Assembly: GCA_964036195.1 (NCBI GenBank)
Contig: OZ038458.1
Span: forward strand, 21,279,832-21,343,831
Reading direction: 5' to 3'
DNA length: 64,000 bases
Source of the DNA: Sphaerolaimus hirsutus
Taxonomy: Eukaryota > Nematoda > Chromadorea > Monhysterida > Sphaerolaimidae
The position numbers and the translations under genes are program-made. A model generated the notes under the pieces. It was not told the origin of the DNA and made no database searches. It saw nothing but the letters and a program-made list of their open reading frames with translations. Each line of letters begins with the position of its first letter. Positions within the stretch are counted from its first letter, which is position 1. Below are positions 1-64,000 of the stretch, in pieces.

Positions 1-193
1 GCTTTTTTACAAATGAGGCAAAAATAAATTAGTGACTTTGTAAAAAAAATCAGTACCTGAGAAATGAACAGAAAAAAATGAACCCGTTTCCACATCAAAA
101 ATGCGTTGAACCCGTGTGCGCAAAAATGTGCCCAAAATAATCACCTCAAAAAATTGCGAAAATCCAAAAAAAAAATTCTGCTCCGCCCAATTT
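1..193. other. AT-rich left edge, no gene seen
   Basis: AT-rich sequence beyond the last coding trace of the Gypsy element. It has no similarity that I can see to the element's LTR at 6896-7472, so the 3' LTR expected here is either outside the window or lost. Confidence 0.5.
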
Positions 194-902
194 TCAATGC
201 CGCTTACTTTTTGTCACTTTCTTCAGGCCGGTGGTCATGATACCAGATGGCCCGGCTTCTTCACCGGCACTTTGGCCCAGCGGTGTTGGTGAACGGGCGC
301 GCGGAATGCGGCTGGCTGGGGGCTGCAGCGGGGACAGAAGGGGGGGTAACGCGGCAAAAAACTCGCAAACGCGCCGCACCTCGGGGGGGGCTATGCAGCA
401 ACAGTTTGCTGTCGCTGTATTCTTGTGGGGTGGGGCTGAGGGACAGGCTTTGGGGGCCGCTGTGGGCGGCGGCTGGCAGGCCGCCGCCTCCTCCTCAATC
501 CAAGATCTCCTCCGCCGTTTGGAGCTCATCTTGGCAGTCGGCCAACTGCTGATGCAGTGCGTCCTGTTCAACGCGAATGCGGGCCTCCGCATTCAGACTC
601 CAGCGGAGCATGGGCAGGGCTTCGCCAGGGTAGAGCAACAGGCGCTCTACCACGGAGGACAGCAAATCGACAGAACTGCGCAATTTTGCGAGTTCGTCGT
701 TATCTGTGGGGGGTAGGCGTGGTTTTTGGACTTTTTGGGGTTGGGTGGGTCCAGGTTTTGCACAAAATTTACCCCTATTACACTCACCACACTGCGGGAC
801 CAGGGCTACGTGCAGGGGGGTAGGCAGTAGGGGTTGCGCGCGTGGGATGCCTGCGCACATGGCGGCGTGTGTCTGCACGTAAGTACTGTTCCAAAAAATC
901 AT
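194..902 (-). pseudogene. Gypsy pol C-terminal tail, frameshifted
   Basis: Continuation of the integrase reading frame after a frameshift near 784-900. The 495-902 segment has a small Cys cluster (CGECNRGKFC) followed by a Leu/Glu/Gln-rich stretch that looks like a coiled coil (around DQLADCQDELQ-type heptads). The 194-592 segment is a further frame with no recognisable domain. Function is unknown; it is placed here as the extreme C terminus of Pol only by position. Confidence 0.45.
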
Positions 903-2604
903 GCCCAGTGAACTTACTGGACGCGTTCATGTGGTGGGCGGCCGCGGATGTGCGGTTGGCGACCCTAGGGTTGTGAGCTGGCTGGCGATGCCCAGCGTGG
1001 ATATTCATGTCTGCGGAGGCACGTGCCGTGACTTTGCCGCTCCGATTTTGTGAAAATGCGCCCCAGGGGATAAAGTGCACACCTGGGGCTGGCTTCGGCT
1101 GCACGGCGTTCAACGGCACCGGGGCCTGGAGTTTCACCTGGGCGACAACGCTCTCCATCGTGCGCCGCTGGCTGGGGGAGCGGTTCTGTGTGGGGGAAGT
1201 TCGGTAGTCGGAAATATTCGCCGCTTGACTATGGCAAACTGAACTGACCTGGTTCGTGTTTGGATGTTTGGCGCTGGGCACTCTGGATGGTGGGCTGAGC
1301 AGCCGGTGGCGCCTGCCATCAGTTCTGCTGACGCGCAAGTTGTCCATATCGCCGCGGCCCATATTTTTGCTCGTGTTCGTGTCTGTGGGGGGAGTTTTTA
1401 TTTTTATTTTTATATCGTTGGCAGGTGTGAGCGCACTCATTGGTACTCTCCGGAGAGAGTCCCCCGTATCAATAATTGCCACCGATTTGTCAACCCCGAC
1501 TACATCGTATCGACCAGTGCGCAGGGGTTGCAATTTTCGGTCCACTGAAAAACCCCACTTTGTTTCTAGGTAGGTTGTATCACCTATTTTTGTGGGTGTC
1601 CCCGTTTTCAAGTCATAGGTACGCTTGTACCGATCTTGAGCATTTTTCAGGTGCATTTTGGCTTGCTGCCATAATTGTTGCAAGTGCCCAGGGCGAGCTG
1701 CCGCTGCTGGCACTCTTGTAGCCAGCGCTTTCAATGTTTTCTGCAGTTGCGTGTTACTGCTGGGGGGGTCGTGGTCTGTGTTGTCTACTTTTTGGGGCCC
1801 ATCCGCTTTATCTTTGGTGATTGGTGGCATGCATCCAAAAAGTAGCTCAAATGGTGCATGTGCAACGTCTCGATTGTATGCTACGTTCATTCGTAATGCT
1901 ACTTTGGGTAACGCTGCGGGCCAGTCCTTGGAATTTGTATTTCTCTGCGCCCATTGTCGCGTTAGCTGTTCGACGCTGCGAATTGCCCTTTCCGCCAGTC
2001 CATTTGACTGCGAGTGGTAGGGGGTTGTTGTGCGCAGGGAAAAATTCCATTTGCGGGCCAGGTTGGATATGTCTTTGTTTACAAATTCTGTGCCATTGTC
2101 CGTGATCAATTCTGTGGGTGGTCCGAATAGGTGGATGACGTGTTTCTCAAGAGTTTTTGCCACTGCTTCCCCAGTGAGTTGTCGTAGGGGTGCCAATGCT
2201 ACTGCCCTTGTAAGGTAGTCGATAGCCAGTAACCGTATGTGTAAGCGTCTGTATCCCCAGAATTCGGGCATCGGGGTTGTGCCTACTGCCACTTTCTGCC
2301 AGGGCCTCATGCCTGGTTCGACTGGGAATAGTGCGCTCAACCCCTTGCGTTGTCCGTCTTTTGTGATTTTGCATGTGTGGCATTTTTTCACAAATTCTAG
2401 TGCATCTTGCCGCATGCCGGGCCATGCTGCTATTTTGGCTACTTGTTGGGTGGTTCGTTCGGCGCCTCCATGTGCTCCGAGGAGCCCTGCATGCACATCG
2501 TTTAGCAGTTTTTCCCGCATGTGGCTGGGTGCCCATGGTTGGGGCCCCTGGGGCCCTCTGTATTCAATGATACCCTCTGCCCATGTGTATTGGGCCTGTC
2601 CCAT
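784..2604 (-). CDS. Gypsy integrase with long C-terminal extension
   Basis: 606 codons open. The N-terminal part has the integrase zinc-binding HHCC pattern (HAGLLGAHGG ... CHTCK), then a catalytic core with the three acidic positions: Asp in LLAIDYLTRAV, Asp in LITDNGTEF and Glu in NGLAERAIRSV. All three catalytic residues are therefore present. The core is followed by a basic region with WGF...RTGRYDVV, similar in position to the integrase C-terminal SH3-like domain, then about 200 residues of low-complexity basic sequence. The role is insertion of element cDNA into chromosomal DNA. The frame is open but its neighbours are broken, so the element as a whole is unlikely to be autonomous. Confidence 0.85.
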   Translation of the reverse strand: MGQAQYTWAEGIIEYRGPQGPQPWAPSHMREKLLNDVHAGLLGAHGGAERTTQQVAKIAAWPGMRQDALEFVKKCHTCKITKDGQRKGLSALFPVEPGMRPWQKVAVGTTPMPEFWGYRRLHIRLLAIDYLTRAVALAPLRQLTGEAVAKTLEKHVIHLFGPPTELITDNGTEFVNKDISNLARKWNFSLRTTTPYHSQSNGLAERAIRSVEQLTRQWAQRNTNSKDWPAALPKVALRMNVAYNRDVAHAPFELLFGCMPPITKDKADGPQKVDNTDHDPPSSNTQLQKTLKALATRVPAAAARPGHLQQLWQQAKMHLKNAQDRYKRTYDLKTGTPTKIGDTTYLETKWGFSVDRKLQPLRTGRYDVVGVDKSVAIIDTGDSLRRVPMSALTPANDIKIKIKTPPTDTNTSKNMGRGDMDNLRVSRTDGRRHRLLSPPSRVPSAKHPNTNQVSSVCHSQAANISDYRTSPTQNRSPSQRRTMESVVAQVKLQAPVPLNAVQPKPAPGVHFIPWGAFSQNRSGKVTARASADMNIHAGHRQPAHNPRVANRTSAAAHHMNASSKFTGHDFLEQYLRADTRRHVRRHPTRATPTAYPPARSPGPAVW

Positions 2605-2620
2605 GGCGTTGTTTTCCAGT

Positions 2621-4682
2621 TTATTTTTCAGCGTTTTGTATTCTGGATCTTTGCCAATTTGTGACTGTTTGGGAGTATCTACTCATGTGGGGGCACAATT
2701 TGTCAAGTGGGATGCGGATGCTTTCGCTAGCTCGCTGGAAAGCCAATGTATCTAAATCTTCAATCAGGTTTCGGCTTAGCGTGTCTGCAACCACGTTGTG
2801 TTCTCCGGGACAATATTTGATTGTTAGATCTTTTAATGACAATCGCATTGCCCATCGGTGTGTCCACCTTTCAATTTTTCTGTGGGCCGGTTTGACCAGT
2901 GCATTTACTAGGGCTTTGTGGTCAGTTCGCAAGATTACTTTCTGCCCGTCGATGTAGTCGCCTAGTCGATCCAGCGCCCATGTGCATGCTAGAGCTTCTT
3001 TTTCGATGACCAACCAATTCTTGTGTGTCGTGGGTAACTTTTTGGACACAAATGCCACTGGTCTTAGTTGTTCTGGGTCTGTTGCGCATTTTTGCATTAG
3101 TACTGCTCCCAAGCCGATGTCACATGCATCCGTGTACAGGTAGTAATCTTTTGTTCGATCTGGGTGTGCTAATATTGGGGCGGTGCTGAGCGTGAGTTTG
3201 AGGGTCTTGTATGCACTTTTGGCGTCTTCTTACCATTGTTTGTATGGTGGGATCGGGTCGTTTCCGTGTACTCGGTACTTTCCTTTGGCCATTTCATTCA
3301 ACGGAGCTGCTAAACGGTGGAACCCTGGAATGTGCTGGCTGAAATAGCCAGCTTTTCCTAGGAATGTTTTAATTGTTTGTTTAGTATCGCCACGATATTG
3401 CTTCGTTTTGGGGCGATGCCTTTTTCGCTTAGCTCAAATCCCAGGAACTTGACTTTGTTGCAAAAGAACTTGCTTGTTGCTCGCAACTAGACAGTTGTCT
3501 ATGTATGCAAAAAATGCGGGCCTTTCTGGTTCTGTGTTTAATCCAGTCAGGACACAATCCATGAGTCTTTGGAAACTTGCGCCAGCATTTTTTAGGCCTA
3601 GCGGCATGCGCGTGTTACTGTATTGACCGCGGCTGCACACAAATGAGACCATGTCTCTTGTGGTTGGGTCTGAGATTGTGACATTGTAGTACCCAAAACT
3701 TGCGTCCATGGTGGAAAAGACCGTTCTTTGGTTCATTTGTTGGAGCATGTCATTTGTCGGTGATGCGTGGGAGTGGGTACGCGTCTTGGACTGTGACGTC
3801 GTTCAGTTTTCGGAAATCTAAGCACAACTGATAATCCGATTTGCCTTTGGGGACAATCACTAGTGGGAATGCCCACGGGGACGCGGAGGGCACAATCAAT
3901 TTCTTTTTTAACATTTTGTCTATGGTCCGCCATACAAATGTGCATTTTGGGAGGGTCTCAAATCTCGCTGCGCACTTGATTGGTTTGGCCCCTAGCACTA
4001 GCTCGATTTTGTGTTCAGTCACTTGTGTTTCGCCAATGTCATATTCGTTCATACTAAACAGACCTTCTTGCCTGGCCAGGAGATTCTTGAATCGGTCTTG
4101 CATCGCTGGTGGCAGCGCATCCTGACTTTCTGTTGGCAAACGGCTCCAAATTTCGTTGATGCGTTCTTGTTCCTCTTGCGTCAATTGTCGCCATTCTGGG
4201 AACGTGGCCGTTGGTGGCTGGGGGTGGGGAAGCTCTTTTAACCCCTGAGCTACTGGCGGCTCTTCTTTGTCTTCAAGTGCTAGTGTGTGTGTTGTTGTGA
4301 ACAGTTCCGCTACTTTAGTGTGGGCTGGGATGTGGCACTCTGTGCCAGTTGTGTTGGTTACACACATTTTGAATTCTGCTGCGTCCAGCCATTTGCGGCC
4401 TGGCTGCAAAATTGCGTTGCATGCGAGTCCCGCTACATGCTCATGCAATTTTCCGTCTGTGTCTTGCATGTATGAGTCTAGTGCGTATGCGACCTTGTGT
4501 CCTGTTTTCGCCTCTGCTGGTATGGGAGTGCTTTTGTCCACTGCGACCTGCATGTGGGCCCGCTGGCCAGCTGGGATGGTTGTTTTGTGTGTGGTGTATA
4601 CGTCTATTGTGTAGCATTCTGTCTGGTCTATTTGGTCATTAGTTCTGAACACTTCTGTTTCTTGTTCGTATTCTTCGGACAA
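2621..4682 (-). pseudogene. Gypsy reverse transcriptase and RNase H, broken
   Basis: Three open pieces in different frames. 3750-4682 carries the spacer after protease and the RT fingers, with a conserved LVIVPKGKSDYQLCLDFRKL segment. 3434-3748 carries the palm, with FSTMDASFGYYNV and MPLGLKNAGASFQRLM, but the catalytic YxDD box reads YIDN, so the second Asp is replaced. 2621-3112 carries RNase H with LRTDHKALVNAL and GEHNVVADTLSRN. Between 3112 and 3434 no frame stays open, so thumb and connection are disrupted. Together the broken frames and the altered active site argue that this RT is inactive. Confidence 0.85.
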
Positions 4683-4711
4683 CCGTTTTAGTTCCTGGTG
4701 CGCTGTTTGGA

Positions 4712-5587
4712 CTATTTGCAGGGGGCCCCAGATGGCCTATGTATGGTCATGTTGTATAGTCTAAGCCATTCACCCTTGATGATATTTCCAGACGTGCGGA
4801 TGTGGCTGCCCGTGTAGGGTCTGAATTTCGCTCTTTCGTTGTCGGGATTCATGTGGGCTTTTGCCCAGGTGCGTTCTAGTGTGGAATCCTCAATGAATAG
4901 ACCGATGTTACATCCTGTGTCTATGTGGCCCGTGATGGGGATCCCACAAAACAGGATAGTGGCCATTGGGTCGGGTGATCCCACTGTGCGTGTGCATGTG
5001 TCCGTTTTTGTGCTTGCAACCGTAGGAACCCAGTTGTCTAAATCACCGCCCTCTACTGGGTCGTCGCTGTTGTCCCATAGGTCGTTGTCTAACTCGTATT
5101 GTTCTTGCGTGCACCTGCTGGACAGTGTTTCGGTGAGAGGGATGCCCATTTCGGCACACTTTTGTTTCATGCTAATTTTAGCATCTTGTTCCGATTTTCC
5201 CTGCCTTGCGAGGGACTGTTTGATGTTGCTCGCTCTGTCTGCTTGGTGCGCTGGGGATTCTGGGTTGAGGTAGCATTTTTCGGGACCATGGGGCATGGGT
5301 TTGGGATGCAAGTGGAAAGTGCACCAGGGTCCTTTGTAATTTTCAGGGTCAAACGCGGCCCTGACGCCTTCCGCGTTGCTGTTTGTGCTGTAGGCTTTTG
5401 CGTCGGGTTGCCAGTTGGTGTTGTAGCGTGGGCGGGTGCGTTGGTTTCTTTGTTCTTCCCGGCGCTGTGTTCTAGCATCTTCGGCTTCTTTCCGGGCGGC
5501 GTCGATTTTTGCGATGGCTTGGTTGATGGTGCATGTGCCGTCTTGCCAGCGTTCACGCCACATGTACCAGCAGTTCACTGGGGCCAA
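4712..5587 (-). pseudogene. Gypsy gag C-terminus and aspartic protease
   Basis: 291 codons. The start overlaps the upstream gag frame by 35 bases in another frame. It contains a Cys/His cluster (WCTFHLH ... HGPEKC) where a nucleocapsid zinc knuckle is expected, then an acidic linker, then a retropepsin-like motif HIDTGCNIGLF with the catalytic DTG. After the frame's stop at 4712 the RT frame begins about 30 bases later, and a -1 step in the GGGGCCCCC run just before the stop would join them. Whether that was programmed frameshifting or decay cannot be told from one copy. Confidence 0.7.
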
Positions 5588-6768
5588 TCATCCTCTGGCG
5601 TTCATGGTCCGACATGGTTTCGCTGACATGGAAAAAATTTGTGCAAAGTTGCGTGTAAAATGAGGACGCGGACTCGCCGGGGTCGGGTTTCAACTTGTAC
5701 CAGTCTGCCACTGAGTGGACTGTGTGGTCGGCTTTGTAAGCCTCTACTAGGCTGTCGAGTACGTAGAGGATGTTGTGGTGTTTGTTTATGCACACCGCCA
5801 GGTATTTGTTCTGTGTGTCTCCCATCAGACTCTGCATGAAAATGTTTGTCCAAAACAGTTGCTGCTGGCTCTCCGGGATGCCCATGGCTTGCTGTGTTAT
5901 CATGTGGAGCCAGAAGCGGAAAGGCCCAGTTTGGCTTTTATCATTCCCGTCAAATTTGATTTGTTTACTTGCGGTGGATACAACGTGTCCGACGCTGATT
6001 TTATCTCTTGGGGCCTGTATGGTGCCCAGGGGTTGCAAACCGTCTTCTGGCGCAATGACGTACCGCTCCATGTACTCTATGATTTGGATTAGGAGGGGGC
6101 CCTGCGTTAATGTCGCCAGTCGGTCTTCTGTTGACCATCGCCAGGTGTCGTCAGATATTGGTGCCGTGTTTCGGTGTGAGGGTCCGAGGGAGTTGTTGGC
6201 TATGAGTCGTGTCAGTTGCTCAATGCGCTTGTTTTGTTCTTTGAATCGTTGGTTGAACATGGAGGCCATCGCGGCCAAGTCCGACGTTTGGACTTCCATT
6301 TTTGCGAATGGTGCTGGGGATGCGGAATTGTGCGGTTGTGTGGTTGATCGCAGTAGGGGTTCGTTTGCTGCGGTGATGTTACTGCTATCACTTTCTTCCC
6401 CGCTGCTGCCACTGTCATGGCGCTCCTGGTTTTCAATCGTGATCATGGTTTTTTGTGTGCTTTTGAAATACGCGTCTGCCAGGTTTATCAACCAGCAGCC
6501 CAAAGTGGAGTTACTGTCTTTGCTGGCTATTGATTGTGCCTTTTGGCCAGTTTGGCTTTCGCCAATAGTTCACGGATTCAATTGTGTTGATAAGTACGCC
6601 CCTTCTGCGGGCCGTTGTCCATTCGGACACTTTTTGGGTGAGTTCTCCATCTGAATATTCCACAGGTGCGTGTAGCACTGGGTGCAATGCTGTGGCCTCT
6701 GGTGGGCCTGTGGGGGGATTGGTTGTCATTTCAGACATTTTTCTGTGCTTGTATCGCGCCTTGCACAA
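5553..6768 (-). pseudogene. Gypsy gag (capsid region), frameshifted
   Basis: Two pieces in different frames: 6511-6768 (85 codons, N-terminal) and 5553-6503 (316 codons). The second has an acidic Ser-rich stretch, a coiled-coil-like segment (FNQRFKEQNKRIEQL) and a capsid-like helical region with GPFRFWLHMITQQ and WTNIFMQSLMGD. It breaks off in the middle of the presumed capsid and resumes in the 4712-5587 frame. The assignment as Gag rests on position upstream of the protease and on the helical, Gln-rich character, not on a diagnostic motif. Confidence 0.65.
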
Positions 6769-6876
6769 TTGCCACTTGTTCTGGGCGGGGATTTATTTTG
6801 CGCGGTGTCCCTGCGGTGCTGTATTGCCGCCGCAGACTATGTTTTTCTGTTGGGTTCACTTGGGCTTGAGGGGATT

Positions 6877-6895
6877 CAAGCCAGTGTGGTCACCA
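6877..6895 (-). other. primer-binding-site-like sequence of the Gypsy element
   Basis: On the minus strand the base after the LTR end (CAACA) starts TGGTGACC, the usual form of a primer binding site complementary to a tRNA 3' CCA end. Distance to the LTR is zero bases. The tRNA was not identified. Confidence 0.5.
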
Positions 6896-7472
6896 TGTTG
6901 TGGGCATGGGCGCCTTAGCAAATGGCAAACTTGTGTGCGTCCCACAGAAATCTATTTACAAGTTGCCGAACTCGCGGAGACCAGCAATGGGCCAGGTGAC
7001 TGAAGCGATGTCACGCCCAGAGTGCTGTCGACCTATGGAAAAAGGGGGAGGAACGTTTGTAATATGTGTGATTTTGTTTCTGAGCAAAAACTGTTGCCTT
7101 GCGACACTGGCTGCACTCAATGAATAAATGCATTCATTTTTGCATGCGGTCAAGCGAGGGAAAAATGAGTTGCGGAAAGAAACACAACTAAAAATGATTT
7201 CAAATGCGCACCTTATAAATGTCAGCTGGCGCATGCGCTGTGCAGGTGCCGCCGCGACTGTCCGCTGCACACGCGCGCCACAGGCGCGCGGTGTCGCGGG
7301 CGATCGGGGCGACACTCGCGTGCGCACACCCTGGCCGAGGGTGCCGATCAACGCTTGCGACACCTGGGCGCGCGTCGCCATGGCAACACGGCGCCCAGCC
7401 ACCATAAGGGCGACCGAGAGCCGCGCCATCATGGCGGCGCGCGCGTCGGTCAACCTGCCCGCGGGGGCAACA
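6896..7472 (-). repeat. 5' LTR of the Gypsy element
   Basis: 577 bp that on the minus strand begins TGTTG and ends CAACA, the inverted dinucleotides expected of an LTR, and is followed immediately by a TGG-type primer binding site. Its 3' 185 bases (6898-7082) recur as reverse complement twice in the adjacent plus-strand tandem array (about 7625-7815 and 7975-8165), which independently defines the CAACA end. The part at 7200-7470 is strongly GC-rich. With one LTR in the window, age by LTR divergence cannot be judged. Confidence 0.65.
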
Positions 7473-7480
7473 ATACAATA

Positions 7481-8310
7481 GTCTGACGTGAAATGTCAAG
7501 TTGTTCCCTGACGTAAAATGATGACGTGGAATGATAAAAATTGAATTTTTCAATTCGCTCTAGTTGTGGCTGATAACACTCAGTATTGGACACGATTAAG
7601 GTATTGAAAGTATCGAGTATCAAAGGTAAGAAACGAAATCACACATATTACAAATGTTCCTCCCCCTTTTTCCATCGGTCGACAGCACTCTGGGCGTGAC
7701 ATCGCTTCAGTCACCTGGCCCATTGCTGGTCTCCGCGAAGTTCGGCACCTTGTAAATAGATTTCTGTGGGACGCACACATGTTTGCCATTTGCTCAGGTG
7801 CCTGTGCCCACAACACTATTGCAAGCAATAGTTTGACGTGAAATGTCAAGTTGTTCCCTGGCGTAAAATGATGACGTGGAATGATAAAAATTGAATTTTT
7901 CAATTCGCTCTAGTTGTGGCTGATAACACTCAGTATTGGACACGATTAAGGTATCGAAAGTATCGAGTATCAAAGGTAAGAAACGAAATCACACATATTA
8001 CAAATGTTCCTCCCCCTTTTTCCATCGGTCGACAGCACTCTGGGCGTGACATCGCTTCAGTCACCTGGCCCATTGCTGGTCTCCGCGAAGTTCGGCACCT
8101 TGTAAATAGATTTCTGTGGGACGCACACATGTTTGCCATTTGCTCAGGTGCCTGTGCCCACAACACTATTGCAAGCAATAGTTTGACGTGAAATGTCAAG
8201 TTGTTCCCTGACGTAAAATGATGACGTGGAATGATAAAAATTGAATTTTTCAATTCGCTCTAGTTGTGGCTGATAACACTCAGTATTGGACACGATTAAG
8301 GTATTGACTC
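7481..8310 (+). repeat. 350-bp tandem repeat array (about 2.4 units)
   Basis: Units start at 7481, 7831 and 8181, each opening with a TGACGTGAAATGTCAAG-type motif; the third is partial. Each full unit has two parts: a MITE-like segment ending GACACGATTAAGGTATTG, and about 190 bp homologous to the end of the Gypsy LTR in opposite orientation. The two full units are nearly identical, so amplification is recent. The MITE part matches the foldback element at 24733-25985. Confidence 0.9.
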
Positions 8311-8431
8311 ATATATTATCCTTAGAAAATTGTAGACCCGTAGCATGATCCACACTCGTGTAATTAATTTCACGACATCATTTCACGTCGTCATTTCACG
8401 TCAAATCGACGCTGAGCTCTAATTCCCGCTT
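8311..8431 (+). repeat. outer terminal inverted repeat of a TGACGTCA-rich foldback MITE
   Basis: The stretch from ACTCATATATTATCC to about GCTCTAATTCCCGC matches, as reverse complement, the outer end of the foldback element at 24733-24830. It ends where the eIF3h-like exon sequence begins, so this MITE end abuts or truncates that exon. Confidence 0.7.
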
Positions 8432-8505
8432 CATAGTCGCCAACGGCGCGATTCAGTACGTCGATTTGCATGCTCATTTGACGCAAACAACGCGCTACTG
8501 AACGG
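8432..8505 (-). pseudogene. partial duplicate of an eIF3h exon, truncated by a MITE
   Basis: On the minus strand a C-rich tract and AACAG precede 74 bases nearly identical to the first part of the intact exon at 9202-9377, encoding RSVARCLRQMSMQIDVLNRA-like sequence. The copy includes about 150 bp of the upstream intron (8506-8650 against 9378-9545). The exon copy stops where the MITE terminal repeat starts. It could be used as an alternative terminal exon but more probably is dead. Confidence 0.75.
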
Positions 8506-9201
8506 CTGTTGGGGGGGGGGGGTAAATAAAAATGATTGTAAATGAGCTGTAAGTATATTGAAAGCACTTTGCGGGGAGTAATAAATATATAGTCACATTC
8601 AGAATAAAAACGAACTCTGGAGACAGGTGTAAGAAAGCATGTATGCTTTTATACAAATTCGACATGTCATGCAAATGTCATGCAAAATGTCAAAATTACA
8701 GCAATAAAATTCTTTCTTTATAGTTTGATTGACAATTAGCATGAAATTTGACAACTGACACGACACCGTACAGGGTGCGGGGACCTCCCAGGTCGTAGTC
8801 GTGGCAATTCTGGGGGGGGGGGTTGTAGGGTTTTTGAGGGTGTGTAGGGCGGGGTTTGGGGGGATGAAGGGCATTTGAGTGGTGAAAATGTATTTTTGTT
8901 GGTTAAGTAGACATTAGGCAAAAGTTGAAAAACTCGACGTTTTTATGACTTAATGTTCCATTACGTTTTTGAAGTGTATAGACGTAATTTAAAGAATTTT
9001 GAAGTGGCTTTCACATTTAGAAGCGTCTCGAAGAGCATACACACAATTATATCCTGCACAAATCTTTATTTACCTCAAGCAAATTTTCAACCAAACGTAC
9101 ACTGGAACAAAACGGCCAACCGACAAAAACACCTAAAGATCTAATAAACACACAATCAAACATCTAAAAAAAACAAAAATTAGAAGCAATCCCAAACCAA
9201 C

Positions 9202-10970
9202 CAGGCTCCCCATTTTTCCTTCTCTGCTCATTTTCAAGTTCCCTTTTCTGTTTCATGGTAGCCAAAAGTGCCTCCTGTTTTTGTTTCTGCTGTTGGTATT
9301 TGTTGTAGTCACCGACGGCGCGATTCAGTACGTCGATGTGCATGCTCATTGAACGCAAACAACGCGCTACTGAACGGCTGCGGGGGGGGGGGGGGGTAAT
9401 TAAAATATGATTGGAAATGAGCTGTAAATAAATTGGTGCGAGAGTAATAAATGTAGTATCACTGTCAGAATAAAAAAGAACTCTGGGGGCAGTCCGCACC
9501 CTGTAAAGTTTTAAGACAAGTGTCAAACGGCATGTAAGCTGTTATATTAATTCGTCAAATGTCATGTAAAATGCCGTACAAATACCGCAAATCCTCGAAT
9601 AAGACCCCCCCTCGAATAACTCCCCCCCTTGAATAAGTCCCCCCTGCTGGCGGGGTGAGGAAAAAATAACTCCCCCCCTTGAATAACTCCCCCCTCTCAA
9701 AGAACTCCTACTTCTGATGAAAAGGATACAATACAAAACTATAAAAGAATAGTAGCGACAGCAGATACATAATGTGTATACAGTGTATACACATTGTTTT
9801 GTTGTTGTTGGACAGTGAAATACATGAATTACACGAGTTTACATACTGCATCCATACAATGAATTAAGTCCAAGTTTCCTGAGGAAATAATAACTCCCCC
9901 CCTCGAATAACTCCCCCCTTTGAATAACTCCCCCCTCCAAAACGTCTGACGAAAAAATAACTCCCCTGGGGTCTTATTCGAGGATTTAGGGTATGTTCAA
10001 TTTCAATGTTTTATTAAAAAACCTTAAAAACCCTTGGTCATCCCTATTTTAATGACATGACAAAACATGACGAAAAAAGCAAAAAACTCACTCTACACCG
10101 ATCTCCAAAAGCGGAGGCTCTTTTTCAGTGGGCAACTGCACCAATTGCAGTTCGGCTAGCAGCACGTTGATCAGATGCGAATTTTTAATAGTGACCGGTA
10201 GCTCTTCGAACATGTTCTCGTAGGTCAGTCCGCGCGATTTCACACTGAAATAAATGTTTTTAGTTGACGGATTTTTTGACGGGGGAGTTGTTCAAGGTGG
10301 GGGTATTTTTTCAGGACCTTTTCACTTGGTAGAGTTATTCACTGGGGGACAACCCGAATGATAGCTCAGTCGAAAAATTCTCCAAGGCATAGAGCTGACA
10401 AATCAAATTTTGCATACCTAATTCACTAGCCATGTAATTAGATACAAAAATTGCACCAAGCTAAGATAAAAAGTGCACCAAGCTAACATAAAAAGTGCAC
10501 CAAGGCTTTTTGGGCTGGCGCAAAGGTGCTAGCAAAATTTGGCGACATAAATCATAGTCAAGTCACGCCAAGTAGACCTCCACACCGTAAAATATGACGT
10601 CACTTCACTAGGGACGATGTCCTTTCAACGACTCTGCTTTGTTCGTTTTTCAGTTTTCCTATAAAAAGAACTATTTTAAAACAACCGCTGGAAAAATCAG
10701 ACGTTCAAAACCGCCACTCCCATCCCTAACCAATTCCAGCACCCCCATATCCCCCATGCCAAAACCATCAGGGCTAAAATCCACATAACACAGGTCCATA
10801 GCCGCCGGGCTAAGCCTAAAAGCCCTGCAACTGAGCTGGCCCTGGAGAGTCTTCACGGGGTCGTACACGAGCACGATGTTGTCCTTGATGGTGGACTGGT
10901 ACAGGTGCAAGTCCTCCACGAGCTGCTTGTTGAAGCACGCGCCGAATGGTTGAGACTCGTAGAAGCCCAC
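9202..10970 (-). CDS. EIF3H: eIF3h (translation initiation factor 3 subunit H), three internal exons
   Basis: Minus-strand exons at about 10766-10970, 10099-10244 and 9202-9377. In order they encode part of the MPN domain (VGFYESQPFGACF ... IVLVYDPVKTLQGQLS ... FSPD), the following segment (LTYENMFEELPVTIKNSHLI) and the Gln/Lys-rich helical C-terminal part (NKYQQQKQKQEALLATMKQK ... NGEP). This order and the residues YDP-KT-QG-LS and FEE-P-IKNSHLINVL are what I recognise from eIF3h, a non-catalytic MPN subunit of the eIF3 complex. The N-terminal MPN exons upstream and the last exon were not found; large MITE-filled introns may separate them. Oddity: strict GT-AG joining at both junctions leaves the frame one base off, so boundaries are approximate or the copy is damaged. 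Confidence 0.75.
9585..9991. repeat. TA-flanked C-tract MITE, copy 1
   Basis: 407 bp with inverted ends CCGCAAATCCTCGAATAAG and its complement (ending GATTTAGGG), flanked on both sides by TA, as for Tc1/mariner-type MITEs. The inside is a ladder of CTCGAATAACTCCCCCC-type units with C runs spaced about every 17-18 bases on one strand. Confidence 0.85.
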
Positions 10971-10984
10971 CTGTTTCCCGTAGA

Positions 10985-11320
10985 AGCCAACCTGGCTTTT
11001 TTCCAGACCCCATTTTTTGGTAATTTTTCTGTTTTTCACCCCATTTTCCACTTTCCGGCTCAATTTTCTGTTTTCTGTTTCAGCCAATATTTGTAGTAAT
11101 TCAATCAAATACTACACTGGTAAACCTGTGTGCAGGTTTTTCAATTTTTTATACCTAGGTATGTGAATTTTTTCTGCTTCCAGCAAAATTTCTGCAATTT
11201 TTCGCCATCGAATTCAGTTTTCCGTTTGCCGGCATTACCTACCTTTTTCCGTTTTCCATTTTCGCCCAGTACAAAATTTTTCCGTTTCCGTTTCCCGTAA
11301 AAAAATTCGCTTCGACACCG
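10985..11320. repeat. CGGAAAACGGAAA-rich subterminal repeat (remnant)
   Basis: The minus strand is rich in GGAAAACGGAAA units with AAAAATTTT spacers, the same family as at 14350-14600, 33540-33790 and 39190-39525. It ends in TTCGACACCGTA, similar to the TTTGACACCCTA end of the hAT-type element at 33535-39527, so it is probably one end of a related insertion; the partner end was not found. Confidence 0.55.
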
Positions 11321-11348
11321 TAACTGCGGGAGGATCCCATAAAACATA

Positions 11349-11831
11349 CAAGCCCATGAAACATTTTGTATCATTACATACGCCCATGCGCCCATGAAAC
11401 AGTTTGTATTTTTACACACGCTAATGTGCCCGTCAAACATGCCGGTTTGCCCATGAAACATACATACACTCACGCGGTGTCACAGCAATGCATGAGTGCC
11501 GCAATGCAATCGCCTCCACACATTCACCACTTTTCCAACAGAAAAATTCCATCATAACTAGCCCCTTTTTAAAGTGTCATATTTTGTCACTATTGGAACA
11601 TTTGGAACTTTACACTCAAGATTCAGAATTTTATGATAGTCATTCATTTTTTGATATCGACTTACATAAGTAGACGCTTCATTTTTGGCAAATACGATGC
11701 AATACGACAATGTTTGTGACGCACACACATACATTGCTATAACACCGCGTGCGTGTATGTTTCATGGGCAAACCAGCGTGTTTCATGGGTGCATGAGCAT
11801 GTGTAATGATACAAAATGTTTCATGGGCTTG
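11349..11831. repeat. foldback MITE with TA target duplication
   Basis: 483 bp with long inverted ends starting CAAGCCCATGAAACATTTTG and ending with its complement, flanked by TA. Inside the arms, CCCATGAAAC occurs repeatedly. No coding capacity. Confidence 0.8.
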
Positions 11832-12560
11832 TAAACTGGTGGAAAATATAATTGGGAAAATCACTTAATTGTATTTTACAAATCCCACATGCAAGCTGTT
11901 AGGCTTTCATTTTGTGTGAGGGTGCCCCCAAGTATTTACTATATATACCCTAGGGGACATCCCCCTCAGGCCACCCTTGATGTAGAAAAAAAAAATTTCA
12001 TGTTTTCTTCTGGCAAATATAAATGGGAATTCCCTACAAATTTTTGTTCTCGATGAAACAAACATTTTTGATACAATTTTTTCTGGACATTTGAGACCAA
12101 AAAGTTTTTTTGACATTGGTAGATAGTAATTATGTGCAACTTTTCTATCCACTCAGAACCCCTGGAAGCCTCACACAATGACAGCATTGTTGATCAAAAA
12201 TGAAAAACTTTTTTGAGAAAAACATAGGTTTGAAAAAGTGGACAACCCACTATCCCAAGCTATTCATGGAGCACATGGGGGCCAGAATTGGCTTGTTTGC
12301 AGTCAGGGGCAACATATGGCTGCTCCTGGGCCCCGTTTTTGCATTCAAGTATTTTTTACAGCTCACAATAAAAATGGGCCTGCGTAAAGGGGGCACACAC
12401 CTGACAGTGTGTCCGGCACCTGCAGTGTCTTGACGCAAATGACAAAATACTTGTGCCCATTCAATGTGGACACTAATTATTAGATAAAAACTTATAGGGG
12501 CCAATGGGCAATGTGCCCTGTATACTCCAGTTACTTTACACCTTGCACGCGTGGTTCTCG

Positions 12561-12719
12561 TTGGAAGCGTGCCAATGGTGTTTAACACATGCAACTTTCA
12601 TAAAAAAGTTGAGAAAATTCATTGATATGATAACGTTAATCAAAAACATATTAACAACAATGAATTTTTGCATTTTTTACAAAAATCGCAAGCTTTAATA
12701 ATCATTGGCACGCTTCCAA
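12561..12719. repeat. short foldback MITE
   Basis: 159 bp bounded by TTGGAAGCGTGCCAATG and its inverse CATTGGCACGCTTCCAA. The interior is AT-rich. The target duplication is unclear. Confidence 0.7.
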
Positions 12720-12909
12720 TGTGAAACATAAATCAGTGTGAGTGCAGAGTATCAAGTCCGTGGAGTATATCTAGTGTGACTGAGCCAAACAAAAAAGAGG
12801 TCTTACCCAGAAAACTGAAAATCACAGTTTATCAATCACAACCACAATTTTGATAATCACAAAGTTGATCACAAATCACAGGTGCCAAATTAAACTCCCA
12901 ACTGACCAG

Positions 12910-13101
12910 GGGGCAGTCCTAAGTCCTGTAAAGTGTAAAGTAAAGTCTCGAATGTAAAGTGAAATGCAAAGTAAAGTGTCAATCAAAACAAAAAAGAAAA
13001 GATTTTATTACTGAACTTTGCATGACAATTGACAGTTTACTTTGCATTTGACTTTACATTTGACACTTTACTTTACACTTTACATGGCTTGGGACTGCCA
13101 C
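12910..13101 (-). repeat. CWG-family MITE (family 1), reverse orientation
   Basis: 192-bp foldback with tips GGGGCAGTCC and GGGACTGCCAC and flanking CAG duplications (12907-12909, 13102-13104). The interior is made of inverted GTAAAGTGTAAAGTAAAGTG-type arms. Same family as the intron-like copy at 27881-28075. Confidence 0.85.
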
Positions 13102-13489
13102 CAGCAGTCAAAAAAATGGCTGTGGGCAAGCCATGAGTAATTTTTATTTTTATTGAAATGGCACCAACACAAGTGTATTCATCACTTGTGTTGGCAGCAG
13201 AAAAAATTGGCTGTGCACTTTACTGCAGCTGTATTTTGTGTGTTTTTTGAAAATTCCCATACATATTTGCCAGGAAAAAATTGGAAAAAAACATTCATCA
13301 ATCTGTAGCAGCAGAACAGAGGTGTGCCAGGGGGTGCCACTTGGCATCTATGTAGGCAAATGTTGTGGGCACCCCCACAATAATCGGCAGCCATATTGGG
13401 CAGCATGTTTCCTTGTGAGATTGTTATGAAAAATGAGGTACCTGATTTCCCATTTATATTTTCCACCAGTTTACGTCTCAGGTAGCACT

Positions 13490-13860
13490 CTCCGTAACTG
13501 CAACAAGCCGGGCAGCGCCATCGATGACAGGCTTACAAAAGTGTGTCATCAAAAATCTCAGTCGCGAACCTCAAGTACAGTCAAATTGCGTTCTCCTATG
13601 CTGACCAGTGACAAACGAAGGAAAGAAAGTGGAGCATTCTTGATTGACGAGATTGAGCTATTCCTCCAAACAGTTGCCCAGCGACACGTTTCTATAACTT
13701 CCTTCATATCGCCCTCGGGATGGGTCATCGAATCATGATAGATATTATATGTGAAGAGACAAATGGGCCCAGCCAGGGGCAACAGCGATAAGCATAAGTC
13801 ACGCATTTTTTTCACTGCAGTATTGCCTCGAATTGACCCCCCCCCCCCCTCGGAATACAC
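13490..13860. repeat. dispersed repeat R, uninterrupted copy
   Basis: Contains CAAGCCGGGCAGCGCC, CTCAGTCGCGAACCTCAAG, CTGACCAGTGACAAACGAAG and GTTGCCCAGCGACA, in the same order as copies at 14605-14864 plus 17502-17680, and 18860-18916 plus 19608-19900. It serves as an empty-site reference for insertions in those copies. It ends in the C tract of the TTGACCCCCCC type. Its nature (old transposon or satellite monomer) is not clear. Confidence 0.75.
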
Positions 13861-14349
13861 CCAGTGTGAGCGACTTGGGGAAATTATAATCCTCCCCTTT
13901 GAATAACTCCCCCCTCAAAACGTCTGACGAAAAAATAACTTCCCCCTTGAATAACTCCCCCCTCTTGAATAACTCCCCCCACTGGGTAAAAAATAAAAAT
14001 TGCTACAAAATTGATTGATGAAAATACAAAAGAATGTTAACGTATGGCAGTGACAGCAGATACATAATGTGTTCGCAGTGTATACACACCCTTTAGTTGT
14101 TGTATTTAGAACTTTTCAATACCTGGATTACATGAGTTGACAGAATACATTCAAACAATGAACAAGTCCAAGTTTTCTGACGAAATAATAACTCCCCCTT
14201 GAATAACTCCTCCCGCTTGAATAACTCCCCCTCAAAAACGCTGACGAAAAAATAACTCTCCTCTCATGCGCATGAGGGGCTGGCCGGTGTTCCCGTACAA
14301 AATTGACACTAATCAACAGCGTAGAGCCAGTATCTTTGAAGTATTTTTT

Positions 14350-14604
14350 CTTTTATCCGACATTAGAAACCGGTGATTTCCTACAACCTACCTATTCACG
14401 TCCAGCTACCTAAATTTCTGCACATTTTTTAAGTTTTTTTCCTTCCATTTCCATGCAAATTCCGTTTTCCAGCATTTTATTTTTTTACCTTTTAAGTTTC
14501 AACTTAAATTTAATCTTTTCCATTTTCCGTTTCCAGTCCACTCCACGGTAAGTGACAAAATTCTTCCGTTTCCGTTTTCCGTAATTTTTTTACATTCTAA
14601 CTGC
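14350..14604. repeat. CGGAAA-type repeat
   Basis: On the minus strand this is GGAAAACGGAAA sequence with AAAATT spacers, as at 10985-11320 and in both ends of the 33535-39527 element. It is directly followed by repeat R. Borders unresolved. Confidence 0.5.
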
Positions 14605-14864
14605 AACACGCCGGACAGCGCCGTGACAGGCTCACGAGAGCGTGTCATGAACAAACTCAGTCGCGAACCTCAAGCACAGTTAATTTGAGTTCGCCCTTAC
14701 TGACTAGGTAGGTGCCAATCCCAGATCCTGTAAAAAGCCCTGTAAAATGTCAAAGTCATGGAAAATTCCCTGCAAAATGACAACTGAGTGCAGGGTCTGG
14801 GAGTGCCCCCAGTGACAAACCGAAGGAAAGAACGCGGAGTTGTTCTTCCAAACCGTCCCCCAGC
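14605..14864. repeat. dispersed repeat R, second copy (left part), split by two insertions
   Basis: Same sequence as 13490-13690 but interrupted by a 98-bp CWG MITE at 14712-14809 and by a hAT-type element from 14865; the remainder of the repeat resumes at 17502. Confidence 0.8.
14712..14809 (+). repeat. CWG-family MITE (family 2), forward, with visible empty site
   Basis: 98 bp from GTGCCAATCCCAG to GGGAGTGCCCC. It sits in repeat R between CTGACTAGGTAG and CAGTGACAAAC. The uninterrupted copies at about 13598 and 19641 read CTGACCAGTGACAAAC, so this is a clean insertion at CAG. Left duplication is TAG, right CAG. The strand shown reads AG|GT ... CAG|. Confidence 0.85.
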
Positions 14865-17493
14865 CAACGATGGCAAAAACACACATATTAAATACGGAAA
14901 CTCATTGAGTTTCCGTGTTTTTGTTTAACACAGAAACACGGAAACTCAACAATTTGAAAAACACGGAAACTCAAATGAGTTCTTTTTTGGAGAACACAGA
15001 AACACGGAAACACAGAAAATACGGAAATGTTTTAGACTTACACTTAGCACAAGCAGCGCAGTTATTAAAAGCAGATGTTAATTAGCAAACATAAAAGAGT
15101 ACAAGTTAGTATCAACACTCAAGGGGGGTCCAAGTTGGTTGAGAAGAGCGCTTCATTTGGGCGATGGAAGTACGCAAAAGCAGTAAAATCAAAGCAAGTT
15201 GTATTTTGAAGTGTAGTTGAAGTGACCAAAAAGACAACAATTAGCTACTTATAAGGTGTAGGAAAATACCATAATCAAACAAATAAAAAGACTAAGAACA
15301 CAATCTCATAAAAAGGCACATAATCACTGTCAATTCTGCCAATCAAATCATGAAATGAAAAACACATAATTGACTGAAAGACACAGGTAGTGAAATCAAA
15401 CACTTAACATAAATACATCAAGAAAAAGTGTGGTAACTGATAAGTACATTAAAAGCAATAAAAAGCATCAAAACATTAGCTTCATGTGACATGGGGCTTA
15501 ATTCAAGGAATGATAAAATATGTGGAAACACATGAACACTTCCATCATTACCTACAACTTCCTACTTAATTATAACTACCTAAAATAAATACATAACGTA
15601 GCAGTGCAATGCTTATTTATACAAAAGGGGAGCGAATGAAATTGAATCAATTCAATGTAAAATCAGAAAAGGCACATGAATTCTACTTGAGTGATAATCA
15701 AACAATTAAAATGCGAGCTCACTGTTATCACTAATTACAGTTCTACCTAATTAATAATACAGGAATTACAAATGCTTAAGCTCATGGAAACTTTGAGGTT
15801 GACATAAAATAATATTTGCACAATTTCTACATGTTACGTCAATGCTTTTTACGGGGGTTTTGTATTCAATAATTACGGTAGCTTGTGGAATGCTCACGAA
15901 TGCAGGTGCTTATCACCTTCAACGCCGAGACACATTATTGTGACTATCCGGCCTGCTTGCACCCTGAGAAAGGTTTCAGCCCACTGGCTTCGCCCTTCCG
16001 AGCGTGGTGGAATATTAGTGCTGGGGTGGCGGAAAATGTTTTTTTGGACTGCGACTTGTCACTTTGGGGTGTGATCAGGAGCTGTTTCTACCACACCACC
16101 CACCGATACTAGATGACACTGTCGACAATCTAGTCAACGTGGGGAGAAACTTGGAACAGTATATATTTTGATAATTTTCAGAAAAAGTCATTGTTCCATG
16201 CTTCCTGGTCACCACCTACCTATCAGTCGCAGTGCCTATGCCCAAAAATAGATAAGTGTGAAATATGCATTCGGCTGCCCAGAGAGTCACAACACTATGC
16301 CGACAACTTCAAAAGTGTCCGCACGCCACGTCGCAGCATTTTTATCAGAAATGTGAAATTCCCCTCTCACCTTGTGACCCGTGGAATGTAGCTTACGTGC
16401 AAACTGATAATAAACTAGCTAATCTTAATAAAAAGAGAACACATTGGGAAAATTGATTAGATGTATGGAAACAAACGTGCAGAGCACTACAACAGCAAAA
16501 CATGGAAAAACTTGGTCTGCCAGTGTAGCGAGGTAGATCTTGGTGTGCAGTGCTCTGTCGGGGCATTGCGCAGCTCACTACATGGCTGCGCATGCCGCAC
16601 AAGCCATGAGACTACGAATAGTCGACACAATATCTGCGGGGATTTATTTGAATTGTTAGTTTACAAAATGGGCATGCAGTTTACGTTACGTGAATTGTTA
16701 TTGCATTTGGTTGTCTAAAAATTTGTGGGGTGATGTTTTCCCATCGTAAAAAGTGGTCTTACATAAATATGTACATGAAGTTTAAAGATGAAATAAGTAT
16801 CCAAAAAATAATGGTGTCCTCATCTCCTGGTGGTTTTCGACAATATTAGGGACTGTGATCGAAGTGTTGAGGAGTGTCCACCAGGGTATACACGGCAGAC
16901 ACAATACTCTACAAACAGATAGGAGTTATGTCTTCGGCTGGCAGATGGCCAGCCGAGAACTTATGGAAGACGTGCTGCTGGCCACGTGATGTGATGATGG
17001 CGACAAAAGTGATGACGTCATGGTGGAGTGTTTCCTCCGGGAAAATGTACAGCGTAATGTCATCCGAGTATAAGTTAGCTCACACGATTGGGCTGAGGGC
17101 TCCTCACCTACCAAGCTGTCAAAGGTATTGGTCACCCATTTGGAACTACCTCCAGTAAACTAATGAAAATTTTCCAATACACGACAAAACGTATGCAAAA
17201 CTAATATTTGATAAGAAAACCACTGTTTCAACAGTAAAATGCTGTAAATTGCAACTTTTTGTAAAACAACTTGAGTTTTTACCAATAAAAACTTGAGTTT
17301 TTAACAAAAAACTTGAGTTTTTACCCAAAAAACTCAATTTTTACCAAAAAAAGTCAATTTTTTTTCAAAAAACACATAAATAAAACACAGAAACTCAAGT
17401 TTTTTTCGTGAAAAAACTCAAAACACAGATATTCATTTTTGAAAAACTCAAAATACAGAAAGTGTTTTTATTTTGAGAACTCACCCATCGTTG
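14865..17493. mobile_element. hAT-type element, 2.6 kb, 8-bp target duplication
   Basis: Ends CAACGATGG and CCATCGTTG, flanked by the perfect 8-bp duplication CCCCCAGC (14857-14864 and 17494-17501), inserted in repeat R at a GCCCAGCGACA-type site. Both subterminal regions are rich in ACACGGAAACTCA or AAAACTTGAGTTTTT units. The interior 15050-15870 is AT-rich without genes; 15880-17150 is less AT-rich and holds exon-like open pieces but no hAT transposase that I recognise. An 8-bp duplication is characteristic of hAT transposons. Confidence 0.8.
15885..17080. other. exon-like open segments inside the hAT-type element
   Basis: On the plus strand 15885-16112 is open for 75 codons with four or more Cys and several Trp (HYCDYPACLHPEKGFSPL), preceded by CAG. 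After TTTTCAG another open piece follows at 16190-16390. On the minus strand about 17080-16914 reads as YSDDITLYIFPEETLHHD-like sequence. None matches a family I recognise. They may be captured host gene fragments (Pack-type transduplication) or chance. Listed so the region is not read as empty. Confidence 0.25.
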
Positions 17494-17501
17494 CCCCCAG
17501 C

Positions 17502-17680
17502 GACAAATCGCTAAACTCCCTCCATATCGCCCACGAGACGTGTCATCAAATCATGATCAATATTATCTGTGAAGATAAAAATGGGCCTAGCGAGGGGCAA
17601 AAGCAATTGAGCATAAGTCACGCATTTTTTATAACTACCGTATTAGCTCAAGTTGACCCCCCCCCCCTCGAATACGGGCT
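17502..17680. repeat. dispersed repeat R, second copy (right part)
   Basis: Resumes repeat R after the hAT-type insertion, with CATATCGCCCACGAGACGTG, a conserved ATCATGATCAATATTATC segment and the TTGACCCCCCCCC tract, as in copies one and three. Confidence 0.75.
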
Positions 17681-17681
17681 G

Positions 17682-17901
17682 GTGCCGGTTCCGCAAGTGG
17701 AAAAGTTAAGAGTTAAAACTTAAGAGTTGGGTAAAATGATAAAAGATAAGTTAAGACTAAAGTTAAAAGTTAAGAGTTGAGTAAAATCATTTGTCGTTTT
17801 ACTCAACTCTTAACTCTTAACTTTACTCATAACTTGTCATTTGTCATTTTACTCAACTCTTAAGTTTTAACTCTTAACTTTTCCACTTGCGGAACTGGCC
17901 C
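17682..17901 (+). repeat. CWG-family MITE (family 3), forward
   Basis: 220-bp foldback from GTGCCGGTTCCGCAAGTGG to CCACTTGCGGAACTGGCCC, with arms of AGTTAAGAGTTAAAAC-type sequence. Flanked by CTG (17679-17681) and CAG (17902-17904). Other copies of the host repeat near 13857 and 19893 lack it, so it is an insertion. As read on plus it runs GT...CCCAG. Confidence 0.8.
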
Positions 17902-18136
17902 CAGGTCTGAAAGACCTGGGGAAATAATACCTCCCCCCTCTCGAAATACCCCTCCCCGTCTTGAATGATGTAAAATGTTGCAATATTTACAATACAACAT
18001 TAGGTTTTAATTGCTCCCAATTTGAATCGCAAAAACACGTATACTAGGCAGTTTGTGTAGATATACATTTATATGTGCCCTAATATATCCTGTTTGGTCA
18101 CAATTATTACCAATTTCAGCATGTAAAATCGTATTA

Positions 18137-18333
18137 CCGTATTTCTTCTAATGGAATGGCATACCTTCCATAGAATACCTAGAATAGAATCCAATAGAAT
18201 AGGCATACCTCCAATTTCGCTGACGAAAACAATAGAACAGTAGCCTCCAGTTGAACGGCAGGTAAAAAAGTTTGACGAAATAGGTAGAATGAATTAAAAA
18301 TAGGATGGCTCGTTTCTATTAGAATAAATACGG
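18137..18333. repeat. TA-flanked MITE of the CCGTATTT type
   Basis: 197 bp with inverted ends CCGTATTTCTTCTAAT and its approximate complement ATTAGAATAAATACGG, flanked by TA. The inside repeats AATAGAAT and CATACCTCC-like units. Confidence 0.75.
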
Positions 18334-18603
18334 TATTTACTATGATTCATCTCGAACATTTCTGGCGAAATAATACACCCCCCTTTGAATAAGCCCCCCT
18401 CCCCCCCGAATAAACGCCACCCGCCTCAAAATTTGCTGGCGAAATAATAAACCCCCTGGGTATTTCAGGGAAATACGAAACATGCCAGAAATGTGGGTTC
18501 GGCGAGTACTGCAGTAATCCCGGTGCATTTGCTAGTTATGTAAATATTCAGCGTTCATATTTACTCCCTATCTTTGTTGGTTTTCATAACACAATAACTT
18601 GTG

Positions 18604-18774
18604 GTGGCAGTCCCAAGCCATGTAAACTGTAAATAAAGTGAAGTTTCAAATGTAAAGTCACATGCAAAGTAAACTGTCAACTGTCATGCAAAGTTCAGTC
18701 ATAAAATATTTTCTTTTTGTTTTGATTGACACTTTACTTTACACTTTACACTTTACAGGGCTTGGGACTGCCCC
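18604..18774 (+). repeat. CWG-family MITE (family 1) with paralogous empty site
   Basis: 171 bp from GTGGCAGTCCCAAGCC to GGCTTGGGACTGCCCC, flanked by GTG and CTG. The related region at 20243-20330 has the same flanks (TTTTCATAACACAATA ... GCACTTGATGCCATTTTGC) without the insert. Confidence 0.8.
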
Positions 18775-18859
18775 CTGGTACTTGGTGCGATTTTGCCCTA
18801 ACACTTTTGGTCTCTGTGATTCAGAAAAGAGCCATGGATGTTTTGGTGCGCACGGCCGA

Positions 18860-19900
18860 TTAAGATGACAGGTTCACCAAAAAGTGTCATGACAAATCTC
18901 AGTCGCGAATATCAAGCAGAGTTGCGAAAGCGTATTTACGCTTACCCGAAATACCCGGGTAAATGGGTATTTATACTTACGCTTACGCTTTCATAAAATA
19001 CCCGTACGCTTTTTTACGCTTTCCCGGCCAAAATACCCAGGCACTAAAAGCGTAAAAAAGCTTTTCACACGGTTCAGTTTTACACTTTTGAAAAAGCATA
19101 AAACCACAAAAAGGGTCAACGACACTGCGTACCAAAAAAATGACTGCGTGTGTGCTGTGTTACTATGTACTGCAACTAGTGGCAATGTACAAATTGTGTC
19201 GCAGTATAAATGTCTTGCTAATACTATGTCGTCGAGCAAAATCGTGATTTCAGATTAGAAATTTTGGGCTGAAAATGGATTCCGACGACGATGTTGTCGC
19301 CGTCGACAGCACTGACTCCAAGTTCGAAGATAAAGATAATTTAAGTGTCGCTGCCGATGAATTGTCAAACCACATATGAAGGCAGACTACTAAGTGGACA
19401 TCCAAAAAATGTCGCTGAGAGCTTGATTCAGAAAAAAATTACTGAGAAAAAGTCTCTGTAAAAAGTTTTACGCTTACGCTTTTATGTACGCCTTTCCCAG
19501 GTATTTTAAAAATACCTTACGCTTTGAGTATCCATTCCGAAAATTTGGAAAGTGTATTTACGCTTACGCTTACGCTTTCCAAAAATACCGGTATGTTAAC
19601 AACTCTGATATCAAGCACAGTCAATTTGATTTCGCCTTTACTGACCAGTGACAAACGAAAGAAGGAAAGCGGAGCATTCTTGATTGACGTGATTGAGTTG
19701 TTCTTCCAAACCGTCGCCCAGCGACAAATTGGTAAACTCCCTTCATATCGCCCACGGGATGTGTCATCAAATCATGATCAATATTTATGTGAAGAAATAA
19801 ATCGGCCCAGCGAAGGCGCAAAAGCTATGAGCATAAGTCACGCCTTTTATAACTATCGTATTAGCTCGAATTGACCACCCCTCGAAATACGGCCAAGTCT
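18860..19900. repeat. dispersed repeat R, third copy, split by a hAT MITE
   Basis: Repeat R sequence at 18860-18916 and 19608-19900, interrupted by the 691-bp hAT MITE at 18917-19607. It includes the intact CTGACCAGTGACAAACGAAA and CGCCCAGCGACAAATTGG segments that act as empty sites for the insertions seen in the second copy. Confidence 0.75.
18917..19607 (+). mobile_element. hAT MITE (CAGAGTTG family), copy 1
   Basis: 691 bp with ends CAGAGTTG and CAACTCTG and a perfect 8-bp target duplication ATATCAAG (18909-18916, 19608-19615). Both ends are rich in AAGCGTAAGCGTAAATAC units. The middle contains a short acidic reading frame (SDDDVVAVDS ... LSVAADELSN) related to one in the second copy. Confidence 0.92.
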
Positions 19901-19919
19901 GAGCGAGCCATGCTTCTCC

Positions 19920-20030
19920 GACATCTAAACCCATCCCATATCTAAACCGACCGCACATCTAATTCTACCCATCGCACATCTAAACCCCCCATAGATGTGG
20001 GATTGGCTTGGATGTGCGTTGGGTTTAGAT
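19920..20030. repeat. foldback repeat of CATCTAAACCC units
   Basis: GACATCTAAACCCATCC on the left and GGTTTAGATGTCGGATGG on the right form an inverted pair, with further CACATCTAA units between. Similar units occur at 26280-26650. Confidence 0.6.
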
Positions 20031-20969
20031 GTCGGATGGGCTGGTTATTAGCGGCATGTCAAGTAAAGTGATTTATTTCACACACCTTTGTGTTTGCCGC
20101 CCACCTAACGAAGGAACCAGCGTGTACACCAATATCACTTTCATTAAACCTTCATAGGCAGATGGGAAAAGTTTCTATTCAACGTAGCTCCCAATTAGCT
20201 ATATTCAATGTTCAGATTTACTCCCTATTTTTGGTGGTTTTCATAACACAATAAAATGCCTTCTGGCACTTGATGCCATTTTGCTTTAACACTATTTATT
20301 GGTCTGTGGTTCAGAAAAGTGTCATGGATGTTTTGTTGCTCTGCGCCAAAATCCTGGCGCTTTTTCCATCACTGTGAAACATCACATGATGCAGATTTTT
20401 GTGGACATTTTTTGCACAGGCTCCCGCTAACTAGTTCGGTAACCATTTGAAATCTTCAAAAATGAATAAATTTCAAAATTGAATACAAATGTGTTAATGT
20501 GCCTACACACACTAGTTTTCACAGTAACTTCGTGGGAAAACTGAAATTTTTTCAAATGCAAATTAATGAACATGGTTGAATGATTTGATTTTATTTAAAT
20601 CGGAATTTAAATTAATGAAAGTTAACATTTGAAAATATCAAAGCTAACACATTTAGCATACAAAAAGAGTAGGCCGAATGTCGCCATGTGGCCATTTCAG
20701 TTTCCACATGGGTCACTGTGAAAACTAGTATGCGTAGGGCAACGATGGAAAAAACACAGAAATTGAACACAGAAACTCATTGAGTTTTTGTGTTTTTCTT
20801 TTACACAGAAACACGGAAACTCAATAATTTCAAAAAACTCAAAACTCAACTTTTTTATTGGAGAACACGGAAACACAGAAAAGTTTTTTTTGAGTTTTTT
20901 TAATGGGAATACTGCTGTGATCGATCGAACAAAATAAAGAATGTGCAGTAAATGGTCTCCAGTAATTTG

Positions 20970-21663
20970 CAGAGTTGTTAAAATACCGGCATTTTTGGAA
21001 AGCATAAGCGTAAGCGTAAATACACTTTCAAAATTTTTAGTATGGATACTAAAAGCGTAAGGTATTTTTAAAATACCTGGGAAAGCGTAAATAAAAGCGT
21101 AAGCGTAAAAATTTTTAAGAGGCTTTTTGCTTAGTGAATTCTTTCCAAATTAAGCCTTCAGCAACATTTTTCAGATGTCCACTTACATAGTAGTCTGCCC
21201 TCATATTTATGTTGTTGGACAATTCATCAGCAGCGACACTCACACTCAAGGCATCTTCTAACTTGGGAGTTAGTACTGTCGACAGTGTTATATCGTCGTC
21301 GGAATCAATTTTCATTCCCAAAATTTCTCATATGAAGCTACGATTTTGCTCTACGACACAGTATCTACAAGACACAATTTGTACGTGTGCCACTATTTCC
21401 AATGTATTACTGCACACACACACAGTCATTTTTTTCTGGTACTCGGTTTCGTTCACACTTTTTTTTGTGGTTTTACACTTTTTCAAAAGCGTAAAACTGA
21501 ACCGTGTGAATAGCTTATTTACACTTTTAGTACCCGGGTATTTTGGCCGGGAAAGCGTAAAAAAGCGTACGGGTATTTTATGAAAGCGTAAGCGTAAGTG
21601 TAAGTATAAATACCCATTTACCCGGGTATTTCGGGTAAGCGTAAATACGCTTTCGCAACTCTG
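20970..21663 (-). mobile_element. hAT MITE (CAGAGTTG family), copy 2, inverted
   Basis: 694 bp with ends CAGAGTTG and CAACTCTG and a perfect 8-bp duplication GTAATTTG (20962-20969, 21664-21671). Same family as 18917-19607 but opposite orientation. On the minus strand 21115-21321 is a 68-codon frame (DSDDDITLSTVLTPKLED ... ADELSNNINMRA) related to copy 1; no full transposase is present. Confidence 0.92.
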
Positions 21664-21856
21664 GTAATTTGGTCTCGATAGATAGCAATATTTATAAACA
21701 GTGATAGATCAAGATGTTGCTGGCCGATTTGGGAGCTACACCCAGCCCCCCCCCCCCCCCCATTGAAGACCCCTGCATTCGATTTTGTTGACCATGTGGA
21801 CATTTTTATATTTTTGTGGTACTTTTTCCTACATTCGAATGATAGGCGGGTTGGTA

Positions 21857-22045
21857 TACTACAGCGACTCTACACCTTACAATGAAACCTACCATATTCC
21901 ATCTGAAAAAAGGACAAACATAAAAAAAAATTCATCATATTTATCTAAGCAATTTTATAAATAGCATGAAAAAATTTGAATGTATGTTCTTTTATTCAGA
22001 TGGGATATGGTAGATTTCATTGTAAGGTGTAATGTCGCTGGAGTA
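21857..22045. repeat. foldback Tc1/mariner-like MITE
   Basis: 189 bp with about 50-bp inverted ends (TACTACAGCGACTCTACACC ...), flanked by TA at 21855-21856 and 22046-22047. Non-coding. Confidence 0.8.
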
Positions 22046-22629
22046 TACAGTGATGTTTATATGGTATCAATCATGTGGTAAATTTCATGTGAAGTGTAAA
22101 CAGTAAAGTAAAATATCATCAAACTCCCAGTTAAAAAAAATAAATTTGACATTTTACATGACTGTTTGCATTTTTCAGCACATCTTTCAGGGTCTTCTGG
22201 TGCCCCCTGAACATGCACAAAGTAATTTTTAATGAGAAAACCACTGTTTTGTGCATTGAAACGCTGCATTTGGGTAAAAACTTGCATTTTATGAAAAAAC
22301 TCGAGTTTTTACCAAAAACACAGAAATAAAAACAGAGTTACTCAAGTTTTTTATAGCAAAAAAAACTAAAAACACAGGTATTCATTTTTGAAAAACTCAA
22401 AACACAGAAAGTGTTTTTTTCTGGAGAACTTACCCATCATTGGTGTAGGGCCAATAAAAGGTTGTTGATGTGGGCAGTGACAAGACCTTTCAAATGAGCC
22501 GTTTTTGACAATTTTGATAGACTGTAATTTCAGGAAGTCATTCAACTTTGTGTGTTTTGCATTAATAATGTGCACATGTGTAAAAAATTTGTTGGATGAT
22601 GTGAAACTGTGGGGTTTTTCAATAGTTCT

Positions 22630-23175
22630 GATTCAAATTGTGCCATTAATGTGGAGTAATGCCATCTGCAGACTGGCAAGATGTTTTATGGAGTGATGTC
22701 ATCTACTTCAAAATGGTGCCATCTTTATAGAGTGGTGCTATCAATTCCAAAATGGCACCAAAATAACTCTGAAACAATACCATTTTTGTGAAATGGTACC
22801 GTCTACTCCAAACAGTGTTATTTTTATGAAAAAGTGCTATGGACTCCAGTGTGGTGCTACTCTTATGGATTGGTGCTATGGACTGCAAACACTTTCAAAA
22901 TGGTGACATGTTACATATTTTGCTCCAAAGTGACACCATTTTACAGTGGCAAAACAACTCCATAATGGTGACATTTTCATGGACTGGCGCTATCAGCTCC
23001 AAAATAGCACCAAATGACTCTGAAATAGCACCATTTTTGTGGAGTGGCACTGTCTACACCAAAAAGTGCCATTATTACGGGGTAATGCCATCTAGGTACT
23101 CTGAAATGGCACAATTTTTATCTAGTAGTGTTATCCACTACACAACAGCACCATTTTTGTGGACTAGTACGATTT
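22630..23175. repeat. degenerate minisatellite, unit near 40-50 bp
   Basis: Repeated variants of AAAATGGCACCATTTTTATGG and TGGTGCTATCNACTCC, alternating as imperfect inverted motifs. No reading frame of interest. It ends about 95 bp before the first exon of the lectin/sushi gene. Confidence 0.65.
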
Positions 23176-23269
23176 AAAGCGAAAGTCTTGGCCCCTATCA
23201 TCATCATTCGCCACCTTCAAATACCTACTGTACAGAACTACACTACCTATTTGCTTGATTCTAAATAAG

Positions 23270-26200
23270 ATGGCAAACATGGCTCATTGCCAATTCCATT
23301 GGGTAATACTGGCAACAGCAGTAATCAAACTGATTTTCGTGGTTTTGCTTGCAACTTCTGTCCTCGGTGATGTTTAATTTGGAATTTGATTTCACTTGAC
23401 AGCTTCTAATATTAATTTATGTTTCTAAATAATTGGTCGTTTCTATCTTGTACCGTGTAGCTCACATAATCATTAAATGTATGTGATTTTGATATATGTT
23501 TGATTTTCTGATCATTTTCTGTCTTCACTGAAACAGGCCAAACAGGTCAAAAGCATTGCAAATCACCAAAAGGTGCCCCAGTGTTGCAGTATGCTGGCTG
23601 GTGCTGGGCCATTCTGACAGGAACAAGTGAGACATTTCCCAACCTGACCATTGCTGGCTTGGGGCAGGATTTGTTGAGTCAAAGTGGCATCATGGCTGCC
23701 AATGTGCAACTTGCAGCACCCCTGGAATATGAAACCATGGGCATATTGTTCAGCTTTCTAATGAATGTGAGATTTTTATGATATTATTGCATTTGTTAAC
23801 TAATTTTACCCATTGAGTTTAGTATGGATTGGGATTGTCTGATTACGAGTCACCAATCTTGAGTATTTTAATGCAATTCTTCAGCTACCTTGAATTATAG
23901 ATTCAGAACCCACAATAAAAAACAATAAAAATTTTTTTCATTCACAGTATGCAGCAACAGCACACAGAGTTGGTCTTATCATTGACAGCTCAAATTCAAT
24001 GTTGCACTGGCAAAGTGCCGAAAGTAACTGGACCAGTCCAAGCACAGCCGATTGGGTGAATGCTAGTACATTTTCTGCAGAAAATCCATATGGAGTGATA
24101 AATGATGGGGCAATAGTGCCTGACTCTGGTATGGCAGCTTTGCCAATCATTGTGCAATATAGTGAGCTTTTTTTTGCTTGAGGAAAATATTTTCCATATT
24201 CATGCCATGATAGAGGTATTTTGTGGTTATGTATGTTACATCTTCACTTAAAAATTTGTATTGACATCTGCAACATTCACACAGGGCCTGCCAGATGGAA
24301 TTTAGTGTGCCACCCAGAAAAATATGCACTTGGAGAGATCATCCAATCTGACATACCTGTCTGCAACCAGATTGAATGTGAAAGAAAGTGCTACCACAGT
24401 GGCTTCTGTCTTTCATTTACTTTTAATGAAAATATGAATCTGTGCACAATGCATGGGTCAGTTAAAAACGAAAAACTCAACATAACAAAAGGAGAGAATA
24501 TGATTCTCTGCATTGGAATACCAACATTCAAGGGTACCCAATTTCTATCATTCAAGATTCATCATAAACAATGTTAACAGTAATTTTTTTTACCCATGCA
24601 GAATGTCCAGCACCTAAGTGTTCAGCAGCCGAATATGAGTATACAGTAGACAAAGGGGCAGGAATAACACCCAGGTCAGATCAATGGATTTTTTATAGAT
24701 CAATGGATAAATGAATTATAGCTGCATTAAAGCCGAGATTACCTACAGCTCAGCATAAAATGATGATGTAAAATGAAATCGTAAAATTAATTAATATTAG
24801 AGTGGATGATGCTACATGTCTCCAATTTTTTGCTGATAATATATGTATCAATACCTTAATTGTGACCAATACTGAGTGTTATCAGCAACAGCTAGATCAA
24901 ATTGAAAAATTCAATATTTTTTTCATTTTACATCATAATTTTACGTCAGGGAACTAATTTAACATTTTACGTCAACAACTTCATGCAACCATTGACATAA
25001 TATGTGAAATTAGTTCCCTGATGTGAAATAAAAGACATAGAATGGAAAACAATGAATTTCTCAATTTGCTCTAGCTGTGGCTGATAACACTCAGTATTGG
25101 TCACAATCAAGTTATTGATACATAAATATAGTTGAGTATGTGTATAGCCTTGGGTGTTACCAAACCCACGAAGGTTATGATTCATGTGTGCACCTACTGT
25201 GACTAGGTACTTGTAATGCATGTTCAGTTCAGCACTGTGCAAAAGAGAGACTCTCTCAACTGTGTCTTGGGGCCAGATTTATTTCTCCCTACAGATTTGT
25301 AGGGTAGGGCGTATGCCCGATAGATTTTTTAAAGTTCAGCCGCATCGACGCACATGCACCGAGAGCAAGGCGGTTTGTAAGATTTATGAAACCATCCCTT
25401 AAGGTCGCCGATATTGCAATATGACGTATATCACTTCGATTTTGGCACGGAAATCATGATTTTGTCATTTCTTGGCTGTCGGCCAATTCGTTTTTTATTT
25501 TATTTTGTCGGGCGGGTTACTCGCATAATTCGCGCTTTTGTGTAGTCAAGTGGTCACTTTTTTAGTGTTCACTGTCTGCAACCGAAACCATGAGGGCAGC
25601 GACGAGAAAGAAATGCATGCACAAGCGTACAAAAGCGCAAGTTATGCGAGTAACCCGCCCGACAAAATAAAATAAAATAAAAAGCGAATTGGCAGACGGC
25701 CAAGAAATGACGAAATAGTGATTTCCGGGCCAAAATCGAAGCAATATACGTCATATTGCAATATCGGCGACCTTAAGTGATGGTTTCGTATATTTTACAA
25801 ACCGCCTTGCTCTCGGTGCATGTGCGTCGATGCGGCTGAACTTTAAAAAATCTATGGGGCGTATTTACGCCCTACCCTACAAATCTGTAGGAAGAATTAA
25901 ATCTGGCCCTTGGGGTGTGGGCCCCTGTGTCGTCCCACATCTACTCTAACTATATATTATCCATAAAAAATTGGAGACCTGTAGCAGCGTCCACACCCAT
26001 TTACCGTATTACCTTGAAATACCCCCAGAGGCTTTGTTATTTCGCCAGCAAAATTTGAGGGGGAATTATTCGAGGGGGGTTTTATTTGAGACTGTGCAGG
26101 TATCGGGTCAGAGTCCAAACCTTCATGGCAGTTCTGCATTCTATTCTACGTTTTTGCACGCGGAAATACATATTTACGGATTTTTGAATACCGTATTTCC

Positions 26201-28482
26201 TCGAAATACCCCCCTCGTTCAAACCCCCACAAAATTTCCACTCTGAAAAAATAAACCCCCTGGGAGTATTTTGAAGGAGCCTGTGCCATTATGCATCTAA
26301 ACCCATTATGCATCTAGAACCAGCACACATTTAACTATACATAGCATGCTGAAAATCTGCAATAAAACATATGACCTAGTGATTAAAAATATGAAAATCT
26401 TTAAAAAGTACGAAAATTTGTGACTTTGGGTAAAAATTAGGTTAAAATTGCCCAAAAGTGCTCCAGATAGCTAGATAGCTAGGCAATTTGTGGGGGGGCT
26501 GTTCAGGGGAAAGTGACACCAAAAATTTGCCTCTGGTAAAGATAGATAGCTAGGCAGTTTGGGGTGAGGTTACCCGCCCCCTTTCTCACCCCTGCAGCTA
26601 TAATGTGTCTATAATTGGTCTAGATGCATAATGGGTTTAGATGCATAATAGGCCTGACCCTTTTGAGGAAATACGGTATAGTCGGCAGACATGATATTAT
26701 ACAGGTTTGGTCCACTTATGTTTCCCTTCGCTGAGCGTCGACTGAGGCGGAACATAAGTTCCGACTGCCGATTAAAATAAAAATAGAAATAAAAACCGTC
26801 AATCTTATTTTGGCATCGTGCCAAAAAGCTGGAATGTTGACGGGTAACATTGCTTCGCAGAAAATCCTGTGCGTATTGGCACTGAGCCATGTGCCACTGT
26901 TACTCCGCGCTCTCGCGCCAGCCTACATCTTAAAACTGCACGTGAATTTTGCTCGGCCGGGCGTGTCGTTTGTAGGGCGGGAATTGTAGGTCGAGCGTAC
27001 GCACAGGGGGCTAAAATTATGTGCGTTCTCTGTCAAATGTAAGAAATCGTAGAAATTTAACTGTCGTTATTGTGGTCACACACAAAAAAGACAAGCCTGA
27101 CGGAACGTTTGTGATTTTTGGACAGAAATCTTTGATTTTGATTTTTTTCACGTAAAGCCGAAATCTGAGTTGACACAGACCTTGTGTCAACTAGTGTGCA
27201 GCCCGTCGGATCGGCGTGCCGTCAGCACGCGAGTAGAGCGCGATTTCATCATTTTCGTTACACATTGTATTTAACCCATTTTTCATTTTTGGCCAAATTC
27301 CAAAAATGATGTCATCGCTGTGGCTCCTACAGTATCATTGTATACAGTGCGCGCAGATATTTTGCTTTGCATGCAGCGGTCGGCGCAAGCTCCGCCCACT
27401 TTCGTGTAAATGCCCACTAGCGCTAACCCCAAAAATCACGAACGTTCCGTCAGGCTCGCTTTTTTTTCTGTGTGAGCTCAATAACGACAGTTAAATTTCT
27501 ACGATTTCTTACATTCGACAGAGAACGCACATAATTTTAGCCCCCTGTGCGTACGCTCGACCCACAATTCCCATTTTTAAGCGCGTGGTGGGCCTCGAAA
27601 GGTTCGTAAAAATCCCAAGTTTGTATAGGGAAAACGACACGCCCGGCCGAGCAAAATTCACGTGCAGTTTTAAGATGTAGGCTGGCGCGAGTGCGCGGAG
27701 TAACAGTGGCACATGGCTCGGTGCCAATACGCACAGGAATTTCTGCGCGCACTGTAGTGTAATGTCTGCCGACTTTACACATTTTCTCGCCATTCCATTG
27801 CAGCGGATTTTTTGTAGCTGGTACCCAGTTGCGAATGCAATGCGCATCAGGTTACTGGATACGTTATTTATGGGTACCAGGTGGCAGTCCCAAGCCCTGT
27901 AAAGTGTAAAGTAAAGTGTCAAATGTAAAGTCAAATGCAAAGTAAACTGTCAATTGTCATGTAAAGTTCAATAATAACATTTTTTCTTTTTTGTTTTGAT
28001 TGACACTTTACTTTACATTTGACTTTACATTTGACACTTTACTTTACACTTTACAGGGCTTGGGACTGGCCCCAGGCAGCAGCACTTCTGCGACATGCCA
28101 GTCTGATGGCACCTGGGACATGGACATTTGCAATACAGGGGGCACTCCCAGACCCTGTAAAATGTCAAATGTCATTCAAAGTGTCAACAGTCATGGAAAA
28201 TGCCCTGCAAAATGGCAACTCGGTTACCATTTTGCAGGGCATTTTCCACGACTTTTGACACTTTGCATGACATTTGACATTTTAGGGGGTCTGGGATTGG
28301 CACCAGGAGATACATGCGTTACAGTTGTATCCAGTGAGTAACTTTCGTGAAACTTACTCTTTGCAAATAATATTAACACAACGAAAATTGAAAAATATTT
28401 GTCTGGAAACCTTTGCAGCCTCGTGTCCACCAGTTGTTGTATATGCGTGCGGCGGGACTAATTACTTGAGACCAAGCTATTA
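23270..28482 (+). CDS. secreted lectin-like / PAN-like / sushi (CCP) protein, 5' exons
   Basis: Spliced exons with GT-AG borders: 23270-23366, 23537-23766, 23948-24161, 24285-24533, 24602-24674, 27804-27880, 28076-28333, 28424-28482; phases agree at every junction. Exon 1 encodes a signal-peptide-like N terminus with a hydrophobic core (LIFVVLLATSVLG). Exons 2-3 resemble a C-type lectin fold (GWCWAILTG ... HRVGLIIDSS ... WTSPSTADW). Exon 4 has the PAN/apple-like spacing ECERKCYHSGFCLSFTF ... LCTMHG. Exons 5-6 form a CCP module: KCSAAEYEY, MQCASGYWI, SATCQSDGTW, DIC. A second CCP starts in 28424-28482 (SCPPVVVYACGG). Later exons were not found. Domains suggest an extracellular recognition or adhesion protein. 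Two MITEs lie inside the CCP exon: one placed exactly as an intron (27881-28075), one open in frame (28139-28303). Intron 5 (24675-27803) is filled by foldback elements. Confidence 0.78.
24733..25985. repeat. TGACGT-rich foldback MITE with a nested insertion
   Basis: Left arm about 24733-24960 and right arm about 24990-25130 plus 25914-25985. Shared inverted segments include CAATACTGAGTGTTATCAGC and GAGTGGATGATGCTACATG. The right arm is split by the 638-bp element at 25271-25908. The same family supplies the MITE part of the 350-bp array at 7481-8431. It lies in intron 5 of the sushi gene. Confidence 0.75.
25271..25908. repeat. near-perfect foldback element, 5-bp target duplication
   Basis: 638 bp from GGCCAGATTTA to TAAATCTGGCC, flanked by CTTGG (25266-25270, 25909-25913). 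The two arms are about 300 bp each and nearly complementary, so the whole can form one long hairpin. It contains CTACAGATTTGTAGGGTAGG near each end. Another copy is split at 33494-33534 and 39536-39690. Confidence 0.85.
26191..26676. repeat. TA-flanked CCGTATTTCC MITE
   Basis: 486 bp with ends CCGTATTTCCTC and GAGGAAATACGG, flanked by TA. The interior has CATCTAAACCCATTATGCATC units in inverted orientation, and a TAGATAGCTAGGCA segment occurring twice. Confidence 0.8.
26679..27773. repeat. large inverted repeat in sushi intron 5
   Basis: GTCGGCAGACAT at 26681 and ATGTCTGCCGAC at about 27762 bound two arms of roughly 380 bp that are mostly complementary (for example GCCTACATCTTAAAACTGCA near 26922 and its inverse near 27670). 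The centre is GC-richer. It ends 30 bp before the exon at 27804. Confidence 0.7.
27881..28075 (+). mobile_element. introner-like MITE: CWG family 1 copy acting as an intron
   Basis: Starts GTGGCAGTCCCAAGCCC directly after ...GGGTACCAG and ends GGGCTTGGGACTGGCCCCAG directly before GCAGCAGCAC. The element (about 27881-28072) plus its CAG target duplication gives a segment beginning GT and ending AG. Upstream and downstream sequence encode the two halves of one CCP module in matching phase (CCA G | GC AGC). Reading through it meets a stop after a few codons, so removal by splicing is needed for the protein. It is a foldback of GTAAAGTGTAAAGTAAAGTG arms, identical in type to the copies at 12910, 18604 and 28577. 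Splicing itself is inferred. Confidence 0.82.
28139..28303 (-). mobile_element. CWG family 2 MITE inserted in frame in the CCP exon
   Basis: 165 bp from GGGGCACTCCCAGACCC to GGGTCTGGGATTGGCAC, flanked by CAG (28136-28138 and 28304-28306). Element plus duplication is 168 bp, exactly 56 codons, and is open in the CCP frame. Without it the host reads ...DICNTG DTCVTVVS. In this orientation the element offers no GT at its left border, so it would be exonised rather than spliced. Confidence 0.85.
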
Positions 28483-28576
28483 TGTAAGTCGGGGAGCTAA
28501 CAGTCGAACAAAAGGGATAGGTATCTAGTAAAAAATAGCAGGCTTCTTAAGAAAAGTACCATTCCATAGAAACCTG

Positions 28577-28768
28577 GTGGCAGTCCCAAGCCCTGTAAAG
28601 TGTAAAGTAAAGTGTCAAATGTAAAGTCAAATGCAAATTAAACTGACAATCAAAACATAAAAGAAAAGATTTTATTACTGAACTTTGCATGACAATCGAC
28701 AGTTTACTTTGCATTTGACTTTACATTTGGCACTTTGCTTTACACTTTACAGGGCTTGGGACTGCCCC
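28577..28768 (+). repeat. CWG family 1 MITE
   Basis: 192 bp, tips GTGGCAGTCCCAAGCCC and GGGCTTGGGACTGCCCC, flanked by CTG (28574-28576, 28769-28771). It lies in the intron after the last recognised sushi-gene exon. Confidence 0.88.
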
Positions 28769-28771
28769 CTG

Positions 28772-30437
28772 GGGGCACTCCCAGACGCTGTAAAGTATAA
28801 AGTAGAGCGTCAAATGTTTATACCTACCGTAAATCCTCGAATAAGTCCCCCCCCTCGAAAAACTCCCCCCCTCGAATAACTCCCCCCTGTAAACTGACTG
28901 AGGAAAAAATAACTCCCCCCCTCGAATAACTCCCCCCTCTTTTATGTGTTGGGAAAAGTCCACGTAAAAAAAACGTATTTATGTATTGGTATGTTTATTA
29001 AAAGTATGCATTTTTTGCAGTTGATGCACACTATCATTAGTTTCATTGCATGAATTAAGGGTTTTCTATTCTGACTTACACGTTTATGCAACCTACTTAA
29101 CCCCATTCCGATGATATATTCATCATGCTTTTTACTCAGTATTCTGACGAAAAAATAACTCCCCCCCCCCTCGAATAACTCCCCCCCTCGAATAAGTCCC
29201 CCCTCAAAAAATTCTGAGGAAAAAATAACTCCCCCGGGGACTTATTCGAGGATTTACGGTATGTAAAATGTCGATCAAAACAAAACAAAAATTTTGTTAC
29301 TGAACTTGGCATGACAATTAACACTTTATATTACATTTGTCATGACAATTGACACTTTGCATGACATTTTACATGACTATTGACACTTTACTTTACACCT
29401 TACAGGCAGGGTTGGCAAAATCTCAGAAAAAAATAAAAATAAAATAAAAATAAAATGGAAAATTTAAGAATAAAATAAAATAAAATAAAATGGAAAATTT
29501 AAGAATAAAAATAAAAATTGTATAAAAATTCGAATTTTTGTATAAAAATTCGAATTTTTGTAAAAAATTTGTAAAATTGTATAAAAATTCGTATTTTGGT
29601 AAAGTTGTATAAAAATTCATATTTTTTGTAAAATTATTTCTCATTGCTTGAGTGTCTACCTGTTTATTCATGGATCTGGGGGACTGTTCCAAGCTTTGTA
29701 ACGTGTAAGATGTTATGTAAAATGTCAAGCAAATTGAATCTACATCTTATGTTTTATTTCTGAATATTTTGTTTTGTATCCAAATTACATTGTTGTTGAA
29801 TCCAAATCTTATGTGAACATTTGGGTACAAAAACATAAGAGTTGGATACAAAACATACTATGGATACAAAAACACAAGATTTATTTATACAATTTACACT
29901 TTGCATGACATTTGTCATGACAATTGCCACTTTGCTTGAAATTTTACATGACACTTGACATTTTGCATGACAATTGACACTTTACTTTACATTTGTCATG
30001 ACAATTGACACTTTGCATGACATTTTACAAATGTGCCCAACACACTCCACTATTCCTTCTACTGAAAATGCAAACCATTCTTATCATTTATTGTAACTTT
30101 ACACTTGCAGCTAGCTAACAATACCTACAGCATGCAACTTTTGAAAAGTAAGGGAAAAATTTGTCACAGGTTTTTCATGTAAAGGTCTAATTATAACATT
30201 TTTGTGGCCTTGCATGCATGATTCCGATTTTTTGTAAAATTTTTGTACAATTTTTGTAAAATTTTTGTAAAATGGTGTCATTTTATTTTATTAATGACTT
30301 TTGGGAATAAAATAAAATAAAATAAAATGAAACAAGAATAAAATAAAAATAAAAAAAAATTTTTACAATTTTTATACAATTTTACTAAAATGAATTTTTA
30401 TAAAACCAACCCTGCTTACAGGGTCTGGCATTGGCAC
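28772..30437 (-). repeat. CWG family 2 element, large, with nested insertions
   Basis: Left tip GGGGCACTCCCAGACGCTG begins immediately after the CTG duplication of the previous MITE; right tip GGGTCTGGCATTGGCAC is followed by CTG. The interior is mostly AT-rich GACAATTGACACTTTG and AAAATAAAATAAAA sequence plus the TA MITE at 28827-29259. No gene seen. Confidence 0.65.
28827..29259. repeat. TA-flanked C-tract MITE, copy 2
   Basis: 433 bp with ends CCGTAAATCCTCGAATAAG and CTTATTCGAGGATTTACGG, flanked by TA. Inside, C6-C10 runs recur about every 17-18 bases near both ends. Same family as 9585-9991. Confidence 0.88.
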
Positions 30438-30444
30438 CTGTGAC

Positions 30445-31333
30445 TAGTGATGGGATGGCGCCATGGCGCTGGCGCCATTTGAGGGCGCCAAAGGGCGCCG
30501 CGCCATGGCGCCATTGGCGCTTGGCGCCCTTTTTCTGTGGCGCCCTTGGCGCCTGGCGCCCACATTCTGAAAGGCGCCATGGCGCCCTTGGCGCTTGGCG
30601 CCCTTTTTCCGTGGCGCCCTTGGCGCCTGGCGCCCTGCTTAATAAGGGCGCCAAAGAGGCGCCAGCAGGGTTTCACGCTGAGTGCTGTGTAAACGAAAAA
30701 AATATGAAAAACGCATCCGTGGATGATCTAAATTCGCCAGAAAAATGGACGAAGTGGTGTGAGTGGGTGGAAATCTTTTGTCCAACGGTTCATCAGATCT
30801 GTCTGACGGATCAGAAGACAAAAATGATGGACCGTCTAACTTGCAAAATCATAAATAAACGGATTTAAATCGTTGCAATTAGGAAACATTGTTTGGAAAG
30901 GTCTATTTGTAATGAACGGATTGTTGTCAAATGACAATTACCATTGCGTTTGAATTCGTCATGTGGATTTTATTCAAAAATTTTTGTTGCTAGCCTTGTT
31001 TTTGTTCATTACATCCTGGAGAACGCGAATTAAGAAGTGAATGCGCGTACAATGGTGCTGTAGAAACATTCTTAGCACACGCATGGTGTTTTAGGCACTT
31101 TTTTATCCTGGCGCCCTTGGCGCCTGGCGCCCTATTTTCCAAATGGCGCCATGGCGCCCTCTTTCCGTGGCGCCCCTGGCGCCTGGCGCCCACTTTCTGA
31201 ATGGCGCCATGGCGCCCTTGGCGCCTGGCGCCCTTTTTCTGTGGCGCCCTTGGCGCTTGGCGCCCACTTTCCGAATGGCGCCATGGCGCCCTTGGCGCCT
31301 GGCGCCATTTTTTCTTGCGCTTTTCCATCACTA
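30445..31333. mobile_element. non-autonomous hAT element with GGCGCC arrays
   Basis: 889 bp with ends TAGTGATGG and CCATCACTA and a perfect 8-bp duplication CCTGTGAC (30437-30444, 31334-31341). Both subterminal regions (30456-30665 and 31108-31308) are dense arrays of the self-complementary GGCGCC, often as TGGCGCCATGGCGCC. The middle (30670-31100) is single-copy-like and carries no recognisable transposase. Confidence 0.92.
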
Positions 31334-31613
31334 CCTGTGACGCAATCAAGAATATACCGTATTAACTCGAATTAACCCCCATCGTAATACCCCTCTAAAA
31401 TTATGCTGGAAAAATATTAAACCCCCTCAAATTCTCCACCCAAATTGAGTGTAAAGAGAATATACCCAAAATATTTGAATAAGTCCCCAGAGGTATTGTT
31501 TTTCCATCAAAAGTTTTTGAGGGGGAGTCACTCAAGGGGAGTTTTTTTTTCCTCAGAAAACTTTGGACTTAATTCATTGTATGGATGCGGTTTGTCAACT
31601 CATGTAAATCCAG

Positions 31614-31891
31614 GTGCCCGTTACGCAAGTGGAAAAGTTAAGAGTTAAAACATAAGAGTTGAGTAAAATTACAAATGACAAGTTATGAGTAAAGTTAAGA
31701 GTTTATCTTAAAAAAATTTATAAAATTAAAAATTTATAAAATTTATGAGTAAAGGTTATTTAAAGTTAAGAGTTAAGAGAAAATCGTTTTACTCAACTCT
31801 TAACTCTTAACTAAACTCATAATTTGTCATTTGTCATTTTACTCAACCCTTAAGTCTTAACTCTTAACTTTTCCACTTGTGGAACTGGCCC
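31614..31891 (+). repeat. CWG family 3 MITE
   Basis: 278 bp beginning GTGCCCGTTACGCAAGTGG after CAG (31611-31613) and ending CCACTTGTGGAACTGGCCC before CTG. The arms are AGTTAAGAGTTAAAAC-type with an internal AT-rich spacer. Same family as 17682-17901. Confidence 0.75.
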
Positions 31892-31897
31892 CTGGCC

Positions 31898-33486
31898 CCA
31901 GATTTAATTGGGCAGATTATCCCTAAGAGGGAGGACGGGCGTGTCTGGCAATTCGAGATTTAATTGGACAGGCATGTGCTCGCCTGCTCGCACTTTTTTT
32001 GCCCAGAACCGCTCAGACTCGCTCCATTTTGAAAACTTTGACCTACGTAATCGCCATTTTTATCTTTATACACGGTTATATACCTATTTTTATATTTTTG
32101 GCAATTTCAAAATTTTTGGCCGGCTGCCAAGTTTGCATAAGACGTATGTCCGATTTTTATTTTTATTTTCGGGAGTAAAATCAAGCCGGACCCGCCCGTC
32201 GCGCCAGGCACCTGACAGCCGCCGCCCGACTGCCAGGCAGATCGAGATTCAATTGCGTGCCCAGTGGCAGCCGTCAGGTGCCTGGCGCGACGGGCGGGTC
32301 CGGCGGGATTTTACTCCCGAAAATAAAAAAGAAAATCGGACATACGTCTTATGCAAACTTGGCAGCCACCAAAAATTTCGAAATCACCATAAATATAAAA
32401 ATAGGCCAAAAATAGGTACCTATATAACCATGTGGGATAAAATTCGCTACACGTAGATTGTTGCTGAGCGATTTGGGGGGGGGCAGAAGATTGTAGCGAA
32501 AATTTTAGCCTCAGGATAGATAGATAGCTGAGCGGCGTCCGGGTGCTGTCCCAGAACCTGTATAAAAGCCCTGTAAAGAGTAAAAATCCCTGTAAAATGT
32601 CATGTGTCATGTAAAAGTTACTGTAAAATGTCAAATGTCATGTAAAAGATCCTGTAAAATGTCTGATGTAATGGGACAGGTTAAATATAATTGCCAAAAT
32701 CGTCGCCACAAACATTTATTTTTTTGTCCAAATTTCAAAAATACTGTGCACAAATATGATGGTTGCTAAGACTAGGCGAGCAACATGTCCTGTGGTCCAG
32801 GTGTATGTGTTTCTGCTTGGAGTTCACAGGTTCAAATGCGTCTCAGCGCCAAATCTTTTTGCACTTTTTTAAACAACCAGTAATTACACATGTCAAAGTT
32901 AAAATTACAGCCAATGACTGGTGCAAAAATTATATTCCAATAAAAGTAATGTCTTTTTTGCAAGAAAGTTAACATGCTAAATTATCGGTTGTTTGAAAAA
33001 GTGCAAAAAAATTGTGGCACCTTAAGCCATGTTTGAACACAGGACCTGTGAACTCCCAGCAGAAACACATACACATCGATCACAGGACAAGTTGCTCATT
33101 CTGTCTTAGCAACCATCTTATTCAAACACTGTATTTTTTAAATGTGGACAATAAAAATCAATGTTTGTGGCCACGCTTTTTGCAATTTTCAACGTTTTTC
33201 ATTACATCTGACATCCACAGATGTTTATTTTTATCTAAATTTAAAATTACAACTATAAATTATCCTGAACGTTTACCCACCCTGCACCTCCGGGGCTGCA
33301 GGGCAGAATATCCGTTGTCTTTTTCATTCTGCCAGGCAGACGTGCAATTGCCCTCACAATTAAATCTCGTTTGCCATGAGGGCAAGTCTGGCAGGCGCTC
33401 GGTCGTGTCAGGTGCCTGGCAGGCGTGACGGACGTGTCAGGCGCCGGGCAGGGAGGGCAAAAATTTGTCTGCCCAATTAAATCTGG
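31898..33486. repeat. composite element with CCAGATTTAATTGGGCAG inverted ends
   Basis: Ends CCAGATTTAATTGGGCAG and CTGCCCAATTAAATCTGG, about 1.59 kb. It holds a long GC-rich hairpin (about 32090-32400) and a second foldback (about 32740-33150) whose arms share GATGGTTGCTAAGAC and a GGTTCAAATGCGTCTCAGCG segment. No coding sequence recognised. Confidence 0.6.
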
Positions 33487-34425
33487 GGCCAGGGGCCAGA
33501 TTTAATTCTCCCTACAGATTTGTAGGGTAGGGCGTGGGGTGTCAAAAAAAATTTTTTATGGAAAACGGAAAGGTAACAAATTTTCACCTTACGGAAAATA
33601 GAAAGGTAAAAAAAAATTTCTGCTGGAAAACGGAAAACGGAACGGTAAAAAAATTTCATTCAGCGGAAAACGGAAAACGGAAAGGTAAAAAAATGTATCA
33701 GTCGGAAAACAGAAAACGGAAATATGAAATGCCGGAAAACGGAAAACGGAAAGCAAAATTGTCACGGAAATGGAAAAATAAAGTGAAATTTGCATGGAAA
33801 TGAACAAATTTGCATGCAGGTTTGCCTGTTTGGCTTTGATTGTGGTAGCTGTACATTCTGCAACAATGGATTATACCAGTAACTTCACTTGTAGTTCAAG
33901 CTTAACTGAACCAACAAAAAATCATCAAAAGGTAGCAAAAACACACTACAACAACAATAAAGTTGGAGTAGATGTGTGTCGACACGGGGCCCACAACCCC
34001 AAGACACAGTTGGGAGAGCAAGTTTATTGCACAGTCTGAACTGAACATGCATCACAAAAGGTCACAGGTGGTGTGCACTTGAAACATAACAATCACGGGT
34101 TTGGTAATAACCCCATCTACATTACTACTCAACTTCTCAGGGGGTAACCAGATTATATGACCTTGGATAATCATAAAAAGGTAAGAGATACAACAGAGTT
34201 TACAAGTTTCACATATCTGAAGTTACAAAAACCAATTGAACAATATTTGCATGGGAAAACAGAAAAGCTTATACACAAAAGAGTTTCCTCAATCAAATGA
34301 ACAAATTTCATATCTTGCATTGACAGCAGGTTTATCCAACATCCATCAACATGGACTTCTGCTGCACTTTCCTTGATGTGTTGCATGAGGGCTAGACCAT
34401 TCGGCAACATTTGCAGAATCAGCAG

Positions 34426-34596
34426 TGTTGGGATGTGATAAGTTATTATGTTTGAGAAGCGCGCTAGCGTTCGTTTGATGTGTGTGTGGTTATTTAATGT
34501 GTGAATCCGAGTACACTAGACCGACGAATAAAGATATGAAAATCCTCTCGAACATTACGTTGCAACGTGACAAGTAAACCTATCATAAATGCAACA
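34426..34596 (+). repeat. 5' LTR of the gag-pro element
   Basis: 171 bp, TGTTG...CAACA, with an AATAAA at about 34527-34532 as likely polyadenylation signal. Downstream within six bases is TGGTGGACGACC, a possible primer binding site. Confidence 0.93.
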
Positions 34597-34659
34597 TTTT
34601 TTGGTGGACGACCTTCCTTTTTGAACCCGGAGAGGTGCAGTTGTGGATCTTTCGTCGGC

Positions 34660-37600
34660 ATGAGTTCTCGTTCCGTGTCAACGGCACAATCTGAAGAAGG
34701 AGTGGATTCCAGAGTCATGTTCTCTCGTCATACTCGCGCTCATCCATCTTATCAGGTTTCTCAGTTGCCCATGGATTGTGCCGCAGAACGACAACGTCAG
34801 GAAGAAGCTTTGAGAGTTGCTGTCCGCCCCGGTGTTGCGCAGAGGGTGCCTAGCGATTTGTTTTGGCGGCCAGCTTCCCAAGTTTTGGATGGATCTATCC
34901 AATCTTCTCCCGTTCGTGAGAGTGTTGTCCAGTCGGTCTCTCGTTCCGCTCAATCGTGGCCCAGGCCCAACTTTGTTTTGCCGCCAATGCGTATCGACCA
35001 ATCTGGTAGTGCCGTTTCATGCCAGTTGCGCACGGATGTTCCTCCGCCGCGGAGGACATTTGCAGAAGCTGCATGTCGGAATTTAGAATTGTTTCGGTAT
35101 TCGAACCAGCCTTTTCAGATGAACACTGCAGTCGGGGTCGATAATGTGAAGTTATTGTTGCCTCATCATAGAACTGCATTTTGCGTGGATTCGGACCTTT
35201 TCCCAGTGGGTGAGTACTTGAAAGAAGTGGCTTTTGTGGATCATTTTACAGATAGACATTATGTGATGGAGGAACCCTTATTGCCGTCGAGTGATGATGA
35301 AAAGTTTGTTGTCCAAAAGTTGGAACCAGCAAACAAATCGACAAGCAACGATTTTCAGACCAGTGTGATGAAAATAATCACGAAAATGGATGAACGTTTG
35401 GAGTCATTTGAACAGAAATTGTCGACTTTGTCCGTGCACCAAGAGAACAACTCCGCCAACCCTGAGAACGTTGTTACTTCATCAGTCAAAGTCACGGCAG
35501 TCCCAGAATCACCGGTTTTTGCACAAAACATTTCTTCGTCTTCTATCAAATCCACTCTGGTCCCGGAACCGGTGTTAGCACAAAGTGTCGCTCCAGTTGA
35601 TCTCGACCCATGGTTATTGCGTGACATGTCTTCGATGCCGAAAGCTGTTGAAAAATCCGCGTCGGTGGACAACTTGAAACAGTGGATGATTTTACGCCCC
35701 CACATTTTGGACAAAATACCTGTTTATTCGGGTAAGGGGGACAAAATTCTCTCGTTTAACGAGTGGATGCGACAGGTGAAATTAGTCGCCAATTCTTTGA
35801 TTGACAAGACTCTGAAGGGGTATTTTTGGGATGAAGTGTTTGCAACAAAGTTGAACGGGGATGCTCATAAAGTCTTGAAAACGATCATTCCTCCAGAAAA
35901 GCTTTGTGAGGTTGAATTTGTCCTTTCATCGCTTTTGGATATTTTTAAGGACAAACCGCGCAACTATTCTACCTTAGAATGGGACAATGCGGCAATGTCC
36001 CGGACAGAAAGTTTTTCGGACTTTTATCTGCGGTTGCTGTCCAACGTGCCAGTCGAACTGAAGTCAAGTTTAGGATTTTCCAGGGACAATATTGAAGCCG
36101 TCATTTCTGTGAAAATTTGGTCCCGTTACGATGCTGTGCGATTTGATAAATTCGTCATTGCAAACTTCCGCAAACAGTTTGTCGCCAACAAAGTCAGCCT
36201 GCCGAGTGCTGTGCGTATTGTGGATGACTACTTTTCTGAATTTGTCCGACAGGCGCCTCAAAACGTCGCTACAAGGACGCCTCTGACTCGCCCCAACGTC
36301 AGACAAATGTTGCAAACGTTCAATGACCGGGATCCGTGGTGCCCGCGCCAGGGGCATTTTGGGCACCGAACCAGCCAGTGTCGCATGAACCGCACCGCAA
36401 TTCCAACGGCACCGGCACCGAATTCGTTTCCGGTCACTGATAAGTCAGAGGGGTATGGTCAGGTTCGACGCTTCGGGCCACAACAGACACACGATCTACC
36501 TTCACGTATGCAAGCCAAAGCCGCGAATGAAACTAATTCTGTGAACACAGTGATCAACGACAATTTAGAAATTTACAATGACAACAATGCACAAACGGCA
36601 TTGACAAATGACAACGACATGACTGAGAATAATGACCCATGTGACGTTTATGTCAATGAGTTCAGGCATAGAATTTCTCAAATGATCTATGACGATCCCG
36701 GTATGTTCCATCATGCTCACTCCCGTTTCGCACGTGCATTTCATACATTTACTCAGACGCATGTGATGCCAAAATTGGAGAGTTCTTCACGAGTGCCTTC
36801 GGAGACGTCACTCCCGAAGAATATCAGGGAGAGTGAACATGACAACGTTGATTTGAATGATCTGAAAGTGAATGATAATTCAACAATGCTTGAATGTGGA
36901 TCGAAATTTTTAGCTGGTGAAATTTGTCATTTGTCAAATGAAAAAGATGGTGTAATTCTGGCAAAAACTGGATTTTCAGCTCATACGAATATTGGAGCGA
37001 ATCAAAGACTTTGCGTTAAAATTGTGGCTAATAACGGGCCATTGGTATATACCACAGTTGACATAGCTGGCGTACCCTGTCGCGTACTCCTTGACAGTGG
37101 CTGTACACGCTCTCTCATGCCTTTGTCCATTTTAGAACAGATTTCTGAAAACTCAGGAATGGTATTGTCGGATTGTCTAACAAAGTCGTCAGTGTGTTTA
37201 GATACAGTTAATGGCCAGACAAAGGATGGAGATTTGTCGGAAATCAATTTGGATATTTCACATTTATCACCAGTTGATTTGATTCGCAGACGTGTTAGGG
37301 CCGTTTTTCTTGTTAATAATACACCAGGTGCATTATCAGACATTTTGCTGGGTACTGACATAATGCCATTTTTGAAACTTACATGGTTAATTCCCATTAT
37401 TCTAGAAAAAAATTGTTCAGCACCAATTCCTCATGATGATCAATTAACCGCTGATGTTGCTCAAAAGGAAGGGAATTTCAAATTGAAATATACTGAGCTG
37501 GTTCAATCCACAAAATCTATTTTTGTTCCTGCAAACGGTATGCAAATGTTTTCCTGTCCAGTGCCCAAGAAGCCTACACACGTTCATACCTCAGATTGGA

Positions 37601-38064
37601 CACGTTCTTGTTGCATTTTGTCCAATGTGGACATTCCGCATTCAGGGCTAGCCATGTATAACACCATGGTACCGTTGAATACCACGAAAACTTTGTCTGT
37701 TCATTTCTTCAACATTCATAGCTATCCAATTCAAATACCAGTCGGTACTCCCCTGTTTACCTGTGATGTATACTCTAAAGATGCAATTTTTGTGCCAGGG
37801 AACAGTTTTTCTGCACTTCTCAAGGATAATTCTCATGTAGCATGTTTCGGAATGAGTCGCGCTTGTGGGGCGATCGAATTGCCATCACCACCTGACGCTC
37901 CGGTCGAAGTGGTAGGGGAATTCTCATCTTCTTTCTCATTTTTTGACTATGCCGAAAAGTTTTTCATGCTGAAATCGTCAACTCAAGACGACAAAAACGT
38001 TGGCTGGCACTTATTCGTTTTTTGTTGGACGTTTGATGCTTTTTCAGATGTTTCTTTGTTTTGA
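34660..38064 (+). CDS. Gag-protease polyprotein of the LTR element
   Basis: The frame is open from 34567, but the first ATG is at 34660, which gives 1134 residues and leaves the LTR outside the CDS. Residue positions are approximate. The N-terminal third is Ser/Arg-rich. A coiled-coil-like segment follows (KMDERLESFEQKLSTL), then a Gag capsid-like helical region (FNEWMRQVKLVANSL ... NYSTLEWDNAAMS ... SFSDFYLRLL). A zinc-knuckle relic reads CPRQGHFGHRTSQC, where the second Cys of CCHC is Gln. A retropepsin motif RVLLDSGCTRSLMPL has the catalytic DSG. After the protease about 250 residues have no recognised domain, and the frame ends where RT would be expected. No stops or frameshifts. Confidence 0.85.
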   Translation: MSSRSVSTAQSEEGVDSRVMFSRHTRAHPSYQVSQLPMDCAAERQRQEEALRVAVRPGVAQRVPSDLFWRPASQVLDGSIQSSPVRESVVQSVSRSAQSWPRPNFVLPPMRIDQSGSAVSCQLRTDVPPPRRTFAEAACRNLELFRYSNQPFQMNTAVGVDNVKLLLPHHRTAFCVDSDLFPVGEYLKEVAFVDHFTDRHYVMEEPLLPSSDDEKFVVQKLEPANKSTSNDFQTSVMKIITKMDERLESFEQKLSTLSVHQENNSANPENVVTSSVKVTAVPESPVFAQNISSSSIKSTLVPEPVLAQSVAPVDLDPWLLRDMSSMPKAVEKSASVDNLKQWMILRPHILDKIPVYSGKGDKILSFNEWMRQVKLVANSLIDKTLKGYFWDEVFATKLNGDAHKVLKTIIPPEKLCEVEFVLSSLLDIFKDKPRNYSTLEWDNAAMSRTESFSDFYLRLLSNVPVELKSSLGFSRDNIEAVISVKIWSRYDAVRFDKFVIANFRKQFVANKVSLPSAVRIVDDYFSEFVRQAPQNVATRTPLTRPNVRQMLQTFNDRDPWCPRQGHFGHRTSQCRMNRTAIPTAPAPNSFPVTDKSEGYGQVRRFGPQQTHDLPSRMQAKAANETNSVNTVINDNLEIYNDNNAQTALTNDNDMTENNDPCDVYVNEFRHRISQMIYDDPGMFHHAHSRFARAFHTFTQTHVMPKLESSSRVPSETSLPKNIRESEHDNVDLNDLKVNDNSTMLECGSKFLAGEICHLSNEKDGVILAKTGFSAHTNIGANQRLCVKIVANNGPLVYTTVDIAGVPCRVLLDSGCTRSLMPLSILEQISENSGMVLSDCLTKSSVCLDTVNGQTKDGDLSEINLDISHLSPVDLIRRRVRAVFLVNNTPGALSDILLGTDIMPFLKLTWLIPIILEKNCSAPIPHDDQLTADVAQKEGNFKLKYTELVQSTKSIFVPANGMQMFSCPVPKKPTHVHTSDWTRSCCILSNVDIPHSGLAMYNTMVPLNTTKTLSVHFFNIHSYPIQIPVGTPLFTCDVYSKDAIFVPGNSFSALLKDNSHVACFGMSRACGAIELPSPPDAPVEVVGEFSSSFSFFDYAEKFFMLKSSTQDDKNVGWHLFVFCWTFDAFSDVSLF

Positions 38065-38184
38065 CGCAGTACCGTATTTTCAGTTGACAGTACTTTGCAT
38101 GTTCTTTCAGTTCGCAATTCTTAGTTCACCAATCCATTTCAATTCACCATTGCCCTTTTTGGTTCACCGCTAGTGTTGTCATTT

Positions 38185-38667
38185 ATGCTACAGACAATCC
38201 GCAACCTTCGCGAGGATCTGCGGAAAGCCAACACGCGCAACGGTGTGCAGCGAAGCGACTACAACAAGCTCAGCTCCAAGCTCAACGACAAGCTACACAA
38301 GGCCAAGCGCTTGCACAAGGAGGAGATCGCCGCCGTCGTTGCCAAGCGTGATCATTACAAATTGAAGTATCATGCGTTGAAAATTTCCGCCAACGAAAGC
38401 TCCGAGGAGTTGGCGAATGTCAATTCGTTGTTAGAGTCTTCAAATTCGAAGTGTAAAAATCTCAAAAATGAGTTGGGGACTTTGCGCCGTAAATTTTCCG
38501 AACTGATGTACTTGTACGATCAGAAAGGTGCGTCGGCTGCGCCTGTGGAAATTCCTGCTAAAATTCCTGTAATCGAGAGCGAATCGCCTCTCGAAGACAA
38601 TCTATTGGAGGAGGGGGTAGTTGAAAATGAAAAAAATTGTGATGTTGGTGGTGATAGTTTTGAGTGA
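38185..38667 (+). CDS. coiled-coil protein of the LTR element (ORF2)
   Basis: 160 residues from the ATG at 38185. Lys/Glu-rich heptads run from LREDLRKANTRNG through LSSKLNDKLHKAKRLHKEEI to LKNELGTLRRKFSEL, predicting a long coiled coil, then an acidic tail. It lies where the C terminus of Pol would be in a full element, 120 bp after the Gag-Pro stop, so it may be the surviving tail of a deleted pol or an independent ORF. It would need a subgenomic or spliced transcript, or reinitiation. Function unknown. Confidence 0.7.
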   Translation: MLQTIRNLREDLRKANTRNGVQRSDYNKLSSKLNDKLHKAKRLHKEEIAAVVAKRDHYKLKYHALKISANESSEELANVNSLLESSNSKCKNLKNELGTLRRKFSELMYLYDQKGASAAPVEIPAKIPVIESESPLEDNLLEEGVVENEKNCDVGGDSFE

Positions 38668-38789
38668 AATTTTGGCTGAGAGTTTTGGTGTTTTTCTGGT
38701 AATGTCGGTGAGAATGTGATTTGTTAACTTGTTGTATGGGAAAGTATATCACACCTGTTTTGTGACACCCTCGAGATGAGGGGGGAATG

Positions 38790-38960
38790 TGTTGGGATGT
38801 GATAAGTTATTATGTTTGAGAAGCGCGCTAGCGTTCGTTTGATGTGTGTGTGGTTATTTAATGTGTGAATCCAAGTACACTAGACCGACGAATAAAGATA
38901 TGAAAATCCTCTCGAACATTACGTTGCAACGTGACAAGTAAACCTATCATAAATGCAACA
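38790..38960 (+). repeat. 3' LTR of the gag-pro element
   Basis: 171 bp, one difference from the 5' LTR, followed by the AGCAG target duplication (38961-38965). Confidence 0.93.
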
Positions 38961-39839
38961 AGCAGTCTTCCCAAATCGATAGGCGGGTGGTCGTAGCTTG
39001 ATGTTGCAGGTTGACAAATCAGCCAAATCAGTTTGTGTGGTGATGTTGCACAGACTGGCCAGGTCGTTGGGATTTCCAAGCATCTAGACTCCAAGTTTTG
39101 TGAGCATGTCTCTCACTTCACGTCTTTGTGAGCATGTCCGATACAGATTTGGATACAGATAAAAATTATGAATGACACAAGAACCTGGTAGAAAAACCAC
39201 CACAGTGGAAAACTATAAATACAGATTGGAAAAATAATGGCAAAATGCCAGAAAACTGAAAATTGAGCCAGAAAATAGAAAAATGGCCTGGAAAAATGGA
39301 AACGGAAAGGTCAAAATTTTTCAGCCGGAAAAACGGAAACGGAAAGGTAAAAAATTTTCAGCTGCCGGAAAACGGAAAACAGAAAGGTAAAAAATTTTCA
39401 GCTGCCGGAAAACAGAAAACGGAAAGGTAAAAAAATTTCAGCTGCCGGAAAACGGAAAATGGAAAGGTAAAAAATTTTCCTGCGGAAATGCGGAAACGGA
39501 AAACGGAAACGGAAATTTGACACCCTAGTAGGGCGTACGCCCGATAGATTTTTTAAAGTTCAGCCGCATCGACGCACATGCACCGAGAGCAAGACGGTTT
39601 GTAAAATCGCGACTTATGCGAGTCACCCACCCGACAAAATAAAATAAAAAGCGAATTGGCAGATGGCCAAGAATTGACGAAAGCAGAATAACAAAGCCTT
39701 TGAACCTACCAGACCCCTAGTTAATGTCCACTTCGTTCCTTGGCACGGTGCCAAGTAAACAACACGTGCCAATGACGTCATTTGTTTTTCCGGCAAATGT
39801 CCGGAATGGAAACTTATGTCCCAGTGACGTCATTGGCTC

Positions 39840-40330
39840 GTGTCCAATAAAAGTTGGTCTTGTGCCAATATAGTTGGCGCTTGTCCAATACTATTGGCAC
39901 TCGCCCAATACTAGATTGGCGCTTGTCCAATAGTATTGGCACAAGTCCAACGCTATATTGGCACGAGTCCAACATTGGCACTTGTCCAACGCTGGCACTC
40001 GTCCAATGTTGGCACTCGTCCAACGCTGGCACTCGTCCAACATTGGCACCTGTCCAATATTATTGGCACTCATCCAACATTGGCACTTGTCCAGCTTTGG
40101 CACTGGTCCAACATTGGCCTTGTGCCAAAGTTCATAGTGCAAACATTGACTATGTATATTCATTGGCACAGGTCCAACGTTGGCACAGATCCAACATTGG
40201 AACATTTCCAATTTGGCACATGTCCAAGTATTGTCTAAGCTATTTTTGGCACATTTCCAGCTATAATGTGAGCTTATGGTGGATGAATATAATTGGAGAT
40301 GTGCCAAAATGTCTTATATAGTATTTGGAC
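39840..40330. repeat. minisatellite of TTGGCACNNGTCCAA palindromic units
   Basis: About two dozen units of roughly 17 bp, of the form TTGGCACTCGTCCAACA with variants. Each unit is a near-palindrome (TTGG...CCAA), so both strands look alike. Looser copies start near 39730 with TTGGCACGGTGCCAAG. Reading frames across it are artefacts of the repeat. Confidence 0.85.
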
Positions 40331-40339
40331 ATGTGCCAG

Positions 40340-40930
40340 TTAGACATTGGACATTAACTGGTGGTTGGGTGGGTTCAAAGGCTTAAATAACAAATGAAAA
40401 AAGCCAGCTTTGCAATCTGGTATTGAGCTGAATATGTACTTAAGTTTATTAAGCTGAGGCAAATAAAAATTGTCGGCAAAATGTTTTGAGTTTGGCAATA
40501 AAATGCAATCTGAATGCAGTGCTGGTCTTTGTGTAGATGTGGACAAAGGCAATTACAACCACATGTGGTCCTTATGTGAAGAAACATCTGGTTTGTGGCA
40601 GTTTTAATATGATACTTTGTGTCTGCCACAGATGCAATAGATGACAATAAACTTTAATGGTGTACATTTACTTATGCCTATTACTCTTTGTTTGGAGGAA
40701 AGATTTTGGGGGAAGCGCAATAAAAAATAATGTTACTTTGTAAAATCATCATCTTTGTTCTGAAAATATGAAGGTGGTAATAAGCTTTATGTAATCTACA
40801 CCATGTGTTTTTGTGCATCTTTATGCTGCCACAAGAGAGTATATAAAGAGTGGATGGAGTTCATTCCAACATTCCAAGTGAATAACAACAATAACAAGAG
40901 CTGCATATAGTAGGGACCATATTATTGTAC
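40340..40930. other. intergenic, no gene; TATA-like box
   Basis: AT-rich. A TATATAAAGAG box lies at about 40849 on the plus strand, but no plus-strand coding region follows before 42015. One end of the Polinton should lie in or left of this stretch; no terminal inverted repeat matching the right side could be found by eye. Confidence 0.4.
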
Positions 40931-40938
40931 AACTATAT

Positions 40939-42000
40939 TTACATTGCGCACCTAGTAGAAGAGTGTAAGCCATCTATTTTGTTGCAAAAGTGAAATTTTT
41001 CCTGCATAAGTTTGTCACCACCTAATATAGCATCATATTTAAATTCATAATTGAAGCAATGTACATATTGAGTTGGTAAACTGTGCTGTAGTTGTGTAAT
41101 CATATTTATCCAAGTTGGATGTGGTGATTCTGACAGGTTGTAGTATTGAATGGATTTAGTGATGTTTACAGCAATGGTACATATCTTACACTTTGTCATG
41201 ATTTCTGCTAGTTGATTAGAATATATGCAAGCTTGTAGTAGGGATCTCACCAAAAGATCATTTTTACATACAAATGAAAGGATTAGTTGTAATGGTTGTA
41301 GGTTAATATGAGCTTGGTTTAAAAAATGGAAGACGTGCCTAAAAGAAGCATTTGTATCTGTGCCAATCACAAATATTGCAAGTTTGCACATGTTTTCTTT
41401 TCCTGCAAAATGAGGCCATAATTTTTGTAAATATTTGGCACATTCATGTTGCATCTCATCCCTTATGATGAAGCATACTCGTTTGATATGCATACACCAT
41501 CTAATCATGTGAGAGATATGTTTTGGTATGCTTTCACCAAAGGGAATAGACAGTGAGAAGACATCATGTGTTCCACAACCGAAGTAGTTAATAACACACT
41601 GCATAGGGCCATCTTCTGTAATTGTTCTGGTTTGAAACTTGAAAAGTGTGATGAACTTGCCCTTCATGATAGTTATGGAGTGATTACTATCAAACAGATA
41701 AACCAATCTATCCCTAATATATATTTCATCACTTCCAACATGTCCTCTTTTGCCAGTAGCCACACACTTTATCAGCATGAAAATGTGCCCCATTGGAATG
41801 TACGATAGCAGTGTAGCACCAACTTCTGCCGGAACTGTCTTTGTGAAGTATTGCATGATGCCATTCACATATTTGTCTTGATCCTATATTATAAGGCATA
41901 TATATTTTTGTAATTAGGATAAGGTAGTAAGATTAACCTTTGTAATATATTGCCTCTTGCCCTTTATCACAGCCTGAACAGCAGGAGAAACATTTGTCAT
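40939..42000 (-). CDS. unknown Polinton-linked protein, divergent from the rest
   Basis: Two exons on the minus strand, 41938-42000 (21 codons, starting MTNVSPAVQAV) and 40939-41883, joined over a 54-bp GT-AG intron in phase 0 to give 335 residues. Cys-rich and His-rich, with no domain that I recognise. The ATG lies 14 bp from the ATG of the plus-strand neighbour, so the two share one very compact bidirectional promoter region. It is assigned to the Polinton by position and by the same short-intron style. Confidence 0.6.
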
Positions 42001-42014
42001 TGTTTCTGTTAACA

Positions 42015-42677
42015 ATGGATGGTGACACTACAGGCTTTAGTAATTCAAGGAGTAGGAAAGAAATTTTGGATTATGTATTAAGAAGTAGATCAGGCAGTGG
42101 TATCCTGTACAGTAGAGAATTTTTCACTATTTTGAAGCCGCAGTCTCAACATGTGGAAAGGTTTAAACTGAATCTGGATGCATTTAGAGTTGTATTTCAC
42201 AACCTAAATAGTCATCTAAACCTTGCCTTGGTATTGAGTGAAGCCATTGGCTGTGTATTCAGGTTTGGTATTGACTATAAATGTTTTTATGTATGCTTTG
42301 TTTTTTCATATGACTGAATCTTTATAGACACACTGTTGGTCAGCGTCATCCATCAAATTTATGTGTGGGGATTTCATTGCAACATGAAAGTTTGCCAGAA
42401 TGTGGGTCATGTCTTTACATTATGCTATTAGTATGGTGACAAAAATGGATCATAAACTTGCAGCATACGTAGAGCATTTTCGTTTGGGATCACGATTTAG
42501 TGCTGTAGCTGCAGCACAGGATATTGCAAATTTATTGAATTCTCACCAGACAATAGATTTATTAGATAATTCTATGGTGCTATTTGTTAACACAGTTGGT
42601 AAGTATTATGTTATTGACTAAATTATTGCCTATTTCATGTATACTATATAAAAAAATTTATTTTTTCAGAAAGATAA
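42015..42677 (+). CDS. unknown Polinton gene upstream of PolB
   Basis: Starts at the ATG at 42015. Exon 1 ends at 42262; a 65-bp intron (42263-42327) follows; exon 2 continues in frame to a stop near 42435 or, after a one-base shift or a 26-bp gap, runs on as MVTKMDHKLAAYVEHFRLG to 42598, where a 71-bp intron leads to ...VER and stop TAA at 42675-42677. The stop overlaps the PolB ATG as TAATG. The need for a shift suggests a decayed gene. No domain recognised. Confidence 0.5.
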
Positions 42678-45600
42678 TGGATCCAGCTGATCAACCATCA
42701 TGTTCCTATGCGCCATGTATCCCTAGATCTGTAGATTTGGTAGATCAGCCATGTTCTTCTAATGCCACGACTGTATACAATATGGATAGATGCTTCATAG
42801 ATGCTGACAATGAGTCTGATGAATCTGACACAATCCCACGAGAAGATTTTAGTAATTTGACAAATTATGGCACTGTGGGTAGATTAAGTGGAGGTAGGAG
42901 AAGGTCTATATATCAGGATGTTACCACCGCACGTTTGCGCCAATCCATGTTATTGAGTAAATCAAGGAAGCATTGTGAATTTGTTGTATCATGCGAGCAG
43001 ACGCTTGTGTATGCTGTATGCCTGGCACTGGGCAAGATTAGAGCATTCAATCCCAATAGGGGTCGTGATTCTCGAAATTATTGGCGTCGCGTTCGACGTC
43101 ACTGTGAAAAGAGTCCATCGATCGAGTTGGAAAGACTGGCATCGCAGTTGCGCACAGAAGCTCAACTACCACCTACAAATGTATTTGTGGGTCTGGAATC
43201 ACTAAATAAAATTCAAGGTGCACCAATGATGGAGGATGTTGCCATAAGGGTTTTTAAAGAAGGGACGAAAGATCAAATATGGGGCGATTTCAAAATTCGA
43301 AGTCCACATGTGATAGATATTATGCTGTATCACCATGGTGGCAATATATTCTTTGCGGTGATATGGGGATTGGTGACATTTTTGAGTGCACAGGGCTACT
43401 GTGACACGTGCAAGGAGGTGTTCTTTGATCGAAAAAGGCTTGTTTATATTGTTTTGTCCATGTAAAAGTATATATATATACATTTATATATTCCAGGCAT
43501 GTGTGCCCATTTAGATGCAACTATTGTGGCACTGTTCCAATACCTTCAAATGTTACAAACACCAGCCTGCTTTCAGACTGTCCAAAGGTGAATGGGGAGG
43601 AAAAAACATGTCGAGAATGTTTGCGAAATTTTTACTCGACATTCTGCTACTCGACATGAGTTAGTTTTGAATATAATGTCGGTACAACATTGAATGTATG
43701 ACTATACAACTATATTGTTTTCATAGGCAACATTTACATGTACAAGGTGCGGGCAGGTGGGCTAAGCCGAAATGCTACAGTCAACGTCTATGTCCTGCAT
43801 GTGGGCATTATTTTAGTCTGACAAATCGCAATGGTGCATATGTGAACACTCACAAATGTCCTGAGCAAAGAAGTTTTGGATGTGGCTATTGCAAAAAGCA
43901 GATTCCCATGAGTGAGCAACATGATGCATGCTACTTGCCTGTGCTGATACCGCATAAACTCCAACGAGCAAAGAAAATTGTATTTTTGGATTTAGAAACT
44001 AGAATCTGTAGAGCAACTAATTTGCACAAGGCAAACCTGCTGACCACAATTGTGTAAGTCATTTAATGTATACGTTACTATAAGTTTTATAATTCAGATA
44101 CTCAACTTTTTGCTTGTAACAGTTCATGTTCACTCTGTTGGCAGAAGGACATGCATGAGTCATGTAGGAGATGTGGCATTGCTCGACTTTCTGTATGGTG
44201 TGGCGAAAACTGCGTTGACGAATTTGTTGAAAGTTTTTTCTGCATGGGTATGTTATCAACGTTATATATAATTTCTAAAAATTTTTTATTATTATGATCA
44301 AATATTTTCAGAAAATGCTAATGCAACCATTGTCAGTCATTTTGGGAGCAGATTTGATTTCCAGTTTCTACTATCTGCACTGGTTTCCCAGTGCAAAACT
44401 CCACAGACTGTGTTTTCACGTGGAAACAGAATCTTATATGTCAAGTTTCACAGCGGAATCAAAATGATATGTTGGGCTAATTATATACCAACATCTTTGG
44501 AAAACTTCTGCAAATCATTTGAGGTTCCAGTGACAAAGTCATTTTTTGCTATGATTTGAACGAAGAGCATGTCACTGATGCATACTGTCATGTTAGGCCA
44601 AAGTGGGAATTCTCAGCATCAGGGCGAAATTCTAGGGATTTCGATGCTTACCATGATGCGCACTATGACAAAGTGTTTGACGTTGCTGAGGAGATGAAGG
44701 TATATTGTCAAAGGGATAGTTATGCCTTATCATATGCGGCAATGAGATTTCGGGAGGAGCTGATAAAGTTGCTAGATGTGGATTTGTTTGCAGAGTCTGG
44801 CACATTTACCATATCTGGATTGACACTGCGCGTTTTTCAAAGTATGTAAAGTTATTAATTTTTTCAAGATGCATTATGACATTGTTAACAGAGTTTTTTC
44901 ATCTTTACAGCCAGATTTTTACAAGAGAATACATTGGCAATTTATCGTGGTGAAGCACTGGTCGATCGAAACAGTCGATTTTCAATGGCATTTCTCAGCG
45001 CATATAGTAGATATTTTGGGGTATGATTATTTAAAGAAATTTGTGAGTAATAATTATATTCTATTGTCACTCCGCAGGTTCATGTGCAACATGCTGGCAA
45101 TGAGCGTGAATATGTCGTACAGTGTGGCAACAATCGTCCCTTCAAAGTGGATGGTGCAGAATTTGAACCTGGGTCAGAGTTTCCATCCCGGTTGATTGAC
45201 ATCCATGGGTGTTTCTACCATGCATGTATCATGTGTACCAGGCATTTATCAGCAACGCGGTTTGTTTAATGCCATTAAATATGGATACCATAGATATATA
45301 ACAATAATTAATCAACTAATGCAGACCACTTACATTGCTCGGTGGCAAAACGCCATTGCAAGTTCGGGAATATGACTATTTTCGAGCTAATAGTATCGTT
45401 AAGGCTGTACAACCTTTGCACTACGATTTATATTGGGAGCATGAATGTCGAAATGTGTTAAGTTCAAATAGACTATTGAAGCAGTTTTTCACAGAGGCAC
45501 TATCTGATAAACCGTTAAATGTATATGATGCGAATTTTGGTTAGTTATAGGAAGTGGAAATTTTTTGTGGATTTTATAATTTTTTTATATTTTTTATTTT

Positions 45601-47454
45601 TAGGTGGCAGGATTGATACATTTCAAATTGGAATACACACCAATGTGGGCATTTGTGCACCAAGTGCAGATTTTTTGGACTTTTGCAGCTTGTATCCTGC
45701 AATGTGCCTGACAAAGCCAATGGCACAAGGACCTGGAAAGATAATTACAGAGGGGGGCATCACTGGCGACTTGAATGAATGGGTTTTGGTATGTGGCATA
45801 TATATTTTTTTTATACATCTATCTACATATATAATATATATGTTTTTGCAGGGCAATTTTGGAGTTGTGAAAGCCTGGGTTCACTATCCACAAGCTGATG
45901 TGTTCATCCCACCATTGCCATTTCGTGCAAATCTGCCAAATGGAGATGAGAAAATATTCTACAGCACATGTGCATCGTGCTGCATTGAGCAGAATTTTGA
46001 CATTTGCAGGCATACATTCCACGAGCAAATATTTCGTGGCACATGGACAGCGGTATATTAGTACATGTGCCTTATATTGCATATAAAGTTTTTATGGATG
46101 TGAAACGTTTCAGGTTGAAGTTGGTGCGGCAATCAGACATGCGGGCTTGAAGGTTATAAGAATAATTTCAGCCCATGTCTATGAGTCCCGCGTATGGACA
46201 AAGGAGGCTGGTGTGAGTTCAGGTCTGATCAGTGCATTCATGCTTGCATTTTACAAGCTGAAATGTCAAGCTAGTGGTAAGTTTAACTCAACTTTTATAA
46301 TGTACAATCTAAGATTGAAATGTTGTAGTACTTTTCTCAGATCTTCCACCGGGGAAAAGTGCAGAAGAGTACTCTCATGAAATCTTTCAACGATTTGGAA
46401 TATATATTGCACCGAGGTCTTTTGCACCAAATCCAGTCAAGCGTTCAGTAGCAAAATTGATGATCAATTCACTAATTGGAAAATTTGCGCAGAAGAAGTC
46501 ATCCCACAATACAGAATTTTTCACTGATCACGGAGGTCTTTTAAAGGTGCTTGAAAATCCAAATGTGAATGTTCATTGGATACAGGTATGAGATTGTAAT
46601 TCTTTTTTAAAATGTTGTGCTACCCATATTTTTTGTTTCAGCATTTTGGCTCCGCGGATCCTTTAAAATTGGGGACACAATCGTCTGTGATGGTGCAACA
46701 TTCCATCAATCAAGACTCAAGTCTGGCACATGTGGGTCCAAATAATGCATTCAGCGTTCCAATCATCACAGCCCTTGTGACAGGATATGCCAGAGTAGAG
46801 TTGTATGAGGCAATGTTGAAGGTGCCTGAAGATGCACTTTTATATACAGACACGTTGGCTTGAATTTTTTGTATTTATTTATATATTAAATTTTTTATTT
46901 AAATGCGGATATATAATGTAGGGATTCAATAATGACATTGGATGGGTCAAACTTGCAAGCATTGTGTGGACATCACTTGGGGCAGTTGACTCCAGTATTG
47001 AAGGATCAATATAAATTGGATCACATCTGCATTGTTGGGGTTGGTTAATAATGGCTATTATGGGGTTTAAAATGATAACTTTTGTTTTTTGCAGCCAAAG
47101 CAGTATGCCTACACTGCAAAGCACACTATCAATGGTGGAACATATAGGACGGTGAGATTGCGCGGATTTGCCAGTGCAGCAGAAACTGATGAGCAGGCGC
47201 AACAGAGTAATCGCAAGCCCACAGTGTCCTATGAAAACATGTGTAATGCTGCCCGATCCCTTTTGGAGAAAACAGACTTAAAGAAATTGGGTGTTAATGA
47301 GCTCAACTTTCTTTTGTCGAAAGATTTCAAGATATCAATTGATGGACGAAAGAAGTATTATAAGCCCGTTTCCAATAAGCGCTTCTTTGTTGCCCCAGGC
47401 GTAGGTGGTGCATCATGTGTTAAGACTTATCCATATGGTTATAATCGCATATAG
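42677..47454 (+). CDS. Polinton family B DNA polymerase (PolB), more than ten introns
   Basis: The polymerase replicates the element by protein-primed synthesis in the family. An N-terminal basic region is followed by Cys pairs (YCDTCKEVF, CPFRCNYC, CRECLRNF, CPACGHYF). Exo I is FLDLET near 43985; Exo II reads SHFGSRFDFQFLL near 44333, with Phe where Asn is usual; Exo III is YCQRDSYAL near 44705. The GCFYHAC motif (45207) precedes palm motif A DFCSLYP (about 45678), motif B AKLMINSLIGKFAQ (about 46458) and motif C YTDTDS, whose codons are split by a 68-bp intron (46854-46921). C-terminal PKQYAY is at 47095. Clear exons include 44123-44247, 44911-45020, 45078-45259, 45325-45539, 45604-45788, 45852-46052 and 46114-46275. 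A one-base frameshift lies in a T6 run near 44541, and some N-terminal junctions are unresolved. Confidence 0.88.
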
Positions 47455-47561
47455 TGTGGTGTATGTGTGTGTACGCGCGTGCATTTATTTGTCATCGTCA
47501 TTTTTTTAATTTTATTTTATTATATTGCTATTATGCCAATAGAAAATAAATAAAGTTGCAG

Positions 47562-50132
47562 GCATTTATAAAAAAATTTATATCGCTAAATTTTAATACT
47601 ACCAACGACAAAATCAAAATTGAGCCCAACTTGTTGCAGTCGTCATTGGATTTCCAATTGGATCCTGTTCGTGTTGTGTCAGAAAGTGAATATCAACATC
47701 TGCTAGAGTGCCAAAGCCAGTTGAATCACTTGAAAAGTTTGTTTATATTTAATAATGATAAGTATTGTTCAATTTTTCATCAATAATAATCATTGTCAAA
47801 TGTGCAGAATGTCCGATTCTAACACAAATGTTGGCAATGGCAAACTTAAGCAGAAAAAGTCGTTCAAGCATGGAGAACAACATGACTCATCCAGAACAGG
47901 GGCATTACATGAGGCAGACACCAACAACGATGGCGATATGTTTATCCAACCCGCCACCAATGTTACCAACCCCTTTGTACCATCCGGTGGCGCAGGAAGA
48001 AAGATTGTTGTTCCAAGAGGAGGGGGAGGAGGAGGAGGAAAATCTGGCAAGAGTGGAAGAACAAGTGCCGCAGAGCAGCACACAGCCGACAGATTGCAGA
48101 CCGCCAAGCCCAGATACAGTACAGTCACTCATGATGCTGATCCCCCCGGTATAATTGATATGTTTGCAGACTACACATGACTGTCATATGCGGATAATAA
48201 TGCTCACATTGCAGAATATCTTAACGCCAGAGAAGCTGCAGCCATCCACCAAAGACAAGCTCGGAAGAAGGTCGTCACCTTCGACAAAAGTGCCAACAGT
48301 GCCGGTGCAGGTGGAAAACGTCGTGGATCAGACGGTCATACCAAGCGTTCAGAGCCCGCACAATGGAGCCAGCGGGAGTTCTTTGCCGGAAGTATCGGAA
48401 TGGACGAAGAAGAACGACCTCCCAGCAGGGCAATCCCCCCAGAAACCTTGCAAATGGATACCAGAGGAGGAAAACAAATTGGAGCTGGAGAAACAGAACG
48501 AGCTAGGGACCACCACCACCACCACCACCACAGTGGTAGTCGTGGACAAGGCGAAGAAGAAGAGGAACAAGAAGAAGAAGACTGTACCATTGTTGGCAGC
48601 GACACCAGTGAGCATGACTTTGGATATTGCGGTAGTGATTTACAAATGATGAAACGATCAATGCCAAGGCGCCTTGAAACAGACATCGCTGGGCTATCGC
48701 ACAATATGGCAGGTGCAGAGTCCAATAAACAGAAAGGGGCAAATTGGAAGGAGGCGGAGTCACAAAACGTTGAAAATGAGTCACAACAAAGCGCAAATGC
48801 CACAACCGGTGGAAAAAGTCAGTCTGTTGATGTGTTCACAGTGTCATCAGATCAAGGGAAAGGCGCAACACAAGGATCAGAAGACGGAAGGAAACGCGGC
48901 AGCGACGAGCTTGAAGGTGACATGAATAAAAAGTATAAAAGTGCAAGGATTGCCGATGAGTCAATGCTATCGACACAAAAGATTGTTCACCTTGAAGATG
49001 GGGATGATGGAGATTATGGCAGTGATGAAGATGATGACATGTATTTGGAGGCGGCCAGACAGGCAAAGCTACCAAAAAAACAAGCAGATGTTACTCAGAA
49101 GCAAGGTGGTGGTGGCACAAAGAGAAATGTAGCTGGCAACAAGCTTGCTCCACCAAAGGATACACCCGGAAACAGAAAATATATTGGATTGAGCGAATTT
49201 GAGCGTGGTATTCCACGTGTGGATGCCTATGGTCGTGCTACAACCGTTGCTCGTATGTTTTGTTTTTTGTGGTTACATTTGTCGCCTGCACATTAATGAA
49301 TAAACATTAACATAATATACAGGTGGAAATTCTGCACTTTTCGACATGGCATTTGTGAGGCAGGATGTGTTGGATGGTCCTCCGTTTCCATTCCAACCTC
49401 CCAATGCAATTGTACTGTGGCTGTAATATCCATGTCGGGATATTTCAAATCGTGCAAAGGGCAAGCGCTTTTCCAATGGGCGAACCACATTCATCATCGA
49501 CATGTGCAAGGTGTGGTACTTTTGGTATTCTTTGTTTACTAGTCCAAAAAAATTATTTTTACTTTTTAGCCATGCCGCATTTTGAATTGTGAAGCACGCG
49601 AATGCTTTCAAGATGAGGATGAAATTTATGGGACCCTGAAACCATCTGACATTGACAAGGCACTAAGGAAATATCCATATCCGGAACAGTTCACGCCGTT
49701 GGGTGGAGCGCCATTCAGTTTGACACGTGCTGAGGGACTCACACTTTTGATGTGCGAGCATTGTCGGTGAGTAAACATATTCATCGTGAAATTCATCATC
49801 ATCATCATTTTCCATATTTCTCTCCCTCTCTCTCTCAGCCTTGTGACATCAACCAGGGAGTGTGTGCGAGATGTGAATGGGAGATGCCGGGTAAGTTAAT
49901 CACTAATGACAAAAGTTTATGATTTAAAACATTTTGTATTTATTGTTTTCAGATGACTATTGACATGTGTCAAAGGTGCATAGATGCCAACAGTGAAATG
50001 TCCATGGCACTATATCCAACACAGGCTGAGTTGGACCGCCAAAAGGGTAGAAGGCAATATTTTAAAGGAATCAACAGTGATGAGGTTGCTGGCAAAGTGG
50101 TGCAGACACATGGAAAGTGCATCCGCGATTGA
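47562..50132 (+). CDS. Polinton Lys/Glu-rich protein with Cys-rich C-terminus, unknown
   Basis: Exons 47562-47761, 47808-48149, 48219-49252, 49322-49514, then 49571-49766, 49839-49890 and 49953-50132; phases agree. The first exon begins without a clear ATG (IEPNLLQSSLDF ... EYQHLLECQ), so an upstream start may be missing. The middle is low-complexity and charged, with Gly and His runs (H7 near 48510). The C-terminal part has paired Cys: DMCKPCRILNC, LMCEHCR and DMCQRCIDA, a probable zinc-binding region. An in-frame TAA at 49424-49426 separates NAIVLWL from YPCRDISN with the frame open on both sides, so this copy is either broken there or ends early. Family not recognised; a structural or DNA-binding role in the virus-like particle is possible. 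Confidence 0.55.
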
Positions 50133-50374
50133 ATTGTGATTTTTAGTTGCTGCATTTTTTATTACTGCGACTACTACTATGAATATGACAATGACGACAA
50201 TACTAGGCATATTTAAGCATTTTTGTTATTGATCATAATAATTTGTTATTCATACTTGTTTTACATTTAATGTTCAAAAGTGTGATCAAATTAAACTTAA
50301 AAGCAGAAAGTGTTGCTACATACACACACACACACACACACACAGCTAATTAATCAACTACGAGAATAGGAAAA
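50133..50374. other. intergenic with (CA)n microsatellite
   Basis: Non-coding, AT-rich, with about 12 CA repeats at 50321-50344 between two Polinton genes. Confidence 0.8.
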
Positions 50375-50466
50375 ATGCAGAGACTTCAACATTCCTTCCC
50401 AATGCTTATATTTGGATCATCAGATATGAATTTACACAAATCATTTCACTATAAATGAATAGTGTG

Positions 50467-50499
<33 letters not shown>

Positions 50500-51868
50500 G
50501 TACTATATCATTTACAAGTTGAGGTTATCTGTATAAATATTCATCACGTTCTGGAAAAACCACACTACTAATTGAATTAATTAAAAATCGTCAGCATATT
50601 TACGATCACCCGCCAGATCATTGCCTATTTCTATTTAGCTATTGGCAAGAAAAGTATTTAGCATTAAAGACATGTGCAGAGTTTGGCAGAATTGAAGATT
50701 TTTGCGACTCGTGGCGCACTGTGGTCAAATATAAAGAGGAATTAGATGAGCGTTCAAATACAAAAGATTCCCATTTATTGCTGGTTTTAGATGATCTTTC
50801 AGCCAGTCTTTCATCCGCTACTGAGATTGACAACGACGATGACATAGGTGGAGAGAGGCGAAATAATACAGGGGCAAATAATCCAACGCGTCTTTTACGA
50901 GATTTGGCACAAGGTGCGGCTAGGCATCACAACATTTCTTTAGTGGCAACGCTACAGAGTTTGTTTGACACGCAGGTATGCTAAAATGGTATTTGCATGT
51001 ACATAAATACACATTTAGGTGTATTATTATTTTTTTTTTCAGAATTTGAAACAAAGTCGCAGCTCCAGCGTTTACTTCATTTTATTTAGGTATGCCTATC
51101 TGCCACCCACATGTATGTATGTATGTATGTATGTATGTATGTATGTATGTTTTCATCACATTATTTCTTCTTTGCAGCTTCCCATCTGATGCATTAACGA
51201 CAAAATCATTTGCTCAACGTTGGCAGGACCCAGCACTGTTCATTGGAGCATATAAGCAAGCAATTTCCGATAAAAATTTTGGATATTTATTTGCAAACTC
51301 AGATCCGTCAATTCCTGACGAGTTGAGATTGTCAAATTCACTTTTTCCCTGGGATAAAGATCTCGTGTTCTATCAGTGGGAAAAACTGTCAAGCGATATT
51401 GACATATTAGGTGCTACTTCCGCGGCTGGTGGCGACATTGACGAAAAATTTGGAGCTGTCACCAAAAATAAAGTAGGAGAAGAAGGCACCACAAAGCCTT
51501 CGGGACAATTGAAATTTGCACCACAATCACAACATCGACGACGAGGTGCTGGCGGTGGTCACAAAGCTGGGCGAAAGGTTGTCGCAGTGCCCGCAGAAAT
51601 AGCGATTGAACGTGTTTGTGATTCAGACGAGACATTTCGGAAAGATCTGTGCGCAGCCGGAGGGCCGTTAAAGGCAAAGTGGTCACATTTGAGGCGACGA
51701 CGACAACAACAAAAGTACAAAACGCACGGTGGTGCAGAGCAGGAAAATTCACATAACAGTGCACAAAATGACAACGACAAATGGACCTTCCAATCCAAGC
51801 CACCATATACAACAACCGCAATTGGAGCCGCCAAGCAAGCCGGCAGCACCACCGCTGGGAACCGCTAG
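50375..51868 (+). CDS. Polinton packaging ATPase (A32/FtsK-like)
   Basis: Likely start at 50375 (MQRLQHSFPMLIFGSS). After an unresolved junction containing a (TA)n tract, the frame continues YSSRSGKTTLLIEL, whose SRSGKTT is the Walker A loop. Walker B is HLLLVLDDLSA near 50780. Exons end at 50975, then 51043-51089 and 51178-51868, phases 0, 2, 2. GLSLVATLQSLFD-type sequence (HHNISLVATLQSLFD) fits the sensor region of this ATPase family, followed by SSSVYFILFS and a C-terminal part with FAQRWQDPALF and a basic, low-complexity tail. The enzyme pumps the genome into capsids in related viruses. A (GTAT)n microsatellite occupies the last intron (51112-51150). Confidence 0.82.
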
Positions 51869-52217
51869 GCGCCGGAAAAGTACTGGACGCCTTGCACGCA
51901 ACTGGATGATTTTGGAAAAGCTGGCAAAGGTGCCATCTGCAAAAGAACGACGAAACATTATAAGTACAATTTCAGAAGATGCGCTACGATGTTTGCAGGA
52001 CGTCATTGCAAATCTAATGTCTGGAGTGATACAAGTGAATAAAAATCGAAAGAAAATGTTAAAGAGATATAAGCAAAAGTTTATGTCAATTTTATCCAGT
52101 AATATGCGCGAAAACTCTCTTCGTCGTGCACTTTTGTCTCTATGTAATGGCCAGGCACTTGTTACATTACTAACGACATTTATTTCACACTACGTTCGCC
52201 CGTTGAAGAAGAAGTAA
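51768..52217 (+). CDS. small basic Polinton protein overlapping the ATPase gene
   Basis: 149 residues from the ATG at 51768, in a different frame from the last 101 bases of the ATPase. The N-terminal 50 residues are Pro/Ser-rich; the rest is basic and helical (KERRNIISTISEDALRC ... NKNRKKMLKRYKQKFMSIL ... ALLSLCNGQALVTLLTTF). The spacing ISEDAL...CLQ - basic hinge - LLSLCNGQ resembles small conserved proteins found beside the ATPase in Polintons and related viruses, but I cannot name it. Overlapping frames are typical of virus-like gene packing. Confidence 0.65.
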   Translation: MTTTNGPSNPSHHIQQPQLEPPSKPAAPPLGTARRRKSTGRLARNWMILEKLAKVPSAKERRNIISTISEDALRCLQDVIANLMSGVIQVNKNRKKMLKRYKQKFMSILSSNMRENSLRRALLSLCNGQALVTLLTTFISHYVRPLKKK

Positions 52218-52401
52218 AGCAGTTTTTCCAGTTTATTGTTATTGCCTTGTACATCGTTCTCCCCCCCTTTTTTTTATTTTGACCACATTTTCACTTTGCT
52301 TTTTGTCATCACAGTCATTATTATTACTATTGTTATTGTTATTGTTATTGTTGTTGTTATTATTATTATTATTATTACCATCGACAACACACTATTGAAC
52401 A
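52218..52401. other. intergenic, ATT/GTT-repeat rich
   Basis: A pyrimidine run (C7T8) is followed by a (TTATTG)n and (ATT)n tract at 52318-52378. No gene; open frames here code for Ile/Val runs only. Confidence 0.8.
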
Positions 52402-53754
52402 ATGAAAAACCTAAATACCAGCACTAGTACAATTGGCACAAAGAATAGGGAGAAGGAGGGTTTAAGACCACTAGATGATGCAGATCCAATAAAGAAGGCA
52501 CGGATTGAAGCAGCCAACGATTCAAACTTGTATGCACAAACAGTTGCAGATAATGAAAGATTGTCTCGTTTTCTCCATGGCGCAGCACGTAAAGATCGAG
52601 GACAACACTTGAAAGAATTGCGCAACACTATAGATCCAACCATACCTGCCATACCGCCAGAGGCTGTACTCGAAGAAGCGCACAAATTGCAAGAAAACAT
52701 ACGTCTGAAGAGCAAAGGGGCCCCCGTGCCTTTTTCAGCAAATGCTGTACCATTACCTTATTCTGCATCGCTGATACGTGCCAGTTTTGCACCGGAGCAT
52801 TGACCAATTGTGGATAAGGTGTTGAAAAATTTGGAACCTATAGCATCAAATGTCTTGGATCCATTAGGACGTGTAAAAGTACCAGGCCAAAATAAACCAG
52901 GCTCTGATGTATTCGATGTTTTGCACCATGCCATTGTTGGCCCGGAGATTGGGGATGCAACCACAACAGCGGCGCTGGATGGTTCCGACCATTTTTGGAA
53001 GCAAATCTTGGACAATGACGACAAATCTTCAACTTCGGCGGGGGGAGGGTCACTAGAGAAAAGATCCACCCTGGAGACTGTGGGTGAGAGTAGAGATCAA
53101 CAAGGCTCCATCGATAGTACAACTACAGTGGCAAAGCAGGAACCTATTGAGCGACATGGTCAACAACAACAACGTGGAAATCGTGCACCATCAATAATTC
53201 TTGATACAGATCTCGATGATGATGATGATGAGGAGGATGATGATGATTATGACTATAATGATCCCAGTTTGGAAAAGGTTGAAACTATTGATGATGATGA
53301 CGAGGGTGGCGGGGAAAATGCAGATGATGACGACGACGACCATGTTGCAGCGGATGGGACTGAATTCGGAACACCACAAGAAGAACCGATGATGGCTCCT
53401 TCTCGTAGGGCTGCATCATTGCAGGCAAAGCAAAGAATTGCTACAACAGCCGCCATGGGGCGGCGTGGCCCTAGACGTGGTGGTGGTGGTACCGCTGGCC
53501 GTGGTGGACAAAATGTAACACCAACCTCCTCTTCTTCTTCTTCTACTACACGAGGTGGTCGAGGTGCAGCAGCGGCGGGGGCTCAACAGATTTCATCACG
53601 TGGGGCTGCTGCGTTAGCCAGAGGACGTTCTACATGCCCGATTGTAGGAGAAGCAGCAGAGTCATCGTCGTCGTCGTCGCATAAAACGGGCGAACACGAG
53701 TCAAAAAAGGAACTTCCAAAACATTACTCTGAAATTATGAAGAGCTCACATTAA
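52402..53754 (+). pseudogene. unknown Polinton structural-like protein, split by an in-frame TGA
   Basis: Starts at the ATG at 52402 (MKNLNTSTSTIGTKN) and is open for 133 codons to TGA at 52801-52803. The same frame is then open without an ATG to 53754, so the two parts were most likely one protein of about 450 residues. The first part is rich in charged helices (NERLSRFLHGAARKDRG) with AVPLPYSASLIRASF near its end; the second continues DKVLKNLEPIASNVLDP and then becomes strongly acidic (Asp runs) and finally Arg/Gly-rich (GRRGPRRGGGG). No catalytic motif. A nucleic-acid-binding or core role is possible from the tail alone. Confidence 0.6.
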
Positions 53755-53791
53755 TAATTATTACTATACCCCCCGACCAAAAAGTATTGCG

Positions 53792-55409
53792 ATGCATAAG
53801 CAGTGGGCTGAAAACATTGGTGGTGGTAAATGGCTACGAACACAATATAATCTACCCAATGAAGCTTGGAAAGAGCATATATTATTAAATGAGCCGGCAT
53901 ATTATTTAAAAGGTCATCCATCATGGAGGCGTGGATTTGAACGTTTACCTATTCTCGTTAGTGGTCCTGATCGGTTCTGGTCTGTGGATTTGATGGTAAT
54001 GCCAGAGCGTGATATGCATGTGAATGACAATTATCGCTATATTTTTGTATGCTGTGATGATTTCACAAATGAAGTTTGGATGGAGCCATTAAAGCAAAAG
54101 ACTGGTATCGAGGTTACGCAAGCATTCAAGACAATAATGTCGCGTAATAATGGACGTGCACCCATGCGACTACGTTCCGACTTTGATCGCTGCTTCATGT
54201 CTGTACACTTTCAAAAGGCACTATATGCGGTAATTTGTTTATTTTTTTCACATACACACGTGCACACACATACACACATGTGGTCATTGTCAGATCAAAT
54301 GTACGTTTGCACCGGCTGCTGAAGATGTGACTCGACTGCCAAAGCTAGATTCATTCATACGGACCATTCGGAAACGTCTTGAAATGTACTTTATGACGAC
54401 AAGTAGTACAACAACAGCTGCAGCTGCGCCGGCGGCGGACATTACACAGCAGCAACCTAGCGGCAGCGGCGGGGGTGGCGGAACCATTGTCCGCAGATGG
54501 ATTCACATTTTACCCGCTATAGAAAAGCAAATGAATACCACTAGAACATGTGCACTATTTGGAGCTGCTCCAGTCGAGGTTTCACAGCCTAGAAGTACAA
54601 ATGCGCATGCTTTATTAATAGCCCGCCAGTTGCGACACAAAAGAAGGCGTGCACAGCCAAATACAGTATACACTGGGACAAGTCGCGAAGCGGCAGATTC
54701 TGCACACGAGCGACTCTCATTGCTCACTGGCTGGGTGCGCCTGTCTAGACCGCCTCCCGCACACGGGAATCCAATAAAACTGGTCGCGCGCGAGAGATTC
54801 ACACGTGAAGTTTTTCCACTCGGACGTAGATTTGCATTGCCCGACAGACCTGACACATATCTAGTATTAGACCCACAGGATGAAAATTTGGCCCCTTTAA
54901 AAGGACGTTTCTATCGACAGGAATTGATAGCCGCAAAGCAGCCTGGCAGTACATTGCCGCCTTTATCTTCCGCCGCCGCCGCTTCTCCCATTGCACCTTT
55001 TACTACTACTAAGTCTGCCAGCGGTAGTAGGAATATCAACAACACTACAACAACAACAACAACAACAAGTAGTAATAATAAAAAGCAACGGAGAAGCAAC
55101 AACAAGAATGGCAATTCTGTTAACAACAACAGCGATCGTCACCATCAGCCTGGTCGTATTGCTAATCTTCACGCTGGTTCTAATCGCCATAGTCGCCCTG
55201 CTACTATTGACGCAGAAATGGCTCATGACAATGATACTAAAGTTTTATCACTTCTCTCACTGGAAGAAATCATTCAGAGACAGCAACACGCACAGCAATC
55301 ACAACAATCACAGAAACAACAAGATTGGAGTTCAAAATCATTTCCATCACTACGCTCCTGGCCAGGCGGCGGCGGCGGCGGGCAACAAAGGCGGGGGCGG
55401 CGGAAATAA
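53792..55409 (+). CDS. Polinton integrase (retrovirus-like DDE superfamily)
   Basis: Exons 53792-54229 and 54294-55409 joined in phase 0 over a 64-bp intron. The core shows FWSVDLMVMP (first Asp), IFVCCDDFTNEVWMEPLKQK and RLRSDFDRCFMS (second Asp). The third acidic position, expected as ER in a V-E-R-F type motif, reads LDSFIRTIRKRLEMYF, so Glu is replaced by Asp. A C-terminal chromo/SH3-like part has FTREVFPLGRRFALPDRPDT and GRFYRQEL, as in other Polinton integrases. The last 150 residues are Asn/Gln/Ser-rich low complexity, longer than usual. It inserts element DNA in the family; the altered triad makes activity here doubtful. Confidence 0.85.
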
Positions 55410-56267
55410 AAATCGTCATCACCCGACAACAACAGGCGCGCCTCCCCCATCTCCGAGAGGGAGCAGAAACACTACAACCAACAACAGGCAACAAAATTGC
55501 GCAATATTGCGCAATCAACTAGCACCGACTCCACCACCGCCACCAGGAATTCTAACAACCGCAGCAGTGATGGAAAAGGTCAACCTCACAGAACCACCTC
55601 CCCCCATGCTACCATCACGAGCAGCACACTTTCAAATTGGCCCCCCAAGCCACAGCAATCTGATGGATTCCATCGACGACAACGACAACAACAAGGTGGT
55701 GACAATGAAAAAAGAAGAAGAAGAAATCGACAATTACGACGAAAACGACGATGGCAGAGGCAGAGGTCTCATGATGCACAATATGAGACTGGCAGCAGCA
55801 GCAGAAAAAATGAATCATCAACAGCAGCAAATCGAATACAAACAAGACAATCTACAAGAAATTTTCAACAGCAACGGGAAAAATCAAAGTCAGATCATGA
55901 GCGCGCGCCGCCGACTCGCGACGCCTACGGCGCCGCCCCACGGAGAACCGGGGACGGGGGAGAGGGGCCGCCTTCTAGGGGGGCCGCCACCGCCACATTT
56001 GCAGAACGCCCCCGGAGGGGGCGTTCTGCAAATCTGAGCGGTGTTGCGGCGGTCGCCGACGGCGACCGCCGCTATGCGAGTTCAACCAATGCTAGTGGTG
56101 CTAGTGGTGGTGGTAGAAGGAGAAGGAGGAGGAGTAGCAGAGGCGACAAAGCCACGCGTGTCATTATTGATGGTCGTGATCATAGTGATCATAGTGATCA
56201 TAAAAGAAGGAAAAAAAGCCAGAATGATCATAGTAGTAGTAGTGGCAAGAAAAGGAATAAAAAGTAG
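55410..56267 (+). CDS. Arg/Ser-rich low-complexity frame after the integrase
   Basis: The integrase frame continues open after its TAA at 55407-55409 to 56267. It is Gln/Asn-rich, then strongly Arg-rich (RRRRNRQLRRKRRW ... GGGRRRRRRSSRGD). There is no good initiator except internal ones. Two other frames are also open over parts of this DNA because it is CAA/AGA-repetitive, so coding is uncertain. If real it would be a basic DNA-condensing protein or an extended integrase tail. Confidence 0.3.
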   Translation, partial: KSSSPDNNRRASPISEREQKHYNQQQATKLRNIAQSTSTDSTTATRNSNNRSSDGKGQPHRTTSPHATITSSTLSNWPPKPQQSDGFHRRQRQQQGGDNEKRRRRNRQLRRKRRWQRQRSHDAQYETGSSSRKNESSTAANRIQTRQSTRNFQQQREKSKSDHERAPPTRDAYGAAPRRTGDGGEGPPSRGAATATFAERPRRGRSANLSGVAAVADGDRRYASSTNASGASGGGRRRRRRSSRGDKATRVIIDGRDHSDHSDHKRRKKSQNDHSSSSGKKRNKK

Positions 56268-56521
56268 AAAAAATGTTGTTGTTGTTGTTATTGTTGTTGT
56301 CGTGTTGTTGTTATCGTCCTTTTTTTTTGTATTCTTGTCGTTGTTGTGGTTGTTGTAATGAAACTACTTTTTTCGACCCCCACACACTTGTTTTCATTTT
56401 TTCAGCAGCAGCAGCAGCAGCAAGCAGTAGCCATTTACCGATTGACACCATTGAAAATATTTGCTACTAAAAAATAATACTACTACACACGCGCACATAT
56501 ACACACGTACATACACACACA
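56268..56521. other. intergenic, GTT/CAG-repeat rich
   Basis: (TTG)n at 56275-56355 and (CAG)n at 56404-56422, then CACACA-type sequence before the next ATG. No gene. Confidence 0.75.
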
Positions 56522-58809
56522 ATGCGCCAAATTGTCTACCTCAGCTCGGATAGGCAGTGGAACGAAAGGACAAGCACACACACATTTTTCTCCAACTTTT
56601 CAACGGCGCCACCGTTACAATCAGGTGCTACATTTGGCAGCAATTTTTTTAAGCACATTTCTCTCACCCCCACATTTTTTGCAGGCGCAAGTCTATCTGG
56701 CATATCCTCTGCAGCATTATCGCCCATTGATGCTGGCAGTATCGTTGTTTTAGAAGAGGCATTTACACGCTCTGCAGACATACAAAACCGCGCCGATCAT
56801 ATCAGTCTGGTTGATTTGGAATTGAATGGGTGGCCTGTTTTTGAAGGAAAAGACACAACGCCTGCATTCATTGTGATTGATTGTGGCGGTAGTTTGTACT
56901 GGTGTCAGGTCGATCTTACGAGCGCACTGTCATTTCCGCCAAACAGTTCTGACGATTGGGCAAAAATTGTTGAGACTGAGCTCAATTCAACACTCAACGG
57001 AACCCCAAGGAGAGATAGAACAGGCGTGGACGAGTTGAAAGAATTGGATCAGTCCACGGCTACATTGCTTGCTCGGCTGGAACCAGGATTCCATCGCTGG
57101 CTTGAAGATGGGGCGAATAAAGCAGCCGCAGCAAAACACGACACGGAGAAAAGGTCGACAACGCAAAAACAACAACAAGGCAACCAGGACAACATTGATG
57201 AATGCGGTGAAAAAAAATCTTGGCGTGATGGCGCTGGAGCAACCGAAGAAGAAAAAACGTGGAAATCAACAGCAGCCGTTTCTACCAAAAACAAATCAGG
57301 CGCTGGACATGTCAAGTCCAAATCTTCTCATGTCACAGGCACCACCAATGAGCATAGTGGCTGGGGGGGGACCACCTCAGTTGAAAGGAAATCAGAAAAA
57401 GAGAGAATTGGAGGAAAAGTTGGCGGTGAAAAAGAAACCAGCGTTGACAGCTGGGGCGGGTCGACTAAATCGACGACTATGTCCACTGAGGAACGAAGCA
57501 TTGGGCTCCAGCTCGAAGCAAGCTCCATTCACGACATGGAAATATCCCCAAGTGAGGAGCGGACAGTTGGTGGCAAAATTACCGCCAAGCAAGCAGGCAG
57601 CGCCGACAGGTCAAGTAGCGCAAGTGACCGCACCCCCACCCCCACCAGTAAACAACACGGCAGGGGGGTCAAAGACAGTGATGACAATGTGATCATTGTC
57701 GATGATGATTACAATGTGCCTAATGTTGCAGCTGTTGATGACAAAGTGAAAGAACAGAATGAAGGCATGATTGTATCTGAACAAAGTAGCATGAGTAGTG
57801 AATCAGATGACAATGGGGACACTGCCAACGATGGTGACAATGACGAAGACGACGACGATGACAATATGGTGAGTAACAAATGGTTGTACACATGGCGATT
57901 AAATGAATAAATTCACCACCACCATCATTTCAGAATGAGCGTACGCCCTTGCTGCCCACACCCCCTACCATGGAAGAAAAAGGACACGGCTATCATCGTT
58001 TCAAGCGCCAAATGCAGCAGCAGCAGGTTGCGCCAGCGCACCCAAAGACTACAACGGCCAAAAAGGGAGGGGGGAAAAATGCCACCGCCAGTAATGTGCA
58101 ACAAGACAAACTCGCCGATGCAGTTATCACAGTCAAACACATGCTCACTGGCAACAAGTATAAAATGCCCAATGTATGGGCATCTAGTATGGCCACATCG
58201 ACACTGGACTACTGGATATTGAAAAAGTTGAAGGAGGCTGCAGGCGGCGGCGGCAGTGCAACGTCCATGTCCGATGTTACAATTGCGGTTGCATCAGATA
58301 TTCTGAATGGCGCATTACCTTTGAGCACAGCTAGTAAAGACGACAAGGGACAAGCGACAAAGACATTGGCATTTGAATCCAATGCTGAGACTCCATCGCA
58401 AATTGGCATACGGCGCTTTGCAATAAAAAATGCGGACAAAAATCTTGTCACAAGAATGTACATGAGTCAGCATCTGGCTGCAGAGCTGGGCTTCATCACA
58501 GTTGGGGGAGGAATTTCCAATGCGCAAGCAAATCAAATTGATTGGCTAGATACAAACAGCGTACAATATGGCTACAGTAGTGGCAGACAGCGCACATATG
58601 CAACCGTGCCGCACCAAATTAATCTACGCCAGCGTGTGCAAGTTCGTTGCGACAGTGTGGAGCCAATGTGTACAGTATTTCAATCTGAAGAGACACCACT
58701 GCTGGCAGTGTTCACATGGAGACCAGCATTTGTGATGAAGCCACCGAAGTCAGCGTCTTCTACCACCGAATCCGGCTGCTTCAAGACCGTAGTGAGAAAC
58801 GGCCTTTAG
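56522..58809 (+). CDS. putative Polinton capsid-type structural protein
   Basis: Exons 56522-56621, 56682-57867 and 57934-58809, with a 60-bp and a 66-bp intron; the first keeps frame either way. The N-terminal part (VVLEEAFTRSADIQNRADH ... FIVIDCGGSLYWCQVDL) is followed by about 250 residues of Ser/Thr/Lys/Asp low complexity and an acidic run. The C-terminal 250 residues look folded: VTRMYMSQHLAAELGFITVGG, then QRVQVRCDSVEPMCTVF and TPLLAVFTWRPAF. The LAAELGF and C/D-V-E-P pattern recalls the capsid proteins of Polintons, but I cannot separate major from minor capsid. The frame stops close to the presumed BEL/Pao LTR, so the C terminus may be truncated. Confidence 0.5.
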
Positions 58810-58830
58810 AGTGGTTGATTTCCCGTTGTT

Positions 58831-60062
58831 GCCGAACGTCCACTTGTCGACAGCCAAGTTGAGTTTATTTCGTAGTTGTGTGTTGAAAAGGGGTTTCAAG
58901 ATTGTTTCAGGTACTTTATTTTGATCAGATACAGTGTGTTACAAAAGCGCAAAGCCTAGCGAGCTTCCTAGTCGAAGTTTCTATCGCTAGCTTATTTTGT
59001 TCACTTGGGGTGGGTCCGCAGACTGAAGTAAAAACTCTCAAAGTAGCTAAGACACGGAAATCACGTATAGAAAAACAGCTACAGTAATTTCCTAATACAA
59101 ATGCACAAATAAGACATGAATGCAACAAATAAACACATCTAGCCGAAACAGTTGCCTTATAACGCGCGTGCATACATTCAAACAATTATGGTAAAGAAAT
59201 ACCAGGTACAAATTGGGTTAATAGAAAACTATTAATCTTGAGAGGTGCGAAGTCGGCAAACTCGGCCGATTTACTAATTTGCTTCAATTTGTCAGAAAAC
59301 ATTGACGCACATTGGAACTAATAAAATAGGGCTTGAAACTGTAAATAGTAGTGTAAATGTTCCTAATGACGTAAATAGAATAAGGTACATTCAACATGAT
59401 AATAATAATCACTTCCTGGAAACGTATGTTGAATAATCTAGCAAATTGGGACTTATTTGAGGTAAATGGGTATTGTAATTGAGCAGAGTTTATAATATAT
59501 TCAGCTTGAGCAAAGTATTATAATTATTAAGTAAATATAAATAGTTGTGAACAGGGTTATGACAAGTATACCTATGCGAAGGGCTTTGTAAAATAAAGGC
59601 TAGTTGCATACAGGGCACCATTTCTCTATTAGGACGCTGGCCTAGATAATTACGCAGCACGTAAATATTTACAAGATTTGACTTTTGTAAACTGCAAGTA
59701 AACTATGCAAATGTATATATAATCATGATCAGAAAATTACGGCGAGTTGAATGAGCCTAATTTTATATTAATACACCTAATAACAACTTATTTGACCTTT
59801 TAACCTAAACATTCCACATAAACCTATCAATAACTTATAAAACACTTTCCTAATTGAATACTCTCCATGGATACGTAATAAGTATAGGAAATACAATTTG
59901 CGTGGTAAATAAGTATAGTGTATGAAAAGTAAATAGTGCAAATAAGTAAATGTGCAAATATGAGCCTAATTATCAATTCTCTGTATTTCTTTATCCATCC
60001 ATTTTGCCACGGTCAGCACACTCCGGGCGGAAGAGTTGCTGCACCCCGTTGTTGCAGCAACG
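58831..60062 (-). repeat. probable 3' LTR and untranslated end of the BEL/Pao element
   Basis: Non-coding, AT-rich 1.2 kb directly after (on the minus strand) the BEL/Pao stop codon. TTTATT on the plus strand at about 58864 and 58915 would be AATAAA signals near the element's end. LTR borders could not be fixed because the second LTR is outside the window. No other gene seen. Confidence 0.5.
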
Positions 60063-63000
60063 TCACATGCTGGTGGTGGTGGGTGCCAACGTGATGAGTG
60101 GCGTTTCCACAGTCGCCTCGGTAGTGAACGTGGTCGTGCGCGAAGTCGTGGGCGTGCGTGAAGTTGCAGGTCCGGTTGCTGGTGATGCCAACGCCGACCT
60201 AGCCTGATGATGAAGCAGGTAGTTGCCCGTGTCGCTTCCTGCGCGTTCGCGTGAGGTGAATTTGCGGATATCGGGCATGTGAACACTGTCTCTGTTCCTG
60301 GCTCTGACTTGTCCCTCATCAGCTGAACTTTCATCTGGCTGAACGTATGCTGATAGTGACTTTGCCATTCTGTCCTCTGTTTCCGCTCTCCTGGCAAATC
60401 TGACGGACTGTGTTGAATTGGATCTGGCTCTCCTCTTGATTGCTGGTCTCAACTCTGTTTTGCGCACTTTTCTTTGTGGATAATTGGTTTCTTTCTGAGT
60501 TGATTTCTTGATAGTATATCTGATGGCTCTGAAGCATAGCCATATGCATTTGAACGGGCACACTATGCATCTCCATATGCATGTGTATACGCATGGTGGG
60601 ATCACTGGCTTCCCTGTGGCAATTCTCCAATTGTACCACAGGTATCCTGCAGCTACGATTCCAGCTATCAGGATTGTGATCCCCAGCAGCATTGCGATTG
60701 TGTTGATGATCACTTGAAAGGGTCCTTTCAGCATTCCTCCCATAAAGTTGGTGTACCCTTTTGACACTCCAGATATATAGTGACCATATGCCTTGCCGAT
60801 TCCTGCTGCTGTCTGTCCAATTCCGGCTCCAATGCCTTCTATTGAATTTCTGATCACTCTGGGATCCAATGACATATCTGCTGTGTAATCGATCAACTGG
60901 TTCTGCACATGCTCTAAGTTCTGTAGTCTCTGAATCTGGCCTCTGACATCCATGAAATTGGTCGCTCTGTTGACAATGTTGGTGAACAGGTGAGGCGCAT
61001 CAAACGTGAAGGCCTGCCATTGCCCTTTCCATGTCATTTCGATTGGTGTCTCTGTGACGTGCACCATTCCATGTGCGGACTTCCACTGTCCATGCTCATT
61101 TCTGTACAGGTGCGGTGTTGTGTGGCTGCAGTCTTCTTCTGGTGATTTCTCCACCAAGTCTCTGCTGCCTGGGCTCTTGAACCACAAGGGCCCGTCTTTG
61201 TCCAATCTCATTGGTGGGTATTTGTAGCATGTCTCTCCCACTTTTCCTGTCTGATAAATTATGTATGGCTGCACTTCCTTGCATTCCCAAAACATAATTG
61301 CTTCTCCAGCCCATTCTGCATGAACATCTTGTCTTCCCAGCATGGCTCGAATCCCCAGTGTTGGATCGATGCGGAAAAGCTGAGTCAACATGTCCAGCTG
61401 GTTCTTGCGAAGTTGACATAATTGATGCCATACAATTGCAAATTGTGCCTGAGTCATCTCTCTGACTACATGTTGCAGGAACTGAAACTTGGAGTTTCTG
61501 TCGTCCAATCTGGCATACAATGTTCCACTGATTGTCGACTCTCTTGCCTCCACTATCTTTCCTGGCATTGCCCATTCCACAGGCACATCTTCTCTTCTGT
61601 CAAACTGGATAAATACACCTCCTTGATCGGTGTAGTATGTGTCTCCCGGAACACATTCTGAACCAATCGGCCTCTTTGTCTTGTTGCTGTGGGAGTATGC
61701 TGCTTGCAATTTTGACACAATAATTGTCTGGCCAGATATCTCCGACTTGAATCTGCCAATTCTTTCATATGCACATTGATGCTTGAAATTCTCCGTATCC
61801 CACACCGTGATTCCATAATTGTGGTCTCTGCAATGTCCCATCATGGCTCTGCACTGGCTGAAATCTTGCAAGTCGCTGATTACAGTCTTTCCATCAAGTG
61901 AAGCCACGGTTCCTTCTTCCATGTAGAAGTTACTGACGACATTCTCTTTGTCATGACAACACCATGAATATTCCACATTCAAGGTCTGATTGGTTGTCCA
62001 CACTCTGGGCTCCATTTCCACCAAAGGTGTTCCTCTGAACATCTTGTGAATTCTTGCATAGTTACAGGCTACCACGCCAACTTGCTGGTATTTCTCAAAA
62101 TTGCCTGTAATGCCTTTCGCTCCCCAGAAACTGGTGTGTGTGATAATTTCTTTGATTCTGATGTAGCATCTGTATGCTTTCTCTTTCTGTGGAATCTGTC
62201 TCTGTGCGTAAAGTGTAACTTTCATTGCCTTGACAAAATTCCTTGGTGGGATATGGCACTGCACCTCTTCAGGAACTGTAAGCGCATGTCCATGTCTTCC
62301 ACTGGTACAAATCTGATACTTCTGGCTTTGTGAGCTGATCACTTGTTCCACAGGATGATCCTTGATTGCATCCTTGAATCTTTCATAAGTCTGCATTTCT
62401 CTGACAGATTTTGGTGGCCATTCTGAAGGCAAAGGCGGCAATCCATGATGCGCTGCCAATGATGGTGGCCTTACTGTCGAGGTTTCTAGAACGTATGTTC
62501 TGGAAAATACTTCGCTGTAAGCTTTGCCGGCTTCTCTCAGCGTTGCTGACTCTGACATGCCTGTCAACATCAACACCATGCACAGCATTCCAATCACTAG
62601 ACTGCTGGTGGTTGCTGTGGTTTTCCCTGTTGCACTCCTCAGGACTCTATCCGATGCTGAGTTCCTCTGAGCAGGGTTTTGAACAGGGTTTGATACAGAG
62701 TCTCTGTTCGAGCTCTGATTTCTGACATGTTTCTGGACAATTGCCGGGTCCAGTAAATCCACTTTAACTGTCACTGCTGTCTCTGGGATATCCATTGTCT
62801 TTGAATTGATTTCCAGTGGATACAATTGATTGAGTGGTCTGCTAACCACATTTCTGTTGGCAGTTCTGACTTTTGCTGAGCGAATCTGTCCATCTTTCCT
62901 GGGCTCTAACTGCTCGATGCGACCCATCCTCCAGGCACCTCTGGGCATGTTTTCTTCATAAATCAGCACAACTTCATTCACTTTGGGTTCTTGAGTCGCT

Positions 63001-63995
63001 GTCAATCTGCCATGTTTGTGCGTCACCTGAGTTCTTTCCCTCAAGCTCGGAATATACTCTTGATGCCACAGGTCCCAGAACTTATCCAAAGTTTGCTGGG
63101 TTGTCTCCCAATATTTCTGCAGTTTCGCTGCGTTATCCATTCTGGGCACAAATTCTCCATCTTTGTCTGCGTCAAACTGTGGTGCTCCAATCTGACCTTC
63201 CCCTGTTAGGAAGTCTTTTGGCGTCAGCACTCTGAGGCTCTTTACATCACCATAGATGTAAGAGATTGGCCTGCTGTTGATCACTGCTTCGACTTCTGGC
63301 AGAAGTGTCAACAATTCTTGCAGGGTTAACATTCTGTGCCCCACAGCTGCCTTAAAATGTTTCTTGGTAATGCCCACCATTCTCTCATAAGCTCCTCCCT
63401 GCCATGGTGCCATAGGAGTAGTCATGTTCCACTGGATTTGTTGCTGTGAGCAGTAAGTCTGTACTGCTCCACTTTTGACCATCTCTGACCATTCTTTCCC
63501 AGTATTAATGGCCTTGTCAGTGCTTGAGCTGAGCACTTTCTCTGTCAATTTGAATTGCGTTGCATTGTCTGAAATCACTGCCTCAGGCTTTCCACGCCTG
63601 GCGATGAATCTCCTGACTGCATTCAGGAATTCCTGTGCTGTCATGTCTAGCACACTTTCCAGGTGAACTGCACGTGTCACCATACATGTGAACAAACAGA
63701 TCCACATTTTCCTGTGATCTTTGTTCACTTTGTACCAAACTGGTCCCAAATAATCCAAGCCCGTATACTGAAACGGTCTGGCTCTCTGAACTCTGGTTTC
63801 TGGTAAATCTGGCATTGGTGGAAGCTGGTACGGTTTCGCTCCCAATTTCTTACAGGTTGAGCAGGTTCTGGTCACATTGTAGATCACCCGTCTGCCCTGT
63901 GTAATCCAGTATTTTTGTCTGATCGCTGCCAATGTGTGTTGCACTCCTGCGTGCATCAACTTTTCATGCTGGTTTCTGACGATCAGCTGAGTCAC
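60063..63995 (-). CDS. BEL/Pao Pol C-terminus (integrase) fused in frame to an envelope-like glycoprotein
   Basis: 1310 codons open and still open at the window edge, so the N-terminal pol part lies outside. Residue numbers count from 63995. An HHCC zinc region (H10/H15 ... C45, C48) precedes the catalytic core with Asp81 (TGLDYLGPV), Asp143 (VISDNATQF) and Glu204 (GGAYERMVG), all intact, then the BEL/Pao C-terminal module (RGAWRMGRIEQLEPRKDGQI). At about 455-475 a hydrophobic segment (VIGMLCMVLMLTG) begins an envelope-like part with many Cys, N-glycosylation sequons, a second membrane segment near 1140 (LLGITILIAGIVAAGYLW) and a Cys-rich then basic tail. This layout is that of a class of envelope-bearing BEL/Pao retroelements. 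Separate release of the glycoprotein would need proteolysis or splicing. I do not assign the fusion-protein class. No internal stop, so this copy looks young. Confidence 0.85.
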   Translation of the reverse strand: MTQLIVRNQHEKLMHAGVQHTLAAIRQKYWITQGRRVIYNVTRTCSTCKKLGAKPYQLPPMPDLPETRVQRARPFQYTGLDYLGPVWYKVNKDHRKMWICLFTCMVTRAVHLESVLDMTAQEFLNAVRRFIARRGKPEAVISDNATQFKLTEKVLSSSTDKAINTGKEWSEMVKSGAVQTYCSQQQIQWNMTTPMAPWQGGAYERMVGITKKHFKAAVGHRMLTLQELLTLLPEVEAVINSRPISYIYGDVKSLRVLTPKDFLTGEGQIGAPQFDADKDGEFVPRMDNAAKLQKYWETTQQTLDKFWDLWHQEYIPSLRERTQVTHKHGRLTATQEPKVNEVVLIYEENMPRGAWRMGRIEQLEPRKDGQIRSAKVRTANRNVVSRPLNQLYPLEINSKTMDIPETAVTVKVDLLDPAIVQKHVRNQSSNRDSVSNPVQNPAQRNSASDRVLRSATGKTTATTSSLVIGMLCMVLMLTGMSESATLREAGKAYSEVFSRTYVLETSTVRPPSLAAHHGLPPLPSEWPPKSVREMQTYERFKDAIKDHPVEQVISSQSQKYQICTSGRHGHALTVPEEVQCHIPPRNFVKAMKVTLYAQRQIPQKEKAYRCYIRIKEIITHTSFWGAKGITGNFEKYQQVGVVACNYARIHKMFRGTPLVEMEPRVWTTNQTLNVEYSWCCHDKENVVSNFYMEEGTVASLDGKTVISDLQDFSQCRAMMGHCRDHNYGITVWDTENFKHQCAYERIGRFKSEISGQTIIVSKLQAAYSHSNKTKRPIGSECVPGDTYYTDQGGVFIQFDRREDVPVEWAMPGKIVEARESTISGTLYARLDDRNSKFQFLQHVVREMTQAQFAIVWHQLCQLRKNQLDMLTQLFRIDPTLGIRAMLGRQDVHAEWAGEAIMFWECKEVQPYIIYQTGKVGETCYKYPPMRLDKDGPLWFKSPGSRDLVEKSPEEDCSHTTPHLYRNEHGQWKSAHGMVHVTETPIEMTWKGQWQAFTFDAPHLFTNIVNRATNFMDVRGQIQRLQNLEHVQNQLIDYTADMSLDPRVIRNSIEGIGAGIGQTAAGIGKAYGHYISGVSKGYTNFMGGMLKGPFQVIINTIAMLLGITILIAGIVAAGYLWYNWRIATGKPVIPPCVYTCIWRCIVCPFKCIWLCFRAIRYTIKKSTQKETNYPQRKVRKTELRPAIKRRARSNSTQSVRFARRAETEDRMAKSLSAYVQPDESSADEGQVRARNRDSVHMPDIRKFTSRERAGSDTGNYLLHHQARSALASPATGPATSRTPTTSRTTTFTTEATVETPLITLAPTTTSM

Positions 63996-64000
63996 TGTAG

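Follow-up and report, generated by a model that had tools for sequence, protein, structure and literature searches.

A foldback element within a CCP exon

Can a DNA transposon that lands in a coding exon give its host gene a new intron? This question is raised by a 195-bp segment in a 64,000-nucleotide stretch of contig OZ038458.1 of the nematode Sphaerolaimus hirsutus (the window, whose positions are used below; features lie on the plus strand unless stated otherwise). An earlier note had placed this segment at 27881 to 28075 and had described it as a foldback MITE inserted at a CAG of a CCP exon, with the element tip as splice donor and the duplicated CAG as acceptor. The boundaries read ...GGGTACCAG / GTGGCAGTCCC...GGGACTGGCCCCAG / GCAGCAGC (a slash within a sequence marks a boundary), and the coordinates are correct. 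The segment consists of a 192-bp foldback element (MITE1, 27881 to 28072), with a GT tip on the left and a GG tip on the right (ending ...CTGGCCC), plus one CAG. This CAG (28073 to 28075) is the right copy of the target duplication and would supply the AG acceptor; the left copy (27878 to 27880) lies directly before the element, within CCAG/G. Inserted at CCAGG in the GT-first orientation, MITE1 reads CAG/GTGGCA...CCCCAG/G. Its foldback arms (27877 to 27954 and 27999 to 28076) are 78 nt long and 94% complementary, and the RNA of 27871 to 28085 folds at -118.6 kcal/mol (z = -15.6), with 0 of 200 shuffled sequences equally stable. Other copies in the window lie at 18604 to 18774, at 28577 to 28768 (downstream of exon B, with a CTG duplication), and on the minus strand at 12910 to 13101 (GT tip at 13101), and the body of the segment is confirmed as a foldback of the family represented at 12910, 18604, and 28577. 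The family similarity extends to both proposed splice boundaries, where the tips and the CAG are located. The length of 195 bp is a multiple of 3, which the earlier note had missed, and retention of the segment in the mRNA would lead to a stop 9 codons past the junction.

The interrupted exon A extends from 27804 to 28333; its gene encodes CCP modules and, farther upstream, probably a PAN domain. Part 1 of exon A (27804 to 27880) follows the acceptor ...CCATTGCAG, part 2 (28076 to 28138) is SSTSATCQSDGTWDMDICNT, and part 3 (28307 to 28333) ends at the donor CCA/GTGAGT. Exon B (28419 to 28483, donor GTAAGT), which starts the next CCP module, is also present in paralogs L092 and L093. The PAN_1 domain (24353 to 24496; Pfam PF00024, E = 6.2e-6, 26.4 bits, above the cut-off) is encoded by an upstream exon that probably belongs to the same gene as the CCP exons. 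The Pfam match of the spliced module is weak (Sushi, E = 0.17, below the cut-off), and the assignment of the exon to a CCP module therefore depends on the paralogs; a protein search with the CCP composite found nothing. Just upstream of exon A, a large nested inverted repeat occupies 26856 to 27747 (116 nt at 97% and 111 nt at 95% complementarity).

When the spliced 77-aa exon pair was searched against the genome, 10 matches appeared, among them two tandem paralogs that run unbroken through the MITE1 site, one at C14:21179984-21180154 (75% over aa 1 to 57) and the other at C14:21251158-21251325 (73% over aa 1 to 56). Exon A is 167 nt long in both of them and in the window once both of its MITEs (see below) are removed, and taking out the 195 bp puts exon A of the window exactly in the register of the paralogs. 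These empty sites show that MITE1 was inserted into the CCP exon. They also bear out, in exact register with the sequence, the boundaries previously assigned to the segment; the insertion of a DNA transposon at a CAG of a coding exon, with CAG on both sides of the element and paralogs that lack it; and the view that the flanks form one CCP exon whose frame returns upon removal, as seen in the two uninterrupted copies of 167 nt. Over 55 codons, exon A has no stop and shows dN/dS values of 0.13/0.28 and 0.15/0.32 against the two paralogs, which is only suggestive of constraint.

A second element, overlooked earlier, lies in the same exon. MITE2 (28139 to 28303), a 165-bp foldback element related to MITE1, starts 63 bp beyond the MITE1 segment and is absent from both tandem paralogs, L092 and L093. 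It is inserted with the GG tip first, beginning GGGGCAC, and hence does not start with a GT tip. Together with the right copy of its CAG duplication (28304 to 28306), it amounts to 168 bp (28139 to 28306), or 56 codons that are open in the frame of the gene. The lengths of both MITEs with one CAG (195 and 168) preserve the frame, and the exons that were read are open. MITE2 may be translated, as an exonized transposon of 56 codons, or may be spliced out from a GTAAAA at +18.

The window also contains other features. Retroelement-like ORFs are found on the minus strand at 787 to 2682, with Integrase_H2C2 and rve domains, and on the plus strand at 34540 to 38061, with an aspartyl protease match below the cut-off; the minus strand has further ORFs as far as 6569. 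A run of long ORFs from about 41900 to 58800 is possibly a large Polinton-like element. The ORF at 53741 to 54319 has an integrase core match below the cut-off, and Pfam gave no hit for five other ORFs from 40942 to 58806. Outside the window, the COX1 gene on contig C762 was read with genetic code 5; among the best 120 of 8000 scored proteins, the seven closest to it are 69 to 90% identical, and the listed hits that carry an organism name are at 67 to 70%.

A MITE family with CWG target duplications

The left tip of MITE1 was counted as an exact 20-mer across the genome, which comprises 348 Mb in 762 contigs. CAG followed by GTGGCAGTCCCAAGCCC occurs 454 times (0 for the backwards control), and CTG followed by the same tip occurs 484 times. 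The numbers of exact CAG and CTG copies are thus equal (p = 0.34), and so there is no sign of the family being kept for its spliceability. Of 1262 first-look candidate copies, the 40 that were scored are 93 to 100% identical. Among 54 GT-tipped elements at loci L001 to L060, 44 have C[A/T]G on both sides (CAG on both in 27, CTG on both in 6, and a mixture in 11), although the share of A is inflated by the fetching of half of these loci with a CAG pattern. Among the 30 loci found by similarity (L001 to L030), 23 have C[A/T]G on both sides. CAG on one side with CTG on the other was seen in 11 of the 54 elements and in 6 of the 30 loci. The neighboring bases favor CCWGG, with C in 29 and G in 33 of the 54 elements, and 25 of the 30 similarity-found loci have one GG tip (GGGG or GGGC) and one GT tip (GTGG or GTGC). 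Taken as a whole, the family resembles an ordinary MITE family, and apparently few of its copies lie in coding exons.

The CWG duplications, the GT and GG tips, and the empty sites point to a family of the NuwaI type. The NuwaI group of the PHIS (PIF/Harbinger, ISL2EU, Spy) superfamily is characterized by CWG target duplications, usually GGG tips, and animal hosts, according to the portion of its description considered here (PMC4482050). The present family shares the CWG duplication, the G-rich inverted-repeat tips, and an animal host with the NuwaI elements of that portion and differs from them in that one of its tips is GTG instead of GGG. Intron creation, which is proposed here for this family, is not mentioned for NuwaI in the same portion.

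Insertions in other coding exons

Seventy elements with their flanks were surveyed for coding insertions. At L049, where the element belongs to the same family as MITE1, its removal opens a frame of 87 + 288 codons that is 7TM-like and may encode a GPCR. Pfam reported for this protein DUF508 alone (E = 0.009, below the cut-off), and a protein search with the spliced product found nothing. A family copy at L081:1336-1790, with GT...AG ends and CAG on both sides, lies between two coding-like stretches that have no Pfam hit and is likely to be a third coding insertion. Pfam gave no hits for seven proteins from junction ORFs of other family copies. Further open junctions (L002, L018, L025, L046, and more) were judged by eye to be chance.

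A comparison of the L049 protein with the genome gave 43 matches from 50 scored candidates. Eight of these are unbroken from aa 4 or 5 to at least aa 320, seven of them free of stops, and others break near aa 54 to 63. Six GPCR-like paralogs carry a MITE at one aligned position, KPG/FW. Four of them (L098, L099, L101, and L107) have a GT-first element with a CAG duplication, L113 has a GG-first element with CAG, and L100 has a GT-first element with CTG, which makes five at CAG and one at CTG. L096 and L097 have in common a GG-first MITE at WLQ/TV, with CAG at a CCAGA site. Elements lie elsewhere in L104 (CAT, with no AG at the exact boundary) and in L111 (CAG, with the left end alone seen), and a second element at the N terminus of L098 has no AG at the exact boundary. 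The break in L105 contains no CWG-type MITE. Another paralog, L106 (C9:14617030-14617950), seems to be interrupted by a foldback-like element of another kind, about 0.8 kb long, which by eye is without splice-like ends. Frameshifts are present in L099, L100, and L101 and apparently also, by 1 nt, in exon 1 of L107. The TGA in exon 2 of L098 is the natural stop, exon 2 of L107 is open as read, and L113 has an open frame on both sides of its element. The GT tip comes first in 10 coding insertions (L049, L098, the N-terminal element of L098, L099, L100, L101, L104, L107, L111, and MITE1) and the GG tip in 3 (L096/L097, counted once, L113, and MITE2), a difference that is not significant (p = 0.09) in a set of 13 that was listed by hand, is not random, includes several insertions at one site, and leaves out L081.

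Occupancy of the KPG/FW position by separate insertions is likelier than descent from one, since the elements at this site show no greater similarity among themselves than to elements in other places and differ in family, duplication, and orientation. The element of L099, for example, matches MITE2, which lies outside this gene family, at 84.7%, that of L113 at 78.5%, and that of L100 at 73.8%, and at least two MITE families are represented at the position. Exon 2 of four of the six genes (L098, L099, L107, and L113) shows 28 to 38% amino acid identity; in exon 1, the other two resemble one of these four each, L101 resembling L098 and L100 resembling L113. Even so, L101 and L098 carry MITEs of different families, and L100 and L113 differ in duplication and orientation. 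The frame of L049 contains 28 CWG but two CCWGG sites, at codons 52 and 57, of which the former is hit in L049 itself and the latter in the six paralogs. The uninterrupted paralogs L102 and L103 carry CCCGG and CCGGG at the KPG/FW site.

Selection on a gene pair with a MITE inside

In exon 2 of L096 and L097, the differences at the three codon positions number 36, 25, and 64 over 270 codons (p = 6e-5), with dN/dS values of 0.126/0.364 (NG86) and 0.132/0.312 (YN00). Exon 1 is 95% identical, with 2, 1, and 6 differences over 60 codons and a dN/dS of 0.022/0.168. Their common MITE has diverged to 77 to 80% identity, and the copy in L097 has been enlarged to about 1.8 kb. When the differences were polarized with L049 and L098 together, the L097 branch was constrained (9, 8, and 23; p = 0.005) and the L096 branch was without constraint (15, 9, and 14; p = 0.44). 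The counts were 6, 9, and 19 for L097 and 14, 9, and 19 for L096 with L049 alone and 10, 9, and 24 and 12, 8, and 15, respectively, with L098 alone. The coding sequence of this pair thus appears to have stayed constrained with a MITE inside it, which favors removal of the MITE from the mRNA, as constraint on a gene with a MITE in its coding region would imply. The elements of L096, L097, and L113 are GG-first, and so these genes support tolerance of MITEs rather than use of the GT tip. In L096 and L097, removal may proceed through GG-AG ends or through a poor GT at +18.

Candidate splice sites of MITE1 and alternative explanations

Candidate donors were scored with vertebrate-like base frequencies. 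On this scale, the tip donor CAG/GTGGCA reaches about -0.1 bit, and two ordinary donors of the same gene reach +2.8 and +4.0 bits. A second GT within the left arm, CCT/GTAAAG (27899 to 27904), scores -1.5 bits. Either of these two donors keeps the frame when joined to the CAG acceptor, and an alternative AG (TTTACAG, 28055 to 28056), 19 nt before the AG of the duplication, loses it. The earlier proposal that the tip serves as donor and the duplicated CAG as acceptor therefore stands insofar as the segment is bounded by GT and AG and its removal restores the ancestral frame, and it is weakened by the low score of the tip donor and by the in-frame alternative at 27899.

The strongest competing explanation, which we consider unlikely but weighty, is that MITE1 is an ordinary disruptive MITE that is not spliced, that this gene copy is dead or a young allele, and that the GT...AG fit arose by chance. 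A random insertion in coding sequence is expected to show such a fit at about 0.24 (roughly 1 in 4), from one of two orientations multiplied by the CAG share of 454/938; moreover, the tip donor is weak, two MITEs lie in one small exon, and several of the MITE-bearing GPCR-like paralogs are broken. It is opposed by the open state of the exons that were read, with MITE2 in frame and stop-free, by the constraint on L097 despite the MITE in its coding region, and by the open frames on both sides of the elements in L049 and L113.

A less probable alternative is that MITE1 is indeed an introner-like intron but is spliced from CCCT/GTAAAG at 27899, which would leave six codons of the element, its leading 18 nt, in the mRNA. 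Each arm of the palindrome has a donor of this type, which GG-first insertions could use as well (at +18 in MITE2 and as GTAAAA at +30 in L113), and it is in frame for MITE1 and MITE2 and, at +30, for L113. In addition, the first 20 nt of the common element of L096 and L097 are unchanged, compared with differences at 27 of 120 aligned positions (P = 0.004), a contrast that may reflect gene conversion, exon 1 being 95% identical as well. The 27899 donor nevertheless scores below the tip donor (-1.5 versus -0.1) and leaves extra residues in the CCP module, and the +18 site is very poor in L096 and L097 (-9.1 and -8.6 on the same scale). That the MITE hopped into an intron already present at the site is very improbable, as no supporting point was found, both tips abut the exon directly, each next to a CAG, and neither tandem paralog has an intron here.

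A proto-splice target and the proposed gain of introns

Introner-like gain of an intron through the tip donor is the best reading of MITE1, short of proof and held with somewhat better than even confidence; gain of an intron through either of the two donors is likely. A nonautonomous NuwaI-type (PIF/Harbinger-like, PHIS) MITE inserted at CCAGG in the CCP exon and duplicated the CAG, as the empty sites show. The segment reads as a GT...AG intron because CCAGG, the preferred target of the family, coincides with a proto-splice site and GT opens one of the tips, and one orientation thereby yields CAG/GT...AG/G. The spliceosome would most likely excise MITE1 from the pre-mRNA as a 195-nt intron, the RNA hairpin presumably drawing the two splice sites together, and the gene would thus have gained an intron by transposition. 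That the tip supplies the donor cannot be the whole rule, given that some coding insertions are GG-first, without a GT tip at the start, in genes with open frames. The broader suggestion that this DNA transposon creates introns gains from similar elements in other coding exons, including one constrained pair, and loses from the equal numbers of CAG and CTG copies and from some broken genes. In a general MITE family, such gain is probably a minor side effect and not the fate of most copies. It is conceivable, though doubtful, that several related NuwaI families act as a working intron-making system, in which the match between CCAGG and the proto-splice site leads to repeated independent introns at an identical position of paralogs and in which the palindromes are removable in either orientation, including as GG-AG introns, with the hairpin joining the exon ends.

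Introners made by transposons are a known kind of element, and what is unusual here is a target that is a proto-splice site, together with repeated hits at one position. In the part of the survey by Gozashti et al. considered here (2022; PMC9860276), the introners of animals and land plants come from two groups, each of them animal, with copepods named, and the legend of Fig. 2C describes a class whose members provide the 5' splice site themselves and co-opt the 3' one. MITE1 resembles the introners of that part in its inverted repeats, its target duplication, its insertion in an exon, and the restoration of the frame upon removal, and it matches the class of Fig. 2C in having its own putative 5' splice site and a putative co-opted 3' one. 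The present family differs from those introners in that apparently few of its copies lie in coding exons and in that GG-first copies are also present in open-frame genes. Parallel gains by introner-like elements have been argued for in fungi (PMC4457414), in a paper whose main text does not contain the word "transposon". The fungal elements and, apparently, the present ones have in common independent gains at the same intron position, whereas the hits reported here concern paralogs within a single animal genome, and the target motif offers an explanation. A study of noncanonical introns of tunicates (PMC13326754) contains, in the part considered, no mention of target sites or inverted repeats. 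Among the matches listed in the open-licence literature, no title concerned NuwaI or Harbinger introners, which does not show that none exists.

The origin of new introns is a long-standing question, and intron-making transposons have been documented in few animals, namely two groups in the portion of PMC9860276 considered here. With a preferred target that coincides with the proto-splice site and MITEs at one GPCR-like position in six paralogs, apparently through separate insertions, parallel gain of introns at one and the same position can be examined directly using RNA from a single species.
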